Of a DNA stretch of 64,000 bases, positions 1 through 64,000 are shown piece after piece. The stretch comes from Lamellibrachia columna (Eukaryota; Annelida; Polychaeta; Sabellida; Siboglinidae), in contig OY759261.1 in the NCBI GenBank assembly GCA_963662155.1, positions 62,620,917-62,684,916 of the forward strand, written 5' to 3'. Both the position numbers and the translations under genes were made by a program. The notes beneath the pieces were generated by a model that was given only the letters and a program-made list of their open reading frames with translations, was not told the origin of the DNA and ran no database searches. Positions within the stretch are counted from its first letter, which is position 1. Each line of letters opens with the position of its first letter.

Positions 1-25
1 GGGGGGGTTTATTGAAAGACCACTT

Positions 26-343
26 TCAGTTGTAGTATACTAATATATTGTGTCCATTTGTAATGTCTCCATTACCGTGGCCATCTGGTAAGCAGTTCAT
101 TAATACTTTGTGCATGTTCTCTATCAGATCAATCAATGCATGCACACTTATCACATGCGTGTGATCTCCTTCTATGGGTGAGCTGAACACAGAGCTCTGT
201 GACAACCTGTGTATGCGGCGGCAGATTTCTTGTCTCATCCCTTTGGACATAACATGCAGCGCTTTCTCGAGTGGCGTATTGCACCAGGCGCTGGTTGTGT
301 GAGAATCACCACAAATCAAGCATCTGCAATGCATTTCGCACAT
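26..343 (-). other. Possible degenerate ORF, product unknown
   Basis: A 105-codon minus-strand frame opens with a Cys-rich patch (CEMHCRCLICGDSH) and then shows ordinary amino-acid composition without simple repeats. I do not recognise it. Upstream the frame is closed, and nearby sequence at about 475-490 resembles the end of the MITE found at 2,675. It may be a fragment of a transposon protein or a chance ORF. Confidence 0.2.
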
Positions 344-1063
344 TCCGCTGCGTAAATCTTGTATTCGGCAGGCAAATTAGAATTTGGCCATCCACCAGCT
401 CATGGCCAACCTGTTTCAAAAAGTTTCGGCGTCAACCTCTTCGGTCATTCGTTAACCACACGTGATTCCAGTAGCGTATTTAAAGGGGAGGCCATTGGAC
501 CACCTTGGCTGAAGTTTTTTCCGGTAGTTTCCTGTTGCGCCGCTACAGGAGTCAGACCACTGTAGAGAATTGCATTTGTGGCCGTGTTAACGTTTTGTCT
601 GATTATAATAAAATGTGACCATCAACAATTCTGAATTTTTTTTACAACAATTTCCATTATCTTATTGACATGCTGACCAGATTTTGTCAAAATCACATAC
701 CTCCAGCTATTTTAAAACGCCCCGACGTGCGATGCCCATCAATTGTGACAAAAATAGCCATGTATTCATGATCACACGTGGCCATAGAAGAAAAATTCCC
801 ATAAATCCCTCCTAAAACTTTCAAACAAATGCACTATATCACAGCCTATAACTTCTACAAACAAACCTATGAATATGCCTGCTCACTCGCACTTATGTCA
901 CATCATATGAATTCTTTAAATTCATATCGCAATTTAATACGCCCTACATTCGTGTGAAACAATAAACAGGAAGGTCAACTGTGGTCTTACCCCTACATGG
1001 TATTATGGGTGAATAGGCGTGTCCCCCCACCGGCCTGAGCCGGACCGAAAGAGTGAGGTCCGG
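344..1063. other. No gene seen
   Basis: AT-rich sequence with no supported coding region. Bases near 475-490 look like a decayed MITE end. Confidence 0.5.
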
Positions 1064-1456
1064 TGTGGGGCACACCACTCCCTGTCTGCCACACCACTCC
1101 CTGCCTACCACACCACTCCCTGCCTGCCACACCACTCCCTGTCTGCCACACCACCCCCTGCCTGCCACACCACTCCCTGTCTGCCACACCACTCCCTGCC
1201 TGCCACACCACACCCTGTCTGTCACACCACTCCCTGCCTGCCACACCACTCCCTCTCTGCCATACCACTCCCTGCCTGCCAAACCACTCCCTGCCTGCCA
1301 CACCACTCCCTGTCTGCCACACCACTCCCTGTCTGCCACACCACTCCCTGTCTGCCACACCACTCCCGATCTGCCACACCACTCCCTGCTTGTCACACCA
1401 CTCCTTACCTGCCACACCACTCCCTGTCTGCCACACCGCTCCCTGTCTGCCACCGT
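1064..1456. repeat. 19-bp minisatellite, about 20 copies
   Basis: The unit CACACCACTCCCTGTCTGC recurs every 19 bp with single-base variants. Because 19 is not a multiple of three, all three frames stay open and yield repetitive pseudo-proteins on both strands. It is not coding. Confidence 0.95.
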
Positions 1457-1739
1457 CTGCCAATCAACATAGTGTATTGTCACACCGGGGACTTGTATTC
1501 ACAGTCTCGATTAGCAACGCATAATATGACATATATCGAAGAAGCACTGAGTTAACAGTTATTATGGCAACACAACTTTCACTGAAAAACCTGGGGGTCA
1601 TATTGTCATAGGCTTAATATCCCCAATATTTGAGCGCCCCGGGGTGGTCTGAAGAAAGGACTTAAGGGTTACAATAAGTGCTGATATGAAAGTTTCAGAG
1701 CAGTGTGGTATTGCAGCTTCAGAGGGTAATCATATTCTT
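1457..1739. other. No gene seen
   Basis: Unique-looking sequence with no supported feature. Confidence 0.4.
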
Positions 1740-2330
1740 GGGTTGATGAGGATAAATATAACAAACAAGGAAAAAAGCTAATTTTACCTCTGTATAAAGC
1801 AATAGTTAGGCTTCATTTAGAGTGCTGTATACACGCTTGGAAACCATATCGATACGCTTGAAATAATACAGAGGAGAGTAACTAAAATTATTCCACAACT
1901 GAGAGACCTTAGTTATGAAGAACGACTGAAAGAATACGCTTAGACAACCCGGCGCTTAAGGGGATATCAATTTGTTTTTTAAGATATTGAATGGATATGA
2001 AAATAGTGATAGAAATATTTTTTCTCACTCAAGAAAAATAATAGAACTAGAGGACATGAGGTAACATTAATAAAATATCGGTGTAGATTGGATATCAGGA
2101 AGTATTCGTTCTCACATAGGACAATAAATGAATGTAACAAATTGTCTACGGATTGTGTAACTGCTAGTAGCATGAGTATGTTTAAAAACAAGGTTGACAC
2201 ATATCTCAGGAGGGAGGATTACACATACATTTAAAATGTTGGACTCTCGATACGCCAATGGCTTCCTTGTCCACTTTCCATCTGGGTATTTGCCTTGGAT
2301 GAAAATCTTCTTAAATCTTGTTAAATCTAG
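1740..2330 (+). mobile_element. LINE-A fragment: RT C-terminus and 3' end
   Basis: Broken frames read as the C-terminal part of a non-LTR reverse transcriptase of the CR1-like type: RDLSYEERL near 1,900, then FSHS..., then the final RKYSFSHRTINE region near 2,090-2,130. The 3' end carries the GCCAATGGCTTCCTTGTCC segment also seen at 6,365 and 12,485. It is 5'-truncated, with several frameshifts and stops. Confidence 0.75.
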
Positions 2331-2674
2331 TAACACTCTCGCCTGAATTTGACAGCCACTCAACCGATTGGTCTTGTACCACATCCCATGCTTACATCGC
2401 TCTGACCCCGTTGTTGTCAATACCTTTGAGTTAATTATATGATCTGCCGTCTGCGCCGACTGGTAAACGATGCCTGGACAATGTGAGTGGGACAGGTAAT
2501 TATACTGAACGTTGTAGTACTGCATTATGTTCCGGGTACACGACAATACATGCACAAATTGATTGGTGCACTGGAGGATTCGAATCTGACACGATTCCTA
2601 GCCCAGAGTTGTCTTCGGAATGAATCCACTTTGTAAGAATTCTCCCGATATCAAACCAGCCTTGGTAGTCTAAC
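2331..2674. repeat. Dispersed module M1
   Basis: Contains the CTGCCGTCTGCGCCGACTGG block. Similar copies lie near 6,590, 16,665, 20,465 and 24,195. No coding evidence. Confidence 0.65.
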
Positions 2675-2806
2675 CAGTGGCGTATCTAGGATCTCGAAAA
2701 AAGGGAGGCCACGCTTAGTCACCATGTTCAGTTTACCATGTAGTGGTGCAGCTGGTTACATAAAAAAATACTTTTTTAAACCAAAACCCCCCTAAATACG
2801 CCACTG
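2675..2806. mobile_element. hAT-like MITE
   Basis: Terminal inverted repeats CAGTGGCGTATCTAGG and its complement (one mismatch in 16) bound a 132-bp element. Candidate 8-bp duplications flank it: AGTCTAAC on the left and AGTCTATT on the right, six of eight matching. The CAGTGGCG terminus and 8-bp duplication are typical of non-autonomous hAT elements. It has no coding capacity. Decayed copies occur near 6,815, 9,220, 12,583, 16,885, 17,585 and 25,260, and in reverse orientation near 37,880. Confidence 0.65.
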
Positions 2807-3472
2807 AGTCTATTATCAATAATAGTGGACACATTGGAAATCGTCAAGTGGTCTTTTATGCTGGCAAGCGAGATAAAATCTTCTGAAATCATTGCACACG
2901 CACAGGCAGCGCCTACGTAAGCATACCAGGTAATAGCTGATCAACCTACCAAACTCTGACAAAGTGAAAATCTGCGGATAAAAAACAACACAACATGCAC
3001 TTACCTTTTATATGGTCGATAACGAGCAGTTCTGTCGCAATTTTTGTTCGAATAACTCTTCTATGTGGAAAGGTTGGGTCCACAACGAACACCGCGATTT
3101 GCAGTAGCCCGTTCTCGGTGAGCCATTTACTCAAATATCACAGTAGCTGGTTAATGCTAGCTACTTTAGGTTAGATCTGTGCCGCATTCATTGAACAGGC
3201 ATTGACACCGTCATGGGTATTATTAAAGATATCTGATACGTTTGTGTGGCAGGCTTACTGAATGGTTCGCCTGCTAATATGTGTTGTCGTCAATGTGCTG
3301 TCTAAATATCGCCGAGGCCAGAGTTCCTCTATCGTGCTCTGGCCTGGTGCACAAACAGTGTATAGATCATCGTACGTAGTTATATAAGTATTGTATGTAT
3401 GTGACCGAACATTATTCGCGCAGTAATTGCAGCGTAGCTAAATGCTTTCCGGTTTTGTACTTGCGTACTGTG
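2807..3472. repeat. Dispersed module M2
   Basis: Shares the GTGAGCCATTTACTCAAAT and GATCT...TATCC blocks with 9,590, 17,925, 26,095 and 28,690. No gene seen. Confidence 0.6.
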
Positions 3473-3501
3473 CGTGCGTGCGTGCGTGCGTGCGTGCGCG
3501 C

Positions 3502-3589
<88 letters not shown>

Positions 3590-3592
3590 GTA
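3473..3592. repeat. (GTGC)n microsatellite
   Basis: About 30 tetranucleotide copies with a short CGCG interruption. ORFs here on both strands (Ala-Cys-Val-Arg or Ala-Arg-Thr-His repeats) are translations of the repeat. Confidence 0.97.
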
Positions 3593-3885
3593 TTTGCTTG
3601 TGTGTATGTATGTTTCATACCCGGATTTCAAAGGATTGAAAAATACTATATGGATTGTTGCCAGCACTGAGAACAGAATAGGTGGGCTCAGTTGATCAGT
3701 TCACAGATTAAACGGTCATATACAGTGAGTCGCTGTGACGAATCTATTATGATGTGGTACGCTTGGCTTGGCAAGGACTGATATATTGTCTTTCACGTGA
3801 ATGATGTGCCGTTTACTTGGATCAACATAGCGGACATTTTGGCGGGAGAATCTTGGTGCAGCAGTGGCTTGAATTTGGTGCAATG
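3593..3885. other. No gene seen
   Basis: Ordinary AT-rich sequence without a supported feature. Confidence 0.4.
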
Positions 3886-4240
3886 AATTGTCAGAAAAAG
3901 TGTGGAATATCGATAAGAATAAGTATTGCTATTACATATATGTTATACATAAAAAAAAATTAATCGGAGGCAGTATTTCAGCGTAAGTTAGTCCCGGACT
4001 CCGGCAGGGAAGTGATAATAGGGTTTGTTTACAGTTCGAGAATTAAGGTAGCATAGTAAATTGTCAGAAAGAGTGGAATATTCAGTATTACTATTACACA
4101 TAACTTATACATAAACTTGTTATAGACATGTATTAAGAAACCGCTTTTGTTAACAGAGGCAGTATTTTGAGGTAGCTATTCCCGGACTCAAATTCAGCGA
4201 GTGATAAAGTGGTTGTTTAGAGTTCGTGAATTAAATTGGT
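3886..4240. repeat. Imperfect tandem repeat, unit about 172 bp
   Basis: Two diverged copies share, in order, AATTGTCAGAAA, TATTACTATTACA, GAGGCAGTATTT, TCCCGGACTC and an AGTTCG...GAATTAA tail. They begin near 3,886 and 4,058. No protein can be supported. Confidence 0.65.
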
Positions 4241-4419
4241 GTATCAAACTATCGTTTATAGTGTTGAACATATATAAGATAAAGTGATCAATTTACATAA
4301 ATTACATACATAAGGTACTATTTGACATAGTTATAATAAACATTTTCGGTAAAAAAGAAGCTTTGTAGATAGAACATCTCGTTTGTGGCGAAGACAGCAG
4401 AGCGCTTCGTCGCACGGCA

Positions 4420-5130
4420 GTTACAACACTTCCTCGATGAAAACGGCATATACGCAGTCTACCAGAGGCCATATCGACCAAAGGACCACGTTACAGCGCT
4501 GAGACGATGTTCTTGCGCATCCACAGTAATGTGGCACAGTTGATCGACGAACGTCGGGTGCTACTAGAATTTTCTGCTGCGTTTGACACACTTGACGACG
4601 CTGTACTGCTGTGACGCCTGCGCGGTTATGGTATCTGTGGCGACGCACATGCTTGGCTGGCATCCTACCTGCAGGGCCGAACCTCTATGGTGCGCGTCAA
4701 GAAAGACGTTTCAGAGCGCAGTGTCATCAGGACTGGAGTACCGCAAGGGCCGGTTCTCCGACCAATACTCTTCAACATCTACATTGCACCAATAGCGAAG
4801 CTTCTCCAACAACACATTACACAACACCTTCTGTATACTGACGACACGCAGTTGTACGTCGACTTTCCACCGGCACCAACGAAGCACGCATATGCACTTG
4901 CGCGTATGGGGGCCTGTGTCTGAGACGTTAAACATTTGGATCTGTGACAATGGGCTAAACCTCAACGGGACAAAATCGCAGGCCATTATCATAAGATCAC
5001 CCAGCCTCTGCGCGCCAATAATAATAATAACACGCATCGACATCTGCGGCAGCTTGTGGCGACATCTGCCGTAGTCAGAGACCTTGGGTTCGCCATAGAC
5101 GCGGATCTCTCGATGGCGGCACAAGTATGC
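4420..5130 (+). mobile_element. LINE-C reverse transcriptase fragment
   Basis: Plus-strand frames read FSAAFDTLDDAVLL (about 4,565), RGYGICGDAHAWLASYLQGR (about 4,620-4,680), TGVPQGPVLRPILFNIYI (about 4,732-4,790) and YTDDTQLYVDF (about 4,835-4,865, carrying the catalytic DD pair). This is the finger-palm part of a CR1/L2/jockey-type non-LTR reverse transcriptase. Stops and frameshifts make it a dead fragment. Confidence 0.8.
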
Positions 5131-5284
5131 ACACACTAACACTAACACACACACACTAACGATCGGTACAACCAATTGCTTAGTACATTCATTAGTTACT
5201 TTCAGAATCGACTAAAGCAACGCTATGCTGTACGGAATATCAGACCGTTTACTCCACCGCCTTGAGTTGGTCCAGCACTCGGCG

Positions 5285-6060
<776 letters not shown>

Positions 6061-6074
6061 GTTGCAATTTAACT

Positions 6075-6445
6075 AAAACTGAAATTGAAGTTTTTAAGAT
6101 ATTGAATGGGTATGAAAATATTGATTGAAATATTTTTTCTCACTCAAGAAAGGTAATAGAACTAGAGGACATGAGGTAACATTAGTAAAAGGTCGGTCTA
6201 GATTGGATATCAGGAAGTATTCGTTCTCACAGAGGACAATAAATGAATGAAACAAATTATCTACAGATTGTGTAAATGCTAGTAGCGTGAAGACGTTTAA
6301 AAACAAGGTTGACGCATATATCAGGAGGGCGAATTACACATATATTTAAAATGTTGGGCTCTCGATAAGCCAATGACTCCCTTGTCCACTTGCCATCTGG
6401 GCTTTTGCCTTTGATGAAAATCTAGTAACACTCTCGCCTGAATGT
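6075..6445 (+). mobile_element. LINE-A 3' end fragment
   Basis: A second LINE-A piece in the opposite orientation to its neighbour. It holds the last RT residues (SHSRKVIELEDM..., RLDIRKYSFSHRTINE) and the shared 3' end ending near GATGAAAATCTAG. Closely similar to 1,980-2,330. Confidence 0.75.
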
Positions 6446-7990
6446 TCAGGCCACTCAACCGATTGATCTTGTACCACATCTCATGCCTACATCGTTTGTC
6501 TCTCGCCACACAAAAATTACAAAAAGAACGATCTCACACATTGTTCTGACCACGTTATTGTCAATACCTTTGACTCAATTATATGATCTGCCGTCTGCGC
6601 CGACTGGAAAACGACGCCTGGACAATGTAAGTGGGACAGATAATTATACTGAACGTTGTATTATTGCATTATGTTCCGGGTACACGACAATACATGCACA
6701 GATTGATTGGTATATTGCAGGATTCGTATCTGACACGATTCCCAGCCCAGAGTCGTCTTCGGCACGAATCCACTTTGTAAGAATTGTCCCGAAATCAAAC
6801 AAGCATATGTAGTCTACCCACTTGCGTATATATGATCTCACAAAAAGAGAGGCCACGCTTAGTCACCATGTTTAGTTTACCATATTAGAGGCGCAATAGG
6901 TAACATACACACACTGTAACTGTTTTAAACCAAAGCCCCCAATATACGCCACTGAGCCTATTACCAATAACAGTGGACACGTTGGAAAGTGTCCAGTGGT
7001 ATTTTATGCTGGTTACTCCAGGCATGAGTGATCATATAACCATGATTTATAACGTTAATGAAAACACAGGCTTAAAGATCGCGTAACTAAATTAAAACCT
7101 GATACCAACACCAACTCACATTAGATTCCAGATTAACCTAGTCGAACCTTGCCACTGAATACTTCAATAGTCCTAAGCATAATTAAAGGAACTACAGGGC
7201 CGTGTAAACCGAAACAGCCTACAGCATGCTTATTCGGCCGAAACACTCTTCGCTACTGCACAACCCAATCACTACTACACTCTTTAACCGCCTTGAAATA
7301 AGGCAATAATATGTTGCCAGATTTGTTAAACTTGACTACAGACGAAGAAGGCAAAGAAAGGCAAAAACCATGACCTTCGTACAACATGATTGGGGTAAGT
7401 CCCCCTCCAGATGTACTAAACCCATCGCGAGACCGCGAACACTACTTAGCCCTTATGTGCCTCATATATGTGGTAGTCCATTCATTAAACCCAACATGGA
7501 ATACAATCCCAGTAAAATCACCGAAATAAAAAGAACCAAATATTTCCAAGAAGCCATTGTGAGGCTTGCGTTCACATATCCCACTTACCTCCACCAACTA
7601 TAAACATTAGCCACATACACCAGGGAAACTAACTTTGATAAGCGAAAAACACTTCTGTGAAGCCTGGCTCCGAGCACCCATATATATGTCAGGGGAAATC
7701 CACCAACATGTCTAACAATCCACACGAGGATTCCGAACAAACCTTTACAAAATTTATAAAACAAAAAATCTTCTTTTTTGCAAAACTTTGTTGTTTCACT
7801 ATTATATATTTTACCCCCCTTCCAAAAAAACTAAGAATGGGCTATTTTTAGTATCTACTTGAGACTTGAGTATCACAACTCCTCTTGTGTCATAGTTTAT
7901 CTTCATGGCTCTACAACCGCCAACTGTTCTTTTCAGTGGTAGCTTAGTCACCCATGTCACCCCTGAAGAAAATATCAACAGCTACTTACA
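6446..7990. repeat. Modules M1 and M3, no gene
   Basis: About 6,540-6,810 repeats module M1. A decayed MITE lies near 6,815-6,955. About 7,020-7,860 (module M3, marker CCACAGGGCCGTGTAAACCG or a variant) matches 26,700-27,440 closely, and the LINE-B fragment follows in both places. The 62-109-codon ORFs here have no recognisable content. Confidence 0.55.
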
Positions 7991-9185
7991 CAATCCTCCG
8001 TCAGAAACATGCCAGGTTCAGAAGAGGCAAGTCATGCATCGACCACATTTCACGTTACGTCAGATTTTAGAATAAAGCACGCAATGGAACAGTACGATCT
8101 ACATTGCATTTTTTATTTTGAAAAGGCCTTTGACAGCCTTCACAGAGAATCCTTGTGGAGAATACTATGTCACTACGGGATCCCACAGAAGGTGATAAAT
8201 GTGATCTCAAGATACTCTACACAGACGTCCAGTGCCAAGTCGCCTGTAACAACCACTTGACAGACAGCTGCTTCAGCATCAAATAAGGAGTAAAGCAAGG
8301 ATGCATTCTCTCACCATTTCTTTTCATCCTCGCCATTGACTGGCTGATGACAGAAATCACCAAAGATGGAAATAAGGGCATCAGACGGACACGTACCTCA
8401 ATCCTGGAAGACTTGGACTATGCAGTGATACCATACTGCTCTTTAGCAGACACAAGGACATGCAAAAACAGATGGACAAACTCACAACAACAGCACCACA
8501 GATCGGGATTCAGCTCATCACAACAAAAACCAAACTGATAAGGTACAACAACAAGACAGATAACCCCGTTACCATGATCAACAGTGATGCCTTCGAAGAG
8601 GTTCATGACTTTGCATAGCTGGGAAGCAAAATCCCAACAGATGGAGACTCATAAGATGTTATGGCTATAATCAGACAGGCAAGCCAGACTTTCGCTATGC
8701 TGAAGCCCATCTGGAAATCTAAGCAACAAAACTGAGACTGTACAACAGTAATGTTCTCAGTGTAATTCTCTTCAGCTCCGTGTGCTGGAAACTGACAGCC
8801 AAACTAGCACACAAGCTCGAGACCTTTCAAAACAGGTGTCTATGGAAGATCCTAGGGGTATGTTGGCCCAACACCATCACCAATGAAGAGCTGCTCCGCA
8901 AAACAAAACGCAACATCCGTGGCCACACAGATAAAGAGGTAAAGATAGAGATAACTTGGGCACGTGTGCCGAATATCACCAGGCGCACTGCCCAAGACAG
9001 TCTTACACTGGACAGCGGATGGCAGAAGGAGACGTGGTCGCTCGAAAGAAACATAGAGATGAACAGTGGAGAAGGAGATTAAAGAAAGCGGCCTGACATG
9101 GGACACCATCAGCAAACGGACTGCAGACCGACAGCAGTGGCGCTCTCTTGTTGATGCCTTATGTGCCACCGGGCACGAAGAGGAT
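7990..9185 (+). mobile_element. LINE-B reverse transcriptase, C-terminal half
   Basis: Plus-strand frames read FEKAFDSLHRESLWRILCHYGI (8,110-8,190), KQGCILSPFLFILAIDW (about 8,292-8,345), a damaged catalytic segment LEDLDYA (about 8,405), then CWKLTAKLAHKLETFQNRCL (8,783 onward), a GHT... thumb region and the last residues ADRQQWRSLVDALCATGHEED (9,123-9,185). At least five frameshifts or stops are visible. A second copy of the family is at 27,649-28,570. Confidence 0.82.
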
Positions 9186-11189
9186 AAAACCGAACTGGAC
9201 GTAGTCACCCATGAGTTCACCATGGTACCGTGTAGTACCAAAAAAACAAAAACAATAATAAATATAAGCCAAAGGAGTGGGGCGTGCTCCCCTAAATACG
9301 CCACTGGTTCTGTTCCTGGTCCGTAAACATACAGGTAATTTGACCTCATATTCAAGCCATCTAGCTGAGCCATTGAAGGCAATTGCTGACCAACCTACCA
9401 AAGTCTGACGAAATGAAAATCTGCGGATAAAAAAATGCCACAAAATGCACTTACCTCTTAATGGCCGAAAATGTGTAGTTCTGTCACGATCTATGTTCGA
9501 ATAACCCTTCTAGGACTAAGGTGGAAAGGTTGGGCCGACAACGAATAACGCGATTGTCGGCTTAAGCTTCGCAGTAGCCCTGTATCTGCGTCAGTGAACT
9601 ATTTATTCAAATGTCACAATAGCTGGTTAATGCTAACTACTTTAGGTTAGATCTTTATCCATTATTCGTTGAGCGGAAGAATGTGTCGCATTCATCGAAC
9701 AAGCATTCACATCGACAGGGGTATTATTAATGATATCTGATGTGGTTTTGTGGCAAGCGTACTGAAAGGCACGCCACACAGGTGATCATTGTGAAGGCAC
9801 CAGGAAGAACGTGTCGCATCACGTTGCATGCATACACGCGTTCACACATAATCGCACGTTGGTCGTTCTATGTATCTTCCCACTAATACGTATTGTCGTC
9901 AATGGTCAGTTTGTCTAAATATCGCCGAAGCCAGACTTGCTATATCGTGCTCGGACCTGTTGTACAAAACGGTGTTTAAGTCCTCGTACCGCAATAGACA
10001 GTATGTGTCTTCGCGCAGTAATTGCAGCGTGGCTTAAACCTTCCCGGAGAAGTCGAGTTGGCGTTAGAATGCCAGGGGGTGACGTGTGAAGCGCTTTGGG
10101 GGGGTCCTCGGGACCGGGTACAGCGCTGTATAAGAACTACTCGTATCTCTGCCGACATCAGCCAGGCCAACCATGCGTGACGATCAGGAAGTTGGCTCTT
10201 TGTGCGTCGACTACCACCTGTTGGCAACTGTGGTCGTAAACACCAGACCCCGTGTGCCCTGCACTCATGAATGTGGCTAATGTTAAGTTCCCTTCATATC
10301 TCACCAACCATTTAAGTAAGCTTCGTTTCGCCAAATCTATGGCTGTATTTTGAAACGGTCCTTGTCATAAATGGATTGTTAGATTTAAATAGTTTAGGGA
10401 TGGTCAACACGACGTTTAATGGACAAATTATAGATCGTCGAGGATGTACATTTTGAGTGTATTGTACAATTGCGAAAAGGATTTATCCAAATACCGAGTG
10501 CTAATCGAACCACCAGTGTTGCTGTCCATTATGTGCTGAACGCGAGAGGAAACAGTGATGAATATAACATTAATCTCAACCTCCCATCTCCCTCTTGTCT
10601 TGGAAGATAACGTCCTAGTATTTTTGAGAGTCCACCTCCCACCATTTCTCAAGACCAACCTCCCACTTCCTGCCACACCCCACTCGATAAATGCGGTAGT
10701 CTATTCATTAATCCAATATGGAATACCATCCCAGCAAAAATCACAGAAATAAAAGACCCAAATATTTCCAAGAATATGTTGCTTGCATTCACGTATCCCA
10801 TTCACCTCCACAAACTATAAAACATTAGCCACATGCACCAGGGAAACTAACTCTGGTTTGTGAAGAACAGGTCCGAGCAGCCGTACACATGTCAGGGGAA
10901 ATATCTATATACTAAATCAAACAAACGCCACAAGGACCCTGAACACAATTTTCCAAAATCGTCGTCGGGTTTAATAGGAACTGTCCTACCAGTTTTACCT
11001 GAACACAATCATCTCTCTAACTAATGAGTTACACCACGCGTGTGATATATTCAGTTATTTATTGTTCACTGGTTAATGCAACAATATAGTCAAATAAACA
11101 TCATGTTATTAAATTTGAGGGGCATAACTCATATCAATTGGGGCAGTTATTTGTAACTCCTGAAATGGTTGCAAAGAAAATTAACAAAA
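9186..11189. repeat. Dispersed modules, no gene
   Basis: Right half of a MITE (9,220-9,306), then the module running TTTGACCTCATATTCAAGCC (9,340) and M2 (9,590-10,020). The block GGGATGGTCAACACGAC (10,396) recurs at 18,648 and 29,346. Short ORFs are not supported. Confidence 0.55.
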
Positions 11190-11725
11190 TGAAAGATAAT
11201 AAGTAACCTGGAATTGATGGAATCACTAGAAGAAGGAGTATTTCCTTCAGAATGGAAAGAAAAAATTACGTTGTTAGTTAAGAAGTGATCGAGGAACAAG
11301 TCAGAAAATTACTGACCAGTGAGTTTAACATGAGTTATATACAAATCATTAGAAACGTTAATTAAAGACCACATGGTGAAATTCATTGTAGAACATAAAT
11401 AAATGCATAAATATCTAACCGATATCTTATATTTTTCGAAAGAAACGACAAAGTGGGTAGATGATGGGTCACCAGTGGATGTTGTCTACATAGATTTCAG
11501 AAAGCCTTCGATAAAGTGCCACATCATAGAGTGTTACTTAAGTTAAAAGCCCACGGTATTGGTGATGGTATAATCAACTTGATAAAAAATTTGCTTACAG
11601 ACAGAAGACAGAGAGTAATAGTAGATAGTAAGATTTCTGACTGCAAATATGTTTTAAGGATCGGTATTGGGATATATGTGTGTGTGCGTGCGTGCGTGCG
11701 AGCGTGCGTGCGTGCGTGCGAGCGA

Positions 11726-11824
<99 letters not shown>

Positions 11825-12500
11825 TCCGTGTGTATGTGTTCGTGTGATTTAGAAGACGATATATCTAGCAAAGTACTGGAATTTGCAGATGACACAAAAG
11901 TATTAAGAAAGGTTAAACAAAGTTTACAGGATGATCTAGACAAATTGGTCAAATTGTTTGAAAAATGGCAAATGTTATTACATTTTGGGAAGTGTACATG
12001 CATAACCCTGTACAAAGCAATATTAAGGCCACATTTGGAATAATATATACAAGTCTGCAGACCATATGGTAAGAAGGACATAGATAAGCTAGAAAGAATA
12101 CAACGAAGAGCAGCTAAAATTAGTCAAGACCTGAGAGACCTTAGTTATGAAAGCCGCTTAATAGAACACCAGAGAGGAAACTAAGAGGAGACAAAACAGA
12201 TTATTTTTTTAATATTGAATGGTTATTTGGATGTTGATAGTAATATGTTCTTTAAACTTAAAAAAGGCATTAGAACCAGAGGACATAAAGCAGCATTAGT
12301 TAAGGAACAGTGTAGGTTGGACAAGAGAAAGTACTCATTCTCACAGAGGGTGATAAATGAATAGAATAAACTGTCAAATAATTGTGTTAATGCTAGTAGT
12401 GTGAATATATTTAAAATAAAATTGACAGATATTTGATAAGGGTGGGCTGTACGTAGATGAACATTTGTTTGACCTCTCAATAAGCCAATGGCTTCGTTGT
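11190..12500 (+). mobile_element. LINE-A copy with (GTGC)n inside the RT
   Basis: Broken plus-strand frames: a finger region near 11,200-11,400, VDDGSPVDVVYIDF and HHRVLLKLKAHGIGDGIINLI (11,460-11,580), then DCKYVL. A (GTGC)n tract at 11,685-11,825 follows, then DLEDDISSKVLEFADDTKVL (11,850-11,910) with the catalytic ADD. The C-terminus (RDLSYE...) and the 3' end (GCCAATGGCTTCGTTGTCC, 12,485) complete it. Confidence 0.85.
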
Positions 12501-12582
12501 CCACTTGCCACCCAAAAAATCTTGTTTTTTAATTTTTTTTATTAACTTTACATATAAGATGGCCTTTTGATAGAATCAGTGG

Positions 12583-12865
12583 CGTATCTAGGATCTCGCA
12601 AAGGGGAGGCCAAAGGGGGAGGCCAAAGGGGGAGGCCAAATGGGAAGGCCAAAAGGGGAGGCCAAAGGGGGAGGCCAAGGGGGAGGCCAAGGGGGAGGCC
12701 AAAAGGGGAGGCCAAAGGGGGAGGCCAAAGGGTTAGGCCAAAGGGGGAGGCCAAAGGGGGAGGCCAAGGGGGAGGCCAAGGGGGAGGCCAAAAGGGGAGG
12801 CCAAAGGGGAGGCCAAAGGGGAGGCCAAAGGAGAGGCCAAAGGGGGAGGCCAAGGGAGGAAGCTT
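12583..12865. repeat. MITE end with a GGGGAGGCC minisatellite expansion
   Basis: CAGTGGCGTATCTAGGATCT at 12,583 is the left terminus of the hAT-like MITE. The next motif, normally a single GGGAGGCC, is here amplified about 20-fold (units of 12-15 bp, e.g. AAAGGGGGAGGCC) to 12,855. The collagen-like ORFs in both strands are repeat translations. Confidence 0.85.
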
Positions 12866-12999
12866 AGTCACGGATTAGTTTGCCATGTTAACATGCAGTG
12901 TGGCAACATGTTACACACGAAAACAAATCAAACATTTAAGCCAAGGGGCATAGCCCAATTGCCTCCCCATAAACACCCACCTGATAGAACAATTACACT
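12866..12999. other. Remainder of the MITE, truncated
   Basis: Sequence continues as MITE interior (TTAGTCAC..., GCCAAGGGGCATAGCCC) but lacks the CGCCACTG right terminus. Confidence 0.45.
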
Positions 13000-14163
13000 T
13001 TTCACAGCCAATAAAATGTGTTGATAATACTGTCTCACTCGGATGAATCATATTTATATCATATATCCCCCCCCCATCGTGGGGCCGACAACTTCGGCAT
13101 AACCTCAACACGGCCCGTACGTGCGATTGAGGAAGTGATTGCGATATATTTACTGCGACGGCTGGCAAACACATGACGCCGCTGCAGTGACCCATGACGC
13201 CGGTGCAGTGATCCGTGACATCGGTTCACAGTGAACGTTCAAGTACCTGGGCCGTTATGGCAGGAATTAAATAGTACGCAGTAGGTGTTTCGGTCGAAAT
13301 ATTGTGCCCCATATTCAATTGGCCTAATGTACGTAGTATAGTGTATCGCTGTTCTCAAATAAAAGGGGCCCGTGTTGTGATAAGTCGTTCATCTAGTTGG
13401 ATTATGACATCGACGACATATATGATCACTACACAGTTGTTTTCCTTACGTCCTGTCAAAGCGGCACCCGCTCGTTACATGAAGTAGCTGCGTGATTTTC
13501 GCGGGTTTACTGTATTCATTGCGCTGCCGCGCGGCGCGTTGAAGCGCTGAATACACTACACGCTCAGATATATGATATAGTGGGACACGCGTTACAAAGT
13601 TCCTAGACGCGCAACAATCACAGCGAACGCCTCAATAATTTGTAACACTGTATTCAAGGCGCCAACGCGCCGCGCGCCAGCGTTCTGAATACAGTGAGCC
13701 ATTTGCGCGTATTCGACCACAACCGCTTTGAGGCTGATCTCTCAACACAGTTGACCTATGTGGACACTCAAGTAGATGTGAGCACCATGGTGGACGAGTA
13801 CGAACAGGCGGACGTATCTGTCATCAATGTACACGCCCCCGTCTGAGGATGACAACCTGCTGACCATATTATGCTTAATTTATCAGCAACATTCGACACT
13901 ATTGAAAATGGACGTTTGTTGACCCTTGTACAAGACGAACACGGAGTGCATGACGCGGCACTATTGTGGACATGGCACCAGCCATTGTTACCCTATATAC
14001 CAGGTACCAACCACCCTGGTGCGGGAGATATGGAGTGCACTGCCACACATATAATTTATGGTTGAATCTCATGAACCGTTGGCACACGTTGTTTGAGAGT
14101 CCTGTCCGTGGGTGTTTAGAAGCTATCCATAGGTTTGACAGATATTGTGGCTGCACGAGTTAA
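13000..14163. repeat. Palindromic block, copy A
   Basis: The first of three copies (B at 21,236, C at 29,822). It contains a GC-rich hairpin bounded by GTATTCA/TGAATAC (about 13,510-13,552), one 50-bp arm (13,591-13,640) of a hairpin that is intact in B and C, and a second GTATTC hairpin (13,650-13,698). Downstream a short frame LNLSATFDTIENGRLLTLVQ (13,874-13,933) resembles a LINE reverse transcriptase, so the block includes a LINE remnant. No intact gene. Confidence 0.7.
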
Positions 14164-14236
14164 TAAAAGGTCCATTTAGCCCTTTTTCGCTATGTTTTTT
14201 TCTGACTTTTTTTCCTAACTTTATCTACCACTAAGA

Positions 14237-14289
14237 ACTGCATACACGTACACGTACACGTACACGTACACGTACACGTACACGTACAC

Positions 14290-14343
<54 letters not shown>
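14237..14343. repeat. (TACACG)n followed by (TA)n
   Basis: Hexamer repeats 14,246-14,293 pass directly into (TA)n 14,294-14,343. Confidence 0.95.
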
Positions 14344-14347
<4 letters not shown>

Positions 14348-15806
14348 GGATGGTGTCGATTGCACCCTGCCTTGAATGAGAGAGTAAGAGTAAGATAGAC
14401 GTTGACCGGGTGTGTAGCTCTACGTTGTGTGTCTGATGGCTCATGGAGGGAGTAAGAGTGAGAGAGACGTTGATCGGGTGTGTAGCTCTACGTTGTGTGT
14501 CTGACGGCTCATGGAGGGAGTAAGAGTGAGAGAGACGTTGATCGGGTGTGTAGCTCTACGTTGTGTGTCTGATGGCTCATGGAGGGAGTAAGAGTGAGAG
14601 AGACGTTGATCGGGTGTGTAGCTCTACGTTGTGGGTCTGACGGGTCATGGAGGGAGTAAGAGTTAGAGATACGTTGATCGGGTGTGTAGGTCTATGTTGT
14701 GTGTCTGATGACACAGGGAGGGAGTAAGAGTATTTTGGTACATACATCATTTACTTAGTGTTTGTTTCTTCATTATAATCTCGATGGTGCATATATGGAG
14801 GGTCACATGGAACGTGATACTGATGATCTATATCGATATTTAAATGCTTACGTTTTGGATTCGTAAGGCAGAAGGATAAATTAAGCAAAGGAAATAAAAT
14901 AAGTGAAACAACACATTTGGCTAAGTTTTAGTACCGTAGGAATCCTTGAATATTGATGGTTCGATTATAGCGACATCCGTACGTGTACGTGTACGTGTAC
15001 GTGTACGTGTACGTGTACGTGTACGTGTACGTGTACGTGTACGTGTACGTGTACGTGTACGTGTACGTGTACGTGTACGTACACGTACACTTAGCCAAAT
15101 GTGTTGTTTCACTTATTTTATTTCCTTTGCTTAATTTATCCTTCTGCCTTACGAATCCAAAACGTAAGCATTTAAATATCGATATAGATCATCAGTATCA
15201 CGTTCCATGTGACCCTCCATATATGCACCATCGAGATTATAATGAAGAAACAAACACTAAGTAAATGATGTATGTACCAAAATACTCTTACTCCCTCCCT
15301 GTGTCATCAGACACACAACATAGACCTACACACCCGATCAACGTATCTCTAACTCTTACTCCCTCCATGAACCGTCAGACCCACAACGTAGAGCTACACA
15401 CCCGATCAACGTCTCTCTCACTCTTACTCCCTCCATGAGCCATCAGACACACAACGTAGAGCTACACACCCGATCAACGTCTCTCTCACTCTTACTCCCT
15501 CCATGAGCCGTCAGACACACAACGTAGAGCTACACACCCGATCAACGTCTCTCTCACTCTTACTCCCTCCATGAGCCATCAGACACACAACGTAGAGCTA
15601 CACACCCGGTCAACGTCTCTCTCACTCTTACTCCCTCCATGAGCCATCAGACACACAACGTAGAGCTACACACCCGATCAACGTCTCTCTCACTCTTACT
15701 CCCTCCATGAGCCGTCAGACACACAACGTAGAGCTACACACCCGGTCAACGTCTATCTTACTCTTACTCTCTCATTCAAGGCAGGGTGCAATCGACACCA
15801 TCCATT

Positions 15807-15810
<4 letters not shown>
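14341..15810. repeat. Large inverted repeat with a hexamer loop
   Basis: Left arm 14,341-14,927 is the near-perfect reverse complement of right arm 15,089-15,810. The right arm has about two more 68-bp minisatellite units (roughly 7 against 5). Each arm consists of minisatellite units plus a 200-bp unique segment (marker CCAAATGTGTTGTTTCAC). The spacer holds (ACGTGT)n at about 14,980-15,078. The arms share unit-specific variants, so this is one inverted duplication rather than two independent arrays. Confidence 0.9.
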
Positions 15811-15832
<22 letters not shown>

Positions 15833-15837
<5 letters not shown>

Positions 15838-16186
15838 TTCTGGGTCACGTGTCTTTAATTCCTTGGTTTGTGCCTCTCTTGCGATGGTTCGTTGGTACGT
15901 TTCCTCAAGGTGTCCTCTTTTTCTGTTTCCAGGCGGTTTCCGGTACCACGCTTGTCTTGATGTTTTTTGTTGGTGGTAATTTAAGGACATGGCCCAAATA
16001 TATTCATCTTGTTATCAATATTGTTGACTTTATTGTCTCTCTATGGGATCTATTCCGTTACGGTCCATTGCATCAAAGTTGTTCGGCTTAAATTATGCCT
16101 TGAACGAGGTCATAACAATCGAATCAACGAGGTCATTGAGTACATTCAGGCGGTCGGTATATAACGGAAACCTGTAGATACTGCAT
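15833..16186 (-). mobile_element. LINE-E tail, copy A
   Basis: On the minus strand broken frames read the last part of a LINE reverse transcriptase: a GHVL-type segment and a KRKRGH-type basic segment. Homologous tails at 23,365-23,720, 36,116-36,515 and 58,655-58,835 are in the same orientation. The ORF end abuts the 68-bp minisatellite. Confidence 0.65.
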
Positions 16187-16265
16187 CATCATCATCATCA
16201 TCATCATCACCATCATCAGCGTCGTCGTCATCATCATCATCATCGGTAGCAGCTTCGTCATCATC
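16187..16265. repeat. (ATC)n microsatellite
   Basis: Trinucleotide tract with CGTCGT interruptions. The same tract follows the LINE-E tail at 23,716 and 36,523. Confidence 0.95.
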
Positions 16266-19180
16266 AATCATCATTGATCCCACTGTAGCACAAGACGCCA
16301 ACAAATCCTCTCCTGTCAGCAGGGTTGGGCGGTCCAGCTGTGTTCAGTCCAAGTCGTCCCAGCCACCTTCGCAATTTTGGGTCATATCCATATATAACCC
16401 AAACACATAAAGGGTATCTGATGTAACCCAGTAGTACACGAGGGGCTTTTTTCCTAGCTGAACAAAGTCCTATGCCTATGGCGATATTGTCCAGGTGGAA
16501 ACGGCTTTTGTCTACGACCCGATTAGATGTTGACAGCCATTGTGCCAACTGGACTCGTAAGACATATTGTCGATTGTTTCTTGTCAAACACGAACAACGA
16601 ACTAACGATATCACTCAAGTCACGATACACACGGCTCTGTCAATACCCTTTAACTGATATGATATGTTGTCTGCACCGACTGTTAAACGATGTATACATA
16701 AATGTGCCGTGAGTGGGACACAACATTTTACTGAACGTTGTATTATTGTGTTCTGTTCTGGGAACACGACAACACATACCCACATTTATTCGTACCCCGA
16801 AGAATTCGCACCCCACACGATTCCTAGCCCGTAATCATCTACAGCAAGAATACCCTATGTACGAAATCAATGCAGTCCATCCAGTGGCATATCTAGCTAG
16901 AAGGAGGCCAAGTAGGGGGCAAGCTTAGTCATCCATTAGTGGCACAAGGCTACATACGAATATCAAATCAAAATGGTACACCAAAGGGAGCCGCGCCCTA
17001 ACCCCCCCCCCCGCAAGTACGCCACTGAGTCTACGATAATAGTGGACACATTGGAAAGCGTACAGTGGTTAGTTATACTGGCAGTCGAGTTAAACTAATC
17101 TTAAATCATGTCATACGCACCTCCAACCCCTACGTAATATTATAATTTATCAAATTAATATTCTTACATCAATTCACATCAGATTCCAAATGATCCTGGT
17201 GGAATCATGCCACTGAGAAAAGTTCCGCAGCTTCAATAGTCGTAAGCGGGATTAAAAGAACCAAAGGGCCGTGTAAACCGGAAGTTTAAGAAACAACGTA
17301 AAACTTGCTTATTCGGTCGAAACTCGAATACTGTTCATCCGTGTGGAGCCCCAACACTAGTACACACTGTCTAGTGTAAGGACAATGATGCTCCACCACA
17401 TTTTCTAAACATGAAGACAGACGAAAAACAAATCCAGCACACTTGATCAGCACCATTGGATGGCAAAGAGCAGGCCTTGCGTCACAAACAAACCACAACC
17501 TTCTACAGCATTGTAGGCTATATACAACGTTATTGAGATCAGCCACTGTATTAACCCGTTAGCTTAGCACGGCGCAATAGGTTACATAAACAAACAGATG
17601 TAAACCAAAGGAGTGGGGCATGCATGGCCCAGTGCCTCCTAAAAACGCCACTGTTTATGTTCCTGGTCCGTAAACATTCAGTTAATTTGACCTCATATTC
17701 AAGCCATCTAGCTGAGTCATTGAAGGTAATAGCTCGTCAAACTACCAGCGTCTGACATCTAAATATCCGGGTAAAAGTTGCTATAAAAACGCATCTACCT
17801 TTTACAGGCCGAAATTGTGCAGTTCTGTCGCGATTTGATTTCGAACAACTCGTCTAGGTAGAAAGGCTGTGTCAAGAACGAACAACGCGATTGTCGCAAT
17901 TAAACTATTGTGCGTCAGTGAGCCATTTACTGAAATGGCACAGTAGCTGGTTAAAGTTAGCTCATATGAGCTAGATCGTTATCCTTTTTACGTCGCGCGG
18001 AATAATGTAACCAATTCATTCAACGGGAATTCACATCAACAAAGGTATTATTAATGATATCTGATGCGGGTTGGTGGCAGGCGTACTGGACGGCACCCCA
18101 CGCAGGTGAACATTGTGAGGATACCCGGAAGAAAGGGTCGCATCGCACACATACACACATATAAACGTACACACGTACACGCGCTCGCACGTTGATCGGG
18201 TTATGTATCTTCCCACTAATACACGTTGTCGTTAACGGTCAGTTCGTTTAAATGTCGCCGAAGCCAGACTTGCTCTATCGTGCTTAACACTAGTCTAGTG
18301 TACAAAACGGTGTTTAGGTCCTCGTACCTAGCTATAGACAGTGGCGGATATGTGTGACCAAAAATCATTGCGCAGTAATTCCTTTCCGGAGAAGTCGCGT
18401 TTGTGTTGGAATGAACAGGTCTGTTGGGGTGAAGGGTAAACAGGTCTATCAGGGGTGAAAGGTAAACAGGTCTGTCAGGGGTGAAGGGTAAACAGGTCTG
18501 TCGGGGTGCAGTGTAAACAGATCTGTCAGAGGGGAATGTAAACAGGTCAGTCTTGGGTGAAGTGTAAGCAGGTCTGTCAGTGGAAATGTACACAGGTATT
18601 TTGAAACGGTCCTTGCCATAAATGGATTGTTAGTTTTAAATAGCTTAGGGATGGTCAACACGACTTTTAATGGTGGTCTCAACCTCCCACCTGTCTTGGG
18701 AGACAACCTCCCACTTCCTAGTATTTTGAGAGTCCACCTCCTACCTGCCACAGTTTTTCAGGAACAACCTCCCACTTCCTGCCACACCCCACTCAACAGT
18801 ACAACCAGCTGACGAAAAACAAACAACATAATTGAGATCAGCCACCTCCAGTTATATTAAACCCATCGCCAGATCGCGGCCACTTATTAGCCCTTATGTG
18901 CCTCATAAATGCGGTAGTCTAGTCATTAACCCAATATAGAATACCATCTCAGCAAAAATCACCGAAATAAAAAACCAAATATGTCTAAAAATATGTTGCT
19001 TGCATTCGCCTATCCATTCACCTTAACAAACTATACAATATTAGCCACATACACCAGGGAAATTAATTCTAGTGAGCGAGGAACACTTATGTCCACGACG
19101 AACACTTTTTGGAGTGAGGAACACTTACGTGAGTGAGGAACACTCCACATGCTAAATTTCAGGAGGCTAAATCTGACTAT
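16266..19180. repeat. Dispersed modules, no gene
   Basis: Module marked GATCCCACTGTAG (16,277), M1 (16,660-16,860), MITE remnants (16,885-17,027 and 17,585-17,653), M3-like (17,160-17,520), M2 (17,925-18,380) and the GGGATGGTCAACACGAC block (18,648). A 27-28-bp minisatellite, unit near AACAGGTCTGTCAGGGGTGA, occupies 18,412-18,595. No supported protein. Confidence 0.55.
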
Positions 19181-19189
19181 TTATGGAAG

Positions 19190-20060
<871 letters not shown>

Positions 20061-21235
20061 TAGCATCATCAGTAGCGTCAACATCAATAATCTTTGGTCC
20101 CACTGGAGCATGAGACGCCAACAAATCCCGTCCAGTCAGCAGGGTTCGGCGAACCAGCTGTGTTCAGTCCAGGCTTTCCCAGCCACCTTCGGGATTTTGG
20201 GTCACACCCATATATAACCCAAACACATGAAGGGGTATTTGATGTAACCCAATGGGGGCTTATTGTCCGGGTGTAAAGTGTTTTCAGCGGCTTTTGTCCG
20301 CAATGCCATTTGATTTCGACAGCCACCCCACCAACTGGTCTCGTAAGACATCCCACGATTGTTTCTTGCCAAATACGAACAACGAACTAACGCTCTCACT
20401 CAGGTCAGGTTAGACACGGCTCTGACACAGCTATTGTCACCACCCTTTGACTAAATGATGTGATCTGCCGTCTGCGCCTACTGGTAACCGATGTCTATAC
20501 AATGTGCCGTTCGTTAGACAGACCAGTATACTGAACGTTGTATTACTGTGTTCTGTTCTGGGTGCAGGACTATATATACCCAAATTAATTCGTAGGATTC
20601 TTACCCGACACGATTCCTTGCCCATGGTCGTCTTCTGCAACAATCCCCTTTGTACGAATTGTCCAGAAATTACACCAGCCTGTGTATTGCCGATAATAGT
20701 GGACACATTGGAAAGTGTCCAGTGGTCATTCATGCTGACAGGCGAGTTAAAATCATCTGAAATAATTTCATGCACACCTCCTGCCTCTACATAATCACCC
20801 ACACCCATACTATTCCTGGCATGAGTGATCATAGAACCATGGCTTTTAACGCTAACAAAAACCCAGTTTTAATTATTGCCCAATAAAAGTAACAAATATA
20901 TATTATGACACGACCTACAACTTCGCCATTATATTAAAAATGAACATGGTTGAATCACGCCATTGAAAAAGACTCCGCGTATTCACTAGTCCTAAGCATG
21001 ATCAAAAGAACCACACGGCCGTGTAAATAGGAAGTTAAAGAAACAGCCTTCAACATGCTTATTCTGCCAAAACTCGAATACTCTTCATCCGAATGGAGTC
21101 CCACACTAGTACACACTGTCTAGTGTGAGGGCAATCATGTGCTACCACATTTGCTAAACACGACCACAGACGAAAAACAAACCCAGCATACTTGATAAGC
21201 ACCGTTGGATGCAACGAAGAGGCACCATAATGCAG
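20061..21235. repeat. Dispersed modules, no gene
   Basis: Repeats the GTCCCACTG module (20,095), M1 (20,460-20,790) and M3 (20,880-21,220). ORFs at 20,084-20,832 on either strand recur as fragments in the other module copies and show no domain. Confidence 0.5.
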
Positions 21236-22455
21236 TAGTATTGATCATACTCATACTGTCTCATTCGGATTAATCATATGTATGTCATATACCCCCCTCC
21301 CTCCAATCGTGGGGCCGACAACTTCGGCATAACCTCAACACGGCCCGTACGTGCGATTGAGGAAGTGATTATGATATATTTACTGTGAAGGCGGGTAAAC
21401 ACAAATAACCCGTGCAATGACCCAAGACGCCTCTGCAGGGACCCATGACCCCGGTGTAGTGATCCGCGACATTGGTTTACAGTGAACGTTCAAGTACGTG
21501 GGCCGTTATGGCAGGAATTAAATAGTACGCAGTAGGTGTTTCGGTCGAAATAGTGTCCCCCATATTCAATTGGCCTAATGTACGTAGTATAGGGTATCGC
21601 TGTTTTTCTCAAATAAAAGGGGCCCGTGTTGTGATAACTTGTTCATCTAGTTGGATTATGACATCGACGACATATATGATCGCTACACAGTTTTTTCCTT
21701 ACGTCCTATCAAAGCGGCACCCGCTCGTAACATGAAGTAGCTGCGTGATTTTCGCGGGTTTACTGTATTCATTGCGCTGCCGCGCGGCGCGTTGACGCGC
21801 TGAATACACTACACGCTCAGATATATGATATAGTGGGACACGCGTTACAAAGTTCCTAGACGCACAACAATCACAGCGAACGCCTCAATAATTGCATAGC
21901 AAATTACTGAGGCGTTCGCTGTGATTGTTGTGCGTCTAGGAACTTTGTAACACTGTATTCAAGGCGCCAGCGCGCTGAATACAGTGAGCCGTTTGCGCGT
22001 ATTTGACCACAACCGCTTTGAGGCTGATCTCTCGACACAGTTGACCTATGTGGACCCTCAAGTATATATGAGCACCATGGTGGACGAGTACGAACAGGCG
22101 GACGTATCTGTCATCAATGTACACGCCCCCGTCTGAGGATGACAAACTGCTGACCATATTATGCTTAACTTATCAGCTGCATTCGACCCTATCGAAAATG
22201 GACGTTTGTTGACCCTTGTACAAGACGAACACGGAGTGCATGACGCGGCACTATTGTGGACATGGCACCAGCCATTGTTGCCCTATATACCAGACACCAC
22301 CCTGGTGCAGGAGATATGAAGTGCACTGTCACGCATATAATTTATGATTGAATTTCATGAACCGTTGGCACCCGGTGTTCGAGAGTCCTGTCCGTGGGAA
22401 AAGGTGCTTAGAAACTATTATTAGGTGTGACAGATATTTCATATTGCACGAGTTA
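21236..22455. repeat. Palindromic block, copy B
   Basis: Copy of the 13,000 block with the complete hairpin: arms 21,844-21,893 and 21,902-21,951 (50 bp each, one mismatch) around the 8-bp loop GCATAGCA. Outer GTATTC hairpins flank it. The LINE-like frame starting LNLSAAFDPIENGRLL lies near 22,166. Confidence 0.8.
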
Positions 22456-22599
22456 ATAAAAGGTCCATTTTGCCTTTTTTCGCTGTTTTTTATCTTACTT
22501 TTGTCCTAACTTTATCTACCACTAGAACTGCATACACATACATGTACGGATGTCGCTATAATCGAACCGTCAATGTTCAAGGATTTCAACGGTACTAAA

Positions 22600-23362
22600 A
22601 CTTAGCCAAATGTGTTGTTTCACTAATTGTATTTCCTTTGCCTAATTTATCCTTCTGCCTTACGAATCCAAAACGTAAGCATTTAAATATCGATATAGAT
22701 TATCAGTATCAAGTTCCATGTGACCCTCCATATATGCACCATAAAGATTATAATGAAGAAACAAGCAGGAAGTAAATGATGTCTGTACCAAAATACTCTT
22801 TCTCCCTCCCTGTGTCGTCAGACACACAAAGTAGAGCTACACACCCGGTCAACGTCTCTTTTACTCTTACTCCCCACCTGTGTTGTCAGACACACAGCGT
22901 AGAGCTCCACACCCGGTCAACGTCTCTCTTACTCTTACTCCCTCCCTGTGCCGTCTGACACATAACGTAGAGCTACACACCCGGTCAACGTCTCTCTTAC
23001 TCTTACTCCCTCCCTGAGCCGTCTGACACACAACGTAGAGCTACACACCCGGTCAACGTCTCTCTTACTCTTACTCCCTCCCTGTGCCGTCTGACACACA
23101 ACGTAGAGCTACACACCCGGTAAACGTCTCTCTCACTCTTACTACTTCCCTGTGTCGACAGCTACACACCCAGTCAACGTCTCTCTTACTCTTACTCCCT
23201 CTCTGTGTCTTCAGACACACACACACAATGTAGAGCTACACACCCAGTCAACGTCTTCCTTACTCTTTCTCCCTCTCTGTGTCTTCAGACACACAATGTA
23301 GGACTACACACCCGGTCAACGTCTCCCTCCCTGAGCCGTCTGACACACAACATAGAGTGCAA
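22600..23362. repeat. 200-bp segment plus 68-bp minisatellite array
   Basis: The CCAAATGTGTTGTTTCAC segment (22,603-22,790) is followed by about eight minisatellite units (CACACAACGTAGAGCTACAC core) up to 23,362, in the same orientation as the right arm at 15,089. Confidence 0.9.
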
Positions 23363-23364
23363 TC

Positions 23365-23720
23365 GGCTCCATCTTTTTTTCTATCTGTAGCCATTCTTTG
23401 TAGGTCTTTTTTCTTTATTTGTTGGGGTTTGTGCCTCTCGGGCGATGGTTCGTTAGTCAGTTTCTTTTGGGCGTCCTCGTTTCCTTTTTCAAGATAGTTC
23501 CCAACACCACACCTGCTTTGATATTCTTGTTGGCGACATTGTAAGGACATGGCCTAGATAGTAGCATCTTCTTTTAAGTATTGTTGACTTGATTTTCTCT
23601 GTACGGGATCTATTCCGTTTTGCCTTGACATAGTTCATAACACTTGTATCAAGGAGGTCACTGAGTACATTCAGGCGGTCAGTATACAATCAGACACGGA
23701 AACCTGTAGATACTGCATCA
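23365..23720 (-). mobile_element. LINE-E tail, copy B
   Basis: Minus-strand frames read KIKSTILKRRCYYLGHVLTM (23,550-23,610 region), then a KKLTNEPSPERHKPQQIKKK segment and MATDRKKDGADCTLCCVSDG running straight into the minisatellite at 23,362. This is a typical LINE reverse transcriptase C-terminus. Upstream the element stops at (ATC)n. Confidence 0.75.
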
Positions 23721-23780
23721 TCATCATCATCGTTGTCGTCGTCGTCGTCGTTTTTGTCGTCATCATCATCATCACCATCA
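23716..23780. repeat. (ATC)n/(GTC)n microsatellite
   Basis: Trinucleotide repeat at the 5' end of the truncated LINE-E copy. Confidence 0.9.
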
Positions 23781-25719
23781 GTGATGTAGCAGTAGCATCA
23801 TCAGTAGCATCATGAGTAGCATCCTCGTCAATAATCTTTGGTCCCACTGTAGCATGAGACGCCAATAAATCCCCTCCAGGGTTGGGCGATCTAGCTGTGT
23901 TCAGTCCAGACTTTCCCAGCCACTTTCGCCATTTTGGGTCCATATATAACCCAAACACATGAAGGGGTATTTGATGTAACCCAATGGGGGCTTATTGTCC
24001 GATTGGAAAGTGTTTTCATCGGCTTGTGTCCACAATGCGATCTGATTTCGACAGCCACCCTACCAACTGGTCTCGCAAGACTTCCACCGATTGTTTCTTG
24101 CCAAACTCGAACAAAGAACTAACGCTCTCACTCCGGTCAGGTTACACACGGCTCTGACACATTCACTGTCAATACCCTTTAACTGATATGATCTGCCGTC
24201 TGCGCCGACTGGTAAACGATGTCTGTAGAATGTTCCTAGAGTTGGACAGACCAGTATACTGAACGTTGTATTACTGTTCTGGGTGCAGGACAATATATAT
24301 ATCCAAATTAATTCGTAGTATTCTTACCCGACACGATTCCTAGCCCATGGTCTTCATCGCCAAGAATCCCCTTTGTACGAATTGTCCCGAAATCAAACCA
24401 GCCTGTGTTGTCAATTGCCGATAATAGTAGACACATTGGAAAGTATCCAGTGGTCATTTAAACTGACAGGCGAGTTAAAATCATCTGAAATCATTTCATG
24501 CGCAGCTCCTGCCTCTACACAACCACCGACACCCATACTATTCCTGCCATGAGTGATCATAACACCATGACTTTTAACGCTAACGAAAACCCAGGTTTAA
24601 TTATTGTCTAACAAAAGTAACAAATAAAAATTATCACACGACCTTCAATTTCGCCATTATATTCCAAATGAACATGGTTAAATTATGCCATAGAAAAAGA
24701 CTCCACGTATTCACTAATCCTAAGCATGATTAAAAGAACCACAGGGCCTTGTAAATAGGAAGTTAAAGAAACAGCCTTCAACATGTTTATTCTACCAAAA
24801 CTTGAATATTCTTTATCCGTGTGGAGCCCCACATTAGTACACACTGTCTAGTGTGAGGGCAATCATGTGCTACCACATTTGCTAAACACGACCACAGACG
24901 ACAAACAAACCCAGCATATTTCATAAGCACCATTGGATGCAACGGAGAGGCACCACAATGCAGTAGTATATTCATTAACCCAACATGGAATACCACCCCA
25001 GTAAAATCACAGAAATAAAAATGACCCGGAACAAACCTTTCCAAAATCATATAAAACAAACACAATCTTTCAAGAAAACGTGTTTTTCAACACTACATAA
25101 TTAAAACACGTAAATGTCACTGTCATATAAATTACATCTCCAATAAACGTCTGCATTAACCCAAGAATGGGCTCTTTGGGGTTAATTCTTCTTGAGACTT
25201 GAGTATCAAACACTCGTGTCATAGTTTACCTGCATGGCTCAACAACCGCCTTTCCCGTGGATTATCTAGAATATTGCAAGGGGAGGCGGGGGGGGGGTAG
25301 CTTAGTCACCCATTAGTTTACCATGCTACCGTGTAGTGGCGCAACAGGTTACATACCCGAAAATGTAAGTAAAAGGAGTGCGGCATGGCCAATTCCCCCC
25401 TAAGTTATTTTCCTGGTCCGATAGCATACAGGTAATTTGAGCTCATATTCAAGCCATCTAGCTGCGTTACTGAATGTAATGGCTGATCAACCTTAACCTC
25501 ATCCATAACCTCAACCAATAATAAAACATTAGCCACATACACCAGGGAAACTAACTTTTGGTGAGTGAAGAACACATATGTGAAGCTTGGCTCCGAGCAG
25601 CCGTACACATGTCAGGGGAAATCCATATATCAACACGTCTAACAATCTACACAAGGATCCAAAACAAACCATTCCAAAATATATAAAAACACAAACCAAC
25701 AATTAAGATTGGGCCACAT
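23781..25719. repeat. Dispersed modules, no gene
   Basis: GTCCCACTGTAGCATGAGAC module (23,840), M1 (24,190-24,310), M3 (24,600-25,110) and MITE-related sequence (25,260-25,400). No supported coding region. Confidence 0.5.
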
Positions 25720-25880
25720 TAAGATAAGATAAGATAAGATACGTTTTATTACCAAGTAGCAAGTACAAGGAATTTGTAGTGTTGTGGCGTTAGCACAAAC
25801 ATACACTCATGCACCCAATCACACACGGAACTAAACATTATATATCACAATCGTAATACTAAAAACTATGGTAGTAGTAG
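25720..25880 (-). mobile_element. LINE 3' end with AAGAT repeats
   Basis: Read on the minus strand, AATTCCTTGTACTTGCTACT is followed by GGTAATAAAACG and a (TATCT)n tail. That arrangement (AATAAA-like sequence then short tandem repeats) is the usual 3' end of L2/Nimb-type LINEs. No ORF is attached. Confidence 0.55.
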
Positions 25881-28570
<2,690 letters not shown>

Positions 28571-29820
28571 CTGAACTTAGTCACCCATGCGTTGACCGTG
28601 CTACCATGTATTGGCGCAACAGGTTACATACCAAAAACAATCATAAATGCAAGCCAAGAAGTGGGGCCTGGCACAGTGCCCGTTCTCAGTGAGCCATTTA
28701 CTCAAATGTCACAGTAGCTGGTTAATGCTAGCTACTTTAGATTAGATCTTTATCCATTATTCGTTGAGCGGTATAATGTGACGTTGGTCGTTCTATGTAT
28801 CCTCCCACTAAATACGTGTTGTCGGTCAATGATAAGTTTATCTAAATATCGCCGAAGCCAGACTTGCTCTATCGTGCCATAATAATGTACAAAACGGTGT
28901 TTAGGTTCTCGTACCAATAGACAGTCTTCGCGCAGTAATTGCGACGTGACTAAATCCTTCCCGGAGAAATAGAGTTGTCGTTGGAATGCCAGGGGGTGAA
29001 ATGTTAAGCGCTTTGAGGGGTCCAAGCGACCGGGTACAGCGTTGTATAACAACTTATTTACACGTATCTCTGCCGACATCAGCCTGGTCAACCATGCGTG
29101 ACGATCAGGAAGTTGACATCCATAATGTTAGTCGCACACCGTGCTCTTTGTGCGTCGACTACCACCTGTCGGCAACTGTACTCATAAACACTAGATCTCC
29201 TTATGCCATATAGTCAGGAAGGTGGCTAATATTAAGTTCCCTTCATATCTCACCAAACATTTAACTAAGCTTCGTTTCGTAAAATCTATGGCCGTATTTT
29301 GAAACGGTCCTTTCTATAAATGGATTGTTAGTTTTAAATAATTTAGGGATGGTCAACACGACATTTAATGACCATATTATATATCGTCCATGATATACTT
29401 TTTGGGTGTATCATACAATTGCGAAAAAGGATTTATCTAAAATCGAACCAATACAAATATTGTCGTCTCTACGCCGAGAACAACGGTATTACTACTCATA
29501 CTGTGCCGATCGCGGTGGTGAGAGGAAATAGTGATTAGTATAACATGAGTCTCAACCTCCCATCTTCCACCTGTCTTTGGGGCCAACCTCCCATCTCCCA
29601 CCTGTCTTTGGGGCCAACCTCCCATCTACCACCTGTCTTTGGGGCCAACCTACAATCTCCCACCTATCTTTGGGGCCAACCTCCCATCTCCCACCTGTCT
29701 TGGTAGACAAAGTCCTAGTATTTTTGAGAGTCCACCTCCTACCTCACATAATTTTTCAAGAACAACCCCCACTTCCTGCTACACCCACTCAATAAATGCG
29801 GTAATTTACTCAACCCTATA
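28571..29820. repeat. Dispersed modules with a 31-bp minisatellite
   Basis: M2 at 28,680-28,960 and the GGGATGGTCAACACGAC block at 29,346. Five 31-bp units (CAACCTCCCATCTCCCACCT core) lie at 29,553-29,707. ORFs in that array are repeat translations. Confidence 0.6.
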
Positions 29821-29821
29821 C

Positions 29822-30790
29822 GGAATAGTACGCGGTAGGTGTTTCGGTCGAAATATTGTCCCCCGTATTCAATTGGCCTAATGTACGTAGTATAGGTTAT
29901 CGCTGTTCTCAGATAAAAGGGGCCCGTGTTGTGATAAGTCGTTCATCTAGTTGGATTATGACATCGACGATATATATGATCACTACACAGTTGTTTTCCT
30001 TATGTCCTATCAAAGCGGCATCCGCTCGTTACATGAAGTAGGTGCGTGATTTTCGCGGGTTTACTGTATTCATTGCGCTGCCGCGCGGCGCGTTGAGGCG
30101 CTGAATACAGTACACGCTCAGATATATGATATAGTGGGACACGCGTTACAAAGTTCCTAGAGGCACAACAATCACAGCGAACGCCTCAATAATTTCATAG
30201 CAAATTATTGAGGCGTTCGCTGTGATTGTTGTGCGTCTAGGAACTTTGTAACACTATATTCAGGGCGCCAACGCGCCGCGCGTCAGCGCTCTGAATACAG
30301 TGAGCCATTTGCGCGTATTCGACCGCAACCGCTTTGAGGCTGATCTCTCAACACAGTTGACCTATGTGGACACTCAAGTAGATGTGAGCACCATGGTGGA
30401 CGAGTACGAACAGGCGGACGTATCTGTCATCAATGTACACGCCCCCGTCTGAGGATGACAACCTGCTGACAATATTATGCTTAATTTATCAGTCACATTC
30501 GACACTATCGAAAATGGACGTTTGTTGACCCTTGTACAAGACGAACACCGAGTGCATGACGCGGCACTATTGTGGACATGGCACCAGCCATTGTTGCCCT
30601 ATATACCAGGCACTACCCTGGTGCAGGAGATATGGAGTGCACTACCACACATATAATTTATGAATTTATAGTTAATTTATAGTTGAATCTCATGAACCGT
30701 TGGCACACGGTGTTCGAGAGTCCTGTTCGTGGGGAAAGGTGCTTAGAAACTATTAATAGGTGTGACAGACCTTGTGGGCTGCACGAGTTA
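29822..30790. repeat. Palindromic block, copy C
   Basis: Third copy of the block. Hairpin arms 30,145-30,194 and 30,203-30,252 with loop TCATAGCA, outer GTATTC hairpins, and the LINE-like LNLSVTFDTIENGRLLTLV frame near 30,480. Confidence 0.8.
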
Positions 30791-30875
30791 ACAAATGTCC
30801 ATTTTGTCCTTTTTCGCTATGTTTTTTTTCTGACTTTTTTCCTAATTTTTTCTACCACTAAGAACTGCATACACA

Positions 30876-31131
30876 TACACGTACACAGATACACGTACAC
30901 GTACACGTACACGTACACGTACACGTACACGTACACGTACACGTACACGTACACGTACACGTACACGTACACGTACACGTACACGTACACGTACACGTAC
31001 ACGTACACGTACACGTACACGTACACGTACACGCACACGTACACGTACACGTACACGTACACGTACACGTACACGTACACGTACACGTACACGTACACGT
31101 ACACGTACACGTACACGTACACGTACACGTA
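30876..31131. repeat. (TACACG)n microsatellite
   Basis: About 42 hexamer copies with rare interruptions (CAGATA, CGCACA). All six frames are open, giving Tyr-Thr, Val-Arg or Cys-Thr repeats. Confidence 0.97.
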
Positions 31132-31144
31132 GGGATGTCGCTAT

Positions 31145-31965
31145 AAGCCAAATGTGTTGTTTCACTAATTGTATTTCCTTTGCCTAATTTATCCTTCTGC
31201 CTTACGAATCCAAAACGTAAGTATTTAAATATCGATATAGATCATCAACATCAAGTTCCACGTGACCCTCCATATATGCACCATGAAGATTATAATGAAG
31301 AAACAAAAACTAAGTAAATGATGTGTGTACCAAAATAAAAAGTAAAAGTCAGCTGTGAATGCATCTGCCTCACGAATCCATTAAAAACATCCACAATTAC
31401 AAACGTTCAGGTGATTCGTGACATTTACTTTAATATGAATAAGTACTTCGGGTATGGTATCTTCTAAACAATTATACATTTCTGGACACAGTTTCTTCTG
31501 AGCTGGATACTTAATTTCAGTATCACAAATTCAATTGAGTGTCCATCCACCCCGAGTGAGTACACTGGAATGACAAGGAATTAAGCGTCCAGTGTCAAAG
31601 CTTTGTGGAATTTAGTAGGAGTATTTCGACACGCTTGTATTGTGTGAATCAAGTTAAACAACAACGGAGCATTTGGTGTCGAGCGCCAACAAGTGCATGA
31701 ACACTATGTCCGTACAACATCAACTACTTGTCAAACGGGGTGTTAGAAGCAATGGGTAAACATACTAAGGGGGAATACCATAATATGATTTTGACCACCT
31801 CTGATTAAGAATAATTTATATTATATTCACTCCGTAGTCAGATCACAAGGGGCTCTTTAGTATAACACACCGGCATATATTCGCGCTTTTAGAGCGCTTA
31901 CTTCCTTAGTTCTATACATGCACACGTGCACACGTACATACGTGCATGCATGTATGCATGCATCA
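31145..31965. other. 200-bp segment copy, then no gene
   Basis: 31,145-31,330 repeats the CCAAATGTGTTGTTTCAC segment. 31,331-31,965 appears unique to this place and shows no supported feature. Confidence 0.5.
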
Positions 31966-32275
31966 TCACCATTGGTATGCATGTATATCAAGGGACAATG
32001 GAGGTGCGCCTTCGGTGACAATCAATGTTCCGCAAAGCAACATATGATGTGAATATAACGTGCAATCTTGTCGCCAGTTGTTGCGGTCTACTGCAACAGA
32101 CTCCCAGGACTCGATGCCGATCTGCGCAGGTTCTAGATCTCGCTTGCAAGAGTCCATGAACCCCAGAGCCGACACGTCTGACACCAGAGGCAAGCTCACC
32201 ATAGAGGACAGGATGTCCTTCGGAATACGTCCATCCTCCATGCGTCAGACATGGCCAAGCCAACTAGCCATCGTT
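31966..32275 (-). mobile_element. LINE-D reverse transcriptase C-terminal fragment
   Basis: The minus strand reads MEDGRIPKDI, then a frame change to LYGELASGVRRVGSGV, then CKRDLEPAQIGIESWESVAV and DRNNWRQDC. This is the familiar tail of a LINE reverse transcriptase, in which the MEDGRIPK segment precedes a CKRDLK segment and a W-D-R-W region. There are two frame changes. Confidence 0.8.
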
Positions 32276-32307
32276 GACATACAAAACATGTTTGCCTGTG
32301 CGCTTGC

Positions 32308-32352
<45 letters not shown>

Positions 32353-33374
32353 TGTGTACGTATTGATGCTCGTGCATGTGTGAGTGAGTAGTGGGAATGT
32401 GCGCGCACGAAAGTAATGAAATGTGTCTGCCAGCTGAGTAATCTGATACGTTTGTGAACGCTGTGTCGCGTCAAAAAGTCAAACGTATCATTCGAATAGC
32501 TGATCTTCAATCTTGTTACCACAAGAAATGTTTACGCATTTGAAGCTTTGCAAATCTCACGGACCGGACCCCAAATGCAGATCCTGCACACCGATTGGAA
32601 GGGCACTTTACTGTCAACAACTCCTTTTAACTTTAACACAAGTTTGGTAAAATAATCAGCATATATTATCATTATTATACATTTACCCTTCTCCGACATT
32701 CGTATCCGCCATTTTAAAGAATGTGGCCGTGAAAAAGAATTTTCCCAATATTAGTACGGCAGATATATCAAGAAATATGGTTAAAATGGTACATATAGTG
32801 TCAGCACAGATTTTCCTATGAAAGCTATGTCAGGTCTTTTCAGAATGGCCACGATTTGTTTCACATATCTGCTGAACAATATTATGATACAAGTATAAAA
32901 ATGTGCACGTAGTATTTGACGTGGAAGTGAATGTATGTCAAATTAATCAGTTTTATTTCGTCCTTAATGAAATACTGCATACTAGTTTTGAAATTGGTAA
33001 ATTGTTCTTCTCGAACGACAATCATAATCACCACCATCATCATCATCGTCATAATCATCATCATCATCATATAGTCGTCACGAGGACGGATCCTGTAAAA
33101 GTTGTTAACGATAGTTCTCCATTAGTGTCCGTTCTGTACAGGTTTTCGAAATTCAGTAAATGTTATCCCGAAATCAGACCCAATTAGTTTTGCATAATTA
33201 GTAGACGACAACAATTCACTTGCTAATCTGCTTGATTTATGATTTATTTAATTATTACATTATATTTCCCTATAATAAAACTGTCCAATATTAATTAAAA
33301 GAAATAAGCGTAGTTTCATTCTAGCAGGGCTCTCGGTGGAGTATTGACGTTGAACGAGGGGTGGCCCTTAATAC
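32276..33374. other. No gene; (GTGC)n and (CAT)n tracts
   Basis: (GTGC)n at 32,308-32,353 and a CAT-rich tract at 33,018-33,070. The rest is AT-rich with no supported gene. Confidence 0.55.
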
Positions 33375-36115
33375 CACTGCTACGTAGAGTTACACACACA
33401 GTCGATGTCTCACTTACTCTTACTTCCTCCCTGTGTCTTCAGACACACAACATACCACTGCACTACGTAGAGCTACACCCCCGGTCAATGTCTTACTTAC
33501 TCTTACCCCCTCTGTGTGTCTTCAGACACACAAAGTAGATCTACACACCCGGTCCACGTCTCTCTTACTCTTACTTCCTCCCTATGTCTTCAGACACACA
33601 ACGTAGATCTACACACCCAGTCAACGTATCTCTTACTTTTACTCCCTCTCTGTGTCTTCAGACACACAACATGTAGAGCTACACACCCAGTCAACGTCTC
33701 ACTCACTTTTACTCCCTCTCTGTGTCATCAGACACACGCAATGTAGAGCTACACACCCAGTCAACGTCTCACTCACATTTACTCCCTCTTTGTGTCTTCA
33801 GACACACACAATGTAGAGCTACACACCCAGTCAACGTCTCACTCACTTTTACTCCCTCTCTGTGTCATCAGTCACACACAATGTAGAGCTACACACCCAG
33901 TCAACGTCTCTCTCACTCTTACTCCCTCTCTGTGTCACCAGACACACACAATGTAGAGCTACACACCCAGTCAACGTCTCTCTCACTCTTACTCGCGCTT
34001 TGTGTCTTCAGACACACACAATGTAGAGCTACACACCCAGTCAACGTCTCACTCACTTTTACTCCCTCTCTGTGTCACCAGACACACACAATGTAGAGCT
34101 ACACACCCAGTCAAAGTCTCACTCACTTTTACTCCCTCCCTGTATCTTCAGACACACACAATGTAGAGCTACACACCCAGTCAACGTCTCTCTCACTCTT
34201 ACTCCCTCCCTGTGTCTTCAGACAAACACAATGTAGAGCTACACAACCAGTCAACGTCTCACTCACTCTTACTCCCTCCCTGTGTCTTCAGACACACACA
34301 ATGTAGAGCTACACACCCAGTCAACGTCTCACTCACTTTTACTCCCTCTATGTGTCTTCAGACACACACAATGTAGAGCTACACACACAGTCAACGTCTC
34401 TCTCACTCTTACTCCCTCCCTGTGTCTTCAGACACACACAATGTAGAGCTACACACCCAGTCAACCTCTCACTCACTCTTACTCCCTCCCTGTGTCTTCA
34501 GACACACACAATGTTGAGCTACACACCCAGTCAACCTCTCACTCACTCTTACTCCCTCCCTGTGTCTTCAGACACACACAATGTAGAGCTACACACCCAG
34601 TCAACGTCTCTCTCACTCTTACTCACGATTTGTGTCTTCAGACACACACAATGTAGAGCTACACACCTAGTCAACGTCTCACTCACTTTTACTCCCTCTC
34701 TGTGTCACCAGACACACACAATGTAGAGCTACACACCCAGTCAAAGTCTCACTCACTTTTACTCCCTCTCTGATTCTTCAGACACACACAATGTAGAGCT
34801 ACACACCCAGTCAACGTCTCACTCATTTTTACTCCCTCCCTGTGTCTTCAGACACACACAACGTAGAGCTACACACCCAGTCAACGTCTCACTCACTCTT
34901 ACTCCCTCTCTGTGTCATCAGACACACACAATGTAGAGCTACACACCCAGTCCACGTCTCTCTCACTCTTACTCCCTCCCTGTGTCTTCAGACGCACACA
35001 ATGTAGAGCTACACACCCAGTCAACCTCTCACTCACTCTTACTCCCTCCATGTGTCATCAGACACACACAATGTAGAGCTACACACCCAGTCAACGTCTC
35101 TCTCACTCTTTCTCGCTCTTTGTGTCTTCAGATACACACAATGTAGGGCTACACACCCAGTCAACGTCTCACTCACTTTTACTCCCTCTCTGTGTCATCA
35201 GACACACACAATGTAGAGCTACACACCCAGTCAACGTCTCTCTCACTCTTTCTCGCTCTTTGTGTCTTCAGATACACACAATGTAGAGCTACACACCCAG
35301 TCAACGTCTCACTCACTTTTACTCCCTCTCTGAGTCTTCAGACACACACAATGTAGAGCTACACACCCAGTCAACGTCTCACTCACTTTTACTCCCTCTC
35401 TGATTCTTCAGACACACACAATGTAGAGCTACACACCCAGTCAACGTCTCACTCATTGTTACTCCCTCCCTGTGTCTTCAGACACACACAACGTAGAGCT
35501 ACACACCCAGTCAACGTCTCACTCACTCTTACTCCCTCTCTGTGTCATCAGACACACACACAATGTAGAGCTACACACCCAGTCAACGTCTCTCTCACTC
35601 TTACTCCCTCTCTGTGTCTTCAGACTCACAATGTAGAGCTACACACCCAGTCAACGTCTCTCTTTCTCTTAATCCCTCCCTGTGTCATCTGACACACAAC
35701 GTAGAGCTACACACCCGGTCAACGTCTCTCTCACTCTTACTCCATCCCAGTGTCTTCAAACACCCAACGTAGAACTACACACCCAATCAATGTATCTCTT
35801 TCTCTTAATCCCCCCCTGTGTCATCTGACACACAACGTAGAGCTACACACCCGGTCAACGTCTCCCTCACTCTTACTCCCTCCCTGTGTCTTCAAACACA
35901 CAATGTAGAGCTACACACCCAGTCAACATCTCTCTTTCTCTTAATCCCTCCCTGTGTCATCTGACACACAACGTAGAGCTACACACCCGGTCAACGTCTC
36001 TCTCACTCTTACTCCCTCCCTGTGTCTTCAGACACACAACTTAGAGCTACACACCCGGTCAACATCTCTCTTACTCTCACTCCCTCCCTGTGTCATCTGT
36101 CAACGTCTCCCTCCC
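33375..36115. repeat. 70-bp minisatellite array, about 39 units
   Basis: Long array of the unit containing CACACAATGTAGAGCTACAC and CAACGTCTCACTCACTTTTA. The period is 70 bp in most of the array because of one extra AC dinucleotide compared with the 68-bp units at the edges and in the other arrays. Higher-order similarity is visible among neighbouring units. Same orientation as the arrays at 15,290 and 22,790. Confidence 0.95.
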
Positions 36116-36515
36116 TGAGCCGTCTGACACACAACACAGAGAGCAATCGGCGCCATCCTTTTTTCTATCTGCAGCCATTCTTTGTATGTCTTTTTTCTTT
36201 ATTTGTTGGGGTTTGTGCCTCTCGTGCGATGGTTCGTTGGTCAGTTTCTTTTGGGCGTCCTCGTTTCCTTTTTCAAGATGGTTTCCAACACCACACCTGC
36301 TTTGATATTGTTGCTGGCGACATTGTAAAGACAGTGCCTAGATAGTAGCATCTTCTTTTCAATATTGTTGACTTGATTGTCTCTGTACGGGATCTATTCC
36401 GTTACGGTCCATTGCATCAACATTTTACCTTGACATAGTTCATAACACTCATATCAAGGATGTCATTAAGTACATTCAGGCGGTCAGTATACAATCAGAC
36501 ACGGAAACCTGTAGA
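36116..36515 (-). mobile_element. LINE-E tail, copy C
   Basis: Minus-strand remnants of the same LINE reverse transcriptase C-terminus as at 23,365-23,720, abutting the minisatellite at one end and (ATC)n (36,523-36,612) at the other. Confidence 0.65.
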
Positions 36516-38500
36516 TACTGCCTCATCATCATCATCATCATCATCGTCGTTGTCGACGTCGTTGTCGTCGTTGTCGTCGTTTTTGTCGTCATCATCATCA
36601 TCACCATCAGTAGCATTATCATATTATTATTATAGTATTATTATGAGTGATCATAACACCATGACTTTTAACGCTAACGAAAACCCAGGTTTAATGATTG
36701 CCTAGCAAAAGTAACAAATAAATATTATGACACGATTAAAAGAACCACACGGCCGTGCAAAGAGAAAGTTAAAGAAACAGACATGCTTATTCTGCCAAAA
36801 CTTTAATATTTTTCATCCGTGTGGAATCCCCACACTAGGACACACTGTCTATTGTGAGGGCAATCATGTGCTACCACATTTACTAAACACGACCACAGAC
36901 GAAAAACAAACCCAACATACTTGATAAGCACCGTTGGATGCAACGAAGAGGCACCATAATGCAGTAGCCTATTCATTAACCCAATATGGAATTCCACCCC
37001 AGTAAAAATCACAGAAATAAAAGACAAATATATCCAAGAATATGATGTTTGCATTCACCTATCGTATTCACCTCAACCAACTTCTCCAGGAAGGATTCAG
37101 CCACGCTGCAATTACTGCGCGAACACTATCATATATATATACACACCACTGTCTATTGCCAGGGACGTTTTGTGCATTAGACCAGCATGTATTAGTGGGA
37201 GGATTCATAAAACGAAAAGATCTGCTGTAACGGGCAGTGCGTTCAGAAATGGACAGATACCGCCTGTCTGAGCTGGAATGAATGTAGTGTGTAGTGGATG
37301 TGTTGTATCGCGTAATATGTTTTCTTTCTTCTTTGTCATGTAATTTTGGTGTGAATGCGTGTGTGCACGCAACGAGACGCTTTCTTCCGGGTACCCTCAC
37401 AATGTTCACCTGCGTGGGGTGCCGTCCAGTACGCCTGCCACCAACCCGCATCAGATATCGTTAATGATACCCCCGTCGATGTGAGTGCTGTTCAATTAAT
37501 ACCTCACATTGTCCCGCTCAACGAACAAAGGATAAAGATCTAGCCTATAGGAACTAGCGTTAATAGGCTACAGTGACATTTGACGCAGATACATGACTGC
37601 TGCGGAGGTTAAGAGCGAAAACGGGAGCTGTTAGTTCTCGACTGAACCTTTTCACCTGGAACAGTTGTTCGAAATCACATCGTAGCAGAACTGTACGGTT
37701 TTAGCCACTAAAAGGTAAGTACATTTGTATAGCGTCTTCTACCCGGAGATTTAGATTTTGTCAGATGTTGGTAGGTTGATCAGCTACTGCGTTCAGTGAC
37801 GCAGCTAGATGGCTTGAATATGAGCTCAAATTATCTGTATGCTTTCGGACCAGGAAAAGAACTTAGGGGGGAATTGGCCACGTCCCAGTCATTTTACTTA
37901 CATTTTTCGGGTATGTAAACTGTTGCGCCACTGCACGATAGCATGGTAAACTAATGGGTGACTAAGCTAGCCCCCCCGCCCGCCTCCCCTTGCAATATTC
38001 TAGATACTCCACGGAAAAGGCGGTTGTTGAGCCATGCAGGTAAACTATGACACGAGAGTTTGATACTGAAGTCTCCAAATAGCCCATTCTTCGGTTAATG
38101 CAGACGTTTATTGGGGGTGTAATTTATATAACGGTGACATTTAGGTGTTTTAATTATGTAGTGTTGAAAAACATGTTTTCTTGAAAGATTGTTTTTGTTT
38201 TATAGAATTTTGGAAAGGTTTGTTCCGGGTCATTGTGGCGTTTGCTTGACTTAGTATTTGGATATTTCTCCTGACATGTGTACAGCTGTTCGGAGCCAGG
38301 CTTCTCATAAATGTTCTTCACTCACCAGAGTTAGCTTCCCTTGTGTATGTGGCTAATGTGTACAGCGTTGTGTAAGAACTACTCGTATCTCTGTCAACAT
38401 CAGCCTAGTCAACCATGCGTGACGATCAGGCTAACGTTAAACTCCTCTCATATCTCACCAACCGTATTTTGAAACGGTCCCTTGCAGTGGATTATAATTG
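36516..38500. repeat. (ATC)n and dispersed modules, partly inverted
   Basis: (ATC)n 36,523-36,612, M3 36,650-37,060, then modules in reverse orientation: 37,500-37,760 and 37,780-38,000 are the reverse complement of the 9,340-9,680 region, and a reversed MITE remnant lies at 37,880-38,000. No gene seen. Confidence 0.5.
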
Positions 38501-40070
38501 TTAAGACCCGTTTATATGAGCGATTGATTGGTCGGGCGTGTCTTATGAGGTGAGACATTTGACTCGCGCCAATCCCGAATTGAGCTTTGATGAAAAGTAA
38601 TGACCAGTGCAGCAACTGTTTACACGAGCGATTTTTGTCCGCGTATGTTACACGACACGGTGTTCAACATAATCGGTAAAAAAAATTCCTGTAAACTGCC
38701 ATTAAGCTTGAGTAGTCTATGGACAATCGACACGCCATAAATGCTTTTGGTGACTATATACGACGTCGGCGATGTACACTATGGGAGTATTACGCCGAGA
38801 GCAATGGTAGTATGTGTATGAACACATCACTCAACACAACAAAAACACAACACTATGCATGACCGGACCAGGCAAAGTATACCGACCCTGCTACGCACAA
38901 CAGAAGACAGATCAAGCTGGCGAAGACTGTGTTCAAGGGATGAAGGGAAGGTGAACTATTATAACTGCTAAGTTTCACTGTTCTGTGTTTAGCTTTGCCA
39001 TGGCCACTGACGTCTTCCTGCCGCCGATGGACTCTAAGTGGATTTCGCCTGCTGGCCAATTATGTTCGCTACGTTTCAAAACTAATGATTTGCCCCGCTG
39101 CGGCGATACAGACTCGGTGCGGGCCTTTTTGATGGTAAACGAGATTGATGCTGTGCACCGCTCACAGTTGGCCAAGGAGATTATTGATGCCCTTCTCCTG
39201 GTAATTGTGAGCTGCAGCTCAAACTCACAGAGCTATATGAATCGTCGTAGGACGTCTAGTAAATACTGCCAACATCGAATACAACCATATACACAGGCGT
39301 TCAACGTACCGTTTCATTGTTCTATGTAAATAAATACTTTGTGTATTTTACTGTTCTTTTTGTTTGCTTTGTGTCCTGTGATGGGTGATGTGTGACGACG
39401 TGGAGCGATCGGTCGCGCATGTACGAGGCGACCGGGTGCGAGGCAGCCGGGCCTGCGCAGGCCGGCGTCAAATGGCAATATTTAACATATGACTTGCTAA
39501 CGTAATTGTTGACATTAAAACAACAACTGTCCATAATGTTCATACGACCCCCATTCCACAATGATAACACGACAACATGGGTCTTCCCATTTTCCTCTCT
39601 TCCAGTCAATAGTCGGAATGGTTCAATATGTTATTTCCAGGTTCATGACATACAAATGAAGTGCCGGTGATTTTGAGATGGTGCCTCTTTTTGGCATTAT
39701 TTTGCTCCCTGGAAATGCATATGAGGCATTGCCAAAAAGTGGACATCATGCTTGAAACGTTTTTTAGGTTTGCATGATAGTGTGAAGTCTTGCCTTCTAT
39801 AAAAAAAAATGCATGGGAAGATAACTGATTGGGGATTTATAACAATTTACAGCAAAATGTAACGTCTTCCTACTACACCAAATATCACAGAGGCCATACA
39901 ACCAATTAAGGCAACTTCAACTACTTTAGGAATCTATGACGACCTATGACGACAAGACGACCTGCAAGATTATCTGCGTCAGCTGTAAAAATGGAAGGCA
40001 AGATTGGAGATGGTGAATGTCGCTGAGAGACCCAACACATTCGACGACACGATACACGAAATCAATCATG
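38501..40070. other. No supported gene
   Basis: A 114-codon plus-strand frame at 38,985-39,329 and overlapping minus-strand frames show no recognisable domain, splice structure or repeats. I leave them unassigned. Confidence 0.4.
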
Positions 40071-40071
40071 T

Positions 40072-41158
<1,087 letters not shown>

Positions 41159-41159
41159 C

Positions 41160-41690
41160 CATTGCGCGACAGTGTCACAATCACATAAGGAAAACAATTA
41201 ATTGTACCCCTGCACAAAGCAATAGTTAGACCGCATATGGAATATTGTATACAAACATGGAGGCCATATCGTAAGATGGACATTGACAAGCTAGAAATAA
41301 TACAACGAAGAGGAACTAAAATGATTCATGAATTGAGAGACCTCAGTTATGAAATCCGCTTATCAGAATGTGCTTTGACAACACTAAATACCAGGAGACT
41401 ATATTATGAGAATAATGATAGGAATATGTTCTTCAATTTTTAAAGAAGGCAGTAGAACCAGAGGACACAAGGAAGCATTAGTTAATGAGTAATATAGGTT
41501 GGACATGAGAAAGTACTCATTCTCACAGAGGTTAATAAATGGAACAAACTGTCAAATAATTGTGTTAATTAAAGTAGTGTGAATGTGCGTAAAAATATAA
41601 TTGACGTATATCAAATAAAGGTTGGCTATACATAGATGATAACATTTTTGGACTCTCGGTAAGCCATCTGGAAGTTGTAATTTGAGGTGG
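41160..41690 (+). mobile_element. LINE-A C-terminal fragment
   Basis: Reads LHKAIVRPHMEYCIQTWRPY (41,213-41,272), KLEIIQRRGTKMIHELRDLS (41,288-41,347) and YEIRL, then broken frames to the 3' end near 41,660. This is the thumb and C-terminus of the LINE-A reverse transcriptase. The compound microsatellite lies at its 5' edge. Confidence 0.8.
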
Positions 41691-41988
41691 CAATCTTGTT
41701 AAATCTATACAATAAGTGACCTATTTGTGCACTGAATCACACTACTCTCACCTGGTCAGACGACAGACACAAGGGGGATATATTCATTTATGTTTGAATA
41801 TCCGCAAGGCGGCGCCACGTCATGCAACACCTGCAGGTGTTTCCCTGGTTTCCGGCGTTCCATCCCCGTGAATTAGTAGTGACATCCAATTAACACGCCT
41901 AATGGATCCATGCGACAAAAGGTAGATTTAAAAAAATGACATTATCCTCACCAAACAATTAAATTCTTTTTCTAGAAATAACTTGATC

Positions 41989-41994
41989 TACGTC
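41989..41994. other. Left target-site duplication of the Polinton
   Basis: TACGTC directly precedes the left terminus. The right flank at 58,500-58,505 is TACATC, five of six bases identical. Six-base duplications are the rule for Polinton integration. Confidence 0.75.
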
Positions 41995-42290
41995 AGTAGT
42001 ATAGGTGTGCAGATGGTTATCCTCCGGAGGGCCCATAGTCGGCCATTTTGATTCCGGTCACGTGACTTCCGCTTCTGGTCACGTGACCGCGATTGATCAA
42101 TCAAGCAAAAGCACGTGACTTCCGGATCCGAATTGACCAATCACAGGATCCGAAATGACCAATCACAGGAAAGCACGTGACCGGAACCAGAAATCCGCCA
42201 TTTTGTATCCCGACATGCCCTCCCGGTTCGTTTTCACGATAGCTGATTGGTTATTTCCCCATAGCCGGTTCGTTTCTACACCCGAGGCCA
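41995..42290 (+). repeat. Left terminal inverted repeat
   Basis: The outer 56 bp match the right end with one difference, and the next 50 bp or so match at about 85-90%. Inside it alternate CACGTG E-boxes (GGTCACGTGACC), CCAAT boxes (GACCAATCA) and CCATTTTG motifs. Similarity fades inward before the (TA)n at 42,303. Confidence 0.9.
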
Positions 42291-42298
42291 ACTGCACA

Positions 42299-42302
<4 letters not shown>

Positions 42303-42395
<93 letters not shown>
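42303..42395. repeat. (TA)n microsatellite
   Basis: Pure TA tract between the left repeat and the first gene. Confidence 0.97.
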
Positions 42396-42397
<2 letters not shown>

Positions 42398-42443
42398 AAC
42401 CTATTTAGGAAACATGTAAGGACAATGATATATTGAATATACT

Positions 42444-42454
42444 TTTATTTTATT
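42444..42454 (-). terminator. Poly(A) signals of the minus-strand gene
   Basis: On the minus strand two overlapping AATAAA hexamers lie about 105 bp beyond the TAG stop of the spliced gene. Confidence 0.65.
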
Positions 42455-42557
42455 ATAATACATTTGGTTGTTTAAAACAAAAGTTCGTTTCGTTGGTCTT
42501 CATCGTGTCATTTTCTATATGACATGCGCTAAAGTTTTAAAACAACAATTCGTTTGT

Positions 42558-43117
42558 CTAGTCTTCAACACCCCATTCAACAACCGGGACCTCCGTCGCG
42601 TGGTACATCAGTTCCATCAAGACATGTGCGAAAGCTATCTTGTGAGCTCTGAAATAAAATTCTATAGTCACAACAGGATCAAGTTTAATAACTTTTAAAT
42701 ATTACAGCAAAACAACATTACATAATAGCGGAAGTGTCCCGTTGACCGAGTAATTCGTAAAAAACAAAAACAAAAAAACCTTACTTTATATCCTTGAAGG
42801 AACAATAGGGCGGCAGCGCGCGTCTCTTCAACTCCGCCATAACACATCTCCACCCACGTTTGTGAATGCTGCAACAAATAATGGGGTTACTGAGAAAACA
42901 TAGCACACAGGGTTAAACATATTTGGAGAATAACTATCGAAGGTGCAAGCAAAATTACAGATAATGGTGGTTGTTGGTAAAGGAAAATTTCGGTGTTAGC
43001 TTTTATATGTTCTGAAAAATTCAAGACTTACGTTTGTTCGTATAAGAGCTCGAAAACTTTCGCGAACATCTCAGCAACCATTTTGTAATGGGGGTCGTTA
43101 GGCATGGTGAGTGGCAT
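42558..43117 (-). CDS. Three-exon gene at the left end, 86-aa product of unknown function
   Basis: Exons on the minus strand are 43,117-43,032, 42,868-42,785 and 42,648-42,558. Donors are AC|GTAAGT and AA|GTAAGG; acceptors are TTGTTGCAG|C and ATTTCAG|A. Exon lengths of 86, 84 and 91 nt keep one frame throughout (both introns interrupt codons after the second base), ending at TAG 42,560-42,558. A TATATAAA box lies 76 bp upstream of the ATG and AATAAA follows the stop, so every element of a complete gene is present. The protein starts MPLTMPNDPHYKMVAEMFAK, has a basic centre (KRGWR, AELKRRALPP) and a C-terminal stretch ending VVEWGVED. I recognise no domain. Placed next to the terminal repeat and divergent from the early region, it may be a regulatory or host-interaction protein; that is a guess. 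Confidence 0.7.
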
Positions 43118-43192
43118 GGCGAATCGCAGCTCGAAAGGAACGTTCGTGGTGAAACTCTAGGTCGATGTGGAGACAAGCAGGAAAACACACTG

Positions 43193-43200
43193 TTTATATA
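43193..43200 (-). promoter_or_regulatory. TATA box of the minus-strand gene
   Basis: TATATAAA on the minus strand, 76 bp before the ATG at 43,117. Upstream (43,259-43,349) the pair GACAGACRCTTATCTG and AAAAAGTGACACATG occurs twice, about 58 bp apart, as a likely duplicated upstream element. Confidence 0.65.
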
Positions 43201-43471
43201 CACCAGCAACAATGCTACTGGTCAGGTCACAGTCACAGACGCTTATTGATAGACTGGCTGACAGACACTTATCTGTAAAAAGTGACACATGACAGACGCG
43301 ACATTGTCCGGTGGTTGACAGACGCTTATCTGAAAAAGTGACACATGTAAGATAAGGTTGAAATGGAAGTAGGGCAGTCAAGGTTCAGTACAGTGCTTCA
43401 AGAAAGTTTCAGCAAAAGTTTTGGGACACCTAACCACGTCCCCAACACCTCAGCACAAGTGACTGTCTGGC

Positions 43472-43986
43472 ATTGGTCGAGTTGGACATGTGAGAAATAT
43501 AACCCCCATCCCAGCCGCGTCGTTCTCTGTTGTAATTGGGTGTGCATAATGGGATGTCCACACCACCACCTCTAAGAACGCGTGCTACCGCGTCTATTGG
43601 ACACGTGATGACAAGCCAATGCTTTTTGGAGCACGTGACTCGAGGTACCACCACCACAGCAGCAACTGGTCGTACTATCATTGGTTGTAGGTGTCGTGTG
43701 CACAAGGAGTCCTCACCCCCACCGTATTATGTGCAGCTCTCATTGGACGTGCATAAACAGATGTCCACCCCACCTCCACCTAAACTCAGTGCCTCGGTCA
43801 CGATTGGGTAATTACCTGTCGCTGGCAGTCATTGGTTGAATGCACCGAGTCCCCATCCCCACTGTAGCATTCGAAACTCTCATTGGGTATACATGCATTA
43901 CTACCCACAACCCCACCATTACCAGCACACGTGTCGAGGTTTTGATTGGATATATCACTGCAACTCGTGTGGCTGGTTTTCATTGG
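43472..43986 (+). promoter_or_regulatory. Inverted CCAAT-box array
   Basis: ATTGG pentamers occur at 43,472, 43,535, 43,596, 43,680, 43,742, 43,803, 43,831, 43,882, 43,945 and 43,982; a forward CCAAT is at 43,616. Five of the steps are 61-63 bp. The units also share a ccACCyC-rich segment, so the array arose by tandem duplication. ATTGG is the NF-Y site in reverse. The array lies between two divergent TATA boxes. Confidence 0.75.
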
Positions 43987-44018
43987 CTGATCGTAGCTTT
44001 GACGTATTCGTAGCGCCC

Positions 44019-44026
44019 CATAAAAG
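44019..44026 (+). promoter_or_regulatory. TATA box of the plus-strand early unit
   Basis: CATAAAAG lies 33 bp after the last ATTGG box and about 80 bp before the first ATG (44,098, strong context ACCATGG). That first ATG opens only a four-codon frame, or a 9-nt leader exon ending CAG|GTGTAA. Confidence 0.7.
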
Positions 44027-44130
44027 CTCACTGTTCTTCACAATTCGACACAACTTCTTCGGTGATCCAGCAACACAGACCAGCTTCAACGGTAACCATG
44101 GCCCAGGTGTAAGTTAACCAGACTACGAAG

Positions 44131-44730
44131 ATGGACTTGGGGGATCTAGAAAATCCGGAGGTAAGAAATGGTTTATATTCTATTTCTGATCATGTTGTTG
44201 TCAAGGCAATCGGGTTTAACTATGGTATAACTTACTCTGGCTGTTGCATCTGTCGAAAGCGGTTGACTGCCGACGTTGACGGACAGTATGTGTGTCCTTC
44301 GCACAAATTTAAGAAAAACCCGACACCTTGCTATAAGCTCCGTCTTTTGCTACACGACATCAGTTCAGATGCCGAATTGTGGTGTGTGTGTTTCCATGAC
44401 TTGACCACACGACTGATGGGTTTGAATGTTCGGGATTACGAATCCCTGTCAAACGAAGACGCTCAATATCACGCGTTAGACGGTCTTCGAGGTGCCATCA
44501 TGCGAGCGACCATCAGAAAATCGGTGTCTGCAAGTTACACCAACTTCGTCATGACAGATGGGGTAGTACTGTTTACTCAGAAAGACATGGAAACGTCCAC
44601 GGAAATGACAGACGACATCACGACAGTCGTCCCCGGCGAGGGCAGTTCCGAGCAGAAAGACATGGAAGCGGCTGTGGAAACAACAGGCAACATCAAGACA
44701 GTCGGTCGTGGTAAGGACAGCTCCGACTGA
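44131..44730 (+). CDS. RPA-like single-strand DNA-binding protein
   Basis: A 199-aa ORF. Residues 35-130 follow the pattern of the C-terminal OB-fold of the large RPA subunit (Rep_fac-A_C type): a zinc-ribbon pair C38-x2-C41 and C55-x2-H58, then a core CYKLRLLLHDISSDAELWC and the helix after CFHDLTTRLMG. The rest (145-199) is Thr/Glu/Asp-rich with an internal duplication (QKDMET... / QKDMEA...). Such a protein would coat single-stranded DNA during protein-primed replication. The ORF is intact. Its start ATG has good context, and a donor site at 44,160/44,161 means most of it is intron in the alternative spliced product. Assignment rests on motif pattern only. Confidence 0.6.
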   Translation: MDLGDLENPEVRNGLYSISDHVVVKAIGFNYGITYSGCCICRKRLTADVDGQYVCPSHKFKKNPTPCYKLRLLLHDISSDAELWCVCFHDLTTRLMGLNVRDYESLSNEDAQYHALDGLRGAIMRATIRKSVSASYTNFVMTDGVVLFTQKDMETSTEMTDDITTVVPGEGSSEQKDMEAAVETTGNIKTVGRGKDSSD

Positions 44731-45574
44731 CTGACCGGCTTTTCAGCGAGAGCCGAACAGCGGCACAGACTAATATTGTATAATAGAATAGTACATATAG
44801 CGTTATTAACTTTATTAATTTTTTTTTCTTAGAAAAACGATGATATCATCGATTTGACTTTGGAGGATGAGGAGGAGGACGAGGTAATAACCATGTACGA
44901 ACTCATAAAACAAATTGACGAATTTCTAGCGCCGATACAAAACATATCAGCGTTTTACGAAACATTTCTTCATGATGAACTGAAACGACTTTAAAAACAA
45001 CAACAACAACAACAACAACAACAAAACTTCACTTTCCGTGTTAGTGCCGTGAAATGCGGAAACTGTGGTAGTGTTTACACTTTCCTCTAAACAGAGATAT
45101 TATGATCCGGAAACAAACGACCGTGCCCGTACGCACTCTGTCCTTTGGACATACGAACCAATAATCACAACAGACCTTGGACCAAAGGTCACGTTGTGTC
45201 TGTTGTAGGAAATCGGTGATCTGACGTCTGATTCGTGGAAACTTGAGTGTATTCAAGAATGGCTGGATTGCAACCTGACTGACGGCGAAGCCGATATTCT
45301 ATTCGATGTCGATGCCCCTTCTTGCTCGCCCGCATCCACCCTCTCACCTTCTCTTCTACCGTCATACACTTCGTCGCCGAGCAACGACGTTGCAGTAGCG
45401 AACTCGACATTTTCGACCTACACCGAGTTGACCAACGTTGTCGTCCCGGAAGACGTGGACCACTGCTGCCACCACACGCAAAGTTCCAGCGATCAGGAAC
45501 TCGACGACTCGTTGAAAGACGTATTTGTTCAACGCTGTTATAGCCATCAACCAACGAGCGTGCGAATTGTGTGA
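44131..45574 (+). CDS. Spliced early gene, acidic Ser/Pro-rich product
   Basis: Exons 44,131-44,160 (donor GAG|GTAAGA), 44,833-44,883 (acceptor TTTTTTCTTAG, donor GAG|GTAATA) and 45,209-45,574 (acceptor TGTTGTAG). All three junctions fall between codons. The second and third exons are each preceded in frame by the TAG of the acceptor and have no early ATG, so they make sense only as spliced exons; exon 3 stays open for 121 codons. The predicted protein is 148 aa. Exon 2 encodes DDIIDLTLEDEEEDE, a textbook SUMO-interaction motif; exon 3 is acidic, then Ser/Pro/Thr-rich (SPASTLSPSLLPSYTSSPS). If the second intron is retained, the exon-2 frame ends at 44,994. AATAAA occurs at 45,639. Composition and position suggest an early regulatory protein. 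Confidence 0.6.
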
Positions 45575-46350
45575 TGGGTGTAGCGTCAACCACCCCAGTT
45601 AAAAACAACATATGCTCGGGTGCCTCGCCTCGTCTTACAATAAAGTCGATACGCATCTACAATACGTGCTCGATTCGGCATTATCCCGACTCTTTGCAAG
45701 ATGGTCAACCTCAACTTGGCCAAGTGAAATGCGACAAACTGTCCTTACCGTGTTCGACAGGGCATCAGCCAGTCCTCGTGTAGCTCCTTATTACTATGCA
45801 GACACTCACCTGTACTAAATATGAATTACTCGCTTGGTGATTGAACGATCATAGCTGTAGAAAGGAACAACCACGCTGTATTGACGACAGCCGTGTGCAC
45901 GTCCAGAATACAATAATCGTATTTAGATCATATTATATGATGTATTATTTTAATTATGATTTATCGGTACCACTGATAACAGCAATAATTTTTCGGAGTT
46001 ATTATTACATTGTATCTTTTGGCCACGATTATTTTGGTATCAAACACCATGATTAGGTGATATTAGTATATGCGAAAATGATATATGCGATCATATAACC
46101 TGATGTATTATGTAGTTAGGGGTTATCGGTACCGCATATAATGATGCTTTCGGACATATGATACATTGTATTTTCCGGCTTTTGCTTATGAAGCACTATT
46201 AGCAGGTATTACGTGATCGTGTTATATTTGACTACCTACGAATACAAGTTATAAAGAACTGTTGATGTCGAACTATAATCATTTCATGTTTCGGATTTGT
46301 AATAAGCGTTTGTGTATACTGATATAATCTTAGGTGTATACTGTGGTAAA
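45575..46350. other. Non-coding stretch inside the Polinton
   Basis: AATAAA at 45,639-45,644 could end the spliced transcript. The rest is AT-rich with no supported ORF. Confidence 0.5.
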
Positions 46351-46351
46351 G

Positions 46352-46690
46352 AATAGATGACATCATCATCAGTATCATTCGAGCCTCTGGAGCGGTGTTA
46401 ATTCACCCGTAAGCTCGGGGCCGCTGACGTGGTATTATCAAAAACCCGTAAGCCCCTCTTTCATCGTTCGAGCCTCTGGCGCTGTGTTGACTCACACGTT
46501 AGCTCGGGGCCTCTGGCGTGGTATTAACAAACCCGCAAGTCCCTCTTTCATCGTTCGAGCCTCTGGTGCGGTGAACACGTGCTCGTAAGCTCGTGTCCTC
46601 TGGCGCGGGAGAAATCCTCGCAAGTCAGTTCATTGTATTCCGTACTATTGTATACACCTGAACCGATCTATACACAATAAAATGTGAAAT
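46352..46690 (+). terminator. 3'-end module 1: 87-bp repeats plus AATAAA
   Basis: CATCATCATC leads into three units starting GAGCCTCTGG at 46,381, 46,470 and 46,557. Each unit contains two related halves (...GTGTTAACTCACCCGTAAGC and ...GTATTAACAAACCCGTAAGC types). AATAAA is at 46,676-46,681. The same arrangement with two units ends the right-hand gene block at 57,721-57,962. Confidence 0.75.
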
Positions 46691-46720
46691 ATATATATAT
46701 ATACCGAGTCTGTTTTTTTG

Positions 46721-46723
<3 letters not shown>

Positions 46724-46794
<71 letters not shown>
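46724..46794. repeat. (CA)n microsatellite
   Basis: About 35 CA repeats between the 3' module and the PolB promoter region (TTATTTAA at 46,839). Confidence 0.97.
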
Positions 46795-46797
<3 letters not shown>

Positions 46798-46894
46798 CGC
46801 ACACACGCACGCCCCACCCCACCCGCGCGCTGCGCGGGTTATTTAACGACCGCACTCACGACTACTCTCTTTCAGTCGTAGACACGACTGCACC

Positions 46895-49800
46895 ATGCGG
46901 GTTCATCCCTGTCGTCACTGCGGAGAGGTGTCCGTTCGTATTCCGAATTACAACGTCACCTACGCATTCATGCTCCCCCCACGACACCTAGCGACCATTC
47001 GTACACTTCTACCGCAACTACACCGCCATCTAGCGATCTCGCAACACCTCCGACCAGGTATGTCTGTCCTAGCTGTGGAGTGTCTTTCGACAGACGAGAC
47101 AATATGCTTAGGCACGCGAGAACGGTATGTTCACGCCCCTCGGATAACGGTGTCTACGTTTGCGATGCATGTGGACGTTCGTTCGGCACACGACGCCATC
47201 TGGAAAGGCACAAGAGAACCGTACGATGTGACCCCGATCAACCTCCGTCACCAAAACGCTCGAGAACTATTCCTACCAGAACTATTCCTACCGAAGAAGT
47301 GTTGGTTGAAGACCCCGTGGAAACTCCAGAAGGAAATGATTCGTCACCAAAACGCTCGAGAACTATTCCTACCGAAGAAGTGTTGGTTGAAGACCCCGTG
47401 GACCCTCTAGAAGGAAATGATGTCTTGTCGGACGATTTGCAAGAAGTGGTTCATCAACACTGGGCGAGCATACGTACTTCAGTAGCGAGAGGACCCGTTC
47501 AGTCGAGGTATAACTATCGACTGACCACGCTGGACACGCGTGCTCTGGATGAGAGGCTGCGGCGAGTCTTTGAAGAACAGACCTGTTCGTTATTTGGAAG
47601 AGCCCAGCCTCGTTACAAACGCGGAAGACTTTGAAGCGTTTCTCGAACGTATCCGACTTCCCGATGTTTTGCAGTGGGTTATCGCTCAGCGACCGGACTC
47701 TGCTTGGGCCGCGGAGCTCGTGACGAACGCCACCTTCTTCATCAACCGCATCGTCGATCACCCGATCGGCTGCGTCAACTCAACCCTCCCCACCTACTTG
47801 AAACGTAACAAGGCCGTTATCACCCTGGAGAGGGACCCCCACAACAAAACGTACAACGACAATCTGTGTATATTTCGCTGTCTAGCTCTTCATAGAGGAT
47901 GCGATGTGCACCGATTGGAGCCGACCGTGTCGAAACTGTACACGGACTACGGTGAAGACGTGCCAATGCGCAACTTTGCGGGGATCACACTAGATGACCT
48001 CTTCCGCATAGAAACTACGTTTAAAACGAACATATTCGTACACACCCTCATGGAGGCAACAGACGGAAAGACGACGGCCGAACTCGTCAGACGATCGTTG
48101 TGTCAATATCCGGAAACGATGACGGTCAATTTACATGGGAGGCATTCCTCTTACGTTCAAAACGCACAGCAGTACACTCACTCGTACCGATGTCGAAAGT
48201 GTGGCGAGTCGTTGTGGAAACGACCGTATCTGCTGCAACGACACGAGCGTTCGTGTCAAGAACGTGTCAAGGTGTCCGACACGTGTACCCGGGCGGTGTG
48301 TATCATCCACCACCGTCGGTGTTTCAAAGACTGGACGACGAGGGTATTCGAGTCGCGGATGCACTGCGTTACTACCCGTACCGTGCAACATTTGATTTTG
48401 AATGTTACTTCGACAGCGCCGGACTGCCACCAAATAGCGACAAAGTCCAGTGGATTGCGCGGCACGTTCCCCTGAGCGTGAGCGTGGCGACAAACGTATC
48501 AGAACACGAGGAAGCTCGCTGTTATGTCACGGACGGGGATTCGGACACGTTAGTGGCGGCCATGATGACCGATTTGGAGGCTACAAGCAACGCCGCGTTC
48601 GACTTACTTAAACATCGATACGAACACGTGTTCGATTAGTTACGGGAATTGATTAAGAGTGGGATGAAGCGTTGAGAGAGGATACGGAGGAGGAGGCGGT
48701 GGGGGAGGAGGAGAAAACATTACTTCCAAACAACCATTACAGCGCATTGATGGAGCAGCTGTTAGCTTGGCTCCACCAAATGGTACGATCTAAACACTGA
48801 TAAACAGTTTCTGGTACCCTATCTTCTACTCAGTGATGGTAAAGAAATCGCCTCCTGTTTCGTTATCAATAGAAATAACACTTTCATGTGCTTGTCGACG
48901 ACTAAACTGAAATTCCTGGACATGATGAACTACCTTGCCCCGGGCTTCAGTTACGACAAGTACTTGAAAGCCTATGGATGTGACCTTAAAAAAGGTCACT
49001 TCCCCTACGAGTACATGGACGACGTTCGAAAGCTAGACGATTGCGCTCTCTCACCGAAGGAAGCGTTTCATAGCCGTTTGAAAAACGAGGGTATATCCAA
49101 CGAGGACTACGCCGAATGTGAAAGGGTGTGGCACGATAACGACATGACAACGATGCGTGATTTCTTGGTGTGGTATAATAACCGTGACGTGGTACCCTTT
49201 CTTGAATCCATTGGTAAACAGTTCGTCTTCTACGAGCGGCGAGGTATCGACCTGTTTAAAGATGGTATCAGCGTTCCCGGCCTGACACTTCTCTATCTGT
49301 TCAACGATTTACCACCGAAGACGTATTTCACTCTATTTAACGAGAAGCACAAAGACTTGCATCGCCTTGTCAAGGATGAAATCGTGGGTGGGCCTGCGAT
49401 AATATTCCATAGATATCACGAGAAAGATGTCACCAAGATAAGACAGAGTGACTTCGGAGAGACCGCCCGATTGTGCCGATCCATCGTAGGGTACGATGCT
49501 AACGCACTGTATCTATGGGCGTTGATGCAAGATATGCCGACCGGGTGGTACACGCATCGACGTGAACAAAACGCGTTCGGCGCAGTTGTACGGACAGATG
49601 GCCGTGGAATGGTTGACTTGGGAAGCCGCTAGAACAGGTTACATCATCCGACACCAGGTCAACCGTCGGGAGAAGCGAATAGGAAAACTCCCTGTCGACG
49701 GATGGTGCCAAGAAACAAGGACAGCCTATAAATTGCATGGGTGTTTCTTCCACGGATGTCCGTGTACTTGGGTAGAGATAAACCCCGTGAACGAAAAACC

Positions 49801-51202
49801 CCATGACACAACTTTTGACCGAAACACAAAAAAACACGGCGTACCTACGACGCTTTGTGAAGGTTGTCGAGATGTGGGAATGTGTGTGGAAAGAGACACG
49901 AAAAGAACCCACAGCGAAACTCTTTCTTGACACAGAGTCCCCTATCCGACGCGGCGTCAAATGGGAGCTCACGCAACAGCAGATAATAGCCACCGTGCGT
50001 GCCGGTACACTATTCGGACTGATCGAGTGCGACGTTCGTGTTCCGGAAGAACTACGTGCTCACTTCGCCGAGATGTTGCCCGTGTTCAAAAACACCACCG
50101 TAACACGCGACGACATCGGTCCCTTCATGCGTCAGTATGCCATAGACCACGATATATTGACAACCCCGAGACGCATGCTCGTGGGGAGTTATCACGGCGA
50201 CAAGATCCTGCTTGCTACCCCGCTTCTGCGATGGTACCTCTCCCACGGACTCGTCGTCGATCGCGTGTACCAGATCATTGAGTACGAACCGAACCCTTGC
50301 TTTCGTCAGTTCGGCGAGTCTGTATCAACAGCTCGTCGCGAGGGGGACTCTGACCCCCACAAAACCATCATAGCAGACACCATGAAACTGCTCGGGAACT
50401 CGGGATACGGTAAGACGGTTACCGACGTTGATCGGCACCGGAACGTCCAGTAATGTACGGATGTTGGGGCGTCGTCGCTTGTTAACAACCGACGTTTCCG
50501 TCAACTCGACGTCGTTGTCGACAACGCCTACGAGGTCGAGACGGACAAGAAAGTCGTTAAATACACGCTCCCTCACCACATAGGTTTCTTCGTCTATCAA
50601 TATGCAAAGTTGCGCTTGCTACAATTTTACTATGATTTCGTAGACAGGTACATAGAACGACCTCTGTATCAGTACTGTGAAATTGACACCGATTCGGCCT
50701 ACATCGCGTTGGCTGGTGACTGCCTCGAAGACCTCGTTTTCGCGGAGAAAAGGAAGCATTACTTCCAAAACCGAAAAGAATGGCTACCTTCGGAATGTTG
50801 TGGCAATCACTACGCCGACTACGTGAGCTGCCGACTTGCTGGTCACCCGTGGCTTACTTCCGCCTCGTGCGTAAAGCATACGACAAAAGGACTCCCGGTC
50901 TGTTTAAGGTAGAGTGGTGTGGTAGAGGGTTCATTGATCTCTGCAGCAAGACGTACTACTGTTTCGGGGCCACTGACAAGTACAGTACAAAGGGGTTAAG
51001 CAAGCGACACAACGAGATAGACAAGGACACGTTCCTCGACGTGCTCACCAAGCGGTGGAGCGGTCGTGGATGGAACCGAGGATTCCGAGTGAACCAGTCT
51101 TCCGTTTTGACGTATGTATAAGAGCGGGCGGCGCTCACATACTTCTACGGGAAGCGCGAGGTGCTCGCCGACGGTCTTAGCACGGCACCGTTGGATGTGT
51201 AA
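46895..51202 (+). pseudogene. polB: Protein-primed DNA polymerase B (broken)
   Basis: Replicative polymerase of the Polinton, homologous along its length in shifting frames. N-terminus: three C2H2 zinc fingers (e.g. YVCPSCGVSFDRRDNMLRH, YVCDACGRSFGTRRHLERH) and a tandemly duplicated SPKRSRTIPTEEVLVEDP segment. Then the conserved IVDHPIGCVN...LPTYLKRNKAVITL region, another finger, Exo I FDFECYF (about 48,390), palm motif A YDANALYLWAL (49,492), motif B KLLGNSGYGKT (50,386) and motif C YCEIDTDSAY (50,674); the end is GKREVLADGLSTAPLDV. Lesions: frame changes near 46,930, 47,580, 48,270, 49,585, 49,850 and 50,875; in-frame stops at 48,637, 50,451 and 51,119; the Exo II area (48,640-48,800) is degenerate. 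Catalytic motifs survive, but no full-length protein can be made. Confidence 0.93.
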
Positions 51203-51240
51203 AAGGGGGGTGCACTATAGAGACATGCTCAATCGTCTCG

Positions 51241-51873
51241 ATGGACTCGCGCTGGAAACACCCCTTTGCTTGTATCGTTGCCGGACCGACGGGGTGTGGT
51301 AAGACCACTTTCGTTGCACGTTTACTATGCTACGCGTCGTCTATGATCGATCCTCCACCAGAAACAATAATATGGTGTTACGGACAGTGGCAACCCGCAT
51401 ACGCGACGCTAAAGCAACAGGTACCCAATGTGTCGTTCGAAGAAGGCCTTCCGGACTCGTCGATGTTCGATCCCGCAACAAGAAACTTTGTGGTCATCGA
51501 CGACTTGATGGCGGAAACGGATGTTAGGGTCACGACGCTATTCACAAAAACGAGCCACCACGCTAACACGTCTGTTGTGTACCTGATCCAGAATCTGTTT
51601 CCTAAAAACAAAGAAAGTCGCACCACCAGTCTGAACGCGCAATACATGGTGCTTTTCAAGAACCCTCGCGACACGTCACAGATAACACACCTGGCCAAGC
51701 AGATATATCCAGGTCGAGTGAAATTCCTGCAAGAGTCGTTCCCAGATGCGACGACGATCCCGTATGGATACCTATTGATCGATCTGAAACAGGAAACACC
51801 CGAAGATCTACGCTTGCGTACGACTATCTTTCCTGACGATGTTATCCAATACGTCTACCTACCGAAGATATAA
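51241..51873 (+). CDS. DNA-packaging ATPase (FtsK/HerA, A32-like)
   Basis: An intact 210-aa ORF. Walker A GPTGCGKT is at residues 15-22, Walker B FVVIDD at 83-88 and a YLIQN sensor-type segment at 114-118. Size and order fit the Polinton packaging ATPase, which would pump genome DNA into the capsid. The start ATG follows the PolB stop by 38 bp. The stop codon lies inside the TATA box (TATAAAAAGG) of the next gene. Unlike PolB just upstream it carries no lesion. Confidence 0.92.
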   Translation: MDSRWKHPFACIVAGPTGCGKTTFVARLLCYASSMIDPPPETIIWCYGQWQPAYATLKQQVPNVSFEEGLPDSSMFDPATRNFVVIDDLMAETDVRVTTLFTKTSHHANTSVVYLIQNLFPKNKESRTTSLNAQYMVLFKNPRDTSQITHLAKQIYPGRVKFLQESFPDATTIPYGYLLIDLKQETPEDLRLRTTIFPDDVIQYVYLPKI

Positions 51874-51878
51874 AAAGG
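51869..51878 (+). promoter_or_regulatory. TATA box overlapping the ATPase stop
   Basis: TATAAAAAGG, 42 bp before the ATG at 51,911. This supports choosing 51,911 rather than the upstream in-frame ATG at 51,839, which would lie before the transcript start. Confidence 0.5.
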
Positions 51879-51910
51879 TTGGACACGTTGTCCCAGTCGT
51901 CATTAACGAA

Positions 51911-52249
51911 ATGTCGTCACCCGTGAAGAGACATATATTGTCTCTACAGTTTTTGAAAAAACACACGAACTCTAAACTTAGAAAGGCCATCCTCGAGAAC
52001 GCCGATAACGATTTGATTTGTACGCTCTGCGAGTGCGCGTGGAACATACTACAAGGAAACGTTCCGTTGACCGGGAAACAGAAGGCGCAGCTACGTAAGT
52101 ACAAGAAACACCTGCGCATATTGACCTCTAAGAAGGTGACCGCGGTAAAGCAGAGAACGATCCTACAAACAGACGGATTCCTATCGGCTTTGTTGGCGCC
52201 GTTGGGTGCGGTTCTTCTCCCGCTGCTCAGGGAGGTGATAGGGGGGTAG
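51911..52249 (+). CDS. Conserved small Polinton protein, 112 aa
   Basis: Begins MSSPVKRHILSLQFLKKHTN. A helical segment with paired Cys (LICTLCECAWNIL) and the NVPLTGKQKAQLRKYKKHLR block are followed by a C-terminal hydrophobic, Gly-containing tail (GFLSALLAPLGAVLLPLL). Polintons and adintoviruses commonly carry a small protein of this design, basic in the middle with a membrane-active-looking tail; its job is unproven, probably virion-associated. Intact. Its TAG stop touches the next ATG. Confidence 0.7.
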   Translation: MSSPVKRHILSLQFLKKHTNSKLRKAILENADNDLICTLCECAWNILQGNVPLTGKQKAQLRKYKKHLRILTSKKVTAVKQRTILQTDGFLSALLAPLGAVLLPLLREVIGG

Positions 52250-52512
52250 ATGGAGCACGCGAGGAAAATGGCGTTGGTGGACCCGCAGCTATTGGCCTCC
52301 CTTCGACCACCGACGGACACGACGGACAAGGTCTTGCGAGGACTCGACAACGAGATGCGCGTCGTTCTCGATCGAACGAACTTAGACGAAGGGGACAAGG
52401 TAAAGCTATACAATCAGATTTTGTTGCGTTATAACAGTATGGCCGACAGACGCCTAAAGCAACCTACGCGGGTCGTCGTGATTAAAGACGAAGGATCCGT
52501 GAAAGATAACGA

Positions 52513-52550
<38 letters not shown>

Positions 52551-52900
52551 CAGTGAACGTTGCAGCTAGTGGGTTGGAGTTTGAAATCGCGGACAGTGTT
52601 CCGAAAATCATGAAAACCAACGCTCTTTGTTTGGTGGATCGACTCAGAAACGACCCGGCTATTCAGTGGAACGACAGAGGTGAGTTGATTCACGAAGGCG
52701 TTGCTGTAGCCGGAAGCAACATCGAGGATCTCGTTCACGATATATTGCGAAAGCGGAAAACGAGTGTTCCGATAGGATGGCAAAAGTTTGCCCGGCAACT
52801 CAAACGCATCAACCTTCCGATGGAGTTGGTGGGTAACCCCGATCGTAGGCAGTACATACAGCAGGCAGCGTCGTCGCCGACGTGGACCTCCCGCGTTTGA
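52250..52900 (+). CDS. Conserved Polinton protein, 216 aa, function unknown
   Basis: Starts directly after the previous stop. Contains KVKLYNQILLRYNSMADRR (residues 51-68), a 10-residue polyalanine run (90-99) from a GCA/CAG trinucleotide tract at 52,516-52,546, and a C-terminal domain with GSNIEDLVHDILRKRKTS and GWQKFARQLKRINLP. The C-terminal domain is a recurrent Polinton signature of unknown function. After about 52,870 a neighbouring frame stays open for some 45 codons (RRRRGPPAFDFDDEWIV), so the natural C-terminus may have been lost to a small frameshift. Confidence 0.7.
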
Positions 52901-53002
52901 CTTCGACGACGAGTGGATCGTTCGTCAACGTCCGGAAGTCGTCAACCGCTCTGGGAATCCTTTTAAACACGCGTCGCACCAAGACGACGGTACAGTCACA
53001 CC

Positions 53003-53206
53003 ATGACCACCGCAGAGTGTCGATCGCTCGTCGTCATAGCCTTACTCGTGTGTATCATATTCTATGTAGCCGCACTTATTTTGAAAGATAGTTTTAGCTT
53101 GCCCTTGGCCTGGTGTGGTGGCCGTCTGGTTGTAGGACGCAACAACACGACAACGCCGCAATGGGACGCCGCCGCCGTCGACCCGTCAACAAATCGGAAT
53201 TACTGA
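53003..53206 (+). CDS. Small membrane protein, 67 aa
   Basis: One hydrophobic helix at residues 8-28 (SLVVIALLVCIIFYVAALIL) followed by a short polar tail. TTTAAA at 52,961 could be its TATA box. The last 46 nt overlap the integrase start in another frame. Product unrecognised. Confidence 0.5.
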   Translation: MTTAECRSLVVIALLVCIIFYVAALILKDSFSLPLAWCGGRLVVGRNNTTTPQWDAAAVDPSTNRNY

Positions 53207-54251
53207 GACGTCGCTACTTTGACACGAAACGCGTCGGGAGTTATGGCGGTGTCGAAGCGTTGCGAAGTGTCTCGCGCGTGCCGGTAAAAACCGTCAAGAA
53301 ATGGCTGTCGGAACAGGACGCCTACACTCTTCATAAACCGATAAGGACAAAATTCAAGCGGCGATGCGTCGTAGTGGGAGGACCACACCAGCAGTGGCAA
53401 GCCGATCTCGTCGACGTATCGAACCTGAAAAAAAGACAACCACGGAATCACGTTTTTGCTTACCGTAATCGATGTGTTTTCCAAGTGGGCGTGGTGTGTT
53501 CCGCTGAGGAACAAATCGGTGTCGTCGTTGGTGACGGCGTTTACAGATTTATTATCTGACGTCACGCCTATGACGCTGCAAACCGACAAATGACTGGAAT
53601 TTCGAAATCGTTCTTTTCAAAACTTGTTGAGGGAGCACGGCGTCCACCATTTCGCGACGCACAACGAAGAAACCAAGGCGAGCATCGTCGAAAGGTTTAA
53701 TCGAACGCTGAAGACACGCATGTGGAGGTACTTTACGAAACATCAGACGGTGAGATACCTGGATACGTTGCCTGACTTTTTGCACTCATACAACAACACT
53801 TACCACCGAACTCTAGGCATGGCACCTTCGCAGGTGAACGAGTCGAATCAGGAGATCGTGTGGCAGCGTTTGTATGGCCAAGACGGTGGGGGTAAACAAA
53901 AAGTTTACGGTTGGTGATCGTGTACTCATAAGCAAAGCAAAGCGATAGTTCAAGAAAGGTTATATGGCGAATTGGAGCGAGGAACTGGTCACGATTACCG
54001 ATGCACATCGCTAGGACCCACCCGTGTACAGATTGGTCGATGAGCACGGGGAGATACTGGAAGGATCCTTTTACGAACCGGAACTACAGAAAGTATCGGT
54101 ACCGAAGGACAAACTGTACCGTATCGAAACGGTTTTGCGGCGGCGAAAGGTGGGAAAAGGTACAGAAGTCTTCGTGAAATGGTATGGTTACCCCTCACCA
54201 TTCAACAGTTGGATCGACTCCAAAGCACTTGTCCCGTACTTATGCATGTGA
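53161..54251 (+). pseudogene. Integrase with chromodomain (broken)
   Basis: Retroviral-type DDE integrase that would insert the element. From ATG 53,161: basic N-terminus, SYGGVEALR, then QWQADLVDVS with the first catalytic Asp. The frame changes near 53,445 and continues as FLLTVIDVFSKWAW, then LQTDK (second Asp), an in-frame TGA at 53,591, then NEETKASIVERFNRTLKTRM with the catalytic Glu and HSYNNTYHRTLGMAPSQV. A further frame change near 53,890 and in-frame TAGs at 53,946 and 54,012 precede an intact chromodomain (YRIETVLRRRKVGKGTEVFV, W-Y-G-Y, W-I-D), ending at 54,251. All three acidic residues survive but the gene is dead. Confidence 0.92.
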
Positions 54252-54272
54252 CACGATGTCGGCTCGGTAGTC

Positions 54273-54425
54273 ATGACTGTACTTTTCGTAGGAGCGGCGG
54301 CGGTAGCGTGTTTTTTGCTGTATAGTTGGTGGTACGAACAACCACGACGACGCATCTCCGATCGTAGCACCCGCTGTCGCCTGTCGCGCTGGCCGTCGCA
54401 ACCTCGTCGATGGGACTCGTATTAA
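54273..54425 (+). CDS. Small membrane ORF, 50 aa
   Basis: ATG 54,273 to TAA 54,425. An N-terminal hydrophobic helix (TVLFVGAAAVACFLLYSWW) is followed by an Arg-rich tail ending RRWDSY. It fills the gap between integrase and the next gene exactly, as in compact viral genomes. No homology recognised. Confidence 0.4.
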   Translation: MTVLFVGAAAVACFLLYSWWYEQPRRRISDRSTRCRLSRWPSQPRRWDSY

Positions 54426-54432
54426 ACAGGCG

Positions 54433-54440
54433 TATAAAAG
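54433..54440 (+). promoter_or_regulatory. TATA box before the 108-aa ORF
   Basis: TATAAAAG abuts the first ATG at 54,441. A transcript starting about 30 bp downstream would use the second ATG at 54,474 instead. Confidence 0.45.
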
Positions 54441-54767
54441 ATGGATGCACGGTCTAGTGCCGGCAGTCGGGAAATGACGACGATCCACGACGTCGCACGT
54501 GCCGACTTCGAAGGGAACGTAACGGACGCACGTGACGACGACGACAGTGCAAGTACTGGATCGCGTTGGCATCTCTTCGGTACTGATTGTCCCAAATCGG
54601 AAATAGTGTTCCTGTGTCAAGTGTTCGTCTTGTACACGGTCATCGTGGTAAGTATTTATAATCTGACTTTCGGTCACACTAACTCTAACCTGTGGACCGC
54701 ATTGTTGAGTAGTTCACTGGGTTACCTACTGCCCAATCCGTCTATGCAAAAGAACGATGGCGTCTGA
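54441..54767 (+). CDS. Conserved Polinton membrane protein, 97-108 aa
   Basis: After an acidic N-terminal part, residues 54-73 (EIVFLCQVFVLYTVIVVSIY) form a transmembrane helix, and SNLWTALLSSSLGYLLPNP (82-100) is a second hydrophobic segment. The SSSLGYLLPNP ending is characteristic of a small protein found next to the penton gene in many Polintons. The start may be 54,474 (residue 12) given the TATA box at 54,433. It overlaps the next gene by 11 nt. Intact. Confidence 0.7.
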   Translation: MDARSSAGSREMTTIHDVARADFEGNVTDARDDDDSASTGSRWHLFGTDCPKSEIVFLCQVFVLYTVIVVSIYNLTFGHTNSNLWTALLSSSLGYLLPNPSMQKNDGV

Positions 54768-55560
54768 TTTTTACCTGGTTCTACCCAGTAACTCATCGAT
54801 GCACCTACACCCCAACAACACGTTGACGAACTACGTCACTATGCTACCGCGACGCATTAGTCTCTCCGCCGAGTGGGAATGTGGGCTAGTGGAAATCAAC
54901 TACCCACACAACTGGTTCAACGTCCGAGAAAAAGATGGCGTCTTTACTATCCAACCGGAAACGGGTAGGTTGGACGAATACGGTGTCAGTCGTGATTGTT
55001 ATCGTACTTTCATCGACGCTAGTTATTACGATAACCCCGACACACTCTTCCGAGCAATCAATAAAAAGTTGATTATGTCTCCTAAGTCAAAGAAAAACCG
55101 AGTGAAACTGAGTTACAGCAACATCTCTCAGAAGGCGACCGTGCACTTATCACCTAACACTAAGTTGACCATGACCGAGGATATGGGACACATGCTCGGG
55201 TTTCCGAGTGCCGTCCTTAGTAGTCCGACTAGGACCTACTCTTTCAAGCCATTCGAATTACGATCCGTGGTGGATTTGAACCAGGGTCTGGAATCGCTTT
55301 ACGTCTACTCGAGCGTTGTGGAGCCGCGTATTGTCGGAAATAGTGTTGTGCCTCTGTTGAGGATCGTTCCCATAACAGGTAAGCAAGGACAGGTGGTTTC
55401 GACTCATTTCGACAACGTGCACTACTTGCCCTTGTTGGGGAAGGAGTTCGGTAACGTCGAGATTGATATAAGAGACGACACCGGACGTCCCGTACCATTC
55501 GAACGTGGAAAGGTAACAGTGACGCTTCACTTTCGACGCCGCAAGAATGGACTCTTTTGA
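54757..55560 (+). CDS. Minor capsid (penton-like, single jelly-roll) protein
   Basis: Intact 267-aa ORF. The N-terminus FYLVLPSNSSMHLHPNNTLT and the LPRRISLSAEWECGLVEINY segment are hallmarks of the Polinton minor capsid protein, which forms the capsid vertices. Other parts: MLGFPSAVL, a YVYSSVVEPRIVGNSVVPLL core strand pair and the C-terminal strand KVTVTLHFRRR. Length fits the family. The neighbour order (membrane protein, penton, pVI-like, MCP, protease) is also typical. Confidence 0.9.
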   Translation: MASDFYLVLPSNSSMHLHPNNTLTNYVTMLPRRISLSAEWECGLVEINYPHNWFNVREKDGVFTIQPETGRLDEYGVSRDCYRTFIDASYYDNPDTLFRAINKKLIMSPKSKKNRVKLSYSNISQKATVHLSPNTKLTMTEDMGHMLGFPSAVLSSPTRTYSFKPFELRSVVDLNQGLESLYVYSSVVEPRIVGNSVVPLLRIVPITGKQGQVVSTHFDNVHYLPLLGKEFGNVEIDIRDDTGRPVPFERGKVTVTLHFRRRKNGLF

Positions 55561-55563
55561 AGA

Positions 55564-55971
55564 ATGAACTACAACGACTACTACACCCGACAGGTGGGAG
55601 GGGCACTGCCTTACTTTGTCGGTGCTAGAGTACAGAGAGGACATGGACTGGGTAGTTTGTTTGGAGGTTTGCTCCGAAGCGTTGCCCCACTCATCAGGCG
55701 AGGTGCGATAGCTCTAGGTAAAAGGGCTCTGAGGACTGGTATGCAAATCGCCGATGACGTCATATCAGGCCAGAACGTTAAACAAGCGGCGAAACGACGG
55801 GCGACCGACGCGGGAAAAGACTTGGTACGTAGTCTCTTGGTTTCCACCGGACCACCCCCGAGGAAACGACAACGACCTATAAAACGAGCTACTACGGTAC
55901 GACCAACCAGTCTTGCGAAACGACGTCGTAAAGGGCAGACATCGCGCCCATGCGATCTTTTCGATGCTTAA
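55564..55971 (+). CDS. Basic pVI/pX-like virion protein, 135 aa
   Basis: Starts 3 nt after the penton stop. N-terminus MNYNDYYTRQVGGALPYFVG, then a Gly-rich amphipathic region (GHGLGSLFGGLLRSVAPLIR) and the IADDVISGQNVKQAAKRRAT helix, ending in strongly basic clusters (PRKRQRPIKR, AKRRRK). Adintoviruses and Polintons encode such a protein next to the capsid genes; by analogy with adenovirus pVI it is thought to be a protease-processed, membrane-lytic or DNA-binding core protein. The VGGA and FGGL sites resemble adenain cleavage sites. Intact. Confidence 0.75.
   Translation: MNYNDYYTRQVGGALPYFVGARVQRGHGLGSLFGGLLRSVAPLIRRGAIALGKRALRTGMQIADDVISGQNVKQAAKRRATDAGKDLVRSLLVSTGPPPRKRQRPIKRATTVRPTSLAKRRRKGQTSRPCDLFDA
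55878..55885 (+). promoter_or_regulatory. TATA-like box before the MCP gene
   Basis: TATAAAAC, 95 bp upstream of the major capsid ATG at 55,973. Confidence 0.35.
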
Positions 55972-55972
55972 C

Positions 55973-57217
55973 ATGGCTTTCGTGCATCGACAATCTTGCG
56001 AGGGTGTCAAGAGCGAGCAGGATATATTCAGTGTACCACCGACAGTAACCAGCATCGAAACCGGACAATGGGTGGAACACCAACCGACGGCGTCCCTCGA
56101 TTCGGGTGGTCCCATAGAATTCTTACTACCCGGATCGGGAGACACCTACTTGGATTTGGCCAATACCTACCTCTTCGTGCGAGCGAAGGTGACCAAGGGA
56201 AACGGCACGGATCTCGACACGGACAGCCCGTCTACTTGAACGACACGCTCGTGACGCCTTCGACCAATACGTATCCGTTTCGCGCCTACATGGAAACGGC
56301 GCTAAGTTACGGAACCGAGGCCAAGGAGTCGCAACTGACGAGTCAACTGTGCTACAAGGATACCGCCGGGCGTATGGAGAGCGTCGAGATCGCCGACGAA
56401 GCTGTGATGAATGCGGGGTTGATCAGTCGACGAAAGTACACCACGCAGAGTCGCGTAGTCGAAATGATGGGGCGACTGCACGTGGACCTGTTCCTGCAAG
56501 GCCGTTTCCTACTCAATGGTGTCGACGTCAAGATACGGCTGATGAGAAGCAAGGACGCGTTCGCACTCACGGCCGAAGGAGACAACCCCACCTACAAAGC
56601 ACACATCGTTGACGCCAGCATTTTAGCAAGAAAGGCCACCCTGAGTCCCGCCGTACAGATGGCCCACATCAAGGCACTCGAGAAAGGCACAGCCAAGTAC
56701 CCAATGCGTCACATCGACTGCAAAGTGTACTCGATACCACAGGGCGCCATGTCGCACACGCACGAAAACCTATTCCTCGGCACTCTTCCTAAACGTCTCG
56801 TGCCGTGCTTTCAACGGGTCGTATGCTAAAAACCCGTTCAACGCCAAGCACAACGCCATAAACTTCCTTGCCGTCTATGTGGACGATCGACAGGTGCCCG
56901 CGAAACCCCTCCAGCCGAACTTTGCCGAGGGACTTTACGTTCGGAGTTACACGAACTTGCGCCACGGCAAAGTGGCGCAAGACGAAGGGAACGGTCTGAC
57001 ACGCGCCGACTTTGGCAACGGATACACCTTCTTCGGATTTGACCTGACCCCGGACGCCTGTGACGGGTCGTGCTTCCATCTGATACAGAAGGGCAACTTG
57101 CGCGTCGAAATCCACTTCGCCGCAGCGCTCGAGCAGACGGTGAATGTCGTCGCGTACGGCGAGTTCGAGGCGGTGTTGGAAATCGACAAGAACAGGAACG
57201 TCATCTTGGACTACTGA
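55973..57217 (+). pseudogene. Major capsid protein (double jelly-roll; broken)
   Basis: From ATG 55,973 the frame reads MAFVHRQSCEGVKSEQDIFS and DTYLDLANTYLFVRAKVTKG, then closes at 56,237. The next part continues in another frame (LNDTLVTPSTNTYPFRAYME, IVDASILARKATLSP) to 56,827, and the last third (AFNGSYAKNPFNAKHNAINF, QVPAKPLQPNF, GNGYTFFGFDLTPD) returns to the first frame and ends at 57,217. This is the hexon-like capsid protein of Polintons. At the first break (about 56,225) a short conserved stretch expected between KGNGTDL and LNDTL is missing; the second break is near 56,805. The TGA overlaps the protease ATG. Confidence 0.92.
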
Positions 57218-57675
57218 TGGATTCGGACCAGATCAAACGACTGCTGGCGCTCGACACGCGGACCAACGCTGTCGTCTATGACGTTGTCGCCAAAGACAGA
57301 CTTCGTACCACGATCGGCGCTTATCCAACGGCCTTCGTATGCAACACTCACGACGCTAATCGACCCTGTCAACACTGGATCGTCCTCTACACCGAGGATG
57401 GCCACGGCGAATACTTCGATTCGTACGGGTTACCACCGCTGCACACAGCGTTCGTCGAGTTTCTGAACGATAGTTGTGTGGAGTGGACCTACAACAAAAA
57501 GACACTTCAGAGTCCTCTTTCTAACGTATACGGACAATAATGCGTCGCTTTCTTGCTGTTTCGCTGTCGCAATGTACCTATGACGACTTTTACGAATATG
57601 TTTGGAACTGATTTGGTCGCTAACGATTGCCGGGTGTTTGAATGGCTGAAGAGCTTGAGGGACGGCAAAATGTAA
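57217..57675 (+). pseudogene. Adenain-like cysteine protease (one nonsense codon)
   Basis: Virion maturation protease. Residues H53 (CQHWIVLY), D68 (GEYFDSYG) and Q107 (NVYGQ) match the adenain catalytic set. An in-frame TAA (57,538-57,540) interrupts the frame immediately after Q107, and the very next codon begins CVAFLLFRCR, which carries the catalytic Cys. The frame then stays open to TAA at 57,673. One point change therefore removes the nucleophile and the C-terminal 44 residues. The ATG overlaps the capsid stop (TGATG). Confidence 0.88.
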
Positions 57676-57720
57676 CCCTGATATTATCTCACTTTGGCGC
57701 TGACTGCACGCAGCTTTATT

Positions 57721-57962
57721 ATGCATCATCATTGTCATCATCATTTGAGCCTCTGGTGCGGTGTTCACTCACCCGTAAGGTCGGGGCCGCTGGCGTGGTA
57801 TTGACAAACCCGTAAGCCCTCATTCATCGATCGGGCCTCTGGCGCGGTGTTATCTCACCCGTAAGCTCGCCGCCGCTGGCGTGGTATTAACAAACCCGTA
57901 AGCCATCACTTCACCATATTATCGCTTGTTGTATTACGTGTTTGCGTCGTAATAAAAGTTGT
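57721..57962 (+). terminator. 3'-end module 2: 87-bp repeats plus AATAAA
   Basis: CATCATCATT leads into units at 57,747 (GAGCCTCTGG) and 57,833 (GGGCCTCTGG), each in two halves, then TTGTATTACGTG and AATAAA at 57,951-57,956. It is homologous to the module at 46,352-46,690 and marks the end of the late block. Confidence 0.75.
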
Positions 57963-58084
57963 GTGCATTCGATGTTTCTTGTTTGTTTTGTCTTACTACT
58001 CACACAAGCACGCTCCACGCCAATAAACAGTCACCACATTAGGTCAGAATAGAGTAGGTATATGTGTGTAGTTGGCGAACCGGA

Positions 58085-58499
58085 AGCAGTCCGGAGGAGC
58101 ACGAAGGGATGGCGGAACTCCGGTCTTACATAAACGGAATCAACCAATCAACGTTCGCTAAACTAAACCGGAAGTGCATTGCGCGATGGCGGATTTTCGG
58201 TCACGTGACTTCCGGTCACGTGCTTTCTTCTGATTGGTCCATTCTAATGACTTCCGGTCACGTGCTCTCTCGTGATTGGTCAATTATGATCACGTGACCA
58301 AAACAAAATGTCAGATTTCCGGTCACGTGCTTTCTTCTGATTGGTTCAATCTAGTCGCGTGACTTCCGCTTCCGATCACGTGCTCGCTCGTGATTGGTCA
58401 ATTATGGTCACGTGACCGGAACCGGAAGTCACGTGACCGGAAACAAAATGGCCGACTATGGGCCCTCCGGAGGATAACCAACTGCACACCTATACTACT
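58085..58499 (-). repeat. Right terminal inverted repeat
   Basis: Reverse complement of the left end, 55 of 56 outer bases identical. It is longer than the left copy because of a 107-bp internal tandem duplication (58,210 and 58,317). It alternates TCACGTGAC/CACGTGCT E-boxes, TGATTGGTC (NF-Y) and AAAATGGCCGA / GATGGCGGATTTT (YY1-like) motifs. Confidence 0.9.
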
Positions 58500-58505
58500 T
58501 ACATC
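58500..58505. other. Right target-site duplication of the Polinton
   Basis: TACATC, matching TACGTC on the left with one change. Confidence 0.75.
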
Positions 58506-59403
58506 GTGCAGTTATGTTCAGTATATACCCCAATATCGGGTGATCTAACAAAGTTAAAGTATTATGTATATATATTCATAAATACACGAAATACTTGGTT
58601 TATGGCAATAGTTTGATAATACTAGTTACTTGTTACGCTTATTCACTCCCTCGATTTCTATCTTCAATATTTTTTACGGTTTGTGCTTCTCTGAGCGTCC
58701 TCTTTTCTTTTTCCCAGATGGTTACCACTACTACGCCTGCATTGGTGTTCTTTTTGTCAGCATTCTAATGAGATGGCCCACATACCTACATCTTCTTGCC
58801 AATAGTGTTGACTTGCTTAGCTCTGCATTTGCTCTTTTAATAATTGAGAACTTACTCGTTGTTGATGAACTCATTCCATTTGATGTTCAAACGTTTTCGT
58901 TCAATTGTTTTGGTGTTTTCCATATTTTCAGAGTAGCTTGGGTAAAACCTTGTTGTATTATGTGTTTTTAATATGCTGCATGCACGTCGCGGATTTCGGT
59001 GGGACTCGCTCATAGTTGGCGCAGTCCAGAGGCGGGCCGCAGATTCACAATCATCGTGAAGAGAAGTAACGCAACCACAACAACCACAACAACAACAACA
59101 ACCACAACCACAGCAACGAAGTCAAGTGGAATAATATAGGAAAATTGTAATATTCCAAAAAAATTATCCAGAACAATTCCAGGTAACAACACTAGTAATA
59201 AACTTATCCCAATTACTGCTAACGATTTACACTGTCACCTAGGTTATCGATATCACACGCTGCAATAGAGTACTTCCTTCCGCCTGATTACCACTGTAGT
59301 TAAGTACATGACAGATAAACTATGGATAACATAGAATTACCCAAATGATATGTAAAGTTCATGATGCACATATTGTTTAGGTCCGTCAGCAATATCTCCT
59401 ACG
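58506..59403. other. Flank: LINE-E remnant, otherwise no gene
   Basis: 58,655-58,835 is a diverged copy of the LINE-E tail; on the minus strand it reads RRCRYVGHLIRM and GKKKRGRSEKHK. A CAA-rich tract lies at 59,074-59,118. Nothing else is supported. Confidence 0.5.
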
Positions 59404-59862
59404 AATGTCAAATGTTAATCACTCCGGCCACACTCGGCCGTCTCATCAACGTTCGTCTATTTCCTATGCGTGTGTGGATTCTCGGCGGGTTGAGCAGCGA
59501 CTAGAAACCGTCACGTCTAGCAGCCTTGATGTGGGACGTCCCTCCATCTGTCCGGGTCGATTGATATTCGTGTCGCGGTTTGCTGGTGCGATTACGGTTG
59601 CTCCGCCGACGATCAACAGTATCGATGTCTCGGGCCATGCAGGTCCCGTTTCGCTGAGCCGACTCTCGCAGGTATAATCGTAGATTTGTATCTACGTGGC
59701 CAGACTCGGCAGGGATCTCGCGTCGTTATGTCACGACGGCGTAAAGCAAACACAGGAACTGTCGTCTCTCGGCATAACGTATCTTGCCTGGCTCGCTCGT
59801 ACGTCGAACTTTCGAGGTCGACGATGCTTGCGTTTTGACAACTAGTAAATACCCCCCCCCCC
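59404..59862. other. GC-rich island with open frames, unassigned
   Basis: A distinctly GC- and CpG-rich stretch in AT-rich surroundings. The plus strand has a 90-codon frame (59,405-59,677). On the minus strand one frame contains DYTCESRLSETGP and SILLIVGG, which look like the end of an Ig domain, but an in-frame TAG precedes it. It could be a decayed exon, a CpG island or neither. Confidence 0.3.
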
Positions 59863-61122
59863 CGCTTAACCAGTTCTCAGTGTCTCGTTTTTAAACAGTG
59901 AAACATACATTAACGAATAATTGCATAAATGCGACAATGCAATAAGGTGAGTATATGCAAACATGACATACAATAAATTGTTAAAGGAAGTTAACGTCAT
60001 TATTCTCCTGAAAGGTATAATTTATGCATTTAATAAATATTCGAAAAATACCATGATGTGTTTAAAGTAGTAATGTTATGCATCGACATGACGAAAATGA
60101 GAGAAATTTCAAAGGCATGTGAAAACATAGTTGTTGATCAAGTTCACAAGTTGAATTCCAACAAATCATAATCGTACGAACTTTCATGCATTGATGAAAC
60201 GTGTTTACCGACATGTACATTGACGAGTATAGAACTTTCTCTGTTATCGAAAACCAATATCCCGCTTATTCTGGGAACCATTTTTAGTTTGCATTTACAA
60301 CATTACCCAGATGTTAGATTTAAATATTGGTACGTGAGCGACACATCGATTGAGTGCCTTGTGCAGTCGCTGACTGAAAGTCACGAAGAACAGATGTCCG
60401 TAGGCAATGTCGTCATATGTTTTGTTATTTTGTGGAAACAATGCCAATGTGGACCTAATGTTATGCCCAACTATGGCTAACATATGACCGATACGCGAAC
60501 AAACTTCTTTAATTGTCCAGTATGGGGCTACGAGTCCAATCTAAAAATAATTTCATCTTATATTACATGTAATACACAACGGAAACTTCATTTTACAATG
60601 TTATATAATTGTATAAGCATACACTAATAACACTTCCTTGTAGTTGTCTATAAGGAGGTGTGTGACACATAGCTATGTAGCTAACTAATATATCCCGCTA
60701 TGCAAACAATTAAGCAAAAATCGTAGATCAGAAAAATGTACAATTTCTCCGGATAAGTGTAAACACATTTCAAAGATCAATTTGTATTTGGCATGTGCAT
60801 CTACGGTAGTCAACCAAGAATGCGCGTGATATTCCATTTTGCCTGGATACCCCGAAATGCCCGGGTTTCCCCCACGATTGAACAATAACACAACACTATA
60901 ATCATCATTATCATAAGTAGTATGTTGGTGATGGTGACCTCAACTTTGTTCAGGCCAATGTTGGCCCACGTCTAGTTCATTGTGGTGACATTGGTTTAAT
61001 GACCATAAGGTTCTTGCCGATTATCATATAGAAATATACATCGACTGTTACATTACACAATAAGTGCAAAACGTTGTGCTGACGTCACAATGACCCGTTA
61101 GTCGGATCCCGCTTCTTCGACA
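59863..61122. other. No gene seen
   Basis: AT-rich; presumably the 3' flank or UTR of the minus-strand receptor gene. I found no clear AATAAA close to its stop. Confidence 0.4.
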
Positions 61123-62098
61123 TCAACCAATCGTCTCGTACACCTGTTCATCGTTACCCGAGAGAGTATCGTACACATTTTGCACGTTGCTTGTGGTATT
61201 CTCGAACTGATGTTCTCCGTTGAATGTAATAGTTTCATACACATGTTCCTCTTTGATTGTAGTATTGTCGTCGACGTTCTCCACGTTACCCGTTGGTAGA
61301 CTGCTCTGTCGTCTTCTAATAAATATACACGAGTAATAAAAGCATACATTGTATGTTCCATGATTCTCTTAATTGTGGGTTCGACGTAGATACATGGTCT
61401 GTTGAATCAGCAACATCGGGTAATGTATTTAACATCCTCTAAAAGTATGGATTTTACGCAGTACAATTATTACAACTCAAATAAATAATAACTTACTAGG
61501 AAAGTGTGCGTTACGTTATCCGAGAGAAACTGCGTATTATTTACATTGGTAATATGCGTGATGATGCGAAATATAATTGCGAAAGTAAGGAAACTACAAC
61601 CTGGTTGTTTATGTACATGATCGACAATGAAATATTATTATAATTCTTCTGCAACGGGCAGTTCTTCGAGGAGCATTTAATTATTTATTGTGTCAGAGTT
61701 ACATAACCTATAAATATGGACCTGGATGGTAAACTAAAAAGGAAACTTAGTAAAGGAGATGTTGGTCACGACGAAAGCATCCAAGGTCAGGACTGTAGGG
61801 ATTGCTATGTATGTCATATTCAAACTGACCTGCTCACGACAAACAGAGTGACGACGAGGAACAAGACCGCTCCGACCACACCGAGGAGAATAAACAGGTT
61901 ACGTCTCTTCCACGGATTGTTCGGCTGCTGTAGTGTTGCCTTCGTGTCCCCGATCGTAGTTGTTGCGGTCAGTTGAGGTGGGTCCGGCGTTGCTAGAGGA
62001 AATACAATGATGCTATTGATCCATGTATAATGATAATATACCTTGGTTTCGGTAAACTAACATATCTTAATACCCTATGCATTTGCTAAAAAAACTTG

Positions 62099-62150
<52 letters not shown>

Positions 62151-62169
62151 CCAAATACGAAGCGCTAGC

Positions 62170-62252
<83 letters not shown>

Positions 62253-64000
62253 CGTAAGATAAGAAACTATGTTAACGTAAGATAAGAAACTATGTTTTAT
62301 TTGCATCACGAATTAAACGTGTCTCACCGAGCTTGGGTCGGTGAGACACGGTGAGTATTATTATATAAGTGTCTGAATGTCTGAAGAAATTTAAAACATT
62401 GATATATCCGTTTACAGGAATACACGATTAGATTTTTTACGTTACAATGACAACCACTATATGAAATACATAATGTTCGAGTAGTAATAAGCTTATTTGA
62501 TTGATTGATTTCAGTGTAGGCGCCTACCTTAAATTATCAGTGTTATACATCATGTTTAATCGTTATTGATGTAGTATGTATAACATCAGGAATTGAATAG
62601 AACAGGACATTGACGGACTAATAAAGTATCCGTTATTGTATGTTTCGCCTTCAAAAATAAATATTTATTGGTCGGACTTTATATCCAGTAAAGCGGCATC
62701 TATATTATCTAAAACTTGCACATTTAAATTTATCGCCAAATCATATATTTTTAAATATTAAGATGTAAAAGATCAGGAGAGTAAAACATTTTGTGTGGAT
62801 ATTATTTTTAGCCAACCGAGATGTTATCAATACTAATCCGTTCAGTATTAAATTGTCCCGTAATACAATCATTCGATTAACCAATAAAAATCGCCGTACC
62901 TTTTAATGGTCAGAGCGACACAACAATGCGTCTTTATATCGTTACCTCGTTGCTTTTACTCTTTATTCCAAAAAAAAATCAGAAATAATGTAGATAATAA
63001 CTGTTAGATACACCCCAAATCGATCAGTACATTTTCCTGTGTCTAAGAAATATGCAGATGTTTGTATATCGGTAGTAAAACGTTGGTGGGGAGCGATAGC
63101 GTAGTGGTTAAATATATCTCAATCGAGAAAACCCGGGTTCGAATCCTCTTGCTGCCGTTTCAAAACTTTCTCAATTTCGTTCACCCAACGTTGTTGCAGT
63201 TCACTCGGCTGTATAGATGAATACCTGGTTACAGAGAGAGGTGGATGTATGAATGAATAGTCTTCGCGCAGTAATTGCAGTGAGGCTGAATGCTTCACAG
63301 AGAGGTCGAGATGGCGTTGGAATATACCTGCATACCTGCATACATACACGGTTGTTTGTCGTGTCTGTGGTTACGTGACTTAAGCTCTGCGCCTGCTATA
63401 CAGCCGCCACGCAGAAAGTTCAGAATGATCCATGGTATATGACAAAGACAGTTTAAATAGATTGACCATTAATGTTTGTATTCGTCTGAGAAATCATAGA
63501 GGCTGACAAAATAGGCCGTCCGCGTTGGCCAAACACAGCGCTCATCTCGGATATTGCTACGCGTTATTAAATGGTGAAGTCGGTAAGAAGAACTAAGCAA
63601 AACAATTAATCTATTATGAACCGTCAAACAAACAACTTATTAATTACTCGAACGTAACGTAAGTGAAAAGAAGAATGGAAGAACGAACGAATGAATCGAC
63701 ACTTCTGATACCTTAGATACTTGCTCAGACTGCATCCTAAATTAATTGACAGCATTAACTTCTCACCTGGTGTAAATTCTGCTGGTCGCATTTTCATCGT
63801 TGCTGTCTTTAACGATCCGTAGAACCCCGTCCACGTGGACCACATAACTCCACTGTACTTCTTAACACGTTCGCCTTCCTGGTAATAGTGTCCGTTCAGG
63901 TTTGACAAGCTACAATATCCGTACCACCACGCTCCGAGAAATAGGCTTGAACAGGAAAAGTAAGACGTATCGTGATCCGCGTCTTTAGTACTGAATTGCA
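61123..64000 (-). CDS. Transmembrane fibrinogen-domain receptor with ITAM tail (3' part)
   Basis: Three minus-strand exons. 64,000-63,767 (5' partial): C-terminal part of a fibrinogen-related domain with the calcium-site [22 protein letters not shown] (Cys pair 13 apart) and [10 protein letters not shown], ending MKMRP; donor CCAG|GTGAGA, phase 1. 61,992-61,830: stalk ([20 protein letters not shown]), basic NPWKRR and a helix [20 protein letters not shown]; donor AG|GTCAGT, phase 2; acceptor CCTCTAG. 61,315-61,123: cytoplasmic tail of 63 residues; acceptor TTTATTAG, stop TGA 61,125-61,123. The tail has VYETI, VYDTL and VYETI; the last two form YDTL-x7-YETI, a canonical ITAM. Both junction phases match, so 195 residues read continuously. 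FReDs bind glycans or acetylated ligands; the ITAM implies SH2-kinase signalling. The N-terminal part lies beyond the window. Confidence 0.9.
62101..62250. repeat. Two (TA)n tracts in the receptor intron
   Basis: (TA)n at 62,101-62,148 and 62,170-62,250, followed by a 23-bp direct repeat (AACGTAAGATAAGAAACTAT unit, 62,251-62,296). Confidence 0.95.
62318..62350. repeat. Perfect 13-bp hairpin in the receptor intron
   Basis: CGTGTCTCACCGA (62,318-62,330) and its exact complement (62,338-62,350) with loop GCTTGGG. Confidence 0.8.
63088..63157 (+). mobile_element. tRNA-derived SINE head
   Basis: Box A TAGCGTAGTGG (63,097-63,107) and a perfect box B GGTTCGAATCC (63,136-63,146) at tRNA spacing. 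The acceptor stem does not pair, so this is a SINE head rather than a functional tRNA. It lies in the first visible intron of the receptor gene, antisense to it. Confidence 0.6.

Follow-up and report, generated by a model that had tools for sequence, protein, structure and literature searches.

The window analysed here, a stretch of 64,000 nucleotides of the Lamellibrachia columna genome (C1:62620917-62684916), carries at its end three minus-strand exons that, by a splice-site reading, join at 63767/61992 and 61830/61315 into a single 195-aa frame. The first (63767-64000), only part of which lies inside the window, is the C-terminal exon of a fibrinogen-related domain (FReD), as indicated by Pfam and structure matches, and ends in phase 1 at the donor CAG/GTGAGA. 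Intron 1 (61993-63766), a GT-AG intron with the acceptor CCTCTAG/C, consists of FReD-gene-type DNA down to position 62281. It is followed by the exon for the stalk and the transmembrane (TM) helix (61830-61992), which begins ATPDPPQ and is entered in phase 1 and left in phase 2; by intron 2 (61316-61829; GT-AG, donor CAG/GTCAGT, acceptor TTATTAG/A, phase 2), delimited by its splice sites and by alignment to relatives; and by the cytoplasmic tail exon (61123-61315), assigned by frame and homology, with the stop codon TGA at 61123-61125. A candidate polyadenylation signal, ATTAAA, recognized by motif alone, lies at 60995-61000 on the same strand. After the FReD, the frame encodes in order a Thr/Pro stalk, KRR, a hydrophobic TM helix and SRRR; the tail that follows contains YETI, YDTL and a second YETI. 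The initial annotation had described three phase-matched exons with a stalk, KRR, a helix and a tyrosine tail; both junctions, the phases (1, then 2) and all these elements, including three YxxPhi motifs, were reproduced.

Other elements occur elsewhere in the window. A plus-strand run of ORFs at 46882-57540 resembles a Polinton/Maverick- or adintovirus-type element, with a C2H2 zinc finger, a DNA_pol_B_2-like ORF (9.8e-05, below the cut-off) and an Adeno_IVa2-like packaging ATPase (3.2e-07). Of the six ORFs scanned in this run, three matched no Pfam family; pieces resembling a capsid and a protease were recognized by eye alone, and some ORFs overlap in two frames. Another plus-strand ORF (44113-44727) matches Rep_fac-A_C (4.5e-07), an RPA-type OB-fold protein. 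A family of 68-70-bp minisatellites is present at 33467-36094, 14378-14731, 15284-15773 and 22794-23325, with 37.8 copies in one array.

The FReD ectodomain and its paralogs

Residues 1-72 of the frame match the Pfam family Fibrinogen_C (PF00147) at 2.4e-17, with 63.9 bits against a cut-off of 22; since the match spans positions 150-220 of a profile of 221, the window holds the end of the FReD alone. Two further Pfam matches, PRIMA1 and TM_ErbB1, were both below their cut-offs. At E<=0.001 the FReD part matches 68 different sequences of solved structure, best of all angiopoietin-2 (5.3e-19); the alignment to it includes both Cys and the three Asp around the Ca-site, in support of the earlier description of a FReD end with its Ca-site and Cys pair. 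The structure matches include 4m7f, a structure of the FIBCD1 FReD. A protein search with the FReD exon returned just two candidates, none at E<=0.0001, and FReD relatives could therefore not be ranked from it.

The 5' part of the gene was traced by comparison with a tandem paralog, here called B, whose FReD-C exon is identical to that of the window at 77 of 77 residues. In paralog B, a signal-peptide-like exon (MSWGAAKSKSVKAQWCLLATLLMICRVKSQ) precedes three FReD exons: an N-terminal one (FReD-N) in matching phase 1, one in the middle, and FReD-C. Its signal-peptide-like exon was located by a scan for hydrophobicity and donor sites, with no dedicated predictor; in the motif scan 5' of its middle exon one pattern matched nothing, and a wider pattern applied to more DNA succeeded. 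The FReD-N exon of the window gene was found at C1:62701664-62701789, 81% identical and with intact splice sites. Its middle FReD exon falls in an unreadable stretch and is expected there from the collinearity of the readable flanks with B. The initial annotation had proposed an upstream extension to a signal peptide and Ig or EGF domains. The extension reached the FReD-N exon, gave no indication of an Ig or EGF exon, and yielded no convincing signal-peptide exon in about 10 kb 5' of the FReD-N exon; a weak candidate from a relaxed scan lay inside an intron of paralog B and was not accepted. Since the signal-peptide-like exon of B leads directly to its FReD-N exon in phase, the window gene probably has one FReD as its whole ectodomain, with no Ig or EGF domains.

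At least 154 Fibrinogen_C matches were counted in this genome, though the Paraescarpia paper, in the passages seen, describes no expansion of lectins in vestimentiferans and includes FREPs in an expression figure. FReD exons cluster at C1:62.1-62.7 Mb and C3:24-26 Mb. With 150 of 183 candidates scored, at least 26 matches to the FReD-C exon of B were obtained, and seven fall within C1:62.1-62.7 Mb; among the matches listed, only that of the window lies near a match to the TM module.

Relatives of the transmembrane module and the recombination junction

With the 195-aa frame as query, the sole protein match at E<=0.001 among 325 candidates was LSAT2_015207 (P0001), a hypothetical protein of the siboglinid tubeworm Lamellibrachia satsuma. 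It is identical to the stalk, TM helix and tail of the window at 97 of 134 residues (72%), the alignment beginning three residues ahead of the window TM-exon boundary. LSAT2_015207 shares with the window gene the stalk, the TM helix and the tyrosine-repeat tail; it differs in having a signal-peptide-like start (judged by eye) and two F5/8C domains ahead of them, with no FReD, YETV in place of the window YETI, and five tyrosine units. When its tail was used as query, it matched itself alone among 854 candidates.

The L. columna genome (880 Mb in 30 contigs) was then searched with the 118-aa module, giving at least 19 matches at E<=1 (52 candidates scored). Strong TM-exon matches, at 8.2e-22 or better, were the window itself and C1:68672470 (c68672), C1:68644033 (c68644) and C1:68616218 (c68616); weak ones (0.003-0.18) lie at C7:44988034, C1:68599145 and C1:68635225. 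The closest tail copy in this genome shares 96% identity with P0001 over 75 aa; this and the single protein match to Lamellibrachia led to a mollusc origin of the DNA being rejected. Of the six TM exons outside the window, five are preceded on the same strand by F5/8C exons, and the sixth (c68616) has an intact TM-tail and a long run of N upstream, with no readable ectodomain. A broken copy of the tail exon, with a stop and a truncation, occurs in the F5/8C cluster at C1:68629285-68629434 and represents a dead module. In both F5/8C genes read at base level, the TM exon is likewise preceded by a phase-1 intron. The window thus has the homologous stalk-TM-tail exon pair with phase-1 entry that marks the F5/8C-TM-tail family; tblastn with P0001 (E<=1e-3) found no F5/8C domain in the window or in the readable part of 40 kb upstream, and in its place a FReD stands upstream. 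The window copy is the only TM exon known to follow a FReD. Independent support for the TM exon and for the 61830/61315 junction comes from P0001, which aligns across both exons at 72%, and from three copies elsewhere in the genome whose splice sites and reading frames are intact. The FReD-to-TM join at 63767/61992 is a splice predicted from the DNA.

The origin of the two halves can be read from their flanks. From 62281 to 64000 the DNA is common with FReD paralogs: it is 97.4% identical to B, 27 kb away, over 62593-64000, 94.3% identical to paralog L046 over 62281-64000, and 78-90% identical to paralog L045 over 62281-63016, 63015-63089 and 63190-63999. From 59120 to 62014 the homology is with the F5/8C-TM-tail receptor genes at C1:68.6 Mb, over their 3' end and flank (blastn pieces, 69-87%), and it ends about 20 bases ahead of the TM exon. 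Beyond 62281, where the window diverges, L046 and L045 remain alike for about 340 bases; the F5/8C copies still match one another past 62014, where the window is only 45-46% identical over the next 106 bases. As both families run on and the window leaves them, the locus is a recombinant of a FReD gene and the 3' end of an F5/8C receptor gene. As far as the DNA goes, the chimera is real and unusual. This amends the initial account of the receptor: its TM-tail module is that of an F5/8C receptor family, and recombination linked it to a FReD gene.

The junction lies within the interval of about 266 bases between the two homologies (62014-62281), which contains an AT microsatellite of 151 bases (62101-62251). 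The coincidence of this repeat with the switch in homology raises the question of an assembly mis-join. Such an error is very improbable, since both flanks are diverged, separate loci and not copies of the sequences that they resemble (the FReD side by about 0.4-14%, depending on the bin, from B or L046, the receptor side by about 18-19% in intron and flank), and the contig is chromosome-sized (72.7 Mb).

Constraint and age of the fusion

A more substantial alternative is that the two halves are accidental neighbours, an orphaned F5/8C 3' remnant beside a FReD gene that has another 3' exon or an incomplete 5' part, with no fused mRNA. Two observations speak for this: no convincing signal-peptide exon was found for the window copy, and a dead tail copy exists in the F5/8C cluster. 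B and L045 keep the donor used in the window, and B, L045 and L046 show no copy of the TM module in the DNA read or among the genome matches listed, so that a different 3' exon is likely in FReD genes of this group. A scan for hydrophobic exons found no TM exon downstream of L045 (6.4 kb) or of a further paralog, L044 (1.7 kb), only an AT-repeat frame in 12 kb downstream of B, and at L046 one hydrophobic open frame dissimilar to the TM module. Readthrough into intron 1 as the real end of these genes (47 aa and a stop in the window copy, B and L045) was also considered and rejected, as the changes look intron-like by eye. Against accidental neighbours, both halves are intact, phase-matched, on one strand and 1.8 kb apart, the TM exon is under constraint, and the junction appears to predate homogenisation of the tract beside it; this alternative is considered unlikely.

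The constraint is seen in comparisons with the F5/8C relatives. The TM exon is 94.5% identical to c68644 and 92.0% to c68616, with intron 2 at 82% and 81%, respectively; against c68644 the differences are 9/163 in the TM exon and 82/445 in intron 2 (Fisher p=3e-5). The tail exon (27/193 differences to c68644) is not significantly more conserved than intron 2 (82/445; p=0.21). Gaps in the module exons are of 6 and 33 nt only, whereas seven of the 12 gaps in intron 2 are not multiples of three. The dN/dS values of the window against three relatives are 0.73, 0.61 and 0.40, and the FReD exon compared with L045 gives pS 0.235 and pN 0.033. The probability of an intact module given a neutral window branch is 0.03, or 0.07 and 0.13 with lower rates, values that are not decisive and that favour retention without proof. 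Part of the constraint on the TM-tail may date from before the fusion.

As to age, the bases next to the junction (62281-62440) differ by 14.4% from L046 and by 12.5% from L045, and the next bin by 4-5% (23/160 against 6/152 differences to L046, p=0.0016); the junction thus seems older than the homogenisation of the FReD half. The FReD-N region of the window gene differs by 18-22% from B, and on the receptor side intron 2 and the 3' flank differ by 18-19% from relatives. The simplest reading is that the fusion is old and that its FReD half was later homogenised with paralogs. A very recent fusion, as the 97% likeness of the window copy and B would have it, was set aside on the divergence (12.5-14.4%) of the 160 junction-side bases, a short stretch. 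Taken with the constraint on the TM exon, this older divergence suggests that the fusion has been retained.

The tyrosine tail and the proposed receptor

The tail is an 11-residue repeat whose unit number varies among copies in 33-nt steps. Relatives have tyrosines at residues 27, 38, 49 and 60, plus 71 in three of the four; the window tail is made up of four units, with Y, F, Y and Y in turn. Its first YETI (61228-61239, minus strand), unpaired by ITAM spacing, and its second stand where relatives have YEST and YETV, and it has FENT where three of the four relatives have YENT, c68672 being without that unit. YENT is a pYxN adaptor-type site. The second YETI closes an ITAM-spaced pair, YDTL-x7-YETI (61129-61173, minus strand). 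In the tail after the TM helix, the strict pattern YxxL/I-x6-8-YxxL/I is present in the window and in none of the four relatives; all four carry YDTL-x7-YETV, which fits once V is allowed, and YDTL-x7-YET[IV] is found in all five sequences compared (window, three own-genome copies and P0001). The acidic residue three positions before the first Tyr is absent, with Gln instead, and the pattern with D/E is unmatched in the tail. The ITAM pattern appeared in 261 of 200,000 shuffles of the window tail, a figure that overstates the case because the tail is a repeat. In a separate observation, a 33-bp minisatellite at C10:31.787-31.792 Mb (L020, L022, L025 and L026) has an open frame of 1093 aa, mostly (VYDTTDGNVVT)n, with an 11-aa period and a VYDT core like the receptor tail; as a relative of the tail (E 0.02-0.65) it was set aside as a probable satellite.

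Direct ITAM signalling, as claimed at first, agrees with the strict pair in the window and is weakened by the V in the second motif of all four relatives; since the strict L/I spacing is specific to the window copy, ITAM/Syk signalling is put forward as a hypothesis. Its main rival keeps the same fused receptor and takes the tyrosines as YxxPhi endocytic signals, or as single SH2 or adaptor docking sites, of a receptor for uptake or scavenging. The YxxPhi pattern fits each of the three window motifs, the strict ITAM is not conserved, the spacing may simply follow from the 33-nt repeat length, and the YENT of relatives would suit an adaptor. The retention of YDTL-x7-YET[IV] in every sequence and the Tyr-Tyr distance of 11 residues, which is that of an ITAM, speak against this reading, which is judged rather unlikely.

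The preferred explanation, in which the window gene encodes an exon-shuffled, single-pass type I receptor with FReD, TM helix and signalling tail, is the best available as a whole and is held with middling confidence. Weighing against it are the failure to find a convincing signal-peptide exon, the unreadable middle FReD exon, the weak conservation of the tail exon relative to intron 2, the dN/dS values of 0.40-0.73, the intact c68616 copy with its unreadable ectodomain, and the strict ITAM absent from all four relatives. Recombination in an intron (62014-62281) brought a tandem-cluster FReD gene together with the 3' end of an F5/8C receptor gene; phase 1 was preserved, and the FReD exons would for that reason splice to the stalk-TM exon and on to the tyrosine-repeat tail. 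One mRNA would then give a surface protein with one FReD outside, a Thr/Pro stalk, a TM helix and a short tail. Known FReDs bind acetylated or sialylated glycans. Binding of a glycan or acetyl-group ligand might cluster the receptor, upon which a Src-type kinase could phosphorylate YDTL and YETI and SH2 proteins could bind, most likely a tandem-SH2 kinase of the Syk type, possibly in immune or symbiont-contact cells. The cell-surface immunoreceptor proposed initially finds support in the FReD, TM exon and tail, in phase and in type I order, and the window gene is probably a FReD receptor with an ITAM-like tail. In the portions seen of a published survey, Syk-type kinases occur only in invertebrates also having CARD-CC/Bcl10, annelids are among the Bcl10 bearers, and conserved ITAM-type upstream receptors are inferred (PMC5978004); a single Syk-like gene in invertebrates is described elsewhere (PMC10253181, in part).

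No FReD-TM-ITAM receptor was found in print among the matches listed (titles, abstract openings and passages), which agrees with the earlier claim of an undescribed architecture. FIBCD1 is a type II protein, with its TM helix ahead of the FReD and no known ITAM. It is a membrane FReD lectin, as the window gene would be, but in the window the TM exon is 3' of the FReD. Draper/MEGF10 and FcgammaRIIA are single-chain ITAM receptors that drive phagocytosis; they share this layout and have EGF or Ig ectodomains where the window gene has a FReD. Among lophotrochozoans, CgIgIT2 of Crassostrea gigas is a single-pass receptor with an ITAM in the same chain that signals through ERK and so provides a precedent for single-chain ITAM signalling; by its description in the passages of a review, it has five Ig domains outside and no FReD is mentioned (PMC11999971). 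Mollusc FREPs, sFReDs and FReMs are likewise FReD lectins of clustered multigene families, but the FReD classes of Biomphalaria in the passages seen are FBG alone, EGF+FBG and IgSF+FBG, with no class bearing a TM helix and tyrosine tail (PMC7588048, PMC10903818). Diverse FREP transcripts are reported for Olavius in part of the source; the terms searched were unmatched in the portions of the Riftia paper, as were fibrinogen, FREP and discoidin in those of the Osedax/Vestimentifera paper.

By the fusion a lectin of the secreted type would become a receptor at the cell surface, and the locus indicates that a single recombination event can give a lectin gene the anchor and signalling tail of a receptor; members of both parental families persist on this chromosome and are open to comparison. 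In an animal that depends on a bacterial symbiont, the window gene and the related F5/8C genes stand as concrete candidates for the ITAM-type upstream receptors inferred in the survey. A broader and speculative idea, to which we give low credence, is a mix-and-match system in vestimentiferan tubeworms, in which one TM-tyrosine-repeat module is exon-shuffled onto F5/8C domains or FReDs, the unit number varies and the lectin halves are gene-converted. If true, it would be an annelid counterpart of the paired or NK-type receptors and might take part in recognition of the endosymbiont on which these gutless animals depend.
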